Shown one piece after another: positions 1 to 51,266 of a DNA stretch of 51,266 nt; within the stretch, counting starts at the first letter, position 1, and the number at the start of each line of letters is the position of its first letter. The stretch comes from Lachnospiraceae bacterium (GTDB taxonomy: Bacteria; Bacillota; Clostridia; Lachnospirales; Lachnospiraceae): positions 1-51,266 of the forward strand of contig JAFTQM010000065.1 in the NCBI GenBank assembly GCA_017462755.1, in the 5' to 3' direction. Both the position numbers and the translations under genes were made by a program. The notes beneath the pieces are model-generated. The model was not told where the DNA came from. It searched no databases and saw nothing but the letters and a program-made list of their open reading frames with translations.

Positions 1-2114
1 ACCTTGTAAAAGCCAGTTGCCATCGGTTGGAAATAGGTGGTCATACCGGTTTCCGGATTCTGCGAGGAAAGAATCGCATTGATAAAGGTTGTCTCATAAT
101 AATCTGCGTACTTCACCTCTCCGGTAATCTTGTAAAGCTCTCTCGAAAGCTTGAGCATAGTGTAGGTATTACAGGTCTCACAGTTGCAGTTGGTACGCTC
201 TGCGTCCAGTACCTGCGACTTTCCGAAATGCTCCCACTCACTGTTACCGCCGGTAATATAGGTGTGATTCTGTGTTACAATCGCCCAGAAATTCTCTGCC
301 ACACGTAAATAATAATCTCTGTCCTCTGCATCCGTTACCGTAATATAGCGGTTCAACGCACCGACAATCTTCGGAATCGTTGTATTGGCATGAAGTCCAT
401 CCAATACATCCTCGCCATTGTACAGCGAGTCAAACAGCTTCATTTCATCAAAGGAATGTGCTGCCTGCAGATGCTTTTCACTCTTCGTAATACTGTACAA
501 TTCATACAAGCAATCATTCATACCGCCATACTCTACCGAAAGCACGGTCAGCTGTGTTCCTACCGACCACTGGCTCGTGCGGCTGTATACCCAGTCACCA
601 AGCTTTACCGCCACATCCAGTGCCGTCTCATTGCCGGTTGCCTGATATACCTTAATTACACCTGCCAGCACCTTGTGCATCGTGTACCACGGTACCCAGG
701 TACCGGTCGTATTACCCTTTTCAATCTGCTCGTAATGACTCTCCGGAATCGCTGCCAGATATCCACTCTCTGCCTGATATTCTGCAAGCCTATCCACGAT
801 ATAATCCAGTGTTTCTAATACTTCGGCATCCTGTGTCGCCTCGTAGGTCTGTGCCATTGCAGTCAGATAATGTCCTAACGTATGTCCCTTAATCGCAGTG
901 TTCTCCCAACCGCCATAATAGCTGACATCCGTCGTGATACCTGCCTGTGCTGCAAAGCCCTTCAAAAGCTTATCTGCATCAAATGACTTCAAATACTTGA
1001 TTTCTAACTCCGTTGCATTTACCAGATATTCATCAAGCAATTCCACATCCGCGGTGTTAAAATCGCTCAAGGTGCTAAAATCCGTCCATGCCGGAACCGT
1101 TACTTCAAACTCCTTTGTTGCAGTAGTTCCTGCAAACTCTAAGGTTGCAGTCAACGTTACCGTCGCATCTGCCTCACCAATCGCAGGTCTGGTTACCTTG
1201 CCGTCTGCGGTCAATACTGCCTCATTCGAAGAAGCCCATGTAATTGTACAGCCCGCATTTCCCTCGGTTGGCAGATTCATATCATACTTAACCGTGGTCA
1301 GAGACAGATTCAGATTCGCAAGGTCTGTTGCCAATACCTCACTGGTATCAAATTCCGCACCATATTCGGTATACATACCGATAACATCTGCTGCGCTTGC
1401 CACCTGATTATAAATCGCAAAATCATCCATAACTACCTTTGCGAAGCCGCCATTGTAACCCGGAGAGTTAAAGCCAATGTACTTGTTGCTTGATGCATCC
1501 TGTGTAATGTAGGATGCCGTATTCAGATACAGCACCTCCTGTGCCACACCATTTCTAAAAATCTGTACCGACTGCGTCGTACTATCAAAGGTCACCGCAA
1601 CATGTACCCATTCTCCCACCGGGAAGAACTCGCTGCGATTTGCAGATACATATGCCTCCATCGGCTGTCCGGTGGATTCGCCAATCGAAATCTTGAGCGG
1701 TACATTGTTATCAAGACAAGACAGATACCAGCCCTTGCCCTGATAATTGCCACTCGGCTTAAACCACGTCAGCATATTCTCGCCGACTAATGCACCCTCT
1801 GCCTTAATCCACATTGCTACAGTCAGATTCTCCGGCTGCAAATCGGTCCATCGACCCAAATCGACATAGGTACTTCCGTCCAGATACAGTGCCTGTCCGC
1901 TCACACCCTCCACATAGGTTGCCTCCTTATTGGCCGTACCTGTGTGACCATTGCCGCTTGCATCCTCCAAATTTCCGTCAAAATTCAGCTCCATTACCTT
2001 CGCTTCCTCCGGTAATTCCGCTGCGTACACTGTCTGTCCGGCACCCAGCCCGGTCAGATTTCCCATAAGTACTGCTGCAGCCATTGCACCTGCTGCAATT
2101 TTTTTTACCTTCAT
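1..2114 (-). CDS. Secreted LamG + DUF1680 glycoside hydrolase (GH127/GH146-like, arabinofuranosidase type), 3' end outside window
   Basis: The open frame starts at an ATG at 2114 behind a GGAGGA ribosome site and stays open for 704 codons to the window edge, so the C-terminus is missing. Residues 1–32 form a signal peptide (Lys-rich start, Ala/Leu/Gly core, then AGQTVYAAE). A LamG/concanavalin-like module follows (about 40–215, with FDGNLEDASGNGHTG and YLDGSTYVDLG), then a short Ig-like stretch (about 230–320), then a DUF1680 catalytic region from about 335 (GWENTAIKGHTLGHYL). E646 and C648 in an ETC motif match the zinc ligands Glu-x-Cys known from GH127; the catalytic Cys pair of the family should lie downstream, outside the window. 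Likely role: release of L-arabinose from plant polysaccharide outside the cell. The exact GH family and substrate are inferred. Confidence 0.85.
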   Translation of the reverse strand, partial: MKVKKIAAGAMAAAVLMGNLTGLGAGQTVYAAELPEEAKVMELNFDGNLEDASGNGHTGTANKEATYVEGVSGQALYLDGSTYVDLGRWTDLQPENLTVAMWIKAEGALVGENMLTWFKPSGNYQGKGWYLSCLDNNVPLKISIGESTGQPMEAYVSANRSEFFPVGEWVHVAVTFDSTTQSVQIFRNGVAQEVLYLNTASYITQDASSNKYIGFNSPGYNGGFAKVVMDDFAIYNQVASAADVIGMYTEYGAEFDTSEVLATDLANLNLSLTTVKYDMNLPTEGNAGCTITWASSNEAVLTADGKVTRPAIGEADATVTLTATLEFAGTTATKEFEVTVPAWTDFSTLSDFNTADVELLDEYLVNATELEIKYLKSFDADKLLKGFAAQAGITTDVSYYGGWENTAIKGHTLGHYLTAMAQTYEATQDAEVLETLDYIVDRLAEYQAESGYLAAIPESHYEQIEKGNTTGTWVPWYTMHKVLAGVIKVYQATGNETALDVAVKLGDWVYSRTSQWSVGTQLTVLSVEYGGMNDCLYELYSITKSEKHLQAAHSFDEMKLFDSLYNGEDVLDGLHANTTIPKIVGALNRYITVTDAEDRDYYLRVAENFWAIVTQNHTYITGGNSEWEHFGKSQVLDAERTNCNCETCNTYTMLKLSRELYKITGEVKYADYYETTFINAILSSQNPETGMTTYFQPMATGFYK

Positions 2115-2175
2115 CTGCTCCTCCGTTCTCGCTTTGTCCTCTGTCATTCTTTAAGCGTGACTTATGAAAATGACA

Positions 2176-2190
2176 GAAGCTTGCAGCTTC
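2176..2190. repeat. 6-bp perfect inverted repeat in the leader of the glycosidase gene
   Basis: GAAGCT, a 3-nt spacer, then AGCTTC, located between the promoter at 2222–2250 and the start codon at 2114. It could be an operator for a sugar-responsive regulator or a small RNA hairpin; the sequence does not decide which. Confidence 0.35.
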
Positions 2191-2221
2191 ACTTTTTTAC
2201 ACGCACCTGCGTTATAATGTT

Positions 2222-2250
2222 ATTGTAGCAAGTCGGCAGAATGCGGTAAA
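2222..2250 (-). promoter_or_regulatory. Sigma-A promoter of the glycosidase gene
   Basis: On the minus strand there is an extended -10 (TGC then TACAAT at 2227–2222) and a -35-like TTTACC at 2250–2245, with a 17-bp spacer. It lies about 110 bp upstream of the ATG, leaving a roughly 100-nt leader. Confidence 0.6.
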
Positions 2251-2284
2251 TATTTAAAGGTGCGAATAAGTGTAAAAAAGTCAG

Positions 2285-2325
2285 ATAAATTAAAAAGGGT
2301 TAGGAATACAAATTTCCAAACCCTT
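2285..2325 (-). terminator. Rho-independent terminator after the Rpn-family gene
   Basis: AAGGGTT (2319–2325 on the minus strand) pairs with AACCCTT (2295–2301), with additional GGAA/TTCC pairing inside, followed on the minus strand by a T-rich tract. It lies 24 bp after the stop codon at 2349. Confidence 0.6.
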
Positions 2326-2348
2326 CTACTCTCAGAATATCATAATTA

Positions 2349-3257
2349 TCATTTTTCTAACCATCGCTCCAGTACACTTTCATAGTCATACTCCGGTGCA
2401 CATGCCGCTGCCACTGCACAGATCTCTGAAATTATTGCTTCTTCTGTTTCTAATTCGTCTGCAATCTGAGCAATTTCTTTACCCCTTTTTAACTTTTTAC
2501 ATACTTGTTCGATCAGAAGCTCCTCTTTCGCATCCTTCCGTTCATAATAAATCTTATCTTCCCATGTCATATAGCTTTGTCTCACCTCCGGCGAAAGTCT
2601 TATCTGCTCTACATAATCATGCAGCTTTTTTGTCATGGTATCCGTTACATTCTCCGGTATACTTCTCTGAATATATTTCAGCATTGCCTGAAGTTCCGAA
2701 CTACCACCCTTGTGTCCATTTGTATAAAAATATAAAAATTGCAGTTCATCATCATAGTCTAACTCAGGTATTTCTTTACAACGATTTTGAATCGTATACT
2801 GCATATAGTCCTGCCCAAATGGGTCAAAATCCGTAATCGTAATCACATAAAGCCTTGGAATTTTTCGAAAATCCTTTTCTCCACACTTCAAATGACGAGC
2901 ATCAATTTTTGCCTGATAAAAACGATTATGTTTCGGCAAATGCACTTTTCTCCTAAGATTTGGCTCTAAATCATATACCGCAATTACCGGCTTCTCAGAC
3001 TCCTCAGATATATTATCTTCTGCTACTTCTAGTATTTCTACATCCATGCGTATTCCACGCAGCTTTGGGTCTGGTGCCGAGATAACTCTCTGTGTTACCA
3101 CATGCAGCCTTCCAAATGTTCTTTGTAGCAATACCGACAACAAGGTTCGACAAAATGCTTCTCCAATCATTGGGTCTGCCGCTGCTGCATTCATTAAAAA
3201 ATCATCAATTACATTTAGCTCGTCTAAACTTCTTTTTGCTTTTCTTTTATTCTCCAT
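2349..3257 (-). CDS. Rpn-family recombination-promoting nuclease / PD-(D/E)XK transposase-like protein
   Basis: 302 residues from the ATG at 3257, which has GGAGGA just upstream; a longer frame reading from 3320 has no good ribosome site and was not chosen. The N-terminal half carries the PD-(D/E)XK pattern of the Rpn/PDDEXK_2 family: the Asp in GIRMDVEIL, the acidic AVYDLEPN motif and the KIDARHLKCGEKDF segment, followed by the family's hydrophobic strand (RLYVITITDFDPFG). The C-terminal half is a charged helical tail with KLKRGKEIAQIADEL, which looks like a small HTH. The family is known for DNA nuclease activity and often occurs as many copies per genome; the copy's role here is unknown. 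It is a single-gene unit with its own terminator. Confidence 0.8.
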   Translation of the reverse strand: MENKRKAKRSLDELNVIDDFLMNAAAADPMIGEAFCRTLLSVLLQRTFGRLHVVTQRVISAPDPKLRGIRMDVEILEVAEDNISEESEKPVIAVYDLEPNLRRKVHLPKHNRFYQAKIDARHLKCGEKDFRKIPRLYVITITDFDPFGQDYMQYTIQNRCKEIPELDYDDELQFLYFYTNGHKGGSSELQAMLKYIQRSIPENVTDTMTKKLHDYVEQIRLSPEVRQSYMTWEDKIYYERKDAKEELLIEQVCKKLKRGKEIAQIADELETEEAIISEICAVAAACAPEYDYESVLERWLEK

Positions 3258-3293
3258 ACTCCTCCGTTTCCGGTTAAAGTAAAGAAAACAAAA

Positions 3294-3308
3294 GATTTTC
3301 AGAAATTT
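3294..3308. promoter_or_regulatory. Candidate CodY box upstream of the Rpn-family gene
   Basis: GATTTTCAGAAATTT differs from the published CodY consensus AATTTTCWGAAAATT at two of 15 positions. It lies 37 bp before the start codon, where a repressor could act. Support is sequence similarity only. Confidence 0.35.
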
Positions 3309-3335
3309 TCTCTGTTCCAACCCTCTTTACTCTAA

Positions 3336-3370
3336 CCAACATTTAATTGTAATAACCGTGAAAATGTTGG
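3336..3370. repeat. 9-bp perfect inverted repeat upstream of the Rpn-family gene
   Basis: CCAACATTT at 3336–3344 and AAATGTTGG at 3362–3370 flank a 17-nt spacer that contains a minus-strand TACAAT. It may be an operator or a transcript hairpin. No other copy was seen in the window. Confidence 0.45.
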
Positions 3371-3484
3371 CGATACGCCTAAGAGATTCCTATGATATAA
3401 CACACTCGGAACAGATTTTCACTAGAATTCATTTACATATAAATTATAGCTTTTTTGTAAATGCCTGTCAACAAATTTGCTCAA

Positions 3485-3524
3485 AAATCACAAGAAGCTG
3501 TACTTTTTTATCAGCACAGCTTCT
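3485..3524 (-). terminator. Rho-independent terminator of the MutS-like pair
   Basis: On the minus strand AGAAGCTGT and ACAGCTTCT (3516–3524 and 3493–3501) form a 9-bp stem with a 14-nt loop, then TGTGATTTTTGA. It starts 10 bp after the stop of the gene ending at 3534. Confidence 0.7.
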
Positions 3525-3533
3525 ATAAACATC

Positions 3534-5168
3534 TTATTGCTTTCCTTCTTCTCTTATGATTGAATCAAACAAATCCATACCAAAGCTCGTCAGCTCCGGC
3601 TCATGCTGTATCATATGATATGTGCGTCTGCCTCCCTCTTCGCGTTCCGCACTAAAAAACTCAATATTTTTCGCATTTTCCTCTTTCGATTCCTGATAGA
3701 TACGCTGTGCAAAGGACAACAGATGCGTAACGGTCAACACCTTCACATCCGCCTCCGTCAATGCCTTGATAATATCATACGCAATTACAGAGCCTTCCTT
3801 TTCGGTCGTTGTCGCAAAGGACTCATTTAGCAGTACCATCGAGTCTTCGCCTAGATTATCCACAATCTGACTCATGCGCTTTAGCTCCTCATCCAGACGC
3901 CCGCTGTTCATTGCGCTATCCTCTCTTCTCGTAAAATGCGTAAAAAAGGATGGAAAGATACCGCTCTCATAGCTTTTTGCAATGACCGGAAGACCACACT
4001 GCATCATAATCTGAGCGATACCGATACTGCGCAGGAAGGTTGATTTTCCTCCCTGATTTGCCCCGGTAATCACAAGCAGCATACAATCCGAAATATCACA
4101 GGTATTTCCAACCGGCAAAATTCTCTGCTCGATTGCCATTACAAATTCCTTCAAATCCTGAAAACGCAAGGTCTCCTGCGCTCCTACGGTCGGATAACAG
4201 TAGGGCAGAGCAAAGCGCTGCATATGCATCTGCAAATTCACTACACCGCGATAGAAACCCAACTGAAAATGCAGCTGGTCAAAAAAATCATTCATGCTGC
4301 GCACAAACGGTTCACATGCCGAAATCACATACCGAACCACCTCATACTCCAGCGCATCTATCTCATCCTGCATATAAAGATTCTTGCGCACCGATATCGT
4401 TCCCTGCTTCTGCGCATAAAAATAATCCTGCATCTTCTCCGCAATACTGTTCCGTCCGCGAAGCTTCTTTGTATTGGTCACAATCTCCTCTATGACAAAA
4501 CCGCCGCACTTTAGCCCATTCGCAATATTGCAGCCCAAAACAACCCTCTGATTTGCCTCGAGCATATCGCGCCCGCCGCTTTCAATGTCACCGGAATAAA
4601 ACGAAACATCCTCCAATATTTTGAGAAAAGCCGCTTCCTTTTCCTCGGTAAATTCCTCACACAGGCGCTCATAAAAACACAAAAACCCCTTGGCGCTAAG
4701 CTTCGTTACCTGCTCACGAAACAACACGCGGATTTGACTCAGCGTAGTCACAAAGAGACGCAATATCTGTATATCCGAAAGCAGACGCGCCTTGGAATCC
4801 TTGGTATTTCCTTTCTCATTCAGCTTTCTGCCAAGCGAATCCCACCGTTTTAGCATATCATCCACGCAGGTATACAATTCACAGACAAACTCCGTATGCT
4901 TTAAAACATCCCTTATCATTTCATGTCGGTATAAAATTTCTGCCTCCGTAGTTAACGGTGTCATCATAACCGTCTTCATCGTCTGGGACAAAAACAAATC
5001 CTCCTGTGAAATCCCGACCACCATATTTTCTTTGGAGAGTACCTCCTTCGCCGATATGGAAAACAGTGTCTTTAACCCTAAATCCTGAATAATATTCTGC
5101 GCATCACTGTACTTTTGAACATTCTGCCACTCTTTATCCTCATACAAAAAATATACGTTCATCCCCAT
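3534..5168 (-). CDS. MutS-like ATPase (domain V paralogue), second of a tandem pair
   Basis: 544 residues. The C-terminal ~200 residues are a MutS domain-V ATPase: Walker A GANQGGKSTFLRSIG, a Walker B-like MVLLNESFATTT, and VTHLLSFA. The rest is helical, resembling MutS lever/core regions; the mismatch-recognition domain I with its Phe-x-Glu motif is not seen, nor is an Smr nuclease tail. The Walker B Asp is replaced by Asn (NE instead of DE), as in the neighbouring copy. It begins 7 bp after the stop of the upstream MutS-like gene (5176), so the two are surely co-transcribed and probably form a heterodimer. Biochemical role unknown; classical mismatch repair is unlikely without domain I. The family assignment is firm. 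Confidence 0.85.
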   Translation of the reverse strand: MGMNVYFLYEDKEWQNVQKYSDAQNIIQDLGLKTLFSISAKEVLSKENMVVGISQEDLFLSQTMKTVMMTPLTTEAEILYRHEMIRDVLKHTEFVCELYTCVDDMLKRWDSLGRKLNEKGNTKDSKARLLSDIQILRLFVTTLSQIRVLFREQVTKLSAKGFLCFYERLCEEFTEEKEAAFLKILEDVSFYSGDIESGGRDMLEANQRVVLGCNIANGLKCGGFVIEEIVTNTKKLRGRNSIAEKMQDYFYAQKQGTISVRKNLYMQDEIDALEYEVVRYVISACEPFVRSMNDFFDQLHFQLGFYRGVVNLQMHMQRFALPYCYPTVGAQETLRFQDLKEFVMAIEQRILPVGNTCDISDCMLLVITGANQGGKSTFLRSIGIAQIMMQCGLPVIAKSYESGIFPSFFTHFTRREDSAMNSGRLDEELKRMSQIVDNLGEDSMVLLNESFATTTEKEGSVIAYDIIKALTEADVKVLTVTHLLSFAQRIYQESKEENAKNIEFFSAEREEGGRRTYHMIQHEPELTSFGMDLFDSIIREEGKQ

Positions 5169-5175
5169 CTGCCCT

Positions 5176-6684
5176 CTACTTTAACCGCTCCTTGAGCTGT
5201 TCATAGCCCAATCGATACTTATTGACCTGATTCATCGCACACGCAGAATCATCCGCTTCTCCTCTGCGAATCTGAAAGCTCTGCACCTTCTTCTCGTCTA
5301 ACATCGCCCGCATACTCACAACCGTTTCGTGCGCCTTTGTCAGCTCCTTCAAATGCGTCACATAGATTCCCCTGCATTCCTGCCCGATAAAATGCTCCAA
5401 TACTTTTTTGCCCATGATACAGGCATCATAATTGGCCGCTGTTGTAAATAGCTCATTGATTACCACAAAGGCATGCTTACATTCCTCATGCATCATCGGC
5501 TTTAGGCGCAGCAGCTCCTCCATCAGCTTTCCTCTGCCGGTTTCCACACTCTCTTCCACCGAAAAATGTGACAATATTCCCGTAAAATAATGCACATTTG
5601 CTGCTGTTGCCGGTACATCCAAGCCCATCTTGCTAAAATATATTAGCTGTCCCAAGCTTCTCGCAAAGGTCGTCTTTCCGCCCTGATTCGGTCCGGTCAA
5701 CACAAAAAACTGCTCGTCCTTACCATAATACATATCATTGCTGATGACTTCCTTGTTTGTTTTTAAGCTGGCACATGCCAACGCCAAATCATACAAGCCC
5801 TGCGCGCACATATCCCTGTGTTCCTCTGCCGTCGGTGTCACAAACGAAAAGCCGCGCAGCTCCATGCTCTGCTGAAATGCATAATACGACAAATAGTAGG
5901 ATATCTCGTCTCCAAACCGCAGCAGCACTTCATGCTCGTACTCCCTGTGCTCCTGATACAATTCCTTCGCCGCCTTAAAAAACTCCGGCTGCTTCTTAAT
6001 AAACTTCTGAATAATCTCCAGTTCCAAATTACTCAAATGCAGCGATTGTGAAAACGGACTCTTCATCTGCTGCATATGTTCGCCCAATGTCTGATGCAAA
6101 AACTCCTCATACGCTCCGCTTACGTTTTCCTCAATAACAACAATGTGGTCATGCTCATAAAGCAGCTTCACCCGAAAGCTCTGCAGCTGTTCCCTGAGCA
6201 CGACCGCTCTCTTATGCATAGCAAGAAAGTCCTCCGAGCCGGTATAGCTTTTCAAAAGCTCCCGCAGCGCAAGCAATCCCTCCGAAGCGATTGGCATCTG
6301 CTGCAATTCCTTATACAGTCCGCGATAAGCATCACAATACAAGGCAAGCTCCAACACATGCCATACTGCCTTTTGCAGTTCATGCTCTACCTCGTTCTTT
6401 TTTGCCGCCAGCTGCTTTCGCTCCTGCACTGCTGCCGCAAAATGCACCAAACATTTATAAATCTCCGGCTTTTTCACATCTACATAGATTTGTCTCCGGT
6501 ATTCCTCGCCTTCCCTGTCCATCGGCAGACAACTAAAATATTTCTCTACCGGAACCACGCTCTGATACTGTATCTGCGCAATAATCTGGTCCAAGTTAAA
6601 ATCAACAAAAAAGTCCGGCATACCACCATTCATGTTTGGCGGCACCTTACGTTCCAAAATACTTACAAATTCCATATCCCCCAT
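5176..6684 (-). CDS. MutS-like ATPase (domain V paralogue), first of a tandem pair
   Basis: 502 residues. The ATPase is at about 325–500: Walker A LTGPNQGGKTTFARSLG, Walker B-like AFVVINELFTTAANYD with Asn in place of Asp, and YVTHLKELTKAHE. The N-terminal ~320 residues are mostly helical and charged, with predicted coiled-coil character. No mismatch-recognition domain I or clamp motif is recognisable. The first ATG (6684) has no clear ribosome site; a second ATG three codons in sits very close to GGGGGA, so the exact start is uncertain. It leads a two-gene operon with a consensus promoter 47–76 bp upstream. The pair resembles separated halves of an asymmetric MutS dimer; that is inference. 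Confidence 0.85.
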   Translation of the reverse strand: MGDMEFVSILERKVPPNMNGGMPDFFVDFNLDQIIAQIQYQSVVPVEKYFSCLPMDREGEEYRRQIYVDVKKPEIYKCLVHFAAAVQERKQLAAKKNEVEHELQKAVWHVLELALYCDAYRGLYKELQQMPIASEGLLALRELLKSYTGSEDFLAMHKRAVVLREQLQSFRVKLLYEHDHIVVIEENVSGAYEEFLHQTLGEHMQQMKSPFSQSLHLSNLELEIIQKFIKKQPEFFKAAKELYQEHREYEHEVLLRFGDEISYYLSYYAFQQSMELRGFSFVTPTAEEHRDMCAQGLYDLALACASLKTNKEVISNDMYYGKDEQFFVLTGPNQGGKTTFARSLGQLIYFSKMGLDVPATAANVHYFTGILSHFSVEESVETGRGKLMEELLRLKPMMHEECKHAFVVINELFTTAANYDACIMGKKVLEHFIGQECRGIYVTHLKELTKAHETVVSMRAMLDEKKVQSFQIRRGEADDSACAMNQVNKYRLGYEQLKERLK

Positions 6685-6730
6685 AAACTACAGCTTACAC
6701 CGCTTCTCCTTCTTTTCATTCTTTACTCGG

Positions 6731-6760
6731 ATTATATCACGTTTCAACTCGCTTTTTCAA
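6731..6760 (-). promoter_or_regulatory. Sigma-A promoter of the MutS-like pair
   Basis: Minus strand: TTGAAA (6760–6755), an 18-bp spacer, TATAAT (6736–6731). The -35 lies only 12 bp from the -10-like sequence of the divergent araC-type gene, so the two promoters share about 50 bp. Confidence 0.75.
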
Positions 6761-6771
6761 TGCTTCTGCGA

Positions 6772-6777
6772 TATAAT
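6772..6777 (+). promoter_or_regulatory. -10-like TATAAT of the AraC-family gene
   Basis: Perfect TATAAT hexamer 62 bp before the start codon, without a convincing -35, as would fit an activator-dependent or autoregulated promoter. Confidence 0.4.
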
Positions 6778-6838
6778 GGAGCTATAAGCGTATCTTAATT
6801 TACCGGAGCTTCTATCGTACAGAAGGAGGACGAATCCG

Positions 6839-7684
6839 ATGATGAATTTTGTTTTTCGGGGAGATGTATTGTTTTCCCACCACTGGTGCGGCAAATTTCA
6901 GTCACCGAGCAGTGAATGGATGCACCTGACCAGACATTTGATTGATTTTGAATTAATGGTAGTAACGGACGGCACGCTCTACATTGCCGATGATAAACGA
7001 GAATATGTAATCAATAAAAACGAATATCTGCTGATGCCTCCGACTCCTCATCAGCATGGCTACCGTCCGGGCAGCTGCAGCTTTTACTGGCTGCATTTTC
7101 ATTGTCCGACCGGCTACGATATTATTGAACAGGAGGAAATTGATTTCGAGGCTCAAAAAATATATGTTCCTCTGATGGGAAAGCTGAATTCTCTCGACCG
7201 CATCATCGTCATGATGAAGGAGTTGCAGGATTCCGATAAGCGCTATCACAATTTCCCGCTCAACGATAGCATCTGCACCTCGATTGTCGCAGAGCTGGGT
7301 TGTCAGAATATTTTATACAAAAAATTTGCGCAGTCCAAACAGACCACGCAAATCTTCAATGACATCGCCGATTATGTTCAGTACCACTGCAGTGAAAACA
7401 TTACCGTTACCGCGATTGCAGACTATTTCGGTTATAACCCGAAATACCTTTCCTCGCTCTTTAAGTCACAATCCGGTATGACACTCAAGCAATATATTCT
7501 GCAAAAAAAAATGGAATCTGCCAAAGCCGAGTTATCCGACACGAATCACTCGATTTCGCAGATTGCCTATAACATCGGCTTTAGCGATGCTCACAATTTT
7601 TCGAATGCATTTAAAAAGCTGACCGGACTCTCACCGAGTGAGTACCGGGAAAGCTTTGGAAAACGGGCGCTCTTTTACTCTTAG
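6839..7684 (+). CDS. AraC-family transcriptional regulator with N-terminal cupin domain
   Basis: 281 residues. ATG at 6839 follows AAGGAGGA with 9-nt spacing. The N-terminal ~140 residues have the AraC-type cupin pattern (LMVVTDGTLYIADDKREYVINKNEYLL, LMPPTPHQHGY). The C-terminal ~100 residues hold two helix-turn-helix units, including ITVTAIADYFGYNPKYLSSL and ISQIAYNIGFSDAHNFSNAF, ending in the family signature KKLTGLSPSEYRE. Genes of this type usually control carbohydrate use; here the adjacent genes (mutS-like, plsC) give no hint of the target. Its stop codon lies inside the loop of a strong bidirectional terminator shared with the convergent plsC-like gene. Confidence 0.9.
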   Translation: MMNFVFRGDVLFSHHWCGKFQSPSSEWMHLTRHLIDFELMVVTDGTLYIADDKREYVINKNEYLLMPPTPHQHGYRPGSCSFYWLHFHCPTGYDIIEQEEIDFEAQKIYVPLMGKLNSLDRIIVMMKELQDSDKRYHNFPLNDSICTSIVAELGCQNILYKKFAQSKQTTQIFNDIADYVQYHCSENITVTAIADYFGYNPKYLSSLFKSQSGMTLKQYILQKKMESAKAELSDTNHSISQIAYNIGFSDAHNFSNAFKKLTGLSPSEYRESFGKRALFYS

Positions 7685-7694
7685 GCGCCCGTTT
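7661..7694. terminator. Bidirectional terminator between the AraC-type and plsC-like genes
   Basis: AAACGGGCGC (7661–7670) and GCGCCCGTTT (7685–7694) form a perfect 10-bp stem with a 14-nt loop that contains the araC-type stop codon. The convergent acyltransferase gene ends at 7711. Confidence 0.75.
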
Positions 7695-7710
7695 CCTATC
7701 TGCTGAAAGC

Positions 7711-8430
7711 TTATTCCTCTCCGCAGTTTTCCTTTACTACCTTTTCGATTCTGCTGCGCACCAGCTCCGCTACCTCCGTTGTATTCATATCCTTGTATTC
7801 CTCATACGGAATCGCCGGAAGATAATGCAGCTGTACGACTACCGGCTTGCTTCCCTTCTGGTCCAGCACCTTGTAGCAATCAACCAATGCAATCGGAACA
7901 ATCGGACACTGTGCCTTGGTCGCACACTTAAAGCTTCCGCTATGAAATTCCAACAGTTCATTTTTATTTCTGCTTCTGGTTCCCTCCGGGAAAATCAAAT
8001 AGCCGCGCCCCTTCTTGACCTCCTTGATTACGGACTGAATTACCGTCATTGACTGTCTGACATCCTCACGGTCCATCGCAAAGGAATAGGAACAGGCTGC
8101 CATCTGCTTGAGTAACGGTATATTTTTCAGCTCCTTCTTCAATACCGCACCAATCGGTCTGTCACATGCAGCTACCACTGCCATAATATCAAACATTCCC
8201 TGATGATTTGCATAAATCATAAAACCGCCCTCTTCCGGCAGGTTTTCTTTTCCGTATATCTGCATATCAATATTGCCCGATTTTATGGCTTTTTGGAATA
8301 TATACTGAATATGCTTATATTTCTCTTCCTCCGGATACTCATCCGTATGCTTTGCATAATGACACAGCTTTGCATATGCCGTTACTACCTTAAATATGTT
8401 GCGGAGCACCATCAATACGATTCGATTCAT
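7711..8430 (-). CDS. plsC: 1-acyl-sn-glycerol-3-phosphate acyltransferase (PlsC family)
   Basis: 239 residues. Start at 8430 with GGAGGA 8 nt upstream. The PLSC/LPLAT motifs are intact: NHQGMFD at 75–81 (the His76/Asp81 catalytic pair), LKKELKNIPLLK, and FPEGTRSR from residue 147 (phosphate-binding). A hydrophobic N-terminal helix (about 1–20) fits membrane attachment. It would transfer an acyl chain to lysophosphatidate to form phosphatidate in phospholipid synthesis. It stands as a short unit downstream of the APH/GNAT run and converges with the araC-type gene. Bacteria of this group often carry several PlsC paralogues, so the exact substrate is not certain. Confidence 0.9.
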   Translation of the reverse strand: MNRIVLMVLRNIFKVVTAYAKLCHYAKHTDEYPEEEKYKHIQYIFQKAIKSGNIDMQIYGKENLPEEGGFMIYANHQGMFDIMAVVAACDRPIGAVLKKELKNIPLLKQMAACSYSFAMDREDVRQSMTVIQSVIKEVKKGRGYLIFPEGTRSRNKNELLEFHSGSFKCATKAQCPIVPIALVDCYKVLDQKGSKPVVVQLHYLPAIPYEEYKDMNTTEVAELVRSRIEKVVKENCGEE

Positions 8431-8545
8431 TCACTTTCCTCCATACAACTTTCGTTCTATTCTCCCTCATATCCCTTATACTACCTACCATTACACGATT
8501 ACGCTGCCCAATCTTGCAGCCTCACATCCGAAAGATTTCCAAAAA

Positions 8546-9535
8546 TCAAGCTTCTGTCAACCAATGCTTGAGCTGTTCTGTCTGCTCTGCCCAACGACGC
8601 AGCTCCTTCATTGTACCAAGCATCTGTTCCACGCCCTGCTTCCTCTCACGTTCATCACCAATTTCCATTCCAAGCGCACGTTTTACGCAGTATTCCAGCC
8701 AGCCAAGCATTCCCTCGCAGCTGCAGGCAAGCACCACATTCCAATCTGCATCTGCAACACTACGATATTCCGTATAGCCCGCCAAAAGCGCCTGCACCTT
8801 CGTCTGCTCCAGTGTCCCATTTGTATCCGCTGCCCAATAAAAAACTACCTCTGCCAGCTCCTTATCCGGATTGACGTAGCCCGCCGCTTCCCAATCAATA
8901 ATATATGGCGTTTCCTCTCTCCACAGCACATTCTTCGGGTCCAAATCACGATGACTGATGACCTGCTCTTTTACCAGCTGCTCTATCGCCTGTGTTACCT
9001 GCTTATCCCAATGCAAAAGCTGCGGCAGCATCTCCTCATACACCGCAAGCCACGATGTCTGTTGCTTTTTCGCCTCACACAGATAAGTTTCCCACGGAAT
9101 CAGAGAACGTATACCGCTTTCTTTTTCTACAGTGTCCACACATAACTGCTTTGCGTGCAGCTTTCCCAGTACCTGTCCCATGCTTTTGCAATGTTTCTTG
9201 GTAATCTGCGGCGGATAAACGGACGCACCGTCCAGCCAGTCGAAAATCATGTAATAACTGCCCTCCAGACAAAGCAACTGCTCTCCGTTCCACTCCTTTG
9301 CCGCTATCACCGGAATATCCCCACAAGCAGCCCTTGCAACCTTCTCCGAAGAAATCATATTCTGCATTGCTTTCGCACGCTTCATAATCTCCGGATTTAA
9401 GCGTTTTACCGCATATTCACCATTCTTTGTTTTTACCCGGTACATCTTATGCAATAACCCGCCGACAACCTCCTGCGGCTCCTCGCACAGTTCTCCAAGC
9501 CCATAACGTAAACATAGCTTCTCTATCCCATTCAT
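8546..9535 (-). CDS. APH-fold phosphotransferase (aminoglycoside/choline kinase-like)
   Basis: 329 residues from the ATG at 9535, which has AAAGG 7 nt upstream; reading further upstream would run into the preceding acetyltransferase gene. Protein-kinase-like fold: nucleotide-binding Lys44 in YAVKRL, brace motif SHRDLDPKN with catalytic Asp197 and Asn202, and the metal-binding IIDWEAAGY (Asp214). It is the last gene in a run APH–GNAT pairs reading from 11501. The APH family (PF01636) covers aminoglycoside, macrolide, choline and homoserine kinases, plus CotS-like spore proteins; substrate cannot be read from sequence. Confidence 0.85.
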   Translation of the reverse strand: MNGIEKLCLRYGLGELCEEPQEVVGGLLHKMYRVKTKNGEYAVKRLNPEIMKRAKAMQNMISSEKVARAACGDIPVIAAKEWNGEQLLCLEGSYYMIFDWLDGASVYPPQITKKHCKSMGQVLGKLHAKQLCVDTVEKESGIRSLIPWETYLCEAKKQQTSWLAVYEEMLPQLLHWDKQVTQAIEQLVKEQVISHRDLDPKNVLWREETPYIIDWEAAGYVNPDKELAEVVFYWAADTNGTLEQTKVQALLAGYTEYRSVADADWNVVLACSCEGMLGWLEYCVKRALGMEIGDERERKQGVEQMLGTMKELRRWAEQTEQLKHWLTEA

Positions 9536-9570
9536 AGTAATACCTTTCTTCCCAACTCCTATTCCGACGA

Positions 9571-10005
9571 TTACAGTTGCTTTGTAAAGCAAATAATTCG
9601 GTTTGCCTCCAAAAAGCCCATACGCTTGTGAAATTCCAGACTCATCGTATTGGTCAGTTCGCAATCACTGGCAAATTCGGAGCAGCCCTGCTCCTTCGCC
9701 CACGTTTCACACGCTGCCACCAACTTTCGCGCATAGCCCTGTCTGCGGTATTTCTCGCTCACAAAAATCCCTTCCAGATAACCGACCGGACTGCTTTCCG
9801 TTCCTTCCACATAATCATGACGCAGCTGGCACTGTGCAAAGGCAATCGCCTCTCCTGCCTCCTGCGCAAAAAATATCGCTGCCTCCGGACCTGCAATCAT
9901 CTCTGCAAATTCCTCTGCCAACTCCTCAATTTCATGGCTTTTCCACATCTGAATCGCCAGCTCTGCCACTGCTTTGGTATCTGCTGTTGTCGCTCTGCAA
10001 ATCAT
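9571..10005 (-). CDS. AAC(6')-type GNAT acetyltransferase (aminoglycoside 6'-N-acetyltransferase-like)
   Basis: 144 residues from the ATG at 10005, 17 bp after the previous stop and with GGGGA 8 nt upstream. The length and the segments CQLRHDYVEGTESSPVGYLE, FVSEKYRRQGYARKLV (acetyl-CoA loop R-R-Q-G-Y-A) and GCSEFASDCELTNTMSLEFH closely follow the pattern I know for chromosomal AAC(6')-I enzymes, which acetylate the 6'-amine of kanamycin-type aminoglycosides. It sits between two APH-fold kinase genes, a suggestive setting for antibiotic or aminosugar modification. Resistance activity itself is inference; the natural substrate could be another amine. Confidence 0.8.
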   Translation of the reverse strand: MICRATTADTKAVAELAIQMWKSHEIEELAEEFAEMIAGPEAAIFFAQEAGEAIAFAQCQLRHDYVEGTESSPVGYLEGIFVSEKYRRQGYARKLVAACETWAKEQGCSEFASDCELTNTMSLEFHKRMGFLEANRIICFTKQL

Positions 10006-10022
10006 ATTCGTTTTCCCCCATC

Positions 10023-10973
10023 TCATTGCAGCTCCGCAAGCGATGCCTGAAACAGCGGTGCAACCCATTGATACTGGCTATCGTCCGCATAACCGCGATA
10101 CTTGCCCTCTGTCATCATCGTCAAATAGAGCAGCACATCGTACCAATAAATCCGACGCATTTCGCTCTCCGTAAAGCTCTCCTGTCCATAGCCCCGCAAA
10201 AATGCCGCATTTCTGGTATGTCTGCGGAATCGGTCCTCCATCAACGGTTCTCCAAACAGCGCCCGCTCCCAGTCAATAATACCGGTAACCTTCTGCCCCT
10301 TGATGAACACATTTCCCTCCCACATATCATAATGCACAAACGCAGGTACTGTTACCTCATCAAATATATGCTTATCCCGCTCCAACAATGCAAGCAATTC
10401 TGCTCCGGTCGTAAAATATTCTACTTCCTTTCGGTCCGCATCCATCGTTACATTTGACAACAAATAACGTAAAAACTCATATTGTGTCCGGAACCGATGT
10501 TCCTCGTCTCCCAGCAAACCGAAATACTCACCGGAAATCGTCGCAAGCCGGCGTACCAGCCGTCCTATCTGCTTATTTATCTCTGACTTTTCTTCCTCTG
10601 ACATAGAACCGGATTTCAGAAAAAAGTTTTCTCCCTCCAATACCTGCATAAAGAAATATTCTCCGCTACAAAGTGTTTTGGACGCATCGTGCTCATACAC
10701 CTGCGCTATCATTCCCGGCAAAGCCTTCTCTGCCAGCTCCATCGCCTTTACCTCTGCCGACATCAGATGGATTTCATTCGTCATATAGCCGCTCGTATCT
10801 GCTGCCGCTATTTTTAGTATTGTATTACTACCGTCGGTAAAGGTAATACGATATGCTACGTTGCACATCCCTTCTGTAAGCTCCTGACAATCCCTTATCT
10901 CTTTTCCCTGAAATGCCTTTCCTGCCATTTCCCGAATCTTTTCCATTGTCTGCTGATTCTTTGTAAGCGCCAT
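10023..10973 (-). CDS. APH-fold phosphotransferase (aminoglycoside phosphotransferase family)
   Basis: 316 residues, ATG at 10973 preceded by GGGGAAGATT. Nucleotide-binding Lys54 in TILKIA, brace motif VHYDMWEGNVF (His214, Asp216, Asn221), and GIIDWERALFGEP (Asp234). The WEGN variant and 'DWERALFGEP' are typical of the phosphotransferase enzyme family (PF01636). The upstream GNAT gene ends 27 bp before and the downstream AAC(6')-like gene starts 17 bp after, so the set is one transcript. Only moderate resemblance to the first APH gene, so these are not a recent duplication. Substrate unknown. Confidence 0.85.
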   Translation of the reverse strand: MALTKNQQTMEKIREMAGKAFQGKEIRDCQELTEGMCNVAYRITFTDGSNTILKIAAADTSGYMTNEIHLMSAEVKAMELAEKALPGMIAQVYEHDASKTLCSGEYFFMQVLEGENFFLKSGSMSEEEKSEINKQIGRLVRRLATISGEYFGLLGDEEHRFRTQYEFLRYLLSNVTMDADRKEVEYFTTGAELLALLERDKHIFDEVTVPAFVHYDMWEGNVFIKGQKVTGIIDWERALFGEPLMEDRFRRHTRNAAFLRGYGQESFTESEMRRIYWYDVLLYLTMMTEGKYRGYADDSQYQWVAPLFQASLAELQ

Positions 10974-11000
10974 AATCTTCCCCGTTTTCTCCTGCCATAC

Positions 11001-11501
11001 TTATTCTGCATTTTTCGCATAGTATACACAATGTTGCAATTTCCCGCGATACACCAACTCGTCCGTTTTTTCTATCCGCTTCATGCCACACTTCTCCATG
11101 ACCCGCTGACTCGCCAGATTCTCCTCGAAGGCTCCTGCGCATACCTCACGAAAGCCACGTTGAAACAACTCCTCTATCACAGCTGCCAACATCTCCGTCG
11201 CATACCCCTGATTATGAAACTCCGGATGAACCACATACCCCAGTTCAATACTATCCTGTGTCATTTCTACTTCGTTCACAAAACCAAGCAATTCTTTACC
11301 GTTATCCATTCCACGTACATAATGTCCATCCGAATGCGAAAACTCCCGTAATCTCTGATGCAATGCTACCACCTGTTCTTTGGTCGTAAAATCCGGCAGC
11401 ATATACGTCCGCTTTATCACTTCATTCGTCAGAAGCTTCACCATGTCCGCTTCATCTTTCTCTTCCAACGGCCGAATGATTAATCGTTTTGTTGTAAGCA
11501 T
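11001..11501 (-). CDS. GNAT acetyltransferase, RimJ/RimL type
   Basis: 166 residues from the ATG at 11501, with AGGAGGGGG directly upstream; an in-frame extension to 11555 lacks a ribosome site. The start MLTTKRLIIRPLEEKDEADM is the signature opening of Acetyltransf_3/RimJ-RimL enzymes; the acetyl-CoA loop is FHNQGYATEM and the C-terminal ASQRVMEKCGMKRIEK fits the fold. Such enzymes acetylate N-termini of ribosomal proteins or small amines. It is the first gene of the GNAT–APH–AAC–APH run and follows a large palindromic element. Substrate unknown. Confidence 0.85.
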   Translation of the reverse strand: MLTTKRLIIRPLEEKDEADMVKLLTNEVIKRTYMLPDFTTKEQVVALHQRLREFSHSDGHYVRGMDNGKELLGFVNEVEMTQDSIELGYVVHPEFHNQGYATEMLAAVIEELFQRGFREVCAGAFEENLASQRVMEKCGMKRIEKTDELVYRGKLQHCVYYAKNAE

Positions 11502-11827
11502 TTTCCCCCTCCTACCTTCACCTTCAAAATCAATGCAAGACTTTTGAGTTATCAAATTTTTTATTCTACCGACAAAACGACTACAAAACTCTCCATAAGT
11601 TATATCTCAGTCAGACAAGCTAATCAAAACCAAAGCAGGTACTCGAAGACCGCCGGTACTTAGACGCTGTATTATAGCGTCTTATGTACCGCTGCGAGGC
11701 TTCGGTAGCGAGAGCGTGCCTGCTTGCGTTTTGGATTAAGCTTGGCTGACGTTAGAAAAATGGTGCTTTTCAATCGTTTGTCTACAGCGAACAAAAATGC
11801 GGAAACTCAAAAAAACTTACATTCACC
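11502..11827. other. 326-bp gene-free interval holding a large palindromic element
   Basis: No open frame with a ribosome site was found. The interval is dominated by the 141-bp imperfect inverted repeat described separately; outside it the DNA is AT-rich. No hairpin followed by a T-run was seen right after the small gene ending at 11828. A clear promoter for the GNAT/APH run was not identified. Confidence 0.6.
11610..11750. repeat. 141-bp imperfect palindrome with nested stems (REP/MITE-like element or structured RNA)
   Basis: The outer arms (from 11610 and to 11750) are about 33 nt each: GTCAGACAAGCTAATC pairs with GATTAAGCTTGGCTGAC, and AAAGCAGG pairs with CCTGCTT. Nested inside are GGTAC/GTACC (11655–11659, 11686–11690) and AGACGCT/AGCGTCT (11662–11668, 11676–11682). 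The right half has extra unpaired bases (about 11705–11716). No terminal direct repeat or transposase was seen, so its nature is undecided. Confidence 0.65.
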
Positions 11828-12088
11828 TTACCATGTCGTTTTCTGGTCCTTGTGCGTGAAATTTTTCAAACGTACCTTTAATGCAGATAAACGGCTCTCA
11901 TAAAATTCCTGCTGCGCTGCACTTAGCTCTCCTGCCTCCACGGATGCCTGAAGCCGGCGTTCCAATTCCCGCAAATCCTCCTGCGCCGCGTCCTTGTAGT
12001 TGTTTGACAAATTCAACTGAATATTTTGAAGCAATGTATCCAGCTGCTTTGCTGTTTTTGCTTTTTTGAAAAATCCAAACATCTTCAT
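11828..12088 (-). CDS. Small helical hypothetical protein downstream of MATE exporter
   Basis: 86 residues from 12088, or 84 from the second ATG at 12082, which has GGGG at better spacing. Not recognised as a named family. It opens with MFGFFKKAKTAKQLD and continues as two amphipathic, charged helices with heptad-like spacing (about 15–45 and 48–78), probably a cytosolic helical hairpin or coiled coil. It begins just 3–9 bp after the MATE stop, and its ribosome site lies inside the end of that gene, so translation is probably coupled. No signal peptide and no cysteines. Confidence 0.6.
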   Translation of the reverse strand: MKMFGFFKKAKTAKQLDTLLQNIQLNLSNNYKDAAQEDLRELERRLQASVEAGELSAAQQEFYESRLSALKVRLKNFTHKDQKTTW

Positions 12089-12091
12089 CCC

Positions 12092-13444
12092 CTATTCTTC
12101 CTTCTCCGCCAATCTGCGCATAACAAAGAAATAACTAATTACCAGTACAATATCAGCACCTATCCATGCCGAAACCTCCGCATAGAAAATACCGCTGTTT
12201 CCCATAACTGCAGGCAAAAGCAATGCACCTGCCGTTCGCATTACAAACTCTGCTATACCGGACAGCATCGGCAAAAGTGTATTACCGACTCCTTGTATCG
12301 CCGAGCGCACCACATGCAGCAGATAGAGTATCGGCAGGCAGACGCCCATAACCACCAGATAATGATACGCAACCTTCAACGCTTCCGCGACCTCCTCCGG
12401 TGTTCCCGAAAGGAAACCGTTCAGAATCGGCTTACCCAACAGCAGCATCACCACTGCTATCACAACCGAAGTAAGCAACGCCACGCCCAGTGCCGCACGC
12501 ATTCCCTCGCGGATTCGTTTTATCTTTCCCGCACCAAGATTTTGTCCGACATATGTCGCAACGGCATAACCGTAGGAAACCGCTGCCACCTCCAGCAAAC
12601 CATACATCTTATTGGTTGCCGTATAGCCTGCAATAAAGATAACTCCACAGCCATTGACCACAAACTGAACAATCATACCGCCGATTGCAATAATCGCATT
12701 CTGAAATGCCATCGGAAAGCCCAGTCCCAGCAAACGTCCGCACAGCTGTCCCGTCAGCTTAAAATCTGCACGTTTCAGCTTTAAAAACTCAATTTTCCGG
12801 ATATAATACAAGCAGAAGATACAGGAAACCACCTGTGCAATCAGAGTCGCTATCGCTGCTCCCGCAATTCCCCAACGAAAGCCCAATACAAACAGCAAAT
12901 CTAACACAATATTTGTAACCGAAGCAAGCACCATTGCATACAACGGAGTTCGGCTATCACCAAGCGAGCGCAGAATGCTCGCCAACAAATTGTACGCCAT
13001 AACAATCGGCATTCCTGCAAACATAATACGCAGATACAAAAGCGTATTCGGCATAATCTCCCCCGGTGTCTGCAAAAGCGTCAGCACCGGCTCTGCAATC
13101 AACTGCCCAATTGCCACCAGCAGCACCGAAAACATCAGTGCCAGCCCCGTCGAACAGCCAACCGTCCGGCGAAGTCCTGCCATATCACCGGCTCCGAATT
13201 CCTGCGACATTCGAATCGCAAAGCCCTGTGCGAAGCCCTGCACAATACCGAGCATCATCCAGTTCAGCCAATCCGCCGCTCCCAAGGCTGCCAACGAATC
13301 TACGCCTAACGCCTTGCCGACAATCATCGTATCCACTACCGTATACAATTGCTGAAAAATATTTCCCGCCATCAGTGGTAATGCAAACGCAAGCATCAGC
13401 ACGGCGGGCTTTCCCTGCGTCATATTTTTCGTTTTCGAATTCAT
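12092..13444 (-). CDS. MATE-family multidrug/sodium antiporter
   Basis: 450 residues, the usual family length, with 12 predicted membrane helices in two lobes. N-terminal PLMAGNIFQQLYTVVDTMIV and second-lobe FPMAFQNAIIAIGGMIVQF are the duplicated MatE (PF01554) signatures. It would export cationic compounds using a sodium or proton gradient. Start at 13444 (MNSKTKNMTQGKP) with GAGG upstream. Co-transcribed with the small gene at 11828. Separate from, and intact compared with, the split MATE gene at 43.8–45.2 kb. Confidence 0.9.
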   Translation of the reverse strand: MNSKTKNMTQGKPAVLMLAFALPLMAGNIFQQLYTVVDTMIVGKALGVDSLAALGAADWLNWMMLGIVQGFAQGFAIRMSQEFGAGDMAGLRRTVGCSTGLALMFSVLLVAIGQLIAEPVLTLLQTPGEIMPNTLLYLRIMFAGMPIVMAYNLLASILRSLGDSRTPLYAMVLASVTNIVLDLLFVLGFRWGIAGAAIATLIAQVVSCIFCLYYIRKIEFLKLKRADFKLTGQLCGRLLGLGFPMAFQNAIIAIGGMIVQFVVNGCGVIFIAGYTATNKMYGLLEVAAVSYGYAVATYVGQNLGAGKIKRIREGMRAALGVALLTSVVIAVVMLLLGKPILNGFLSGTPEEVAEALKVAYHYLVVMGVCLPILYLLHVVRSAIQGVGNTLLPMLSGIAEFVMRTAGALLLPAVMGNSGIFYAEVSAWIGADIVLVISYFFVMRRLAEKEE

Positions 13445-13497
13445 ATCCTAAATTCCTCTCTTGTTTCTTCCTGCTTTCCTTCCCTCACTCCTGTTTT

Positions 13498-13538
13498 GAA
13501 AAAAGAGGACACCCCGTTCACATCAGGGTCCCTCTTTT
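13498..13538 (-). terminator. Rho-independent terminator of the GH13 gene
   Basis: Minus strand: AAAGAGGGACCC, loop, GGGGTGTCCTCTTTTTT; a near-perfect stem ending in a T-run, 4 bp after the stop codon at 13542. Confidence 0.75.
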
Positions 13539-13541
13539 TCA

Positions 13542-15641
13542 TTAGAGCAATTCTTTCGGAAAATTCTTCAATATGATGCTGGAATACGGACGCAGACGCA
13601 TCGCAAGCATTCCCTTCTCTATAAAGTACATTGCCATATCTACGCCAAAGCCCTCCTGATTGGTATAAAGCATACGAACCAGCGGCACATCCTCCTGACA
13701 GCCCAGCTGCCAGACCGGCACATTTACATTTACTTCATAATCGTTGTTGTTTACCAATATTACAAACTGCTCTTCTCTATTAAAACGTCCATAGCCAATC
13801 ACTCCATGTGCCCCGTACAGGAACTTGAGTGAGCCTGTCTTTAATGCCTGATAAGCCTTATGAATCGCAATCGCTTCGCGGTGCAGACGAATCAGCTCCT
13901 TATTCTCTCTGCCCCAAGGATAGGTACGACGATTGTCCGGATCCGTCCAACCGCACACACCTGCTTCATCTCCGTAATAAATCGTCGGTGCTCCCGGCCA
14001 GGTCATCTGTATTACCACTGCCTCCCGCATAATCGCCGGATTCAGATATGCCTCTGCCGCCTGCGGTCCTACCGTCGCGGTACGTCCGACCCTGCGATTC
14101 GTCCTCGTCATAAAACGGGAATGATCATGGTTAGAAAGCTCATTCATCGCCACCTGCAAAGACTGCGTCTGAAAACGGGTCATATAATGCTGCATCGCAC
14201 CAAAAAACGCATTTTCATTGCAATACATATCATCCCGATAGCCGTCACTATGCTTTTCCAAACCGGTTAAAAACCAGGTAAGCGGCTCCATGAACGCATC
14301 GTAATTCATAACAGAATCCCATTCATTTCCCTCAAGCCATGGGCTTGGGTCGCCGTAATGCTCTGCTAAAATCAGTGCATCCGGATTGGCACTGCGTACA
14401 TTTTCGCGAAATGCCTTCCAGAATTTATGATTATACTCTGCGGAATGTCCCAAATCCGCTGCCACATCCAGTCTCCAACCGTCCACATTGTAAGGCGGCG
14501 AAACCCATTTGCGCGCGATTCGCATAATATAATTGAACAGCTTTTCCGAGCCCTCATAGTTCAGCTTTGGTAAGGTGTCATGCCCCCACCAGCCGTCATA
14601 GGTACCATTGTAAGGCCAGTGCAGCTTTTCCGGACAATGAAAGCGGAAAAAGGTATGATACGGACTGTTTTCATCCACATAGGCTCCCTTTTCATAGCCC
14701 TCTGCCTTCTCATAAATACCTTCTCTGTCCAGCCATTTATTGAACGAGCCACAGTGATTGAATACACCGTCCAGAATTACCTTCATTCCTCTGCGATGTA
14801 TCTCCTCCACCAGCTCTGCAAAATACCGATTGCTTGCCTCCAGATTTTCCTTTGAAGTCACACGACTGATATAGCGAGTTGCCTTTTTGTTGTCCTTCAC
14901 ATCATACGGCAGACATTCTCCCTCATCCTCCAATATCACGCCAAAATGCGGGTCAATATAGTCGTAATCCTGTATGTCGTATTTGTGATTGGACGGTGAT
15001 ACAAAAATCGGGTTAAAATAAATCACCTCGACACCCAGCTCCTGCAAATAATCCAAACGCTTCCGCACACCTGCAAGGTCACCGCCATAAAACTCACGCA
15101 CACCCATGGATGCCGGATATTTGTACCAGTTTACTACCCGAGTCGTTCCCTCGGAAATATAGATATATTCTCTGTCCAGTACGTCGTTGGATGGGTCCCC
15201 GTTGCAAAAACGGTCTACAAAAATCTGATAAAATATCGCACCCTTCGCCCAATCCGGTGTCTTAAAGCCCGGTGTAATGGCAAAGCTGTATTCCGGCCGA
15301 TATACATCATCCACTCCTACTCTATTGTAATAGTACTCCCGCTCTCTATGCTCCAACAGGAAGTAGTATGTGATTCTCTCGTTATTTAAATAAAGCTCTG
15401 TTTCGTAAAAATCAAAACGGGCATCGCTTTGTACCACCTGCATCGGATAACGTTTTTCCCTTGCACAAAGCCATACCTTATCTACATTGTCTTTTTCTAC
15501 GCGAATTCGAATGGTTACCGTCTCATACGGCATCGGTTCTGCCGGGATGCGATAGTCTGCAGTGCCGTCACTAAATACTGCATCCCGATTGAACGGCTTG
15601 CTTTCTCGATATGTCTCACGAACATTTGATGTATTCTTCAT
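13542..15641 (-). CDS. Intracellular neopullulanase / cyclomaltodextrinase-like alpha-glycosidase (GH13)
   Basis: 699 residues without signal peptide, so cytosolic. An N-terminal beta-sandwich (about 25–125, CBM34-like) precedes the (beta/alpha)8 barrel. GH13 signature regions are intact: DGVFNHCG at 291–298, GWRLDVAAD with nucleophile Asp392, LAEHYGD with acid/base Glu427, and LSNHDHSR with Asp506. LPKLN at 357–361 corresponds to the MPKLN motif of subfamily GH13_20. Such enzymes hydrolyse imported maltodextrins, cyclodextrins or pullulan fragments. Single-gene unit with its own terminator; a -10-like TATACT lies at 15683–15678 with a weak -35. Exact specificity is inferred. Confidence 0.9.
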   Translation of the reverse strand: MKNTSNVRETYRESKPFNRDAVFSDGTADYRIPAEPMPYETVTIRIRVEKDNVDKVWLCAREKRYPMQVVQSDARFDFYETELYLNNERITYYFLLEHREREYYYNRVGVDDVYRPEYSFAITPGFKTPDWAKGAIFYQIFVDRFCNGDPSNDVLDREYIYISEGTTRVVNWYKYPASMGVREFYGGDLAGVRKRLDYLQELGVEVIYFNPIFVSPSNHKYDIQDYDYIDPHFGVILEDEGECLPYDVKDNKKATRYISRVTSKENLEASNRYFAELVEEIHRRGMKVILDGVFNHCGSFNKWLDREGIYEKAEGYEKGAYVDENSPYHTFFRFHCPEKLHWPYNGTYDGWWGHDTLPKLNYEGSEKLFNYIMRIARKWVSPPYNVDGWRLDVAADLGHSAEYNHKFWKAFRENVRSANPDALILAEHYGDPSPWLEGNEWDSVMNYDAFMEPLTWFLTGLEKHSDGYRDDMYCNENAFFGAMQHYMTRFQTQSLQVAMNELSNHDHSRFMTRTNRRVGRTATVGPQAAEAYLNPAIMREAVVIQMTWPGAPTIYYGDEAGVCGWTDPDNRRTYPWGRENKELIRLHREAIAIHKAYQALKTGSLKFLYGAHGVIGYGRFNREEQFVILVNNNDYEVNVNVPVWQLGCQEDVPLVRMLYTNQEGFGVDMAMYFIEKGMLAMRLRPYSSIILKNFPKELL

Positions 15642-15769
15642 AATAAGCTCAACCTCTGTAAGTGTTAGTACTATTTTAGTATACCCACCTTGGAATTACA
15701 ATAGTAATTTTCAGTGGAATTAAAATTTCTTAACAAAATAGTCTTGAATCGACTACATTCCCAATGCAT

Positions 15770-15867
15770 GAAAAAAGGACAGCTTACGGTCGCTGTCCTC
15801 TTTCGGAGAAGGTATTTTTGTTACTTATGGGGTGTAGCAAAAACTATATAATGTATTGGGGTTTACG
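15770..15867 (-). ncRNA. Candidate small RNA of about 100 nt with C-rich single-stranded patches
   Basis: It has its own extended -10 promoter upstream (15874–15903) and ends with a perfect AGGACAGC/GCTGTCCT stem (15792–15799, 15776–15783) followed by six T. No open frame with a ribosome site is present. The body carries ACCCC-type patches and CCTTCTCC, which could pair with purine-rich Shine-Dalgarno sequences, as known for trans-acting sRNAs of Firmicutes such as RoxS/RsaE. The start point is estimated as about 7 nt after the -10. No named RNA family recognised. Confidence 0.5.
15776..15799 (-). terminator. Terminator of the candidate small RNA
   Basis: Perfect 8-bp stem AGGACAGC/GCTGTCCT with an 8-nt loop, followed on the minus strand by TTTTTT (15776–15771). 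Confidence 0.75.
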
Positions 15868-15873
15868 AGTATT

Positions 15874-15903
15874 ATTATAGCAGAATCTTCGAATAAGTGT
15901 GCA
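15874..15903 (-). promoter_or_regulatory. Extended -10 promoter of the candidate small RNA
   Basis: Minus strand TGC followed by TATAAT (15879–15874), with TGCACA (15903–15898) as a -35-like hexamer at 18-bp spacing. No gene start follows within 230 bp, while a terminator follows after about 75 bp. Confidence 0.55.
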
Positions 15904-16000
15904 TAAACTTGATACAATTTTTCTTGTTTTTTCCGTCATTTTGACAAGAACCTTTCCTTCTTGCTTTTTCGACAAATGTGAAAATAGACAAAAAGACATA

Positions 16001-16036
16001 AAAAAACCCGATTTTCGTTGGAAAAGCGGGTTTTTT
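16001..16036. terminator. Strong bidirectional terminator after ftsH
   Basis: AAAAAACCCG and CGGGTTTTTT flank an inner TTTTC/GAAAA stem with a GTTG loop. It starts 14 bp after the ftsH stop codon. Confidence 0.85.
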
Positions 16037-16050
16037 ACAATTTCTGTTAT

Positions 16051-17877
16051 TTAGATTTCCGTCGTTTCGAACAATGCCTCAAACTCTTCTCTGCCAATGC
16101 GTTCCTTCGCAATCAGCAGCTCTGCACACCGATGCAGAATGTCCATATTGTCCTGCAGCATCTTCTTGGCTTCGTTATAGCACTCGTCGATAATTCTACG
16201 AACCTCTTCGTCAATCTGGGATGCCACCGCTTCACTGAAGCTTCTGGTATGTGCAAGATCGCGGCCGATAAATACCTCATCTCCGTCGGTCTCATAGTTT
16301 ACCATACCGATGCTTTCCGAGAAAACATAGCGGGTTACCATATTTCTGGCGGTATTGGTTGCCGATTTGATATCCTGCGATGCTCCGGTTGTCACATCGT
16401 CAAAAATCAGCTCCTCTGCGATTCTTCCGCCCAGGCTTACGATAATATCCTGACGCATCCGGCCCTTGGTATTAAACATCTCATCCTTTTCCGGCAGCGG
16501 CATGGTATAGCCTGCTGCTCCATTGCCGGTCGGGATAATCGAAACGGTATATACCGGTCCGACATCCGGAAGCAAGTGGAACAGGATTGCATGACCTGCC
16601 TCATGATAAGCCGTAATCTTCTTCTCCTTCTCGGAAATGACACGGCTCTTCTTTTCCTTACCGATACCTACTTTAATAAAGGAACGCTTGATATCCTCTG
16701 CACGAATGTAGTCGCGCTCTTCCTTCGCTGCATTGATGGCAGCTTCGTTTAACAGGTTTTCCAAATCTGCACCGGTAAAGCCTGCCGTCGTCTGCGCTAC
16801 CTGCTGCAAATCAACATCATCACCCAACGGCTTGCCCTTGGCATGCACCTGCAAAATCTCCTGTCTGCCCTTCACATCCGGTCTGCCTACGACTACCTTA
16901 CGGTCAAAACGTCCCGGACGAAGGATGGCAGGGTCTAAGATATCGACACGGTTGGTTGCTGCCAGCACAATGATACCCTCATTGTCGCCAAAACCATCCA
17001 TCTCTACCAGCATCTGATTCAAGGTCTGCTCACGCTCATCGTGGCCGCCGCCCATACCGGTACCACGGCGTCTTGCGACCGCATCAATCTCATCAATAAA
17101 TACAATACAAGGTGCATTCTTCTTTGCATCTGCAAACAAATCACGCACACGCGAAGCACCAACACCGACAAACATCTCTACGAAATCCGAACCGGAAATC
17201 GAGAAAAACGGTACTCCGGCTTCTCCTGCAACTGCCTTTGCCAGCAAGGTCTTACCGGTTCCCGGAGGTCCCTCCAGCAAAATACCCTTTGGAATACGTG
17301 CTCCTAACTGAATGTATTTCTTTGGATTCTTTAAGAAGTCAACAATTTCGGTCAGCTCTTCCTTTTCCTCCTGCAGACCTGCAACATCGTTAAAGGTTAC
17401 CGGATTGTTTTCCTGTGTCGTCATACGCGCACGACTCTTACCGAAATTCATTACCTTGCTATTACCACCGCCACCATTCATCGCATTTGCCATGAAGGAG
17501 AACATGAAGATAACCAAAATGACACCAAAGATATACGGAAGTATCTGCCAGATTACGCTCGGCTTCTCAATTCCATGTACCGTCGGACTCAAGCCCGCTT
17601 CACGCGCTGCTACCTCTGCCTCATGTACATCCGTTACCTCAAACACATACGATTTGTCACTTGCACGCAGCACTACCTGCACCTGTCCGGTCGGACTCTC
17701 TTCGTTCTGATAGATGTCTACCTTCAAAATGGCACCATTCTCCAAATCACGCTCATACTCCGTATAACCGTATGTTTCCTTATTGTTTCCGCTAAATCCA
17801 CTACTAAACCAGACTGCGACCACCAAAATCAACAACAAAAACAAATAAAAGCCGTAGCCCTTTACAAACTTACTCAC
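16051..17877 (-). CDS. ftsH: ATP-dependent membrane zinc metalloprotease FtsH
   Basis: 608 residues. Membrane helices at about 9–25 and 109–130 flank the small external domain. The AAA+ module carries Walker A GPPGTGKT (203–210), Walker B FIDEIDA and the second region of homology ([20 protein letters not shown]); the protease module has HEAGH at 425–429. It degrades unassembled membrane proteins and regulators as a hexamer. The start is a GTG at 17877, 10 nt after GGAGG. An ATG lies nearer to the ribosome site but reads only three codons (ATGAGTAAGTGA), because of an 8-bp tandem repeat. Third gene of the tilS–hpt–ftsH operon, an order conserved in Firmicutes. Confidence 0.97.
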
Positions 17878-17885
17878 TTACTCAT
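17870..17885 (-). repeat. 8-bp tandem duplication at the ftsH start
   Basis: ATGAGTAA followed directly by GTGAGTAA on the minus strand. The first copy gives an ATG that is 8 nt out of frame and ends after three codons; the second copy supplies the in-frame GTG. Confidence 0.75.
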
Positions 17886-17896
17886 TTCCTCCCGTT

Positions 17897-18418
17897 TTAT
17901 AATTCAACCACTCCTATGTAAGGAAGGTTGCGATACTTCTGCTGGTAATCCAGACCATAGCCTACCACAAAAGCATCCGGAATCTGAAAGCCGGTATAAT
18001 CTACCGTTACCTCTGCTTCGCGGCGATCCGGCTTGTCAAGCAGGGTACACAACTTCAGACTCTTCGGATTTCTCTGCTTTAATACCTCCATCAAAGAAGA
18101 CAGGGTACGTCCGGAATCAATGATATCCTCTACGACCAACACGTCCTTGCCCTCAATAGATTCGTCCAAATCCTTCAAAATCCGCACTCTGCCGCTGCTG
18201 GTTGTCTCATTACCATAACTGGACACCGCCATAAAATCCAGAGAACACGGCTCTGTAATGTACTTGGACAGCTCAGTCATAAAATATACGCCGCCCTTCA
18301 GTACGCATACCAGATGAATCGCTTTTCCTGCATAATCTTTGCTGATTTGTACCGCCATCTCTTGTATTTTCTCTGCTACCTCTTCTTTCGGAATCAATAC
18401 ACTAATCTTCTCTGCCAT
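17897..18418 (-). CDS. hpt: Hypoxanthine phosphoribosyltransferase
   Basis: 173 residues, normal length. The PRPP-binding signature VLVVEDIIDSGRTL is at 93–106, with the early CVLKGGVYFMTEL loop and the C-terminal DAFVVGYGLDYQQKYRNLPYI... region typical of Hpt/HprT. It converts hypoxanthine (and guanine) plus PRPP to IMP or GMP in purine salvage. It starts 7 bp after tilS and is followed 11 bp later by the ftsH ribosome region; the tilS–hpt–ftsH set is a single operon. Confidence 0.96.
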   Translation of the reverse strand: MAEKISVLIPKEEVAEKIQEMAVQISKDYAGKAIHLVCVLKGGVYFMTELSKYITEPCSLDFMAVSSYGNETTSSGRVRILKDLDESIEGKDVLVVEDIIDSGRTLSSLMEVLKQRNPKSLKLCTLLDKPDRREAEVTVDYTGFQIPDAFVVGYGLDYQQKYRNLPYIGVVEL

Positions 18419-18425
18419 CGTACAT

Positions 18426-19844
18426 TTATCCTTTCTCTCTTAATTCTGCCACAAGAACACGCTTTGTATTCTCATCGACATAAAGACCATCCTCTGACCG
18501 CACTCCGATACACCACAAAATCCGACTTCCGGCAGCCAGCAGAGCAAGCTGCTCTCGCTCCGCACGCGGCACCTTCCGGTCGATCAACAGCGACTTCAGT
18601 GACTTTTGGCTTCCATCTTTATGTATAATCATATAATCTCCCGGCAGCCTTCTGCGAAGCGCCAGGCTATTCCCTATTTTATCATAATCAAACCATTTCG
18701 TATAGTTACTTTTGGGAATTTTAACGTTTTTTTCATCGTTTGAAAACAAAATCAAGGAAAGTCGCAGTTCCCACTTTCCCAAATCAAGCGTACAAGGAAG
18801 CTCCGAAATCTTCTGATTCTTTGGCTCTTCTGACGGCTCCTGTTCCTTCATTCGACGAAGCTGGAGCTGCTCATAGCTCTTCTCTGCGCGGATTCCATAC
18901 GGCAAATGCAGGCTTCTTCCGGTATCACCGACAAGCAGCTCCTCCAGCGCCTTGATATGCACTCTGCCGAAGTCCTCTGCCCTCCCCGCAAGCTCCTTCC
19001 ATATCCGAAGCCACAGCTGCTCCCGCAGCACCTGCGGTGTTTCCTGCAAGGCATTGACCGAAAGGCATCGTACCGTCCCTGTATCATCGTCTTTGGCATT
19101 TGCCAGAACCACCTTAGGATACCGTTTGTCTGCTTCCTGCTCAAGATATGCCTGCACCCTGCCAAGCTCGACTGCCAGCTCTGCCAGATGCTCGGCTGCT
19201 TTGGCATTGACTCCCTCGGTGGCTGTCGGTAAAATCTGATGCCGAATCCGATTGCGGGTATAGTCCGCGGTCAGATTAGTGGCATCCGTCCGCCATGTCA
19301 GCTGCCGCTCCAGCAAAAACTCCTCAATCTCCGCCCGACTAACTCCAAGCAGCGGTCGGATGATGTTTTCCCTGCAAGCAGGTATTCCGCAAAGTCCCCG
19401 CAGACCACTTCCCCGAAAGGCATGGAACAAAACGGTTTCTGCCTGGTCATTGCGATTGTGCGCCACTGCAATCCTGCTGCAATTACATTCCCGTGCCGCC
19501 TCTGCAAATGCTCGATAGCGCACTAGTCTGCCCGCTTCCTCCACAGAGCAGCCCTCTGCCTTTGCCACCGCCGGCACATCCTCGTATATCACGCGACACG
19601 CAATCTCTCTTTGCTCACACGCTTCCTGCACAAATCGTGCGTCTTCATCCGCCTCGTCCCCACGGATTCCGTGATGGACATGAACCACGAACAATGTCAG
19701 CGCATAGCTTTCCCGAAGCGAATGCAGCACCTCCAGCAGACACATGGAATCTGCACCTCCGGAAACGCCTAATACTACCCGGTCTCCCAATGAGAGCATA
19801 TGAAATTGTTCCAGCTGCTTTTCTACCCTTGCAATAAAGTCCAT
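18426..19844 (-). CDS. tilS: tRNA(Ile)-lysidine synthase
   Basis: 472 residues. The PP-loop SGGADS at 28–33, HVHHGIRGDEADEDARFVQ, and IAVAHNRNDQAETVLF are the TilS N-domain motifs; the C-terminal domains follow (LALRRRLPGDYM..., LKSLLIDRKVPRAERE, PRAERE typical). It changes C34 of tRNA-Ile(CAU) to lysidine so that AUA is read as isoleucine. It leads the tilS–hpt–ftsH operon from a good promoter 39–67 bp upstream. spoIIE lies directly upstream, as in Bacillus. Confidence 0.96.
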   Translation of the reverse strand: MDFIARVEKQLEQFHMLSLGDRVVLGVSGGADSMCLLEVLHSLRESYALTLFVVHVHHGIRGDEADEDARFVQEACEQREIACRVIYEDVPAVAKAEGCSVEEAGRLVRYRAFAEAARECNCSRIAVAHNRNDQAETVLFHAFRGSGLRGLCGIPACRENIIRPLLGVSRAEIEEFLLERQLTWRTDATNLTADYTRNRIRHQILPTATEGVNAKAAEHLAELAVELGRVQAYLEQEADKRYPKVVLANAKDDDTGTVRCLSVNALQETPQVLREQLWLRIWKELAGRAEDFGRVHIKALEELLVGDTGRSLHLPYGIRAEKSYEQLQLRRMKEQEPSEEPKNQKISELPCTLDLGKWELRLSLILFSNDEKNVKIPKSNYTKWFDYDKIGNSLALRRRLPGDYMIIHKDGSQKSLKSLLIDRKVPRAEREQLALLAAGSRILWCIGVRSEDGLYVDENTKRVLVAELREKG

Positions 19845-19882
19845 TTCGACTTCCCTCTTTGCGTAATGTTTTCCTGCCTGTT

Positions 19883-19911
19883 ATTGTACACCAAACCGCC
19901 AGAAAACTCAA
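19883..19911 (-). promoter_or_regulatory. Sigma-A promoter of tilS–hpt–ftsH
   Basis: Minus strand TTGAGT (19911–19906), 17-bp spacer, TACAAT (19888–19883). It lies in the short gap after spoIIE, so tilS can be expressed independently of sporulation. Confidence 0.7.
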
Positions 19912-19932
19912 ATACGAATTCCGATCGCCACG

Positions 19933-21336
19933 TTACATCCCCCTACGAAATACCCCGGTTACCAGCACCGTCATGTCGTCCTTCGGCTGATACTTTTCCC
20001 GAAACATAGCCGCATCCAGAATCGCATTGGCAAGCTCCTGCGGATTGCTGCTTTTCGTTTCTGCCAGTGCCGCCCGCAAAAATGCCTCTCCCTCGATTCC
20101 GTCCAGTACACCATCCGACAGCATAATAATATAATCCCCATGGTAGAGCTTTTTCTTTTTGGTTTCACAGGAGATGCAGGATAAGATACCCGCCGGAAGA
20201 TTATCCGAACACAAGCTCTCCATCCAGTTTTCCCGCAATATGTAGGTTGCCGCCGCTCCCGCCTTCATAAAATCACACATTCCGGTTGCTAAATGCAGCA
20301 CACAGATATCCATTGTCGAGAACATATTATTATCCGTCCGCAGCACAAGCATGGAGTTAATCAGCTTCATTGCAGCTTCCTCCTTAAAGCCTGCCTCCAA
20401 GAACTGCTCCAACAGTTCAATGACCAGCTCGCTTTCTCTGCAGGCTGCCTCACCGCTTCCCATCCCATCGGAGAGCAGCATAATAAATTCATCTCCCTCC
20501 GGGTACAAAAACGAAAAATTATCTCCCGAAATTCGACTGTCCGCACGCGCAGCTCGCGCCACACCGGTCAGCACCTGAAAATTAGCATCCTCACGAAATA
20601 CATATTCAGCATAGTCCCGTCCAATGACATTGCGGGAATCCTCGCCCGGAATCAGCTTTTCTCCCAGCATATTACTAAGCAGCAGCGCTGCCTCCTTGGT
20701 CGTCACACATCTTCCCTTGCGACATTTTGCCGTCATATGCAGCTCGACACCACCGTCCTCTAACTCAATCAAAAGCATCTGACGTGCCTTAATCTGTTTG
20801 AGCCAAAGCTTGGCATATATCGTTCCCGGCAAATACCACGCACGTTTTCCCTTGTGCTCCAGATTTCCTGCGAATTCTCCTACGATTCTCGCCATTTCCG
20901 AAAGCTGGTCTGCTACCGCCTCTCTGCTTTCATTCAGCCTGCTGCGCCAGAGCATACTCTGCCTTACTTGAAAAATACTTCGGTGCAGCTCCTCAATCAA
21001 GCGTCCGCCTTGATTGCAATGTTCCAAAAAGTCCGCATAGCTTTCCCTGCCAGCCTCCGTTTCACCGCTTTGCACCAGAGCTACCAGCTGCTGCATCGCA
21101 TGATAGCTCTCCTTCTGTTCTCTCTCCCAGCAGCGTTCGCACTCTGCACAGCCCTTGCACACCTGAAAGGATACCTCCTCCAAAATCTCCGGTATCATTC
21201 GATCCTCCTGTATCTTCAAAGGCTCTGCAAAGCTCGTTACACTCTTAGATAAGCGCTGAAAGGAACCTGCAATTCCATTCAATCTTCTGCGTATATCGCT
21301 CTGCATCTTCCATTCAATGACTTCTTCCTTCCTCAT
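19933..21336 (-). CDS. spoIIE: SpoIIE-like PP2C phosphatase lacking the membrane domain
   Basis: 467 residues against about 830 in Bacillus SpoIIE. A regulatory segment with four cysteines (VCKGCAECERCW, Cys60/63/66/69) precedes a PP2C phosphatase domain (about 250–465) with all metal-binding aspartates visible: LLSDGMGSGEA, STMDICVLHL, IMLSDGVLDG and PKDDMTVLV. There are no membrane helices; the ten-helix N-terminal region of SpoIIE is absent, and the DNA upstream is a tRNA gene, so it is not a frameshift. Location directly before tilS–hpt–ftsH matches the Bacillus spoIIE locus. Known role: dephosphorylation of SpoIIAA to activate sigma-F in the forespore. Start with GGAG at good spacing. 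Confidence 0.88.
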   Translation of the reverse strand: MRKEEVIEWKMQSDIRRRLNGIAGSFQRLSKSVTSFAEPLKIQEDRMIPEILEEVSFQVCKGCAECERCWEREQKESYHAMQQLVALVQSGETEAGRESYADFLEHCNQGGRLIEELHRSIFQVRQSMLWRSRLNESREAVADQLSEMARIVGEFAGNLEHKGKRAWYLPGTIYAKLWLKQIKARQMLLIELEDGGVELHMTAKCRKGRCVTTKEAALLLSNMLGEKLIPGEDSRNVIGRDYAEYVFREDANFQVLTGVARAARADSRISGDNFSFLYPEGDEFIMLLSDGMGSGEAACRESELVIELLEQFLEAGFKEEAAMKLINSMLVLRTDNNMFSTMDICVLHLATGMCDFMKAGAAATYILRENWMESLCSDNLPAGILSCISCETKKKKLYHGDYIIMLSDGVLDGIEGEAFLRAALAETKSSNPQELANAILDAAMFREKYQPKDDMTVLVTGVFRRGM

Positions 21337-21364
21337 AGCCCGTTACTCCTTTCCCTTTCTTCGG

Positions 21365-21397
21365 ATTATAACGGTTACTATTCCGTTTTTTTGTCAA
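21365..21397 (-). promoter_or_regulatory. Spo0A-type sigma-A promoter of spoIIE (21-bp spacer) with a 0A-like box
   Basis: Minus strand TTGACA (21397–21392) and TATAAT (21370–21365) are both perfect but 21 bp apart, too far for normal sigma-A use. The same unusual spacing is known for the Spo0A-activated spoIIE promoter of B. subtilis. TTTGTCAAA (21390–21398, plus strand) matches the 0A box TTTGTCGAA at eight of nine positions and covers the -35. Weaker TGTCAA-like sites lie just upstream (around 21401–21432). Confidence 0.65.
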
Positions 21398-21436
21398 AAT
21401 CATGGACAAGCATACAAAAATTCATTGACATAATTC

Positions 21437-21448
21437 TTGAGTACTCAA
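21437..21448. repeat. 12-bp perfect palindrome between spoIIE and tRNA-Met
   Basis: TTGAGTACTCAA, located 40 bp upstream of the spoIIE -35. It could be a regulator binding site; no factor can be named. Confidence 0.4.
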
Positions 21449-21468
21449 CATAAAGAAGAACGTAACGT

Positions 21469-21499
21469 AAAAAAAAGAACACTGACTAGCAGTGTTCTT
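21469..21499 (-). terminator. Terminator of tRNA-Met
   Basis: Minus strand AGAACACTG, 5-nt loop, CAGTGTTCT, then a run of T. It starts 11 bp after the tRNA 3' end. Confidence 0.85.
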
Positions 21500-21509
21500 C
21501 TATGATTCG

Positions 21510-21583
21510 TAGCGAGAGGGGGATTCGAACCCTCGACACCACGGGTATGAACCGTGTGCTCTGGCCAACTGAGCTATCTCGCC
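21510..21583 (-). tRNA. tRNA-Met (CAT), elongator
   Basis: Complete cloverleaf of 74 nt on the minus strand: acceptor GGCGAGA/TCTCGCT with a G1·U72 pair, D-arm AGCTCAGTTGG, anticodon stem-loop CACGG-TTCATAC-CCGTG with CAT anticodon, and T-arm GGGTTCGAATCC. The 3' CCA is not encoded (CGA follows). Initiator tRNA is excluded because there is no C1/A72 mismatch and no GGG/CCC anticodon stem; tRNA-Ile2 is less likely because the loop and the G1·U72 pair match elongator Met. Own consensus promoter and terminator. Confidence 0.93.
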
Positions 21584-21598
21584 AAACAGACAATCCAT

Positions 21599-21627
21599 AT
21601 TATATGCAGAAAAAGCCGAATTGTCAA
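21599..21627 (-). promoter_or_regulatory. Consensus promoter of tRNA-Met
   Basis: Minus strand TTGACA (21627–21622), 17-bp spacer, TATAAT (21604–21599): both hexamers perfect, as expected for a strong stable-RNA promoter. Confidence 0.85.
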
Positions 21628-21679
21628 GAACTTTTTTGAAATTCTTTTCAAATCGAACTTTTTCTGCAAAATACACGCT

Positions 21680-23407
21680 TTATTCTTCTCTCACAGCTTC
21701 CTCACGCTCTACACCGTCATAATACGCCTCAAGCTTTTCTCTGCACCGTAAAAATACCATTCCCATCTCCGGATCAAAATGCGTTCCCAGCGATTCCTGC
21801 ATAATCCTGTATGCCTGCTCGTAGCTCATCTTTTCCTTGTAGCAGCGGCGGCTTACCAGCGCATCATATACGTCTGCCAACGCCATGATTCGTGCCTCTA
21901 ACGGAATCTCTTCACCCCTTAGCCTCTCCGGATAACCGGTACCGTCCCAGCGCTCATGATGATAATGCGCGATATTCTTCGCAATCTGCACAAACTCTTC
22001 ATCCTCTACGCCCATCAATACGGTCTCGACAATCTTTTCACCGATTTCGGAATGTACCTTCATCAGACAATATTCTTCTTCTGTATATTTACCCGGTTTT
22101 CTAAGAATACGATCCTCTACCGCAATCTTACCCAAATCGTGCATCGGCGCTGCCTTGATTACATTGCTGCAGAATTTCTCCAGCTCCGGTGTCCGCCGCT
22201 CCATGCTGTTCTTCCACTCATTGACCAGAATCTCTACCACCTTACTGGTACGCTTAATGTGACCACCGGTATTAAAATCACGGTTCTCTACCATATTCGC
22301 CATACCGAGCACCATCTGATTCTGAATCGCCAGTACATGTGCCGTCTTTTCCTCTACCGCATGCTCCAGCTGTTCGTTGTAATTGTTCAGCAGACGGATA
22401 TACTCCTGCTGCTTTGTATCATCCAAAATTTCAATCAGATAACCCTTTTGCTTCTTTTCATGATACATCAGCGGACGAATCTTGCACTTATATTCCACTT
22501 CCCCATGCCGGAAATAGTGTACATTGTTCTCCGGATTTTCCCTAAATTCATCCATCCATACGATAATATGCGTTGTCAGCTTTCCTACCGGTGCAATCAA
22601 GCGGTCCACACGCAGTCTCTTCAGCTCCGGAAACTGCTCCTTCGCTACTTTGTTGCTGTTCAGATAATTGCGCTTCTGGTCAAAGGTCACATAACCGTAT
22701 CCGCTCTGCTCCTCAATCGTATTCCCAACAGTCATCGACACATCATGCATCTGAATCCGGTGAAGCAGCAGTAACAGCACGATACTGTCAATTATATACG
22801 CACAAGGAATGAACTCCAGCTTAATACCTAACAGCTTTTCCACCAAATAAATCAGCATAGACATAATATTGATCAGCACAATATAAATCATGTTCTTGTA
22901 AGAAACGATTCGTTTCTTTGCCAAAACATATGCAATCAATGCCAAATTGAGTATCACATAGCCAACCAGCAATATCAGATACAGGCGGTGTCCCCAGGCA
23001 TACTCCTTCTGTATGTAGGTGATTCCGTCAATCTTCGTCATTTCGACGCTCTTGTAATAAAAATCACCATACTCATAGAACAATACCATCATATAGACCG
23101 CGGTACTGCAGCAAACCATCGGTATCAGGAAGCACCGCTGCACTTTGCCGCGAATTCCGCTCAAATCCAGAATGATAAGACACACGAAAATCGGCAGAAA
23201 CAATCCGCCAATGTAAGCAAGCTTTGTACCAAGCATTGCTACCTCCAGCGTATTTGCCGTTACCGTAATAAAATAGCCGACATTCGCAAAGAAAATAATC
23301 GAAAAGATAATACCAAAGCAAATATTACCACGCTTTTGAAAATGTGCCAAAAATGCAATATTAAATATTGATAATATAATCGCTGCAACATACATTGCCA
23401 ATATCAT
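21680..23407 (-). CDS. 7TM–PAS–HD-GYP cyclic-di-GMP phosphodiesterase
   Basis: 575 residues from the ATG at 23407, which follows GAGGTGA; an in-frame extension to 23440 has no ribosome site. About seven membrane helices in the first 225 residues (histidine-kinase-type 7TM module), a PAS-like domain (about 235–330), a short coiled linker, then HD-GYP. The active site is complete: ENRDFNTGGHIKR, MHDLGKIAVEDRIL, HSEIGEKIV, HYHHERWDGTGYP and ADVYDALVSRRCY. It should hydrolyse c-di-GMP in response to a membrane signal. It is a single gene with a promoter 32–60 bp upstream and follows an ABC exporter operon. Compare the degenerate HD-GYP at 39.5 kb. Confidence 0.9.
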   Translation of the reverse strand: MILAMYVAAIILSIFNIAFLAHFQKRGNICFGIIFSIIFFANVGYFITVTANTLEVAMLGTKLAYIGGLFLPIFVCLIILDLSGIRGKVQRCFLIPMVCCSTAVYMMVLFYEYGDFYYKSVEMTKIDGITYIQKEYAWGHRLYLILLVGYVILNLALIAYVLAKKRIVSYKNMIYIVLINIMSMLIYLVEKLLGIKLEFIPCAYIIDSIVLLLLLHRIQMHDVSMTVGNTIEEQSGYGYVTFDQKRNYLNSNKVAKEQFPELKRLRVDRLIAPVGKLTTHIIVWMDEFRENPENNVHYFRHGEVEYKCKIRPLMYHEKKQKGYLIEILDDTKQQEYIRLLNNYNEQLEHAVEEKTAHVLAIQNQMVLGMANMVENRDFNTGGHIKRTSKVVEILVNEWKNSMERRTPELEKFCSNVIKAAPMHDLGKIAVEDRILRKPGKYTEEEYCLMKVHSEIGEKIVETVLMGVEDEEFVQIAKNIAHYHHERWDGTGYPERLRGEEIPLEARIMALADVYDALVSRRCYKEKMSYEQAYRIMQESLGTHFDPEMGMVFLRCREKLEAYYDGVEREEAVREE

Positions 23408-23438
23408 ATGTAAATCACCTCGTATTGAATATACTATC

Positions 23439-23467
23439 ATTTTACCCTTTTTTCAGCAAAAAAGCAA
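23439..23467 (-). promoter_or_regulatory. Probable promoter of the HD-GYP gene
   Basis: Minus strand TTGCTT (23467–23462), 17-bp spacer, TAAAAT (23444–23439), 32 bp before the start codon. Confidence 0.5.
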
Positions 23468-23520
23468 CGATTTCGTACATTTCCTTCGAGTTTTTTCAAA
23501 ACTAGCTAAATAAGTACTAT

Positions 23521-23585
23521 GAAAAGAGTTTACTCCGTAAACTCCCGCGTGTCAAAGCAATTACTTTCCTTTTACGTCAAAAACA
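23521..23585. repeat. Structured intergenic repeat, short copy
   Basis: Starts GAAAAGAGTTTACTCC; the stem GAGTTTAC/GTAAACTC (23526–23533, 23537–23544) is followed by CCGCG and by AATTACTTTCCTTTTA. The same modules in the same order form the ends of a longer copy at 49168–49310. The stem shows a compensatory change between copies (A-T here, G-C there). Confidence 0.65.
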
Positions 23586-23588
23586 AAA

Positions 23589-23626
23589 CTGACGGAAACG
23601 AACGCATAAGTTTTCGTTTCCGTCAG
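23589..23626 (-). terminator. Terminator of the ABC exporter operon
   Basis: CTGACGGAAACG and CGTTTCCGTCAG form a perfect 12-bp stem with a 14-nt loop, followed on the minus strand by TTTTGTTTTT. It is 16 bp after the stop at 23642. Confidence 0.8.
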
Positions 23627-23641
23627 CTCTGTCATTCTTAT

Positions 23642-25549
23642 TTATGCACCGATTGCGTTTCCGGTGTATAACTGATAATATTTGCCCTTTTCTTCAATCA
23701 ACTGGTCATGCGTACCACGCTCAATAATACGTCCCTGCTCAAGTACCATGATACAATCCGAATTTCGTACCGTAGAAAGACGGTGTGCGATAACAAAGGT
23801 CGTTCTTCCGCTCATCAGGCGGTCCATGCCCTCCTGCACAATACGCTCAGTTCTCGTATCAATAGAGCTGGTTGCCTCGTCCAAAATCAATACCGGCGGG
23901 TCCGCAATCGCCGCTCTTGCAATCGCGAGCAGCTGTCTCTGTCCCTGACTCAGATTGGAACCATCTCCGGTCAGCATTGTATCATAGCCCTGCGGCAGTC
24001 TGCGGATAAAACTGTCGGCATTGGCAAGCTTTGCTGCTGCAATTACCTCCTCCTCCGTCGCATCCAGCTTTCCGAAACGTATATTCTCCTTTACCGTACC
24101 GGTAAAGAGATGCGTATCCTGTAATACAATGCCCAGCGAACGGCGCAGGTCATCCTTCTTAATCTTGTTGATGTTTATGCCGTCATACCGAATCTTACCA
24201 TCCTGAATATCATAAAAACGGTTAATCAGATTCGTAATCGTCGTCTTTCCGGCACCGGTCGAGCCGACAAATGCAATCTTCTGTCCCGGCTCTGCGAAAA
24301 GCTTGATATCGTGCAATACCATCTTTTCATCCGTATAACCAAAATCCACACCGTCAAAAACAACAGCTCCGCGCAGCTCCTTGTAGTCTACCGTACCATC
24401 TGCCTGATGCACATGCTTCCATGCCCAGCGTCCGGTACGCTCGGTGGTCTCGGTCAGTTGTCCGTTTACCTCCGCCGCGTTGACCAGCGTTACATAGCCC
24501 TCATCCAACTCCGGCTGCTCATCCATCAGCTTGAAAATACGCTCCGCACCTGCCATTGCCATAACAATCGCATTCATCTGCTGACTGACCTGATTGATTG
24601 GCATATTAAAGCTCTTATTGAAGGTCAGAAAGCTCGCCAGACCACCCAGCGTAAAGCCGCCGACTCCGTTTAACGCCAGCAAACCGCCGACCATGGCACA
24701 TACCACATAGCTCACATTACCTAACTGCGCATTAATCGGTCCTAAGATATTGGCAAAGGTATTCGCCCGATCCGCACTGACAAACAGCTTCTCGTTCAGC
24801 TCATGGAACGCCTTCTTGTTCTCTTCCTCATGACAGAACACCTTAACAACCTTCTGTCCGTTCATCATTTCCTCGATAAAGCCGTTAGCAGCTCCTAGAT
24901 TTCTCTGCTGCTCCAAAAAGTATTTGCCGCTGTTTCCTGCCGCCTTCTGTGTACAGAACATCATGACTGCAACCATAACCAGCGTAAGCACTGTCAACGG
25001 TACACTCAACACCAGCATACTGATAAACACGCTGACTACCGTAAATACACTGTTGATAATCTGCGGAATGCTCTGACTGACAAGCTGACGCAGCGTATCA
25101 ATGTCATTCGTATAAATCGACATAATATCGCCATGCGAATGCGTATCAAAATAACGAATCGGCAGCTTCTCCATCTTTTCAAACAACTCATTTCGCAGAT
25201 TGCGCAGCACGCCCTGCGTTACATTAATCATGATACGGTTGTAAGTAAAATTCGAAACAATACCAATCAGATAAAAAATCGCTACCCGTCCGATTGCCTT
25301 TGCCAACGGTGTAAAATCCGGTGCATCTGTCAACAGAAACGGTTCAATGTATTCATCAATCAAGGTCTTTGTAAACATTGTTCCCTGCACATTTGCAATT
25401 ACGCCCACAAATATAAGAACGAATACCAGCAAACAGGAAAATCTATAATCACGAAAAACATATTTCATTACGCGAGCCAGAAGCTTGCCCGGGTTTTTCA
25501 CCTGCGGCTTCATGCCTCTCGGTCCCTTCGGTCCCATTGGTACTGCCAT
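23642..25549 (-). CDS. Multidrug ABC exporter, catalytically competent half (BmrD/TM288-like)
   Basis: 635 residues: a cytosolic N-tail rich in Gly/Pro/Lys (MGPKGPRGMKPQVKNPG), six membrane helices, and a nucleotide-binding domain. Walker A is GSTGAGKTT, Walker B LILDEATSSID with catalytic Glu, and the switch His is present (VIAHRLST). The signature is LSQGQ rather than LSGGQ. About 50 extra residues (ERTGRWAWKHVHQADG) are inserted between membrane and ATP domains. Together with the upstream half (Walker B Asp, no switch His) this matches the asymmetric heterodimer pattern of BmrCD and TM287/288. It would export drugs or peptides/lipids. It starts 29 bp after the other half. Confidence 0.92.
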   Translation of the reverse strand: MAVPMGPKGPRGMKPQVKNPGKLLARVMKYVFRDYRFSCLLVFVLIFVGVIANVQGTMFTKTLIDEYIEPFLLTDAPDFTPLAKAIGRVAIFYLIGIVSNFTYNRIMINVTQGVLRNLRNELFEKMEKLPIRYFDTHSHGDIMSIYTNDIDTLRQLVSQSIPQIINSVFTVVSVFISMLVLSVPLTVLTLVMVAVMMFCTQKAAGNSGKYFLEQQRNLGAANGFIEEMMNGQKVVKVFCHEEENKKAFHELNEKLFVSADRANTFANILGPINAQLGNVSYVVCAMVGGLLALNGVGGFTLGGLASFLTFNKSFNMPINQVSQQMNAIVMAMAGAERIFKLMDEQPELDEGYVTLVNAAEVNGQLTETTERTGRWAWKHVHQADGTVDYKELRGAVVFDGVDFGYTDEKMVLHDIKLFAEPGQKIAFVGSTGAGKTTITNLINRFYDIQDGKIRYDGININKIKKDDLRRSLGIVLQDTHLFTGTVKENIRFGKLDATEEEVIAAAKLANADSFIRRLPQGYDTMLTGDGSNLSQGQRQLLAIARAAIADPPVLILDEATSSIDTRTERIVQEGMDRLMSGRTTFVIAHRLSTVRNSDCIMVLEQGRIIERGTHDQLIEEKGKYYQLYTGNAIGA

Positions 25550-25578
25550 AATTAACCTCCATTCCGAAGTAATTTTAC

Positions 25579-27318
25579 TTATTGTTCGTCAAAGTCACCA
25601 CTGCCGCCGGTCTGAGACTCATATACCTCACGGTAAATCTCATTCTTCTCCAGCAACTCTTCGTGTGTACCAAAGCCGTTGACCTCACCATCCTCCATGA
25701 CGATAATACGGTCTGCATCCTGTATACTGGAAACTCTCTGTGCAATAATTAGCTTCGTTGTATTTGGAATCTCCTCACGGAATGCCCGGCGAATCTTCGC
25801 ATCCGTCGCAGTATCTACCGCACTGGTCGAATCATCGAGAATCAGAATCTTCGGCTTTTTCAGCAAGGCACGCGCAATACACAGACGCTGCTTCTGACCG
25901 CCCGAAACATTGGTTCCTCCCTGCTCAATATGCGTATTGTAACCATCCGGAAAACGGTTAATAAATTCATCCGCACACGCAAGCTCACAGGCTCTTCTGC
26001 ATTCCTCATCCGTGGCATTCATATCGCCCCAGCGCAGATTCTCATAAATGGAGCCGGAGAACAGCACATTGTTCTGCAGCACAACCGCCACCTGATTTCG
26101 CAGTGCCTCCATATCATATTCTCTTACATCACGACCGCCAATCTTTACCGAACCCTCCGTTACATCGTACAGACGGCTTATCATGTTTACCAGACTCGTC
26201 TTTGCACTGCCGGTGCCACCGATGATACCGATGGTTTCGCCGGAGCGAATGTCCAGATTGATGTTCTTTAACACCAGCTTTTCACTGGTCTTGTAATAAG
26301 AGAAATTTACGTTTTCAAAGGAAATACTTCCGTCCGCTACCTCATATACCGGGTCTTCCGGATTCTTCAAATCGCTGGTTTCATTCAATACCTCCGAGAT
26401 ACGCTCCATACTGGCGGTACTCATCGAAATCATAACAAACACCATCGAAAGCATCATGAGATTCATCAGAATATTCATGCAATACGCCAGCAAGCTCATC
26501 AGCTCTCCGGTCGTCAGCTCACTGCCGACAATCATCTTGGCACCAAACCAACTGATTAATATGATACAGCCGTAAACGGTAAACTGCATCAACGGTGAAT
26601 TTAGTATTACATTGGTCTCTGCCTTAACAAAAATATTATAGATATTCTGACTCGCTTTTTTGAATTTGGAGGTTTCCTCCTCTTCTCTTACATACGCCTT
26701 TACAACTCGAATCGCAGACACGTTTTCCTGTACGGAGGCATTCAGCTCATCATACTTCGGAAACGCCATACGGAAATACTTCGTCGCACGGCGAATAATG
26801 AAAAAGAGCGCAACACCCAAAAACATTACCGCAATCAGATAAATCATCGAGAGCTTTGCATTAATCGAAAATGCCATAATCAGCGCACAAATCATGCTCG
26901 CCGGCGCTCTCATCATCATACGAAGTACCATCTGATAAGCATTTTGGAGATTGGTCACATCCGTAGTCAGACGAGTAACCAGTCCTGCCGTACTGAATTT
27001 GTCGATATTCGCAAAGGAAAAGGTCTGAATATGGTCAAACATCTTTCCACGCAGATTTTTTGCAAAGCCCGTCGCTGCCTTGGCGCCATACCGCCCGCCT
27101 GCCAGACCGCCAACCAGTCCAATCAGCGCTACTACAATCATCAACGCGCCGACCTTATAAATGTGATTCATATTTCCGGCATTCACACCATCATCAATGA
27201 TGGACGCCATCAAAAACGGAATCATCGTTTCCATCAGTACCTCCAGCAGCATAAAAAGCGGTGTTGCTATCGACGCTGCCTTGTACTCCTTTACCTCCTT
27301 TAACAGAGTTCGTAACAT
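25579..27318 (-). CDS. Multidrug ABC exporter, degenerate-site half (BmrC/TM287-like)
   Basis: 579 residues from the ATG at 27318, preceded by GGGGGAATAGT; this gives the normal half-transporter length, whereas an in-frame extension to 27465 has no ribosome site. Six membrane helices are followed by an ATP-binding domain with Walker A GGTGSAKT (Ala for Gly), a canonical signature NVSGGQKQR, Walker B ILILDDSTSAVD with Asp replacing the catalytic Glu, and Gln replacing the switch His (IAQRVSSI). These changes make one of the two ATP sites inactive, as known for heterodimeric exporters. First gene of a two-gene operon; no strong promoter was identified upstream. Confidence 0.92.
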   Translation of the reverse strand: MLRTLLKEVKEYKAASIATPLFMLLEVLMETMIPFLMASIIDDGVNAGNMNHIYKVGALMIVVALIGLVGGLAGGRYGAKAATGFAKNLRGKMFDHIQTFSFANIDKFSTAGLVTRLTTDVTNLQNAYQMVLRMMMRAPASMICALIMAFSINAKLSMIYLIAVMFLGVALFFIIRRATKYFRMAFPKYDELNASVQENVSAIRVVKAYVREEEETSKFKKASQNIYNIFVKAETNVILNSPLMQFTVYGCIILISWFGAKMIVGSELTTGELMSLLAYCMNILMNLMMLSMVFVMISMSTASMERISEVLNETSDLKNPEDPVYEVADGSISFENVNFSYYKTSEKLVLKNINLDIRSGETIGIIGGTGSAKTSLVNMISRLYDVTEGSVKIGGRDVREYDMEALRNQVAVVLQNNVLFSGSIYENLRWGDMNATDEECRRACELACADEFINRFPDGYNTHIEQGGTNVSGGQKQRLCIARALLKKPKILILDDSTSAVDTATDAKIRRAFREEIPNTTKLIIAQRVSSIQDADRIIVMEDGEVNGFGTHEELLEKNEIYREVYESQTGGSGDFDEQ

Positions 27319-27435
27319 ACTATTCCCCCATTCTGAAGCGATTTTTCTTGTTCTGCCATATTCTTCTTCCTTTCGCCCTTTTCTGTCATAGAATGCAAGC
27401 CTGCAAAGCAAACTCGCCTTCTGCCTCATGGTCAC

Positions 27436-27469
27436 AAAAATGCTCTGCCTATTCCGGCAGAGCATTTTT
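27436..27469. terminator. Terminator after the DegV-fused hybrid kinase
   Basis: AAAAATGCTCTGCC and GGCAGAGCATTTTT form a 14-bp stem with a 6-nt loop (TATTCC), good in both directions. It lies 80 bp after the stop at 27549 and ends the signalling operon. Confidence 0.85.
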
Positions 27470-27548
27470 ATTTTGTTCGTTACCGTATTGTTTTGTCGTG
27501 AACATTCTACTGCAACTCACATTCGGTGTCAATGACTTTATATTTTTT

Positions 27549-30218
27549 TCACTTTTTCAAAAAGTAAGCAATTCCGATGGTTCCCATGCCCGAATTGCAG
27601 CTTGAGGATACGGACGATTGCTCCAAAATTACCTGTTCGAACGGCATCAGTCGCTTTATCTCACACAAAAGCTCCTCCTGCTGCTTCACGCTGCAGCCGG
27701 CATGCGTAACATAAACAATCCTTCGGTCTACTCTCCATTTGCGCCAAAATTGCAACCGGACATACTGACGAATTGCTGTATCAATTTTACCGAACCATGC
27801 CATCCGAATCGCTAAATGATCCTGTTTTATCTTCATACACGGATGCAAAGAAAGAAGCTCGCATAGCTTTGATACAAAACTATTCACATATCCTCTTTCC
27901 CGGAATATACGAATCGACGGCAACAAAAAGCTCGCTGAAATTCGAGGTTTTACCTTGCCCAGTTCACGGTAAATCTCCTGGATTCCGTATCCGTCCTTTG
28001 CCATCTTGGCAGCATGCAATACTAACAGTCCCTGACCTCCGGAAATATGCCCGGAATTAATGACATGCACATGTCCAAAGCTCTGCGCTGCTTTTACTGC
28101 CTTGTCATAGCTGCTTCCCATCTGTCCTCCCATAGAAATATGGATGACAGCCTCTGCGTCCGTCAACACCTCAGCAAAGAAATTTTCATATTCCTCCACC
28201 GATGCACTGTCTGCGTAAATATCGCTGCTGCAGGTGTTCATCTGCCGCGCCAGATTCTCTGAATCCAATTCCTTGGTATCTCGAAAACGTCCGTGACTTG
28301 TCTTTACATACAAATACATCAGTTGTATATCGTATTGCTCTCGCAATGCCTCCGGAATATCACATACGCAATCCGAGGTAATGCATATTTTTCTTCTCTT
28401 ACGCTTTACGGTAAATCTGCCGCTATCGCTTTGTACCTCGCTCTCGGTCTGGCGATATTCTACCACGTCTAACGGCAATAATTCCAGAATGCGCTCCTCT
28501 AACAGCAAGCCATTGACCGGTTTCTCCAGATAACCATGAAAGCCATAGGAAATATAGGTCTGCTCGCCACCCGGCAGTACATTACCGGTCAATGCAAGCA
28601 CCGGTGTTTCTCTGCACAGGCTGTTTTCCTGCTTACGCAGAGCACGCAGCGTCTCTAATCCGCTCATTTCCGGCATCATATAATCCATCAGAATCACATG
28701 ATAATACTTCTTTGCCGCAGCCTCCAGACATTCCTTGCCGCTTCTCGCTACATCCACCTGCACTCTGGTTGCACGCAGCAGCTTCGCTACCACCGATGCA
28801 TTCATCTCGTTATCATCCACCAGCAATATCTGTGCCTCCGGTGCTTCAAACAGCTGCCGATACTGCTGCCGCTCCACTGCTACATTCTGTATCAGCGTTG
28901 CCGCATTTTCAATCGGAGTCGAGTCAATGACCTTCTGCTCCAGCGTTACCGTAAACGTCGAACCCTTCGTGTAGATACTGTCTACCGTAATCTCGCCACC
29001 CATCATGTCGGTCAGCTGCTTTGTAATCGCCAGACCCAGTCCGGTGCCCTCTACCTTATGTGTATTGGCGGCATCCACCCGCTGAAACGAATCGAACAGA
29101 CCGCTCATATCCTCTTTTTTGATACCGATTCCGGTGTCCGCAATGGTCATCCGCAGCCGAATTCGGTCTGCTGCAAGCCACTCATTATGTACCTCCAGCG
29201 TAACCGAACCATTTTTCGTATACTTGACGGCATTGGACAGGATATTCAGCAACACCTGACTGATACGCTTTTCATCTCCATGCAGGGTTTTTGGCAGACT
29301 CTCATCAATATGAACCAAAAACTCCAAATTCTTTTTTCTTGCATTTACCTTAACCAGCTTTACAATACGCTCTAACAGCAATCTGGTATCATAATCTGCC
29401 GGAATAATTTCCATCTTGCCCATCTCTATCTTGGACATATCCAGAATATCGTTGACCAGCTCTAACAGCATCACGCTGGCATTCTGAATGTCGATGGCAT
29501 TTTCCATGATTTCTTCCGAAGCACCCTCGCGCAGAATCATCTCATTCAAACCGATAATGGTATTAATCGGTGTACGGATTTCATGACTCATATTGGCAAA
29601 AAAGGTATCCTTCGAGCGTCCCAGCAGCTCTAACTCCTTCGTACGCTTCTTTACTTTTTTCCATTCCTTATCATACATATTGATTTGGAATTTTAAGATT
29701 GCAGAAATGGTAATACCGACCAACAGCATGGAAAACATCGTATCAAAGAATGTATTTTCATGCACAACCAATTTTTCCGCAAATTCCGGATAAAAGTATG
29801 TAGCCGAATACAGCGCAATGTCCACTCCGATTGCCAGTATAGCAAATACAATCAGTCTTTTTCCGTGAAACATCAGGGTAACATATGCCATACCCAGCAC
29901 CAGCCAGATTTCTGCTCCGCCGCCTACGCCGCCATAACCGAGAAATACCAGCGGAAGCAGGAAAAAAATCAGCAATATGCCAAGCAGAATCGTAGCAATG
30001 TCTGTTTTCTCTGCCATAAAGGTAAGATAGCCGGAATACAGCATAATCGCAAGCGATACCAACAACGCTACCATCAGCCAGGAAAATCCGTGCAATACCG
30101 CTTCCTCCAGCACCGCCAGCGCAAACACTACGGTACCAAGAGCCAACAATATTCGAAAGAAGCGTTCTTTTATTTCAATTTCTTTTCCTGCTATCATTTC
30201 ATAGATACGCTTTATCAT
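27549..30218 (-). CDS. Hybrid histidine kinase fused to a full-length DegV (fatty-acid-binding) domain
   Basis: 889 residues. About six membrane helices in 1–176, then HisKA with phospho-acceptor His212 (ANMSHEIRTPINT), an ATPase domain (N-box LLNILSNAVKYT, DTGIGI, GTGLGLAITK), a receiver at 461–575 with Asp512 (LMDYMMPEMSG) and Lys566, and a linker with KRKRRK. From 609 to the end (280 residues, the length of a whole DegV protein) lies a DegV domain: ICITSDCVCDIP, VIHISMGGQMGSSYDKA, VHVINSGHISGGQGLLVLHA, and a C-terminal GMGTIGIAYF. Some usual ligand residues differ (no GGR motif). DegV/FakB proteins bind fatty acids, so lipid sensing is inferred. Last gene of the chemosensory operon, 35 bp after another hybrid kinase. 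Confidence 0.88.
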   Translation of the reverse strand: MIKRIYEMIAGKEIEIKERFFRILLALGTVVFALAVLEEAVLHGFSWLMVALLVSLAIMLYSGYLTFMAEKTDIATILLGILLIFFLLPLVFLGYGGVGGGAEIWLVLGMAYVTLMFHGKRLIVFAILAIGVDIALYSATYFYPEFAEKLVVHENTFFDTMFSMLLVGITISAILKFQINMYDKEWKKVKKRTKELELLGRSKDTFFANMSHEIRTPINTIIGLNEMILREGASEEIMENAIDIQNASVMLLELVNDILDMSKIEMGKMEIIPADYDTRLLLERIVKLVKVNARKKNLEFLVHIDESLPKTLHGDEKRISQVLLNILSNAVKYTKNGSVTLEVHNEWLAADRIRLRMTIADTGIGIKKEDMSGLFDSFQRVDAANTHKVEGTGLGLAITKQLTDMMGGEITVDSIYTKGSTFTVTLEQKVIDSTPIENAATLIQNVAVERQQYRQLFEAPEAQILLVDDNEMNASVVAKLLRATRVQVDVARSGKECLEAAAKKYYHVILMDYMMPEMSGLETLRALRKQENSLCRETPVLALTGNVLPGGEQTYISYGFHGYLEKPVNGLLLEERILELLPLDVVEYRQTESEVQSDSGRFTVKRKRRKICITSDCVCDIPEALREQYDIQLMYLYVKTSHGRFRDTKELDSENLARQMNTCSSDIYADSASVEEYENFFAEVLTDAEAVIHISMGGQMGSSYDKAVKAAQSFGHVHVINSGHISGGQGLLVLHAAKMAKDGYGIQEIYRELGKVKPRISASFLLPSIRIFRERGYVNSFVSKLCELLSLHPCMKIKQDHLAIRMAWFGKIDTAIRQYVRLQFWRKWRVDRRIVYVTHAGCSVKQQEELLCEIKRLMPFEQVILEQSSVSSSCNSGMGTIGIAYFLKK

Positions 30219-30253
30219 AGTCGCCTGCCTCCATCATGCTCTAAAAACATACT

Positions 30254-33010
30254 TTACCTTTCGAACTTTTCCTTAATTCCGGTCAACACACTCAGTGCCG
30301 ACATATAATCCGACATCTCTATCTTTTTGTGTAACGGTGCGAGCGCCTCGCGCAATGCATTTCCCCGATAACTGTACTTTTGAAGTTCTGCCAATACCGC
30401 ATACATCTCGGTTACATCAAAGGAATACGCTGCATTCTCAAATTCTGTTGTCAGGCGTGCAAAATCGGATGCGCTTAATTCCTCCCCCGCCTCCTGCGGC
30501 TCTGCCTCTACGGTTGCTTCCTCTGCCGTCTCTGCCTGTTGCCCGCCAATCAGCTCATGCTCCTGCAATATGGCAAAAATCCGGTCGTATTCCTCTAACA
30601 TTGCCCCATGATGCTTTTGCAGATACTCTTCGTCACCGTTCTTTCCTGCCTGCTCCAAAGCCTTCGCCATTTCAGACAGTCTTGCAACACCGATACTTGC
30701 CATGCCGCTCTTTAATGCATGCACCTGTATCGTGTAATTCTTCCAATCTGCCGCCATAAACAGCTGCTGAAGCTGCTCTCTGGTCTGCGCACTGTTTGTA
30801 TAATACATTCGCAACGCTTCGATATAATTTTCCAGACTACCGCAGTACGAGATTCCCTTCTTTACATCAAAGTCCTCCGCAAAGAACTCATTTCCGTTCT
30901 CCTGCTGCGCTTTTTCCACATTCTTTTGCTCGGATACCTTGATAATCTTATTTCTCGGAATATGACGCTTTAATACACGCTCCAACACCGAAAGCTCCAC
31001 CGGCTTCGATACATAATCCTGAAATCCGTTGGTAAGAAACATTTCCCGCACACCGGCAATCGCATTGGCGGTCAGTGCAATAATCGGCACCTCTTTGTAA
31101 TAGCTGCCCTGCTTTTCACGGATATGCTGCAGTGTTTCAATACCGTCCATCTCCGGCATCATATGATCCATAAATACAAAATCATAATTCATGGATTCGA
31201 TTTTTTCCAGTGCCTGACGACCGCTGATGGCTGCCGTCACACGCACCTGATACGGCTTCAATAAGCCCTCAAGTACTCTGGTGTTCATTACATTATCATC
31301 AACCACCAAAATATGCGCATCCGGCGCAATAAAGCGCTCCTGATGCAGATGATATGCTTCGGTAGTACTGTGCGCCAGCTTTTCCTCATTCAGCACCGAC
31401 ACGACATTCAGCAAGAAAAACGGCTTAAACAGACGCTTTATCTGTGGATTGGTCAATCGTTTTTCCTGCATATGGTCTACCGCAACAACCACATTCGTAC
31501 TAAATGCCATTTCATCAAAATAATCTACTGCATTCCAATATTCACTCAGCCCAAGAAAGATATGTGTCAGCTTTTCTCTTTCCGAACATCTCTTTAATTC
31601 AGCCAAATCCTGGCAAGCATAGCATTTGATACCCAGCTGCTCTGCCATATGCACAATCTGCGTCCGATACTCGTTGCGAAGTGCCGGTAAGGTAAAATGC
31701 TCTCTGTCCAGATAAACGGCAATATTCATTTCCTTTGCATTATATACTGAAACGATAGGTGTCTCGTTTACTACCTTTTGCGGAATTACAAACTGCACCT
31801 CGCTGCCTTTTCCATATTCACTGCGGACGGTCAAAAATCCGCCCATTTTCTGTATGATTGCCTGCGAAATCGCCAGTCCGAGTCCGATTCCCTCTCCCCG
31901 GCGGTTTCTGCTGGTATCTACCTGATTGAAGCTGGTAAACAGCTTCTCTAAACTTTCCTGTGTCATACCGATACCGGTATCCTTAATTGACACAATCAGG
32001 TTCATTCCATAGCTTTCCTTACGATAGCCGACCCGAATGGATACATAGCCCTCATTGGTAAATTTGATTGCATTTCCGACCAGATTCATCATAACGCGTC
32101 GAATCTTCTGCTCATCACCAATCAAACCTGCCGGCAGGGTCGCATCACAATCCACCAGCAGCTCGACCGGCTTTTCATACAGCTTTGCCATTGAGATGCT
32201 GATAATATCGTTTAAGGTTGAGGAAATATTGTATTCCTCCTCTACTACTGCTACATTTCCGGATTGCAGCTCCGAAAAATCCAAGATATCACTTACAACC
32301 GAAAGCAGGTTTCTTCCTGCGTTCTGAATGCTGTACACATTCTCCTGCATGCCGTCCTCCAAACGCTCACGCAGTATAATCTCACTAATACCGCAAATGG
32401 TATTAATCGGAGTACGGATTTCATGACTGACATTCGCCAGAAAATCATCCTTACTCTTCTCCATGTTTTTCAAATCTTCAATGGTTTGCTGCAGACGTAC
32501 TTGATTTCCCTTCTGCCGTTTTACCAGATAATCCAGCGCATACTGCGTACAATATACCGGCACCAGACCAAAAAATACCCTTATAAAATCTCCCACCGAA
32601 TTTATCTCTATTGTATGAAGTCCACAAACATGAAATACTGCCATTCCTGTAATCGAAATGAAAGCCAGCAATATCGGTCCCCGCATTTCATACAAAGCAA
32701 GCAATACTAAAATTGCCATATATGTAGGTAATGCCTGTGATAAGCTTCCCAAAAATGCAGAATATACTCCTGCCGCTACTTGTAACAGAATCGTCAGGAA
32801 ATATACGCGGAATGAATAAGTACGGAACCGAACAAAAAATTGAACCCATGCGCTGGCGAGCGCAATGCCTATCAGGGCAAATGTCATCTTCGGAATTTGC
32901 TCATGGGACATCAGAAAAAGAATGGCGATAACATAGATACTATAAACCGTCAGCACCAATCTCTCTCTATTCCTCAATTTTTTCTCCTGAAATACCTTTT
33001 CTTCCTGCAT
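30254..33010 (-). CDS. Membrane hybrid histidine kinase with pseudo-receiver, receiver and Hpt domains
   Basis: 918 residues from the ATG at 33010 (AGGTG upstream). About six membrane helices (18–165), HisKA with His196 (LANVSHEIRTPIN), an ATPase domain (DTGIGM, GEGIGLGLAIS), then a segment about 418–540 that resembles a receiver but has lost the Asp (IFLGLSEYWNAVDYFDEM). A true receiver follows (566–680) with Asp615 (MDHMMPEMDG) and Lys669, then an Hpt domain with His764 (VHALKSGMASIG). The last 75 residues form a helical module also present at the end of the PAS kinase at 40.6 kb. The protein can pass phosphate His–Asp–His within one chain, feeding an external receiver. Confidence 0.9.
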   Translation of the reverse strand: MQEEKVFQEKKLRNRERLVLTVYSIYVIAILFLMSHEQIPKMTFALIGIALASAWVQFFVRFRTYSFRVYFLTILLQVAAGVYSAFLGSLSQALPTYMAILVLLALYEMRGPILLAFISITGMAVFHVCGLHTIEINSVGDFIRVFFGLVPVYCTQYALDYLVKRQKGNQVRLQQTIEDLKNMEKSKDDFLANVSHEIRTPINTICGISEIILRERLEDGMQENVYSIQNAGRNLLSVVSDILDFSELQSGNVAVVEEEYNISSTLNDIISISMAKLYEKPVELLVDCDATLPAGLIGDEQKIRRVMMNLVGNAIKFTNEGYVSIRVGYRKESYGMNLIVSIKDTGIGMTQESLEKLFTSFNQVDTSRNRRGEGIGLGLAISQAIIQKMGGFLTVRSEYGKGSEVQFVIPQKVVNETPIVSVYNAKEMNIAVYLDREHFTLPALRNEYRTQIVHMAEQLGIKCYACQDLAELKRCSEREKLTHIFLGLSEYWNAVDYFDEMAFSTNVVVAVDHMQEKRLTNPQIKRLFKPFFLLNVVSVLNEEKLAHSTTEAYHLHQERFIAPDAHILVVDDNVMNTRVLEGLLKPYQVRVTAAISGRQALEKIESMNYDFVFMDHMMPEMDGIETLQHIREKQGSYYKEVPIIALTANAIAGVREMFLTNGFQDYVSKPVELSVLERVLKRHIPRNKIIKVSEQKNVEKAQQENGNEFFAEDFDVKKGISYCGSLENYIEALRMYYTNSAQTREQLQQLFMAADWKNYTIQVHALKSGMASIGVARLSEMAKALEQAGKNGDEEYLQKHHGAMLEEYDRIFAILQEHELIGGQQAETAEEATVEAEPQEAGEELSASDFARLTTEFENAAYSFDVTEMYAVLAELQKYSYRGNALREALAPLHKKIEMSDYMSALSVLTGIKEKFER

Positions 33011-33040
33011 CTTTATCACCTACTCTGCGTCTAAAAGTCA

Positions 33041-33073
33041 AGTATGCCGGTGTCATTCCGGCACCGGCATACT
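33041..33073 (-). terminator. Hairpin between the receptor gene and the hybrid kinases
   Basis: AGTATGCCGGTG and CACCGGCATACT form a perfect 12-bp stem with a 9-nt loop, 9 bp after the receptor stop. The following minus-strand tract (TGACTTTTAG) is a poor T-run, so it is probably a partial terminator or an mRNA processing/stability hairpin that lowers kinase expression. Confidence 0.6.
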
Positions 33074-33081
33074 AATAATCA

Positions 33082-34431
33082 TTAATACTTTCCAAAGCCC
33101 TCGCCTAAGGAAATAATTCTTTCATTGTCATTGCCTGCATAGGTCTTTCTGGCGGATTTCGTCATAGCCACCATAGACATTTCACGACTGTCACCAACCT
33201 GATAAGCCGAAAGCAGCTCTCTCATGTGGATTGCCTGATTTGAAAGCTCTTCACTGGCCGCCGCACACTCTTCGCTTGTTGCAGAATTGGTCTGAACTAC
33301 CTGCGATACCTGACCAATCGCCTGGTCTACCTGAGCTACTGCCGTTGCCTGATAGTTCGAAGACTCTGCAATTCCATTGATAAGTACTTCACTCTTCTGT
33401 ACCGCTTCGGTAATCTCTGCTAATGCCTTCGCAGTATCATCCGCAATCTTGGAGCCTGCTGCTACCTTTGCAATCGAATCCTCGATTAACTCTGCTGTTT
33501 CCCCTGCCGCCGCAGAACACTTTGCTGCCAGATTACGAACCTCTTCTGCTACTACTGCAAAGCCCTTGCCGGCATCACCTGCTCTTGCTGCCTCTACTGC
33601 TGCATTCAGTGCCAGAATATTGGTCTGGAATGCGATATCATCAATTACCTTAATAATCTTGGAAATGCTCTCGGAAGACTTGTTAATATCCTCCATTGCT
33701 GCCACCATCTGATGCATTTGCTCATTTCCTTCTTTTACATCTTCAATTGCATGTCCTACCAGCTCAGCTGCTGTATTTGCCTGTGTTGCGTTCGTTCTGG
33801 TCTTTTCTGCGATATCATCAATCGAAGCAGTGATTTCTTCGATGGCGCTTGCCTGCTCTGTGGAACCCTGTGCCAGTGCTTCACTTGCGCTTGCTACCTG
33901 TGCAGAACTGGTCATTACCTGATATGCAGCCTCCTTGATACTGGTAATCGACTGACGATTACCAGCTAACATCTGCTTTAAGGAAAGATTCAGGATATCC
34001 TTATTCGAACGAGGCGTAATCTCTACCAGCATATTACCGGTTGCTGCCTCTTCCATTACCTTCTCCTGATTACGCATATTTTCTACCATTACCTGATATG
34101 CGTCAATCAACTGACCAAACTCATCATTTGAACGCTTCTCCAGCTTTACATCCGTATTACCTGCTGCAATCTCTGCCGTTGCATCAAGCAGCTGCTTCAT
34201 CGACGTACGAATCGTACGAAGAACAGTAAGAGATAATGTTGCACTAATTGCTACAAATGCGATAAAAAGAATTGCGGTATAGTATCCGTAGGATTTCAAA
34301 TATCCGACCGGATCCGTTTCTCCTACCATATGCTCTGCTGTTGCATAACCAGAATACAAGGTCCATACCAATAATAAATCTAAAATAAAAAATCCAAGAC
34401 CTACTTTCTTATATAATGACCAATTTTTCAT
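33082..34431 (-). CDS. Methyl-accepting chemotaxis protein with minimal external domain
   Basis: 449 residues. Helix at about 10–28, an outside loop of only about 20 residues ([19 protein letters not shown]), second helix at 49–70, HAMP (about 72–125), then the signalling hairpin with the conserved tip [20 protein letters not shown]. Without a ligand domain it may sense the membrane state or a partner protein. No CheR-docking pentapeptide at the C-terminus. Its ATG overlaps the cheW stop by one base (TAATG), so the two are translationally coupled; it is the only receptor in the cluster. Confidence 0.93.
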
Positions 34432-35000
34432 TACGCTTCCTCCTCTTTCCCTTGTGCTTTTTTACCTGCTTCACCCTGCTCCGCATCCTCGGCTGCCTGC
34501 TCCATGAACGCCAGGTCTTCATCATTGATTAACTTGTCCGGATCCAGCAAAAGCTTTACATCCTCACCAACCTTACCGATTGCATAAACATAATGATTCT
34601 GCATCCGGTCCGCCTTACCGATGGACGGTGATGGTAAAATATGCTCTTGGCGAATTTCTACGACCTCAGCAATCTTTTCTACAATCAGACCAACTACCGT
34701 CGATTTTACGTTAATCACAATGATACAGGTTCTGTCATTGTATTCAAACGGATCTTTCTTAAAACGTAACCGTACATCAATGACAGGAATAATCTTTCCA
34801 CGCAGATTAATGAGTCCCTTAATATAATCCTCACACTCAGGAATCGCCGTAATTTCCTGGAATACTATAATTTCCTGAACATACTGGATTTTTAATCCGT
34901 AATATTCGTTCCCGGACTTGAAGGTCACATATTTCCACTGCTGTGCATCAGATTCATCGTTGGTATTCATTACCAAGTCTGCCTTCTTATCTTCATCCAT
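34431..35000 (-). CDS. cheW: Chemotaxis coupling protein CheW
   Basis: 189 residues from the ATG at 35000, with AGAAAGGA upstream; reading further back starts within the end of cheA at a TTG and was rejected. The CheW fold spans about 20–160: [38 protein letters not shown] and [15 protein letters not shown]. An acidic, low-complexity tail ([19 protein letters not shown]) extends beyond the usual end. It links the receptor encoded next to it with CheA. Confidence 0.94.
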
Positions 35001-35025
35001 CAAACTTTTTTCCTTTCTGCTTATT

Positions 35026-37176
35026 TTATTCAAGGAATGCCGCAGGATCCAAAATCAAAGCAATGCTACCGTCTCCTAACTGGGTACAGCCCGACAATCC
35101 TTTTACTTTCTTTATGTATGCCGGAATCGGCTTTACTACGATTTCCTGCTTGCCGATTAAGCGGTCTACAAACAAGCAAATCTCCTTGCCGTCTACCTCC
35201 AGAATCAGCATCATGCCGTCCTTTACATCTCTCTTGTAATTCTTCAGGTGATACCATTCACCCAGACGCATTACCGGATAGCATACGCCACGAATCATGA
35301 CGGACTCGGTACCGTTCGGGTCATGAATCATCATGTTCTCACGAACACTGACAAATTCCTTTACCACACCGGTTTCGATTACAAACGAGGACTCGCCCGC
35401 CTGCATTACCACACCGTCAATGATTGCCAGAGTCAACGGAATCTTCAAAATCATCGTACTGCCCTGTCCCGGTGTACTTTCAATTTCCAACGTACCGCCG
35501 ATTGCCTGAATGTTGGATACTACAACATCCATACCTACGCCACGACCGGAATATTCCGTTACCTGCTCCTTTGTCGAAAAGCCCGGCAATGTAATAAACT
35601 GATATACTTCCTTGTCGGTATAAGCACTGTCCGGCTTATCCCACTCCAAAAGTCCCTGTCTTCTCGCCTTCGCAATAATCTGCTCGCGGTTCAGACCCTT
35701 ACCGTTGTCCTGCACACTAATCCATACCTTACCGGATTCCGTCTTTGCAGACAGGGTAACTCTGCCTCGCTCCTTCTTGCCCTTTGCTTCTCTTTCTTCC
35801 TTCGTTTCGATACCATGATCGACCGAATTTCGCACGAGATGCATCAGCGGGTCAGAAATATGCTCAATAATATTCTTATCTACCTCGGTCGTATCTCCCA
35901 CCATCTCAAACTCGATATCCTTACCAAGCTTTCTGGAAACATCGAACACGATTCGATTCATCTTTTGGAACGTATTGGTCAGCGGCATCATACGCATCGA
36001 CATAATAACGTTCTGCAAATCCGTTGAAATCTTCGACATCTGCCGCGCTGCCTTGCGGAAGTTGTCTAACTTCAAGCCCGGTACCTTTAAGTCGGAATTC
36101 TGCAATACTACCGATTCTGCAATTACCAGCTCGCCGATTAAATCCATCAGCATATCCATCTTGCTGACATCCACACTGATGAACGCTGCCTTTTCCTGCT
36201 TCTTCGGCTTGTCCTTTGCTAACTTCTTTACCTTACCCGGTTCCTTGGACTCAATAACGAAATCACCCGGTGCAATCTGCTTCTTCGGCTCCGGCTTTGC
36301 CTCCTCCGGCTTCTTTTCCACAATAACGGTATCCTCGCCGGCACTTTCCTCAATCAGAATCTCCGTTCCGATGCTGTCAAAGCCCATCTGGTATTCTTTT
36401 GCCGTACACTCGGCTATATCAACGCTTTCGATATCGTAGCCTACGCCGATAATACCCTTGATTTCTTCTGCACTGCTCTGAGACTGCAGTAAAATCTTAA
36501 AGCCGTTCTTTGCAATCTCCTCCGCCGCATTTTCATCCGAAATAATATCCTCCGGCAAATACAGCATATCCTCTGCGATTTCCTTCAGAGAGTAAACCGC
36601 CTTATATGCATGCACATTTACAAGCTCAGTTCCCTTTACAAAGGTAATATAAATCTTGTAAAAATGGCTTGCACTGGTTGCCATCGGCGCAATATAAAAC
36701 TGCTTTGGTGCTTCGTAGGTGTTTCCCTTCGGCTCTTCCTTCTTGCCCTTCTTTGAGCTGCCGCCTTCACCCTTGATTTTGTTCAAAAACTCGTCCAGAC
36801 CGGCTACCAAATCACCGGATTTTCCATCCGCTGCTTCGCCATTCTGGAGCTTGTCCATCTCGCCGGTAATGAAATCCGCAACCTCCAGCACATGCTCTAC
36901 CAGTTCCATATGCGGTACATTCTGCGGATGTGATTCTCTCAAATAGTAGAATACATCCTCCAGCTTATGAGCAATTACCGTTACTTCATCAAACATCATA
37001 ACGCCGGATGAACCCTTAATCGTGTGCATGGTTCGGAATATTTCATTAATGCCGTCTTCATCAAAGGCATCGGCATCCTTCTGTTCCAGAACGATTTCCT
37101 GCAATCGCTCTAACAGCTGCTGATTCTCAAACAAATATATGTCGAGCATGCCTTCGGTGCTAAACTCTTCAGACAT
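35026..37176 (-). CDS. cheA: Chemotaxis histidine kinase CheA
   Basis: 716 residues. P1 domain with phospho-accepting His51 (RTMHTIKGSSGVM); a P2-like region (about 165–285, FYKIYITFVKGTELVNVHA); a Lys/Glu/Pro-rich linker; P3 dimerisation (about 335–400); P4 ATPase (HLVRNSVDHGIET, DNGKGLNREQ, TEYSGRGVGMDVVVS); and the CheW-like P5 domain (about 585–716). It phosphorylates the CheY-like receiver and CheB encoded just upstream. Order RR–cheA–cheW–receptor, with 25–39 bp gaps. Confidence 0.95.
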   Translation of the reverse strand: MSEEFSTEGMLDIYLFENQQLLERLQEIVLEQKDADAFDEDGINEIFRTMHTIKGSSGVMMFDEVTVIAHKLEDVFYYLRESHPQNVPHMELVEHVLEVADFITGEMDKLQNGEAADGKSGDLVAGLDEFLNKIKGEGGSSKKGKKEEPKGNTYEAPKQFYIAPMATSASHFYKIYITFVKGTELVNVHAYKAVYSLKEIAEDMLYLPEDIISDENAAEEIAKNGFKILLQSQSSAEEIKGIIGVGYDIESVDIAECTAKEYQMGFDSIGTEILIEESAGEDTVIVEKKPEEAKPEPKKQIAPGDFVIESKEPGKVKKLAKDKPKKQEKAAFISVDVSKMDMLMDLIGELVIAESVVLQNSDLKVPGLKLDNFRKAARQMSKISTDLQNVIMSMRMMPLTNTFQKMNRIVFDVSRKLGKDIEFEMVGDTTEVDKNIIEHISDPLMHLVRNSVDHGIETKEEREAKGKKERGRVTLSAKTESGKVWISVQDNGKGLNREQIIAKARRQGLLEWDKPDSAYTDKEVYQFITLPGFSTKEQVTEYSGRGVGMDVVVSNIQAIGGTLEIESTPGQGSTMILKIPLTLAIIDGVVMQAGESSFVIETGVVKEFVSVRENMMIHDPNGTESVMIRGVCYPVMRLGEWYHLKNYKRDVKDGMMLILEVDGKEICLFVDRLIGKQEIVVKPIPAYIKKVKGLSGCTQLGDGSIALILDPAAFLE

Positions 37177-37215
37177 AGATTTCTCCTTCCTTCCGATTTT
37201 TCCTGTATCGTATCA

Positions 37216-37608
37216 CTAAATGAGTCCCAGCTTTTTTAATGCCTGCTCAAATCGTTCCTGATCAATTGGCTTTCCCGAATAAATCGTACAGCCCAAATCA
37301 AACGCCATCTTTACGTTCTTCTCATCATTCAGCGCGGTTGCCATAATGACCTTTACCGCCTGATCCTCCGGGATATTTCGCTCCTTCTCAATGTTGCGGA
37401 TACCCATCAGTGCCTGATAGCCATCCATGACCGGCATCATGATATCCAGACAAACCAAGTCATACGGCTCATCCTCTTCCATCGCCATCATAAACGCATC
37501 TACGGCCTCCATGCCGTCTACGGTAACATCACAATCACCGTATTTGGACAGGAAATTCATCATAAATTTTCTTGTTACAAAATCATCCTCTGCAAGTAAA
37601 ATTCTCAT
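37216..37608 (-). CDS. CheY-like single-domain response regulator
   Basis: 130 residues, receiver domain only. Acidic pocket AEDD (Asp8/Asp9), phospho-acceptor Asp55 (LVCLDIMMPVMDG), Thr91 (ATALND) and Lys113 (SGKPID). It directly adjoins the cheB stop codon. No effector domain, so it acts as a phosphate carrier or protein-binding switch. The sequence is closer to 'stand-alone carrier' receivers (DIMMPVMDGYQAL) than to motility CheY; there is no flagellar switch gene in the window. Confidence 0.9.
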   Translation of the reverse strand: MRILLAEDDFVTRKFMMNFLSKYGDCDVTVDGMEAVDAFMMAMEEDEPYDLVCLDIMMPVMDGYQALMGIRNIEKERNIPEDQAVKVIMATALNDEKNVKMAFDLGCTIYSGKPIDQERFEQALKKLGLI

Positions 37609-38649
37609 TTAATCCCCTTCTCTCTGCATATTATTTAAAATTGAATACGTTCTTCTTGCTATATCCGGCAGCTTTTCCTGATATCTCACTGCCCCTAAGT
37701 CATACGCTACCTTTGGCATACCGTAGACAACACAGGTGGATTCATCCTGACCTATGGTCTGCGCACCCGCATTTCGCATTGCAAGCAGTCCCTTGGCTCC
37801 GTCACCGCCCATGCCTGTCAGTATAATGCCGACTGCTTTTGCACCTGCTACATTTGCGACCGACTCAAACAGCACATCGACCGACGGTGAATGACCGTTG
37901 ACCTTAGGTCCCTTCTTACATTCGACCTGATAGCCTCCATTGACCTTTACCAGTCTCATGTGGGCATCTCCGCCCGGTGCCAAAAGCACCTGTCCCGGCA
38001 TGACCCGGTCTCCGGTTTTGGCTTCCTTTACCCGGACTCTGCATTTATCATTCAACCGGTTCGCATACATTTCTGTAAAGCCCGGCGGCATATGCTGTAC
38101 TATCACAACTCCCGGGATGTTCGCTCCAAACTCCTGTATTACAGTCGCTATCGCTTCTGTTCCACCGGTCGATGCTCCGATGGCAATTACCATATCGTCT
38201 CCTGATTTCAGGGAAGCATCTGCGTTTGGTGATACCGTTCGCTTGAGATTGCCGATTTTGGCTGTCGAAGCAATCTTTATCTTCACTGCCAGCTCGCTTT
38301 TTATGAAATATTCCAGCTGACTCCTGTCTGAAACAACCGGCTTTGCCACAAAATCTACCGCTCCCGCCTGCAGTGCATCAAATACCTTATCACTCAATGC
38401 ACTTATCATAACCACCGGCAACGGATACTGCGGCATCAGCTTTCTCAAAAACTCGATTCCGTTCATCCGCGGAAGCTCAATATCCAAAGTCATAACATCC
38501 GGCTTATACTTGATAATGGCATCCCTCGCCTCAAATGGGTCGGAGGCGGTCGCTACGACCTGTATCGCCGGGTCTTTATTCAAATTTCGCACGAGCAATT
38601 CCCGAAATACTAAGGAATCCTCTACTACCAATACTCTGATTTGACGCAT
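37609..38649 (-). CDS. cheB: Chemotaxis protein-glutamate methylesterase CheB
   Basis: 346 residues, normal length. Receiver with Asp56 (DVMTLDIELPRMNG); the C-terminal esterase has the catalytic triad Ser160 (AIGASTGGTEA), His186 (IVQHMPPGFT) and Asp283 (GMGGDGAKG), at almost the same positions as in E. coli. It removes methyl groups from the receptor. Placed between cheR (8 bp gap) and the CheY-like gene (no gap). Confidence 0.96.
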   Translation of the reverse strand: MRQIRVLVVEDSLVFRELLVRNLNKDPAIQVVATASDPFEARDAIIKYKPDVMTLDIELPRMNGIEFLRKLMPQYPLPVVMISALSDKVFDALQAGAVDFVAKPVVSDRSQLEYFIKSELAVKIKIASTAKIGNLKRTVSPNADASLKSGDDMVIAIGASTGGTEAIATVIQEFGANIPGVVIVQHMPPGFTEMYANRLNDKCRVRVKEAKTGDRVMPGQVLLAPGGDAHMRLVKVNGGYQVECKKGPKVNGHSPSVDVLFESVANVAGAKAVGIILTGMGGDGAKGLLAMRNAGAQTIGQDESTCVVYGMPKVAYDLGAVRYQEKLPDIARRTYSILNNMQREGD

Positions 38650-38657
38650 AATCTATT

Positions 38658-39470
38658 TTATTCCTCTTTTCTGAAAATCGATGGCTGAATCAATCGAAAC
38701 GGAGTCGAACTCCGGTCAATTGTTTCCGTCTGTCCTACAAACAGATAGCCTCCCGGCTCCATGTTGTCATATACCTTCTGAATCAATTCCCTTCTGGTCT
38801 TCGCGTCAAAATAAATCATGACATTGCGAAGAAAAACAACATGCATTTTTCGTTTAAAAGGAAACGGCTCCATCAAATTAAATTTCCGAAACAGTACTTC
38901 TTTTTTTAATTCTCCGGTTACCGAATAATGCTCATTGTCCGGCATCAGCCGAAAAAAACGCCGCTTCCACTGCTCCGGTACTGCGTTCAATGCTTCCTTG
39001 GAATACACTCCTGCCATCGCATGCTGCAACACCTCCGTCGAAATGTCCGTTGCCAGCACCTTCGTATCCCAGCTCGCATGCTCCAACCCGAAAAAATCCA
39101 TCAGCACCATTGCAAGTGTATAGGGCTCTTCCCCGGTGGACGCTGCTCCGCACCAGATGCACAAATCCTTCCGCGCTGCCTCCTTTTGACGCAGCCACGG
39201 TAGCACAACCTTACGCAGATACTCAAAATGCTCCGATTCCCGCATAAAATAGGTATGATTCGTCGTAAGCATATTGACCAGTTGTCGCTCTAGCTCTCCG
39301 GTTGCATCCTGCTCCACCGCATTCATATATTCACTATAATTTGACCAGCCGCCGGCACGAAGATAATTCTCCATTCTTCCGTTGACAATCTCTTTCTTTC
39401 TGCTCATGTCAATTCCGTAACGACTTTTTAAAAATGTAAAAATCCTTAAAAATTCAGCTTCCGTTATCAT
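38658..39470 (-). CDS. cheR: Chemotaxis protein methyltransferase CheR
   Basis: 270 residues. N-terminal helical domain, then the SAM-binding fold: LTTNHTYFMRESEHF, CIWCGAASTGEEPYTLAM (about 105–122), VLATDISTEVLQHA and FLRNVMIYFDAKTRRELI. It methylates glutamates of the receptor. The ribosome site is weak, and it begins 35 bp after the receiver/HD gene. With cheB it makes a complete adaptation pair for the one receptor in the cluster. Confidence 0.96.
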   Translation of the reverse strand: MITEAEFLRIFTFLKSRYGIDMSRKKEIVNGRMENYLRAGGWSNYSEYMNAVEQDATGELERQLVNMLTTNHTYFMRESEHFEYLRKVVLPWLRQKEAARKDLCIWCGAASTGEEPYTLAMVLMDFFGLEHASWDTKVLATDISTEVLQHAMAGVYSKEALNAVPEQWKRRFFRLMPDNEHYSVTGELKKEVLFRKFNLMEPFPFKRKMHVVFLRNVMIYFDAKTRRELIQKVYDNMEPGGYLFVGQTETIDRSSTPFRLIQPSIFRKEE

Positions 39471-39505
39471 AGTGTTCTACTTGCATACCCTTCCCACCAG
39501 TTATC

Positions 39506-40591
39506 TTAATGTAATTGACGCGATATCTTCTTGCAAATCTCCAACAGCTCCGCATTAAACCGGGTGCCTGCCTCATTCTGCATAATGCCCAGTGCCTCCT
39601 CGCGGCTGAACGCGGAACGATATGCTCTTTCCTCCGTCAACGCACAATAGGTACTAATCATCGATACAATCTGAGCCGAAAGAGGAATCTCATTTTCCTT
39701 CTTTCCGTCCGGATAACCGGTGCCATCCCAGTTCTCATGGTGATAATGTGCAATGTCGATTGCCTGCTTTAGGAAATCGTTGTAATCACCCGTCATGCTG
39801 ATGTCCCTTAATATCTTGGCACCTACGGTTGTATGTGTCTGCATTACCTTGATTTCCTCCGGAGTCAGCCTGGTCTTTTTCTGCAGAATCTCCATCGGAA
39901 TCGCCACATTTCCGATATCGGAAAGTGGTGCTGCTATCTCTATGGTATCAATAAATGAATCTGAAATATACTGCTCATAGCGCGGAGAAAACTGCATCGC
40001 CTGCGTCAGTATCCGACAATTGTAGCTTACCCGCTCCATATGTGCTGCATCGTAGGAGGAATTCTCCCGCGCAATGTTTGCCAGCGCATAAAGCATGGTT
40101 TTCTTTTCCCGCTCCATCTGTCTGACCTGCTCTGCCACCGAAACCTGCAGGCGTCGGTTGATTTCCTGCAGATTACGCGTCGCCTCATGCAGTCTTAGAT
40201 GCACTCCGACTCTTGACTTTACTACTTCCGGAATAAATGGCTTAGTAATGTAGTCCTCGCCTCCCATTGCAAAGCCCTTGACTACATCCTGCGGGTCATC
40301 AAATGCCGAAATAAATACAATCGGAATATTCCGCAAATCCGGATTGCCTTTTATGATACGGCAAAACTCATAGCCGTCCATCTCCGGCATCGAAATATCC
40401 AAAAGAATCAGCTCCGGATTACAGTGCGGCAACAGCTTCACTGCCTGCATGCCATTCTCCGCCAATACCGGCTGATATCCCATATCCATTATGATATTTC
40501 TCAATATAAACCGATTTGTCTCCAAATCATCTACAATCATAATCCGCGCTGCTTGTGCGCCCGTTGTATCATTTCCCATACTTATCACCAT
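39506..40591 (-). CDS. Response regulator with degenerate HD-GYP output domain
   Basis: 361 residues (357 if the ATG at 40579, behind GGTGAT, is used). Receiver with Asp65 (LILLDISMPEMDG), a coiled linker (about 140–170), then an HD-GYP fold. HHENWDGTGYP and ARENSSYDAAHMERV are kept, but the HD motif reads PLSDIGN instead of LHDIGK (metal His and catalytic Lys lost), and the late ADVYDAL motif reads ISTYCAL (Asp lost). It is therefore unlikely to cleave c-di-GMP and may be a binding or signalling domain. Second gene of the operon, 10 bp after the PAS kinase, its probable partner. Confidence 0.9.
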   Translation of the reverse strand: MVISMGNDTTGAQAARIMIVDDLETNRFILRNIIMDMGYQPVLAENGMQAVKLLPHCNPELILLDISMPEMDGYEFCRIIKGNPDLRNIPIVFISAFDDPQDVVKGFAMGGEDYITKPFIPEVVKSRVGVHLRLHEATRNLQEINRRLQVSVAEQVRQMEREKKTMLYALANIARENSSYDAAHMERVSYNCRILTQAMQFSPRYEQYISDSFIDTIEIAAPLSDIGNVAIPMEILQKKTRLTPEEIKVMQTHTTVGAKILRDISMTGDYNDFLKQAIDIAHYHHENWDGTGYPDGKKENEIPLSAQIVSMISTYCALTEERAYRSAFSREEALGIMQNEAGTRFNAELLEICKKISRQLH

Positions 40592-40601
40592 TCCGACCTT
40601 A

Positions 40602-42047
40602 TTACTTTATTGTATCTGTCGATTCGTGCAACATTGTCTGAAATACTTCAAATGCTGCTGTTGCTTTTTCATAGTTTTCTTTTTGTATTGCCATCTTCAT
40701 CTTGAGAACCGCATTCTTTACTTCCTTTGGTGCGTTCTCAGTCAGCTGTTTAATACCATCCACAAACATCTCTGCCTTTTCCCAGTTCTCCATCTCTACA
40801 CTGAGTACCAGCTTCGACAGCTTCTTTTCCAGTTCTGAAATATTTTCCTCAGTTCCGTATTCCCATGCATTTCCGTCGTCTGCATTGTTTTGCACTGACT
40901 GAAGCATCGATTCAACCACGGTCTGCGACACATTCTCGGTTACATGTCCCAGTTCCTCCTCCGGCAGCTCCACCCAGATGGAAAATGAAAAAGTGGAGCC
41001 TTTTCCTTTTTGACTCTGGACACCGATTTGTCCGCCCATCAGTTCGACCAGCTGCTTGCTGATATTCAGTCCCAAGCCGGTTCCGCCAAACTTTCGGGAG
41101 ATAGATGCATCTACTTGAGAAAAGCTCTTAAACAGCTTGTCCTGATCCGCTTTATCAATACCGATACCCGAATCAATAACAAAGAAGAAAAGCTCTGCTC
41201 GGTTCTGCACCTGCGCTGTCTTTACTACCTCCAATGCGATTCTGCCCACACTGGTAAACTTACTCGCATTCGATAACAAATTATTTAAAATCTGAACGAT
41301 TCGCAGCTCGTCCGCAATCACAAACTCCGGAACTGTCGGTGAAATTGTCACAAAAAACTCCAGTCCCTTTTCTATAATTTTATTTTGATGATTTCCCTTC
41401 ACATAGTCAATCATGCTGCGAAAATGAAACTTCTGCGGCTCCAGCAGAAACTTTCCTGCCTCCAGCTTTGAGAAATCAAGAATATTATTGATAATATTGT
41501 GCATATCGCGACAGCCATGCTCAATCAGCTGCAGATTGCGCAGCTTCCGCTCATCTGTCTCGTACTCCAACAGCTCACGGGTATTGCCAAGAATTCCGTT
41601 TACCGGGGTACGCAGCTCATGCGTGACATTCGCTACAAACTCGGACTTTACCTTTAGGGCATCCTCTGATTCCTGCTTGACCTGAATCAAGGACTTCTCC
41701 AAAAATTCCTTCTGCGAAATATCCTCTGCCAGACACATATACTGTCCGCGATTCTTCGGGTCGGCAATCACTTTGGCACGTACCGCGAAGCAGGTACGAT
41801 TCTTACGATATGCCATCAGCTCCTGCAATGTCAGGTCAAAACCAAGACTGGTTTCAAAGCCCTCCTCTGCATTGTGGAAGGTATTCGGAAAAATTTCACC
41901 GATATGCGTTCCCCGCAGTTCGTCGCCATATTCCAACTGCTGCTTTGCTGCCGTATTCGCAAAAATAATTCTTCCATTCTCCGCGAATACAAGAATCATT
42001 TCCAAAGCCTCTTCCATTGAAAACCAAAACAAATCTTCCTGAATCAT
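40602..42047 (-). CDS. Soluble PAS histidine kinase with C-terminal helical module
   Basis: 481 residues, no membrane helix. PAS domain (about 1–110, LVFAENGRIIFANTAAKQQL and CLAEDISQKEF), HisKA with His143 (VTHELRTPVNG), an ATPase domain (LNNLLSNASKFT, DSGIGI, GGTGLGLNISKQL), and a last ~75-residue helical module (ENWEKAEMFVDGIKQL, QKENYEKATAAFEVF) with no receiver. That module resembles the tail of the hybrid kinase at 30.3 kb. It is the first gene of the chemosensory operon, with GAGGT 7 nt before the ATG, and probably phosphorylates the receiver encoded 10 bp downstream. The PAS ligand is unknown. Confidence 0.92.
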   Translation of the reverse strand: MIQEDLFWFSMEEALEMILVFAENGRIIFANTAAKQQLEYGDELRGTHIGEIFPNTFHNAEEGFETSLGFDLTLQELMAYRKNRTCFAVRAKVIADPKNRGQYMCLAEDISQKEFLEKSLIQVKQESEDALKVKSEFVANVTHELRTPVNGILGNTRELLEYETDERKLRNLQLIEHGCRDMHNIINNILDFSKLEAGKFLLEPQKFHFRSMIDYVKGNHQNKIIEKGLEFFVTISPTVPEFVIADELRIVQILNNLLSNASKFTSVGRIALEVVKTAQVQNRAELFFFVIDSGIGIDKADQDKLFKSFSQVDASISRKFGGTGLGLNISKQLVELMGGQIGVQSQKGKGSTFSFSIWVELPEEELGHVTENVSQTVVESMLQSVQNNADDGNAWEYGTEENISELEKKLSKLVLSVEMENWEKAEMFVDGIKQLTENAPKEVKNAVLKMKMAIQKENYEKATAAFEVFQTMLHESTDTIK

Positions 42048-42116
42048 TCCGCTACCTCATCGAACTTCGCACATTCCAAAGTTATAATCTTTCACTTTTC
42101 ATAGTTCTGTATCTTA

Positions 42117-42145
42117 ATTATATTAAATGTCTGCCTTTTTTTCAA
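42117..42145 (-). promoter_or_regulatory. Sigma-A promoter of the chemosensory/kinase operon
   Basis: Minus strand TTGAAA (42145–42140), 17-bp spacer, TATAAT (42122–42117), about 70 bp before the PAS-kinase ATG. No other clear promoter was found down to 33 kb, so it probably serves the whole series. Confidence 0.8.
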
Positions 42146-42240
42146 GAAAAAAAGTAATTGTATAACAAATTTTTTACACAGATTTGACCAATCATTTACC
42201 CTCTGCAATCTGACCTTATAAAAAAATATCAATTTGGTGT

Positions 42241-42269
42241 TTTTCATATAACCAAATATAGAGTAAGAT
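42241..42269 (+). promoter_or_regulatory. Probable promoter of the pdxU-like gene
   Basis: TTTTCA (42241–42246), 17-bp spacer, TAAGAT (42264–42269), about 50 bp before the start codon. Divergent from the chemosensory promoter about 100 bp away. Confidence 0.45.
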
Positions 42270-42320
42270 AGCGATAATTTAGCATATGCCAAAGAAAACA
42301 ATTTGGAATGGAGGATTCGT

Positions 42321-42911
42321 ATGAACAAAAAAAACACATTGCGTCTGGCTTTGGCTGCCCTCTTTGCAGCCCTTGCTTACATAGGCTTTCAATTTTTCCG
42401 CTTTGACTTAAGCGTCGGCGGCGAAAAAACCGCGTTTCATCTTGGTAATACCTTTGTGGTGCTGGCTGCCCTGCTACTTGGCGGCGGCTGGGGCGGAGTG
42501 GCAGGTGCCGTTGGTCTGACCCTTGCCGATTTGACCTCCGGTTATGCGACCAGTGCGCCAAAAACCTTTTTCTTAAAGCTTTGCATCGGTCTGATTACCG
42601 GTCTGGTGGCTCATATCATCTGCCATCTTTCGCAGGTAAAGGAAGCCAAAAAGGTGCTAAAAATTTCCCTGCTCGCTTCCGTCTGCGGTCTTGCCTTCAA
42701 CATCGTGGCAGACCCGGTGGTCGGCTATTTTTACAAAAAATATCTTCTCGGAGTGCCGCAGGAGGTTGCCTCGGTTTTGGCAAAGCTAAGCTCTCTGACA
42801 ACCGCGGTCAATGCCGTTTTGTCCGTTATTTTTGCTGTTATTCTGTACAATGCACTTCGCCCGGCACTCATCAAAGCCGGCTTATTTGTCTCGATTGGTA
42901 AGGAAAGCTAA
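42321..42911 (+). CDS. pdxU: ECF transporter substrate-binding (S) component, probably for pyridoxine
   Basis: 196 residues from the ATG at 42321 with GGAGG 6 nt upstream. Six hydrophobic segments, with an N-terminal LRLALAALFAALAYIGFQFF and the AFHLGNTFVVLAALLLGGGWGG...TLADLTSGY pattern of vitamin ECF S components. The pyridoxamine kinase gene starts 72 bp downstream on the same strand, and pdxU–pdxK neighbours are a known arrangement, so the cargo is likely vitamin B6. The energising EcfA/EcfT parts are not in the window and would be shared with other S components. Family is firm; cargo is inferred from context. Confidence 0.8.
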   Translation: MNKKNTLRLALAALFAALAYIGFQFFRFDLSVGGEKTAFHLGNTFVVLAALLLGGGWGGVAGAVGLTLADLTSGYATSAPKTFFLKLCIGLITGLVAHIICHLSQVKEAKKVLKISLLASVCGLAFNIVADPVVGYFYKKYLLGVPQEVASVLAKLSSLTTAVNAVLSVIFAVILYNALRPALIKAGLFVSIGKES

Positions 42912-42983
42912 GCGCTATCCGCCAGCGCCCTTGCCCGAGATACAGGTTCGAACAAAAACAACTCACAAATTCAGGAGGTTATT

Positions 42984-43805
42984 ATGCTCACTGCACCTAA
43001 AAAGATAGCTGTTATCAACGATATCTCCGGCTACGGCCGCTGCGCACTGACGGTTGCATTGCCGATTATTTCGGCAATGGGCCTGCAGTGCTGTCCGGTA
43101 CCGACTTCGATTTTTTCCAACCATACCGCCTACCCTACGTTCTTTTTTGATGATTATACCGACCGGATGCCTTCCTATATTGCGAAATGGAAGGAGCTTG
43201 GATTTACCTTCGACGGTATTCTGACCGGATTTTTGGGCTCCGCCGCACAGATTGATATCGTAGAACAATTTTTCAGAGAGTTCGGCAACACCGGAGCCAA
43301 AATCATCATCGACCCGATTATGGGGGACCACGGAACGACCTATGCCACCTACACTCCCGAGATGTGTGAGCGTATGAAGCAGCTGATTACACACGCAGAC
43401 CTCATTACTCCAAATTTGACCGAGGCATGTATTCTCACCGATACCTCATATCGCGAGCATTTTTCCCGTAAAGAGCTGACAGAAATAATAATTAAGCTTG
43501 CGAAGCGCTGCCACGGCAGCATTGTCATCAGCGGAATTGATGCCGGCAGCTATCTTTGCAATGCCATCTACGAGCCGGGATGTGAGATTCTCTGGCAGAA
43601 AAGAAAACGTGTCGCCGCCGAGCGTTGCGGTACCGGCGATGTCTTTTCTTCCATCCTTGCTGCAGAGGCGGTGCAGAACAAACCGCTGCTTCCGGCGGTA
43701 AAAAAAGCCTCCGCTTTTGTCAGCCGCTGTCTGGCAGAAACCAGCCAGTGCAGCACCGACAAAAACGAAGGCGTATACTTCGAACCACTATTAAGATTTT
43801 TGTAA
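42984..43805 (+). CDS. pdxK: Pyridoxal/pyridoxamine kinase (PdxK/PdxY family)
   Basis: 273 residues, ATG behind AGGAGG. Ribokinase-like fold: AVINDISGYGRCALTVALPI at the start, the PVPTSIFSNHTAY substrate loop, IIDPIMGDHG, and GTGDVFSS with catalytic Asp219. It phosphorylates B6 vitamers taken up by the S component encoded upstream. It converges with the split MATE gene; the two coding regions overlap by 15 bp at their 3' ends and no terminator is visible between them. Confidence 0.92.
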   Translation: MLTAPKKIAVINDISGYGRCALTVALPIISAMGLQCCPVPTSIFSNHTAYPTFFFDDYTDRMPSYIAKWKELGFTFDGILTGFLGSAAQIDIVEQFFREFGNTGAKIIIDPIMGDHGTTYATYTPEMCERMKQLITHADLITPNLTEACILTDTSYREHFSRKELTEIIIKLAKRCHGSIVISGIDAGSYLCNAIYEPGCEILWQKRKRVAAERCGTGDVFSSILAAEAVQNKPLLPAVKKASAFVSRCLAETSQCSTDKNEGVYFEPLLRFL

Positions 43806-44411
43806 TTCCAGCTTCTTCATATTCCGCATTTCAAATGCGACCAGCAATACTGCTGCCACTGCCGCCAGCAGGTCTGCAATCGGTCCGGCATACAGGATAC
43901 CGTCAATACCGATTGCCATCGGCAAAAGCACCAACAACGGAAGCAGGAAGATAATCTGTCTCGTCATCGACAGAATCACACCCTTGATTGCCTTTCCGAT
44001 GGAGGTAAAAAAGGTTGTCGTAATCGGCTGCAAAAAGTTCAAACAGGTAAAGAACATAAAAATTCGGAAATACTTTTCTCCAAATTCATAATATTCTGCG
44101 GAGCCTTCTCCAAACAATGCGATAATCTGTCGCGGTATCAGCTGGAACATCGCAAACGATGCCAGCGAAATGGCTCCGCCGGCAAACAATGCCATTCGGT
44201 ATGCCTCCCGCACTCTTGCATAATTTCCCGCTCCATAATTGTAACTTTCAATCGGCTGCGTTCCCTGACCAATACCAATTACAATGGACATAAAAATCTG
44301 CGATACCTTCATAACAATACCTGCACAGGCAATCGGAATGGATTCACCGTAAGGCGAGAGCGCACCGTAATGCTTGAGCGAATTATTGAGTACAATCTGA
44401 ACCACCATCAT
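43791..44411 (-). pseudogene. C-terminal half of a split MATE transporter
   Basis: 206 residues that match the second lobe of a MATE protein (MMVVQIVLNNSLKHYGALSPYGE, IGIGQGTQPIESYNYGAGNY). It starts at ATGATG, whose ATG overlaps the TGA of the preceding half by an ATGA tetrad, and no ribosome site is present upstream. Adding one base (GCATGATGG to GCAATGATGG) would rejoin both halves into a normal 459-residue transporter, so the simplest reading is a one-base deletion or sequencing error. Translational coupling making two functional halves remains possible because the break lies between the two lobes. Confidence 0.75.
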
Positions 44412-45169
44412 GCCAGCTGGTTAAAGAACGATGCCATACCAATCGAGGCAATCATCTTTACATAAGAGAAGCGAAGCACAAAATGCTTCTTTTCCAGCTT
44501 TACCGTCTTGCAACGACGCAGATACAGTATGACCAGAATACCCGAACATACCTGACCGATAATCGTCGCCCATGCCGCTCCTGCCATTCCCATATCCCAT
44601 ACCAGCACAAAGAGTGCATCCAGCACGGTATTGATGATTGCTCCGAAAAGATTGCAAAGCATTGTCATACGCGGACTGCCATCCGCACGAATCAGGTGTC
44701 CGCCACCAGTCGTCAGCAGCAAAAACGGAAAGCCGATTGCGGTAATGCGTACATACTCCTCCGCATACGGAAGTACCTCACTCGGCGCACCGAACAAGTT
44801 TAACAACGGAGTTAAAAACAGCTGTGCAATTACCAACAACACTACACCGCAGGCAACCAGCATAAAAAGTGCATTTCCCATATAATACGGTGCTTTTTCT
44901 TTTTCTCCCCGTCCCATGGACAAATTAAAGCAGGATGCGCCACCAATGCCGAAAAGCAGTGCCAATGCCAGACAAGAGGTAGAAAACGGAAAGGCGATAT
45001 TCGTTGCCGCATTTCCAAGGGTTCCGACTGCCTGTCCGATAAACAGCTGGTCTACGATATTATAAAGTGCTCCCACAATCATTGCTACGATGCTCGGCAC
45101 CGCAAACTTTACCATCAATTTTGATACCGGTGCAATACGCAGCGGGTTTTCTTGTATCTGTTCGTTCAT
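44408..45169 (-). pseudogene. N-terminal half of a split MATE transporter
   Basis: 253 residues covering the first lobe of MATE (APVSKLMVKFAVPSIVAMIV, YNIVDQLFIGQAVGTLGNAA) and stopping at FFNQLA just where the second lobe begins. Start at 45169 with AGAGGAAG upstream. It is the last gene of the proS–pncB–AEC–MATE series (36 bp after the AEC gene). The stop is created by the same missing base noted for the C-terminal half. Unlike the intact MATE gene at 12.1 kb. Confidence 0.75.
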
Positions 45170-45205
45170 AATCTTCCTCTATCTTCTAAAATCATCGTAC
45201 CACTT

Positions 45206-46219
45206 TTATAATACCCCGATGCTGCGCATAATATAAATCCACAGCGTCAAGGTAAACGCAGAAAGCATTGTCGTCAGTACAACAATACTGGAGGTTAAGG
45301 TACCATCGTTCTTCATATTTTTTGCCATAATGTAGCAGCTCGGTGTCGTCGGCGAAGCAAGCATCACGATTAGCGCCATCAGCTTTTCCTCCCGAAAACC
45401 AAGCATCACGGCAATCGGTAAGAAAATGGCAGCAAAGCCCACCAGCTTCAAAAAGGTTGCCGCCAGACTCGGTTTCATTTTTGCCAATGCCTTTCGTCCT
45501 TCAAAGCCCGCACCGATTGCAATCAGCGCCAATGGCGAAGCCATCGAAGCCAGACTGCTGACCGTCTTGTCCACAAATACCGGAAAATCCACCTGTATCA
45601 GCGAAACTGCAACTCCCGCTGCAATCGCAAGAATAATCGGGTTTGTCAGAATATTTCGAAATGCTTTTTTTATTTTGGAGGTGTCGCGCTGCTTTGATGC
45701 CTCACGCGCTACTTCTCCGGCTCCGTCCAAAACCTTCCTGTCAACTTCCTCCGAAGCTGCATCCTCCTGCGCTTCAAAGGTCAGTACGATTACCGAATAA
45801 ATATTATAAAGTGGCACCGTACCGATAATCATCAGCGGTGCCATACCGGAATTTCCGTAAATATTTTGTATGAATGCGATGCCTAACACCGCTGCGCTGC
45901 TCCGAAAGGATGCCTGCACAAAAGCACCTACCATGCTCTTGTCCTTCAACACACGCTTCGCTATATACCAGACCGCCGCAAAGCTGACGGTGGTTACCGA
46001 AGCACAAAACAACACATAACCACCATCAAACATCTCTGTAATATTTGCGGTCGAAAGGTCTCGAAACAACAGTGCCGGATGCGTTACGGTAAAATTAAAC
46101 TTGTTTGCCACCCGGACAAATTCTTCGTTTAACATCCCGATTCGCTTCAGCACATATCCCAGCACAATGACCAAAAACACCGGTACGGTCGCATTCAGGC
46201 TGTAAATCAAATTCTCCAT
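45206..46219 (-). CDS. AEC-family (auxin efflux carrier type) transporter
   Basis: 337 residues, about ten membrane helices. Typical family features: N-terminal TVPVFLVIVLGYVLKRIGML, KFNFTVTHPALLFRDL, a charged cytosolic loop in the middle (about 155–190), and NPIILAIAAGVAVSL. Known members move malate, malonate or other organic anions. Its ATG overlaps the pncB stop codon by one base (TAATG), so it is translationally coupled to nicotinate phosphoribosyltransferase; nicotinate uptake is therefore a possible but unproven role. Confidence 0.85.
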   Translation of the reverse strand: MENLIYSLNATVPVFLVIVLGYVLKRIGMLNEEFVRVANKFNFTVTHPALLFRDLSTANITEMFDGGYVLFCASVTTVSFAAVWYIAKRVLKDKSMVGAFVQASFRSSAAVLGIAFIQNIYGNSGMAPLMIIGTVPLYNIYSVIVLTFEAQEDAASEEVDRKVLDGAGEVAREASKQRDTSKIKKAFRNILTNPIILAIAAGVAVSLIQVDFPVFVDKTVSSLASMASPLALIAIGAGFEGRKALAKMKPSLAATFLKLVGFAAIFLPIAVMLGFREEKLMALIVMLASPTTPSCYIMAKNMKNDGTLTSSIVVLTTMLSAFTLTLWIYIMRSIGVL

Positions 46220-47670
46220 TATCTCTTCTTACTCATTTGGTCAAGCAATGTATTCTTCAACTGATACAGCTCATTTGACAAATCGACATATACCTCATGC
46301 GGATTGACCAGACGTCTGGTTTCATCCCAGAGCGTATTCAGCTCACGCGCACAGTTCTCCCGAATTTCCATTACCGACGGAGATGTATACACACATTCTC
46401 CCCCAAGGAATACCGGCACCAGAATCTCCTTCATGGTATAAGTCCCCGGCTCGAGATAGGTCTTCTTCCACGTTGCCACCGGGTCAAACAGCATCAGCGG
46501 ATAATTCTCGTCATAGGTCTCTCCTACCAGTGCAATCAAATCCGCCTTCAGCTTTCCGGTTTCCTTATCGTAGATACGGAAAATCGTTTTATTGCCCGGA
46601 TTTGTAATTTTCCACTGATTCTCCGACAGCTTAATCTTTGGAATAAACTTACCGTCGCGCTCTACTGCTGCCAACTTGTACACGCCACCGAATGCCGGAC
46701 AGTCCTTGCTTGTAATCAGATTCGTACCGACGCCCCAGGAATTAATTGCAGCGCCCTGTGTCTTGAGCGAATCAATCAAATACTCATCCAAGTCACTCGA
46801 TGCACAGATGATTGCATCTGTAAAGCCCTCTGCATCCAGCATCTTTCTTGCTTTCTTAGACAAATATGCCAAATCACCGCTGTCCAGACGGATACCATAT
46901 TTGGTCGGCATCTTACCTGCATCGCGCATCTCCTTAAATACCCGAATTGCATTCGGCACACCGGAACGCAGAGTGTCATAGGTATCCACTAACAGCGTCG
47001 CATTGTTCGGATACAGCTCGGCATACTTGCGGAATGCCGTCAGTTCATCCTCAAAGCTCATAATCCAACTGTGCGCATGTGTACCCAGCGCCGGTACTCC
47101 AAACATCTTGGCACACAGCACATTGCTTGTACCGATGCAACCGCCGATGACTGCTGCTCTCGCACCATAGGTGCCGGCATCCGGTCCCTGCGCACGACGC
47201 AGACCAAACTCCATTACACCCTCTCCGCGCGCCGCAAAGCACACGCGGGATGCTTTCGTCGCAATCAGACTCTGATGATTGACAATATTTAAAATTGCGG
47301 TTTCTATGAGCTGCGCTTCCATAATCGGTGCAATAACCTTAAGCAGCGGTTCCATCGGAAATACCACCGTACCCTCCGGAATCGCATAGATATCTCCGCT
47401 AAAGCGGAACTCTGCTAAATATTCCAGAAAATCCTCATCAAATATCTTCAGACCGCGCAGATACTCGATATCCTCCGCAGTAAAACGCAGATTCTTGATA
47501 TAATCAATTACCTGCTCCAAACCACAGCAGATGGCATAGCCGCTACCGGAAGGATTCGTCCGGTAAAACATATCAAAGATAACGGTTTCCTTGGCACCTG
47601 CCTTAAAATATCCCTGCATCATGGTCAACTGATAAAAATCGGTTAATAAGGTTAAGTTCTGATTTGTCAT
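46219..47670 (-). CDS. pncB: Nicotinate phosphoribosyltransferase
   Basis: 483 residues. Start at 47670 with AAGGAGGG at 5-nt spacing. Motifs: TLLTDFYQLTMMQGYF at the N-terminus, GLRRAQGPDAGTYGARAAVIGG, GTSNVLCAK, GTHAHSW (His198/His200, phospho-His region), and IRLDSGDLAYLSKKAR. It makes nicotinate mononucleotide from nicotinate, PRPP and ATP in NAD salvage. It begins 17 bp after proS and overlaps the AEC gene by one base, so it is probably under the proS T-box as well. Confidence 0.95.
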   Translation of the reverse strand: MTNQNLTLLTDFYQLTMMQGYFKAGAKETVIFDMFYRTNPSGSGYAICCGLEQVIDYIKNLRFTAEDIEYLRGLKIFDEDFLEYLAEFRFSGDIYAIPEGTVVFPMEPLLKVIAPIMEAQLIETAILNIVNHQSLIATKASRVCFAARGEGVMEFGLRRAQGPDAGTYGARAAVIGGCIGTSNVLCAKMFGVPALGTHAHSWIMSFEDELTAFRKYAELYPNNATLLVDTYDTLRSGVPNAIRVFKEMRDAGKMPTKYGIRLDSGDLAYLSKKARKMLDAEGFTDAIICASSDLDEYLIDSLKTQGAAINSWGVGTNLITSKDCPAFGGVYKLAAVERDGKFIPKIKLSENQWKITNPGNKTIFRIYDKETGKLKADLIALVGETYDENYPLMLFDPVATWKKTYLEPGTYTMKEILVPVFLGGECVYTSPSVMEIRENCARELNTLWDETRRLVNPHEVYVDLSNELYQLKNTLLDQMSKKR

Positions 47671-47687
47671 GACAGCCCTCCTTTATT

Positions 47688-49121
47688 TTAGTACGCTTTA
47701 CCCCAGTACACTAACTTTGTTGCAGGCTTGCCGCAGCATACACAGGTATCTGCAATATGCTCCTGTGCAAACGGCATACAACGTGAGGTTGCACCCGTCT
47801 TCTCCTTAATCATATCCTCGCAGGCACGCTCGCCGCACCACATTGCCTTTACAAAGCCCGGCTTATTCTCTACGATTTCCGTAAATTCCTCGGTGGTATG
47901 TGCTTCGTAGGTATGCTCATCACGATGTACCCGCGCACGCTCTAACATCTCGCTCTGCATTGCCGCCAGCACTTCGCCTGCCTTTGCCTCGATTTCATCC
48001 AGAGAAACCACCAGCTTTTCTCTCGTATCACGACGCACGATAACTGCCTGATTTGCTTCGATATCCTTTGGTCCGATTTCGATACGAATCGGCACACCAC
48101 GCATCTCATGCTCGGAGAACTTCCAGCCCGGAGACTTGTCCGAATCATCCACCTTTACACGGAATGCACCTAACTTCTCCTTTAATTCTGCTGCCTTTGC
48201 CAGTACCCCTTCCTTCTTCTGCTGAATCGGAATAATCACAATCTGGGTTGGAGCGATTGCCGGTGGCAGCACCAAACCGCTGTTGTCACCATGCACCATG
48301 ATAACCGCACCAATCAGACGGGTGGTCATACCCCAGGAGGTCTGGTGTACATACTGCAGCTTATTTTCCTTATCGGTATACTGAATATCAAATGCCTTTG
48401 CAAAACCGTCACCAAAGTTGTGGCTGGTACCGGACTGCAATGCCTTACCATCATGCATCAGCGCTTCGATGGTATAGGTAGCTTCTGCACCTGCAAACTT
48501 CTCCTTGTCGGTCTTTCTTCCCTTAATCATCGGAATTGCCAGTACCTGCTCACAGAAATCCGCATACAGATTGAGCATCTGAATGGTACGCTCCTCTGCC
48601 TCCTCTGCGGTTGCGTGAGCGGTATGACCCTCCTGCCACAAAAACTCCATGGAACGAAGGAACGGTCTGGTGGTCTTTTCCCAACGTACTACCGAACACC
48701 ACTGATTATACAGCTTTGGCAGGTCACGATAGGACTCAATAATCTTGGAATAAAAATCACAGAATACGGTTTCCGAGGTCGGACGTACACACATACGCTC
48801 CTGCAGCTCCTCACCGCCGCCATGCGTTACCCATGCTACCTCCGGTGCAAAGCCCTCGACATGGTCCTTTTCCTTCTGCAAGAGGCTCTCCTGAATAAAC
48901 ATTGGCATATATACGTTTTCTACGCCGGTTGCCTTAAAGCGTGCATCCAGCTCCTTCTGAATCAGCTCCCAGATAGCATATCCGGTCGGACGGAAAATCG
49001 TACATCCGCGCACACCCGAATACTCAATCAGCTCTGCCTTCTTTACTACGTCTGTGTACCATTGTGCGAAATCCTCCTCCATAGGAGTAATCGCTTCTAC
49101 TAACTTCTTGTCGTTTGCCAT
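47688..49121 (-). CDS. proS: Prolyl-tRNA synthetase (short, zinc-containing archaeal/eukaryotic-like type)
   Basis: 477 residues from the ATG at 49121 (AAAGGTGAG upstream); an in-frame extension to 49211 runs into the intergenic repeat and was rejected. Class II motifs: [20 protein letters not shown] (motif 2) and [16 protein letters not shown] (motif 3). No editing insertion; the C-terminal zinc-type extension has WCGERAC...SRCMPF...DTCVCCGKP. It charges tRNA-Pro. The gene is led by a T-box riboswitch with its own promoter and is followed by pncB after 17 bp. Confidence 0.96.
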
Positions 49122-49167
49122 AATTATCTCACCTTTCTTTTTTGTTTGGTTGGGGATTTTTCTATTT

Positions 49168-49310
49168 GAAAAGAGTTTGCTTTGCAAACTCTCGCGCTGA
49201 CGCGCGGTCACAAAGTGACATCAACTGCTCGCGCGTCATGCGCATCCCCCGGAGGGTTTTGTGTTAAAGGAAATAGTTGTGAAACAACTACTTTCCTTTA
49301 ACACAAAAAA
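49168..49310. repeat. Structured intergenic repeat, long copy, inside the proS leader
   Basis: Three hairpins: GAGTTTGC/GCAAACTC (49173–49180, 49184–49191); GCGCTGACGCGCG (49194–49206) with CGCGCGTCATGCGC (49230–49243), enclosing GTCAC/GTGAC; and TGTTAAAGGAAA...TTTCCTTTAACA (about 49257–49307, one bulged base). The first and last modules recur in the short copy at 23521–23585. It lies between the T-box terminator and proS, sharing the A/T-run at 49304–49311. Confidence 0.7.
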
Positions 49311-49340
49311 AGGTCCCCTATATGCTACATATAAGGGACC
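49304..49340 (-). terminator. T-box regulated terminator
   Basis: Stem GGTCCC-TTATATG / CATATAGGGGACC with a 3-nt loop and a T-run at 49311–49304; its 5' side follows the T-box sequence by about 10 nt, as expected for terminator/antiterminator switching. Confidence 0.85.
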
Positions 49341-49543
49341 GATGACTCGGCGGTACCACCCTAATTAACTGCCGCGGCAGTTCTCTTGTCCTCCGTTAAC
49401 GCCGGAATACGTTCCGCTTTCACAGAAAGGCTCCGGGGCAGGTTCTGTCTGTTTGTCATAAAAGCTCACACCAGCCGCTTTCTCTCTGGGATGACAGGCT
49501 CAGTCATACTAGTCCCCTTCCACGCCACCGGCTCTGCCGGTTT
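49304..49543 (-). promoter_or_regulatory. Proline T-box riboswitch upstream of proS
   Basis: On the minus strand: stem I with AGAGAG and the GGCTGGTG apical element, a GAACCT segment whose CCU is a plausible Pro specifier codon, the T-box sequence TTAGGGTGGTACCGC (49364–49350), and a 13-bp terminator stem (49312–49324 with 49328–49340) followed by seven T. Uncharged tRNA-Pro would pair with the specifier and T-box, open the terminator and switch on proS and, probably, pncB, AEC and MATE genes behind it. The specifier position is deduced from the gene downstream, not from a full fold. Confidence 0.9.
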
Positions 49544-49549
49544 TGTTTG

Positions 49550-49578
49550 ATTTTAGACCAGTGTGCCGGATTTGTCAA
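49550..49578 (-). promoter_or_regulatory. Sigma-A promoter of the proS leader
   Basis: Minus strand TTGACA (49578–49573), 17-bp spacer, TAAAAT (49555–49550), directly upstream of the T-box. Confidence 0.8.
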
Positions 49579-49627
49579 GAGGCTGACGCTGTGATTTACA
49601 GCAATTCGGCAATTCGGGGGCAATTCC

Positions 49628-51266
49628 TTAATACTCCTCTGCCAGATGAAGTACATGAAATTCATTATCTATTAAATACTGTAAATAAACTTTATCCGTA
49701 TAATCGTCCTCATCTACCCAGACGATTTTTCCGTCATATACAACCGGCTGCATCTTCGCAGAAAAATAACCATCAAATTCACCATACTCCAATACCTTAC
49801 CATTGCTATCGATTACCTGATACGCAGTAAGCTTTTTCGGACTACTCGTACTCTCTTTGATATCGTCAACCGAGTATATCAACACAAAACGATCCTCATC
49901 CAATTTTACCATTCGCAAATCTCTTGGACGCTTTGTATCCTCTTCCTCATAATCCGTCAGCCACACCAGCTCCGAAGAAGCTCCGGATTTGTCTGCTAGT
50001 ATCACATACACATTCCTCAGAGTATTATCATAGTCTTCCTTTGCCCACTGCTCTGCAGTCATCTCCGGATGATTTACCGATACGCCCGCAATCAGATTGT
50101 GATTCTTGCCAAGCTCAAACCCATTGACGGTTGTACCGGTATAATCATCTGACTTGCCATATATTTCGAGCGCATTATGCTCTGTCAGCGCACCATAAGG
50201 CATACTGTCCAATACTCCGGAGCCACCGGTCAGCGAAGCAAAATTCTTGTGGGTCTGTATGCAGACACTACGCGGATAGGCATCTCCATGGTCCACATAA
50301 AAAAGATTCGTACCATCAAATTTCACAAACTGATTCAAAGAGTTACTCACATGATTATATGGGAACAGCTCCCCTACATAGCGCATCTGCATCGTAGGGG
50401 TATCCAAGATAAACATCATATTTGATTGAACCTTGGTGGTATAACGTTCTCTCGAGGTATAAATTACCAAATCATCTCCGCACATCTCCATCCGACAATT
50501 ACCACACTCAAACGGATAACGTGTGTTCGACTCTCCTCCGCTTACGGTAACCCGACCCAACTCTTCCCAATCTGAATTAAATTTCGTAACACAGTATACT
50601 ACCTTGCTATCGTCCTCGCTCGTATTGTTTTGTCCGGTTACGACATAATACTCTCCCTCTTCGGTACGATATACCCCACCCAAGGTATAATCGTACGGAA
50701 ACGTTATGTCCTTCTGACCGATACAGGAAAAATCCGAATCATAAAAAAACAGAGCCCATTGTGGATAGAAGCTGTTACTCGTCAATTCAACATTGTAATT
50801 CGTCAATACTTCCAGTGTTCCATCCTCTCTCACAAATATATATTCGCCGTCATGATACCCGTAATTGTATACCCCAAACCCCGCCAAAGAGTAACCTCCG
50901 TTTAATTTTACATCCTTCAGTTTATTATCTATTGCTATTTTCTCCAATACTGCTGCCAGTGTCGTATGCAGTCTGATACTGCCCGCTGTTTCAATTGTCG
51001 CACCGTCCGCTGCCCGGTCTACCTCCACCGGAAGCTCCGTCTTAACATCTCCGTCCACAATGAGTGTTATCTTTTCTAATACGCGAACCTTCTCGATGGT
51101 ACTGCCGTTGGTACAGGTCAGTCGCAGCCTCTTGCCTTCCTTCGTCGGAGCTACGATAATCTCCTTTACCTGCGCCGATTTAATATTGATATTGATGCCG
51201 GTTGCAGTAATGTAAAGCACATTATTTCCTTTGGACTTTTCAAAATAATTATTGCCCTTTACCTTC
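49628..51266 (-). CDS. Large unrecognised protein, C-terminal 545 residues (5' end outside window)
   Basis: The frame stays open to the window edge, reading KVKGNNYFEKSKGNN before the first possible GTG, so the true start lies outside. Not recognised as a named family. The visible part is beta-rich and acidic, with few positive residues and no membrane helix. Repeated units such as NGGYSLAGFGVYNYGYHDGE, EEGEYYVVTGQNN and DGTNLFYVDHGDAYP look like blades of a beta-propeller, suggesting an extracytoplasmic or surface protein, but no signal peptide can be seen here. It ends 50 bp before the proS promoter -35; no clear terminator hairpin was seen. Function unknown. Confidence 0.65.
   Translation of the reverse strand, partial: KVKGNNYFEKSKGNNVLYITATGININIKSAQVKEIIVAPTKEGKRLRLTCTNGSTIEKVRVLEKITLIVDGDVKTELPVEVDRAADGATIETAGSIRLHTTLAAVLEKIAIDNKLKDVKLNGGYSLAGFGVYNYGYHDGEYIFVREDGTLEVLTNYNVELTSNSFYPQWALFFYDSDFSCIGQKDITFPYDYTLGGVYRTEEGEYYVVTGQNNTSEDDSKVVYCVTKFNSDWEELGRVTVSGGESNTRYPFECGNCRMEMCGDDLVIYTSRERYTTKVQSNMMFILDTPTMQMRYVGELFPYNHVSNSLNQFVKFDGTNLFYVDHGDAYPRSVCIQTHKNFASLTGGSGVLDSMPYGALTEHNALEIYGKSDDYTGTTVNGFELGKNHNLIAGVSVNHPEMTAEQWAKEDYDNTLRNVYVILADKSGASSELVWLTDYEEEDTKRPRDLRMVKLDEDRFVLIYSVDDIKESTSSPKKLTAYQVIDSNGKVLEYGEFDGYFSAKMQPVVYDGKIVWVDEDDYTDKVYLQYLIDNEFHVLHLAEEY

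Follow-up and report, generated by a model that had tools for sequence, protein, structure and literature searches.

A DegV domain built into a paired histidine-kinase system of Lachnospiraceae

A DegV domain is built into a paired histidine-kinase system, near chemotaxis or c-di-GMP genes, in many Lachnospiraceae and a few of their relatives. DegV proteins are known as the FakB carriers, which present fatty acids to the kinase FakA. The case analysed here lies in a window of 51,266 nucleotides (contig JAFTQM010000065.1 of a Lachnospiraceae genome), where the genes for a hybrid kinase ending in DegV (HK-REC-DegV) and a second hybrid kinase ending in Hpt (HK-REC-Hpt) adjoin each other on the same strand and both retain their phospho-sites. 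With a probability of about 0.58, we read this locus as a His-Asp phosphorelay of two adjoining membrane hybrid kinases, in which DegV is a cytoplasmic, probably lipid-binding regulatory module. The first, sequence-only reading of the window had held that no sensor with a terminal DegV in a phosphorelay protein is known; none was found among the literature matches listed, nor was any earlier description of this DegV-kinase sensor type.

The DegV kinase is encoded by a frame with an ATG start and zero internal stops. Its parts and its upstream neighbours are as follows.

27549..30218, minus strand: HK-REC-DegV hybrid histidine kinase gene, 889 aa, with DegV C-terminal
29679..30161, minus strand: N-terminal hydrophobic (membrane) region, residues ~20-180, from a hydropathy scan
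29421..29612, minus strand: HisKA, residues 203-266, phospho-acceptor H212 (Pfam, 2.4e-16)
28935..29279, minus strand: HATPase_c, residues 314-428 (Pfam, 1.4e-27)
28491..28829, minus strand: receiver (Response_reg), residues 464-576, phospho-acceptor D512 (Pfam, 1.2e-20)
28392..28490, minus strand: REC-DegV linker, residues 577-609, from the alignment
27561..28391, minus strand: DegV domain, residues 610-886 (Pfam PF02645, E 2.3e-32)
30254..33019, minus strand: partner hybrid kinase HisKA-HATPase-REC-Hpt, 921 aa, from Pfam, with Hpt motif H767
33082..38649, minus strand: chemotaxis cluster (MCP, CheW, CheA, a single receiver at 37216-37608, CheB), ahead of the kinase pair

The sequence-only reading had placed a full-length DegV behind the receiver of a hybrid kinase and proposed PF02645 as its check, and this was borne out: the domain scored 112.9 bits (cut-off 27) over profile positions 1-278 of 280. 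It also passed NCBIfam TIGR00762 (122.9 bits, cut-off 99.7), and among solved structures its profile matched DegV/FakB chains best, e.g. 2dt8, 1pzx and 4x9x. The phosphotransfer motifs of the kinase are intact: the protein has the HisKA His, the HATPase boxes, and the receiver Asp and Lys. H212, N325, D361, G391, D469, D512 and K566 are identical in all 68 proteins of alignment A3, which comprises the window protein and 67 of 76 full-length homologues (a second alignment, A2, holds 69 of the 76 besides the window protein). The earlier proposal of a six-helix N-terminus held in part. A hydrophobic region is present, without a Pfam match, and the hydropathy scan gave ~5 separate segments between residues 23 and 179, so that six helices are plausible.

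The fusion is real. Among 80 named loci, which are the best of 255 confirmed relatives and thus biased to similarity, the full-length HK-REC-DegV order was found in 76, all in other assemblies, while the remaining four were cut or broken. A survey that was more even across the window's family found matches above 250 bits in at least 74 of 397 sampled genomes, a lower bound since only the best places, at most six candidates per genome, were scored; 92 places in 67 of the 397 genomes exceeded 250 bits in frames of at least 700 aa. The 250-bit line omits at least one true fusion (in genome G185, 215.7 bits). The window belongs to a draft assembly of 99 contigs, which might favour an assembly or gene-calling artefact fusing two genes. 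Against this stand the identical order at the 76 loci and the 92 places in the family genomes, and we rejected this reading, whose chance is close to nil. A join of two genes between residues 575 and 610, which the sequence-only reading had named as a possible source of error, is likewise excluded by the shared order and by a REC-DegV linker of 33-36 residues in 62 of the 68 aligned proteins. Five genomes of the same genus (completeness 67-98%) gave zero full-length matches, and the distribution is therefore patchy. Travel on mobile elements was considered and left no sign in viral, phage or plasmid searches: no close relative of the DegV domain was found in the viral contigs scanned, and the 18 DegV matches in phage records (best 29.8%) and the eight in plasmid records were all below 60% identity.

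On the same strand, 35 bases separate the DegV kinase gene from the partner gene upstream of it. A HisKA-HATPase-REC-Hpt gene immediately upstream was found in 72 of 78 loci, with gaps of -146 to 58 bases between the two genes; five of the six exceptions were short of upstream sequence and one had broken frames. At one locus (L041), a receiver rather than the partner kinase stands directly ahead of the DegV kinase, and the contig ends at 4992 bases. Ahead of the pair, 70 loci carried 20 MCP-like genes, 19 REC genes with an HD-GYP motif, 19 REC genes without it, and 12 others; the MCP and HD-GYP labels are by sequence motif, checked with Pfam in examples. Thus, a chemotaxis gene, a REC-HD-GYP or a lone receiver precedes the pair in 58 of 70 loci, and Pfam confirmed REC-HD-GYP and REC-GGDEF neighbours in examples. 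No lipid-metabolism gene beside the kinase pair stood out when the neighbour lists were inspected by eye. We had considered that the partner occurs only with DegV, and rejected this: four HK-REC-Hpt genes akin to the partner (L256, L258, L259, L260; 29-33% identity) have no adjoining DegV. A fifth partner-like gene (L257) is cut at its contig end. Because such DegV-less genes exist, and because the same-genus genomes have no full-length match, the relay can do without DegV.

The signalling DegV also occurs in other arrangements. It is a separate gene of 283-302 aa behind HK-REC-Hpt in L157-L160, part of a DegV-Hpt fusion behind HK-REC in L163 and L164, and N-terminal in L165, L166 and L173. 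L043 and L044 encode HK-REC-DegV-Hpt with an adjoining HK-REC that has no Hpt, and in L172 the DegV protein has a HATPase, a receiver not being found. Eighteen unusual DegV places comprised two ordinary DegVs, one cut short, and 15 others, all 15 with an Hpt in the locus. The idea of exactly one Hpt per locus was dropped, as at least two Hpt genes lie in each of L043, L166 and L171. The DegV kinase is no lone oddity: it represents one version of a two-kinase operon that is widespread. The free-standing DegVs behind HK-REC-Hpt look like a simpler form, and an order in which they came first would be consistent with the midpoint-rooted DegV tree.

In that tree, a quick search over 88 of 172 domains (47 of 121 fused, 36 of 46 ordinary and all five encoded beside a kinase), the signalling DegVs all fall on one side of a branch from the 36 ordinary DegVs (support 99). 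The 172 are the distinct domains among 205 matches filling at least 230 of 290 columns; the fused ones include 68 from named and 53 from unnamed loci, and the ordinary ones are mostly those closest to alignment A1 rather than a random sample. Passages of PMC8892158 describe a carboxylate network of Thr62, Ser95 and His270, and Arg173, in FakB1, and Arg205 as the FakA docking residue, said there to be completely conserved. Equivalent positions were assigned by MAFFT alignment, with window residue numbers derived from A1. In the window protein they are A669, G701, Y777, F809 and N875 (for Thr62, Ser95, Arg173, Arg205 and His270, respectively): the docking Arg is replaced by Phe, and the carboxylate network and Arg173 are replaced as well. 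The sequence-only reading was right in noting a deviating GGR motif and pocket. Arg205 is conserved in 45 of the 46 ordinary DegVs, in 2 of the 121 fused ones and in none of the five beside-kinase ones, and the counts for His270 are the same (45/46, 2/121 and 0/5). Thr/Ser62 together with Ser95 is retained in 63 of 121 fused and 5/5 beside-kinase DegVs, and apolar residues fill both positions in 31 of the 121 fused ones, the window protein among them. In the subgroup of the window protein the polar head-group network is largely lost: Ser95 is absent from all 14 nearest fused relatives, 12 of which have an apolar residue at position 62. We conclude from the residue pattern that this clade has been specialised as a regulatory module of the phosphorelay and would not be a FakA substrate. 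The genome of the window has its own FakA-like gene and three further DegVs. A lipid is the likely ligand, although a plain fatty-acid carboxylate would not be the obvious one for the window protein because it has none of the known carboxylate-binding residues.

In the preferred reading, phosphoryl groups would flow from the histidines of the kinases to a receiver, then to the locus's Hpt and from there to a neighbouring response regulator. In the window the target would probably be the CheY-like receiver (37216-37608) or the chemotaxis machinery; elsewhere it would be a c-di-GMP enzyme of REC-HD-GYP or REC-GGDEF type. DegV would load an acyl chain or another hydrophobic ligand from the membrane or the cytosol. 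Whether it is filled or empty (open or closed) would shift the fused or adjacent kinase between kinase and phosphatase activity. It would hand no cargo to FakA, since almost all members of the clade have lost the docking Arg and the pocket His. The fusion would thus probably act as a lipid-responsive switch, and the earlier suggestion that the acyl-bound state changes phosphotransfer is the best reading, with the ligand itself inferred. A wider proposal is more tentative: a lipid-sensing class in Lachnospiraceae and some other Clostridia, in which a DegV clade that lost FakA docking became the receptor of a two-kinase phosphorelay, with a free acyl or other apolar signal setting chemotaxis or the c-di-GMP level.

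DegV might instead bind no lipid at all and serve as a dimerisation or docking platform for the kinases, the Hpt and the response regulator. The 31 fused domains that are apolar at both positions, the loss of His270 in 119 of 121, and the varied position of DegV relative to the kinase, which would suit a docking part, speak for such a scaffold. Yet more than half of the fused DegVs and all beside-kinase ones keep Thr/Ser62 and Ser95. Free-standing forms also persist, and the window domain still covers 278 of 280 positions of the Pfam profile, which points to continuing selection on the entire domain. A ligand-free role is rather unlikely. It is improbable that DegV is an effector, with receiver phosphorylation governing acyl uptake or delivery to FakA or a membrane enzyme. 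In its commonest form DegV does follow the receiver, the usual place of an output domain, and FakA-like coding capacity is present in the genome; but the Arg to which passages of PMC8892158 assign FakA docking is lost in 119 of 121 fused domains, and DegV is also found as a separate protein, at the N-terminus, joined to Hpt in the absence of a receiver, or, as in L172, within a protein with a HATPase in which no receiver was found. The earlier alternative that the receiver controls acyl binding is disfavoured on the same grounds, with the loss of the pocket His added.

By the title of one reference, DegV belongs to the EDD fold group with EIIA-Man and DhaK. DegV as a phosphohistidine carrier substituting for Hpt would find a parallel in L018, where a related NTM-HK-REC-Hpt protein has Hpt in the place of DegV, and at two columns most fused DegVs carry His (112/121 and 103/121). 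The same columns are His in 30/46 and 15/46 ordinary DegVs, however, and either the partner or the locus still supplies an Hpt, which leaves this exchange very improbable. If the regulatory reading is right, a clade committed to the phosphorelay would give histidine kinases a new input module and would link lipid state with motility and c-di-GMP in commensals of the gut. The change of His270 to Asn together with the loss of Arg205 would offer a simple rule separating signalling from carrier DegVs, and the free-standing DegVs, as small soluble proteins, make the ligand question directly accessible.

Among known systems, BarA/TorS/ArcB-type kinases share the HK core, the REC and, in the partner, the Hpt, all of which align with NCBIfam models; these kinase models were all under cut-off among the 25 models listed per protein (TorS, 299.6 bits vs 676.5; the partner against BarA, 353.3 vs 890). 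FakB carriers such as S. aureus FakB1 and FakB2 have the full-length PF02645 match in common with the window domain. Unlike them, the signalling DegVs are fused to or encoded with a hybrid-kinase phosphorelay, the docking Arg and the pocket His are each missing in all but two fused domains, and the window protein is also without Thr62, Ser95 and Arg173. S. aureus FakAB-SaeRS likewise ties DegV/FakB biology to a histidine kinase, although FakB and SaeS are separate proteins there; in the portions of PMC5539427 on this point, fatty acids inhibit SaeS signalling, and neither SaeS nor SaeR was phosphorylated by FakA or FakB. The DSF system of Xanthomonas, RpfC/RpfG, shares a membrane hybrid kinase with REC and Hpt and a fatty-acid theme. 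Sections of PMC5391125 describe DSF sensing by RpfC through a short N-terminal region. A five-helix input region with a 22-residue DSF sensor and a DSF synthase gene mark an RpfC/RpfG-type system. A REC-HD-GYP regulator lies ahead of the pair in 19 of 70 loci, where the window has its chemotaxis cluster instead. Unlike RpfC/RpfG, the present system adds the DegV domain and a second hybrid kinase; the proposed DegV class would be a functional parallel to DSF/RpfC-RpfG with an unrelated receptor domain.

The gene at 27549-30218 of the window, on the minus strand, is a single unbroken frame of 889 codons, here called the DegV kinase. The sequence-only reading had described a kinase and receiver closed by a DegV domain, and this order was borne out by Pfam, with NCBIfam TIGR00762 concurring on the DegV call. 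The domains and the neighbouring kinase gene are as follows:

HisKA: residues 203-266 of the DegV kinase, minus strand (Pfam)
HATPase_c: residues 314-428 of the DegV kinase, minus strand (Pfam)
Response_reg: residues 464-576 of the DegV kinase, minus strand (Pfam)
DegV: residues 610-886 of the DegV kinase, minus strand (Pfam, E 2.3e-32, profile positions 1-278 of 280)
Partner, HisKA-HATPase-REC-Hpt (HK-REC-Hpt), 921 aa: 30254-33019, minus strand, ending 35 bases ahead of the DegV kinase gene

The same reading had proposed a six-helix N-terminus. A hydropathy scan recovered about five distinct hydrophobic segments ahead of the kinase core, and six are possible. The motifs of the kinase and the receiver are unbroken, and H212, N325, D361, G391, D469, D512 and K566 are invariant across the 68 aligned proteins (the window protein and 67 of its 76 full-length homologues).

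Next, the distribution of the fusion was determined. Eleven additional full-length homologues, with 35-48% identity, were found in 7 of 60 other genomes, representing seven different genera. For named genomes, the DegV domains of 12 fusions served as queries and the best 80 of 255 confirmed relatives were retained; most named relatives came from Lachnospiraceae or its genera. The full order of hydrophobic region, HisKA, HATPase, REC and DegV was present in 76 of the 80 loci. The remaining four are cut at the contig start (L046, L047) or have broken frames (L109, L122), and all four have the join between receiver and DegV. Within the family, at least 103 places in at least 74 of 397 genomes scored above 250 bits, and at least 92 of these (at least 67 genomes) lay in frames no shorter than 700 aa; 74 is a lower bound, since only the best places were listed and one fusion (genome G185) scored 215.7 bits. 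Beyond the family, the fusion was found in one genome of another family in an order-level sample (295 genomes) and in three genomes of one other family in a class-level sample (391 genomes), both samples including the window's family. Loci L175 and L201-L203 carry fused DegV kinases from two families other than the window's, within its order or class. L175 branches very near sequences of the window's family in the tree, which suggests a recent transfer or a binning error.

A DegV frame could be called in 78 loci; in 72 of these the HK-REC-Hpt partner lies directly upstream on the same strand, with gaps of -146 to 58 bases. Five of the six loci lacking a partner call have less than 2.2 kb upstream of the frame (among them L109, with its broken frame), and the sixth, L122, has broken frames. 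Locus L058 also has the pair, which was missed in this count because of a longer antisense frame. L041 and L043 speak against a strict rule. L041 (contig of 4992 bases) has a receiver gene immediately in front of the DegV kinase. In L043, as in L044, Hpt follows DegV in one protein and the adjacent kinase has no Hpt, although L043 has two additional HK-REC-Hpt genes close by. In L040 Hpt resides on its own 325-aa protein. Four clear partner-like genes have no DegV next to them. That the fusion and the pair are both real is close to certain (probability about 0.99), and the two kinases very probably belong to a common relay.

The gene in front of the partner, called in 70 loci, was MCP-like in 20 (labelled by motif, with a Pfam check for the window only), a receiver with an HD-GYP motif in 19, a receiver without HD-GYP in 19 and another gene in 12. 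Fourteen of the 19 receivers without HD-GYP overlap the partner by four bases. Pfam confirmed REC-HD-GYP in L048 and L038, and REC-GGDEF in L043, L158, L262 and L264. The window is of the MCP type, with a minus-strand order of CheB, receiver, CheA, CheW, MCP, partner and DegV kinase. By eye, the gene after the DegV kinase differs between loci, except among close relatives. In the window, two ABC exporter genes, each with a membrane and an ATPase domain, follow on the same strand (23642-27465); none were seen by eye behind the pair in the other loci compared. Also in the window are a 586-aa protein (21680-23440) with an N-terminal histidine-kinase-type 7TM region and an HD_5-kind HD domain, possibly a c-di-GMP enzyme near the relay, and a 467-aa SpoIIE-like phosphatase (19933-21336), which lacks the part before model position 353, since the SpoIIE N-terminal model matched only at 353-600 of 605. 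In L071, a PAS-GGDEF-EAL protein (7916-9592) immediately follows the pair and adds a further c-di-GMP gene to the surroundings.

DegV, kinase and Hpt also occur in other arrangements. We examined 18 unusual DegV places, with DegV confirmed by Pfam in L157, L160, L163, L165, L166, L170 and L172 and called by custom-built profiles in the others. L168 and L169 carry ordinary-kind DegVs with no kinase within the stretch read, and L162 is cut short; kinase and Hpt genes were nearby in all other 15. DegV is a separate gene right after the HK-REC-Hpt gene in L157-L160, is split from its kinase in L156, and is joined straight to Hpt behind an HK-REC gene in L163 and L164. In L172 it closes a protein with HATPase, in which no receiver was found. 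It lies at the N-terminus in L165, L166 and L173; the 1578-aa protein of L165 (2808-7544) continues with dCache, HisKA, HATPase, receiver and Hpt, a further design by which DegV is incorporated into a kinase. Read most simply, these arrangements place DegV, the kinases and an Hpt in one pathway, in which DegV need not be joined to a receiver. A sister kinase in L018 (1492-3918) resembles the DegV kinase in the type of its N-terminal region and in HK-REC, and has Hpt at the place where DegV lies in the window protein.

Signalling DegVs form a branch of their own. Of the 172 collected domains, 88 were placed in a tree (quick search, midpoint root), in which a branch with support of 99 separated 52 signalling DegVs (47 fused, 5 in a separate gene beside a kinase) from 36 ordinary ones. 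Among the five free-standing signalling DegVs, four join near the base of the signalling side, and the one from the split locus L156 falls within the fused ones. The window's draft genome (2.73 Mb, 99 contigs, 81.7% complete; the window is contig 34) has three further DegV genes, which group with the ordinary DegVs, and one FakA-like gene; classical fatty-acid activation is therefore probably present too. Contig 74 of this genome (L266, 4581-6531) carries a tandem of two ordinary-kind DegV genes.

In S. aureus FakB1, whose numbering is used here, the fatty acid is held by a Ser171-His270-Thr62-carboxylate-Ser95 network; Arg173 and Arg205 are called completely conserved, and Arg205 is key for binding the fatty-acid kinase FakA (PMC8892158). 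The 46 ordinary DegVs keep Thr62 (45), Ser95 (46), Arg173 (46), Arg205 (45) and His270 (45), with Gly at position 171 in 44. The 121 fused DegVs keep Arg205 in 2, His270 in 2 (Asn in 109), Arg173 in 53 and Ser95 in 65, and position 62 is Ser in 77, Ala in 24 and Thr in 7. The five beside a kinase have neither Arg205 nor His270 (Asn in all five); Ser95 and Thr or Ser at 62 are present in five, and Arg173 in two (Lys in three). Thinning to below 60% identity left the picture unchanged (Asn for His270 in 44/49 fused domains, His in 29/30 ordinary ones). New clade-wide positions include the Thr, Gly, Phe and Glu of the stretch T..G.F....E, and Gly replaced by Ser six columns ahead of the Asn. Together, these changes argue for a signalling domain consistently rebuilt away from FakA service, and it is likely that the clade does not serve FakA.

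A lipid is marginally favoured as the ligand of the clade; for the window protein it is a tentative proposal. Thr or Ser at 62 and Ser95 are both kept in 63 of the 121 fused domains, and both positions are apolar in 31. Receiver-only loci mostly retain this pair (of 14 domains, 12 have Ser at 62 and 12 have Ser95), HD-GYP loci show no uniform pattern (Ser95 in 6 of 17) and MCP-type loci mostly lack it (Ser95 in 2 of 18). The window DegV has A, G, Y, F and N at positions 62, 95, 173, 205 and 270, and of its 14 most similar fused domains none has Ser95 and 12 have an apolar residue at 62. On these counts, a fatty-acid carboxylate would be a reasonable guess for some of the clade and a weaker one for the window protein, which may instead bind a neutral lipid or an acyl group gripped in another manner, or may bind no ligand.

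In conclusion, the fusion is real and conserved, and constitutes a branch of the DegV family devoted to signalling within a two-kinase phosphorelay, which is of greater interest than first described. Among the matches listed by a literature search with subscription papers mostly outside its range, no title or abstract opening described a DegV kinase. The DegV domain is most likely a ligand-controlled regulator of the shared relay. The phosphoryl group would pass from kinase His to receiver Asp, then to Hpt and on to the neighbouring regulator, and a two-state DegV, connected to the receiver through a linker whose length is almost constant, could shift the balance between kinase and phosphatase; we infer both this order of events and the ligand.

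DegV would be a new input or regulatory module inside a known kind of system. It is known from RpfC/RpfG that a membrane hybrid kinase paired with an HD-GYP protein can be driven by a fatty acid (PMC5391125), and in S. aureus, the fatty-acid kinase influences SaeRS without direct phosphotransfer (PMC5539427). FakB1 has a helical portal that opens and closes during ligand exchange at the membrane (PMC8892158), and the DegV of the kinase could be a two-state domain of this sort. S. pyogenes FakB4 provides a precedent for a DegV that does not feed FakA: its authors think that it binds acyl chains without supplying phospholipid synthesis (PMC10138225).
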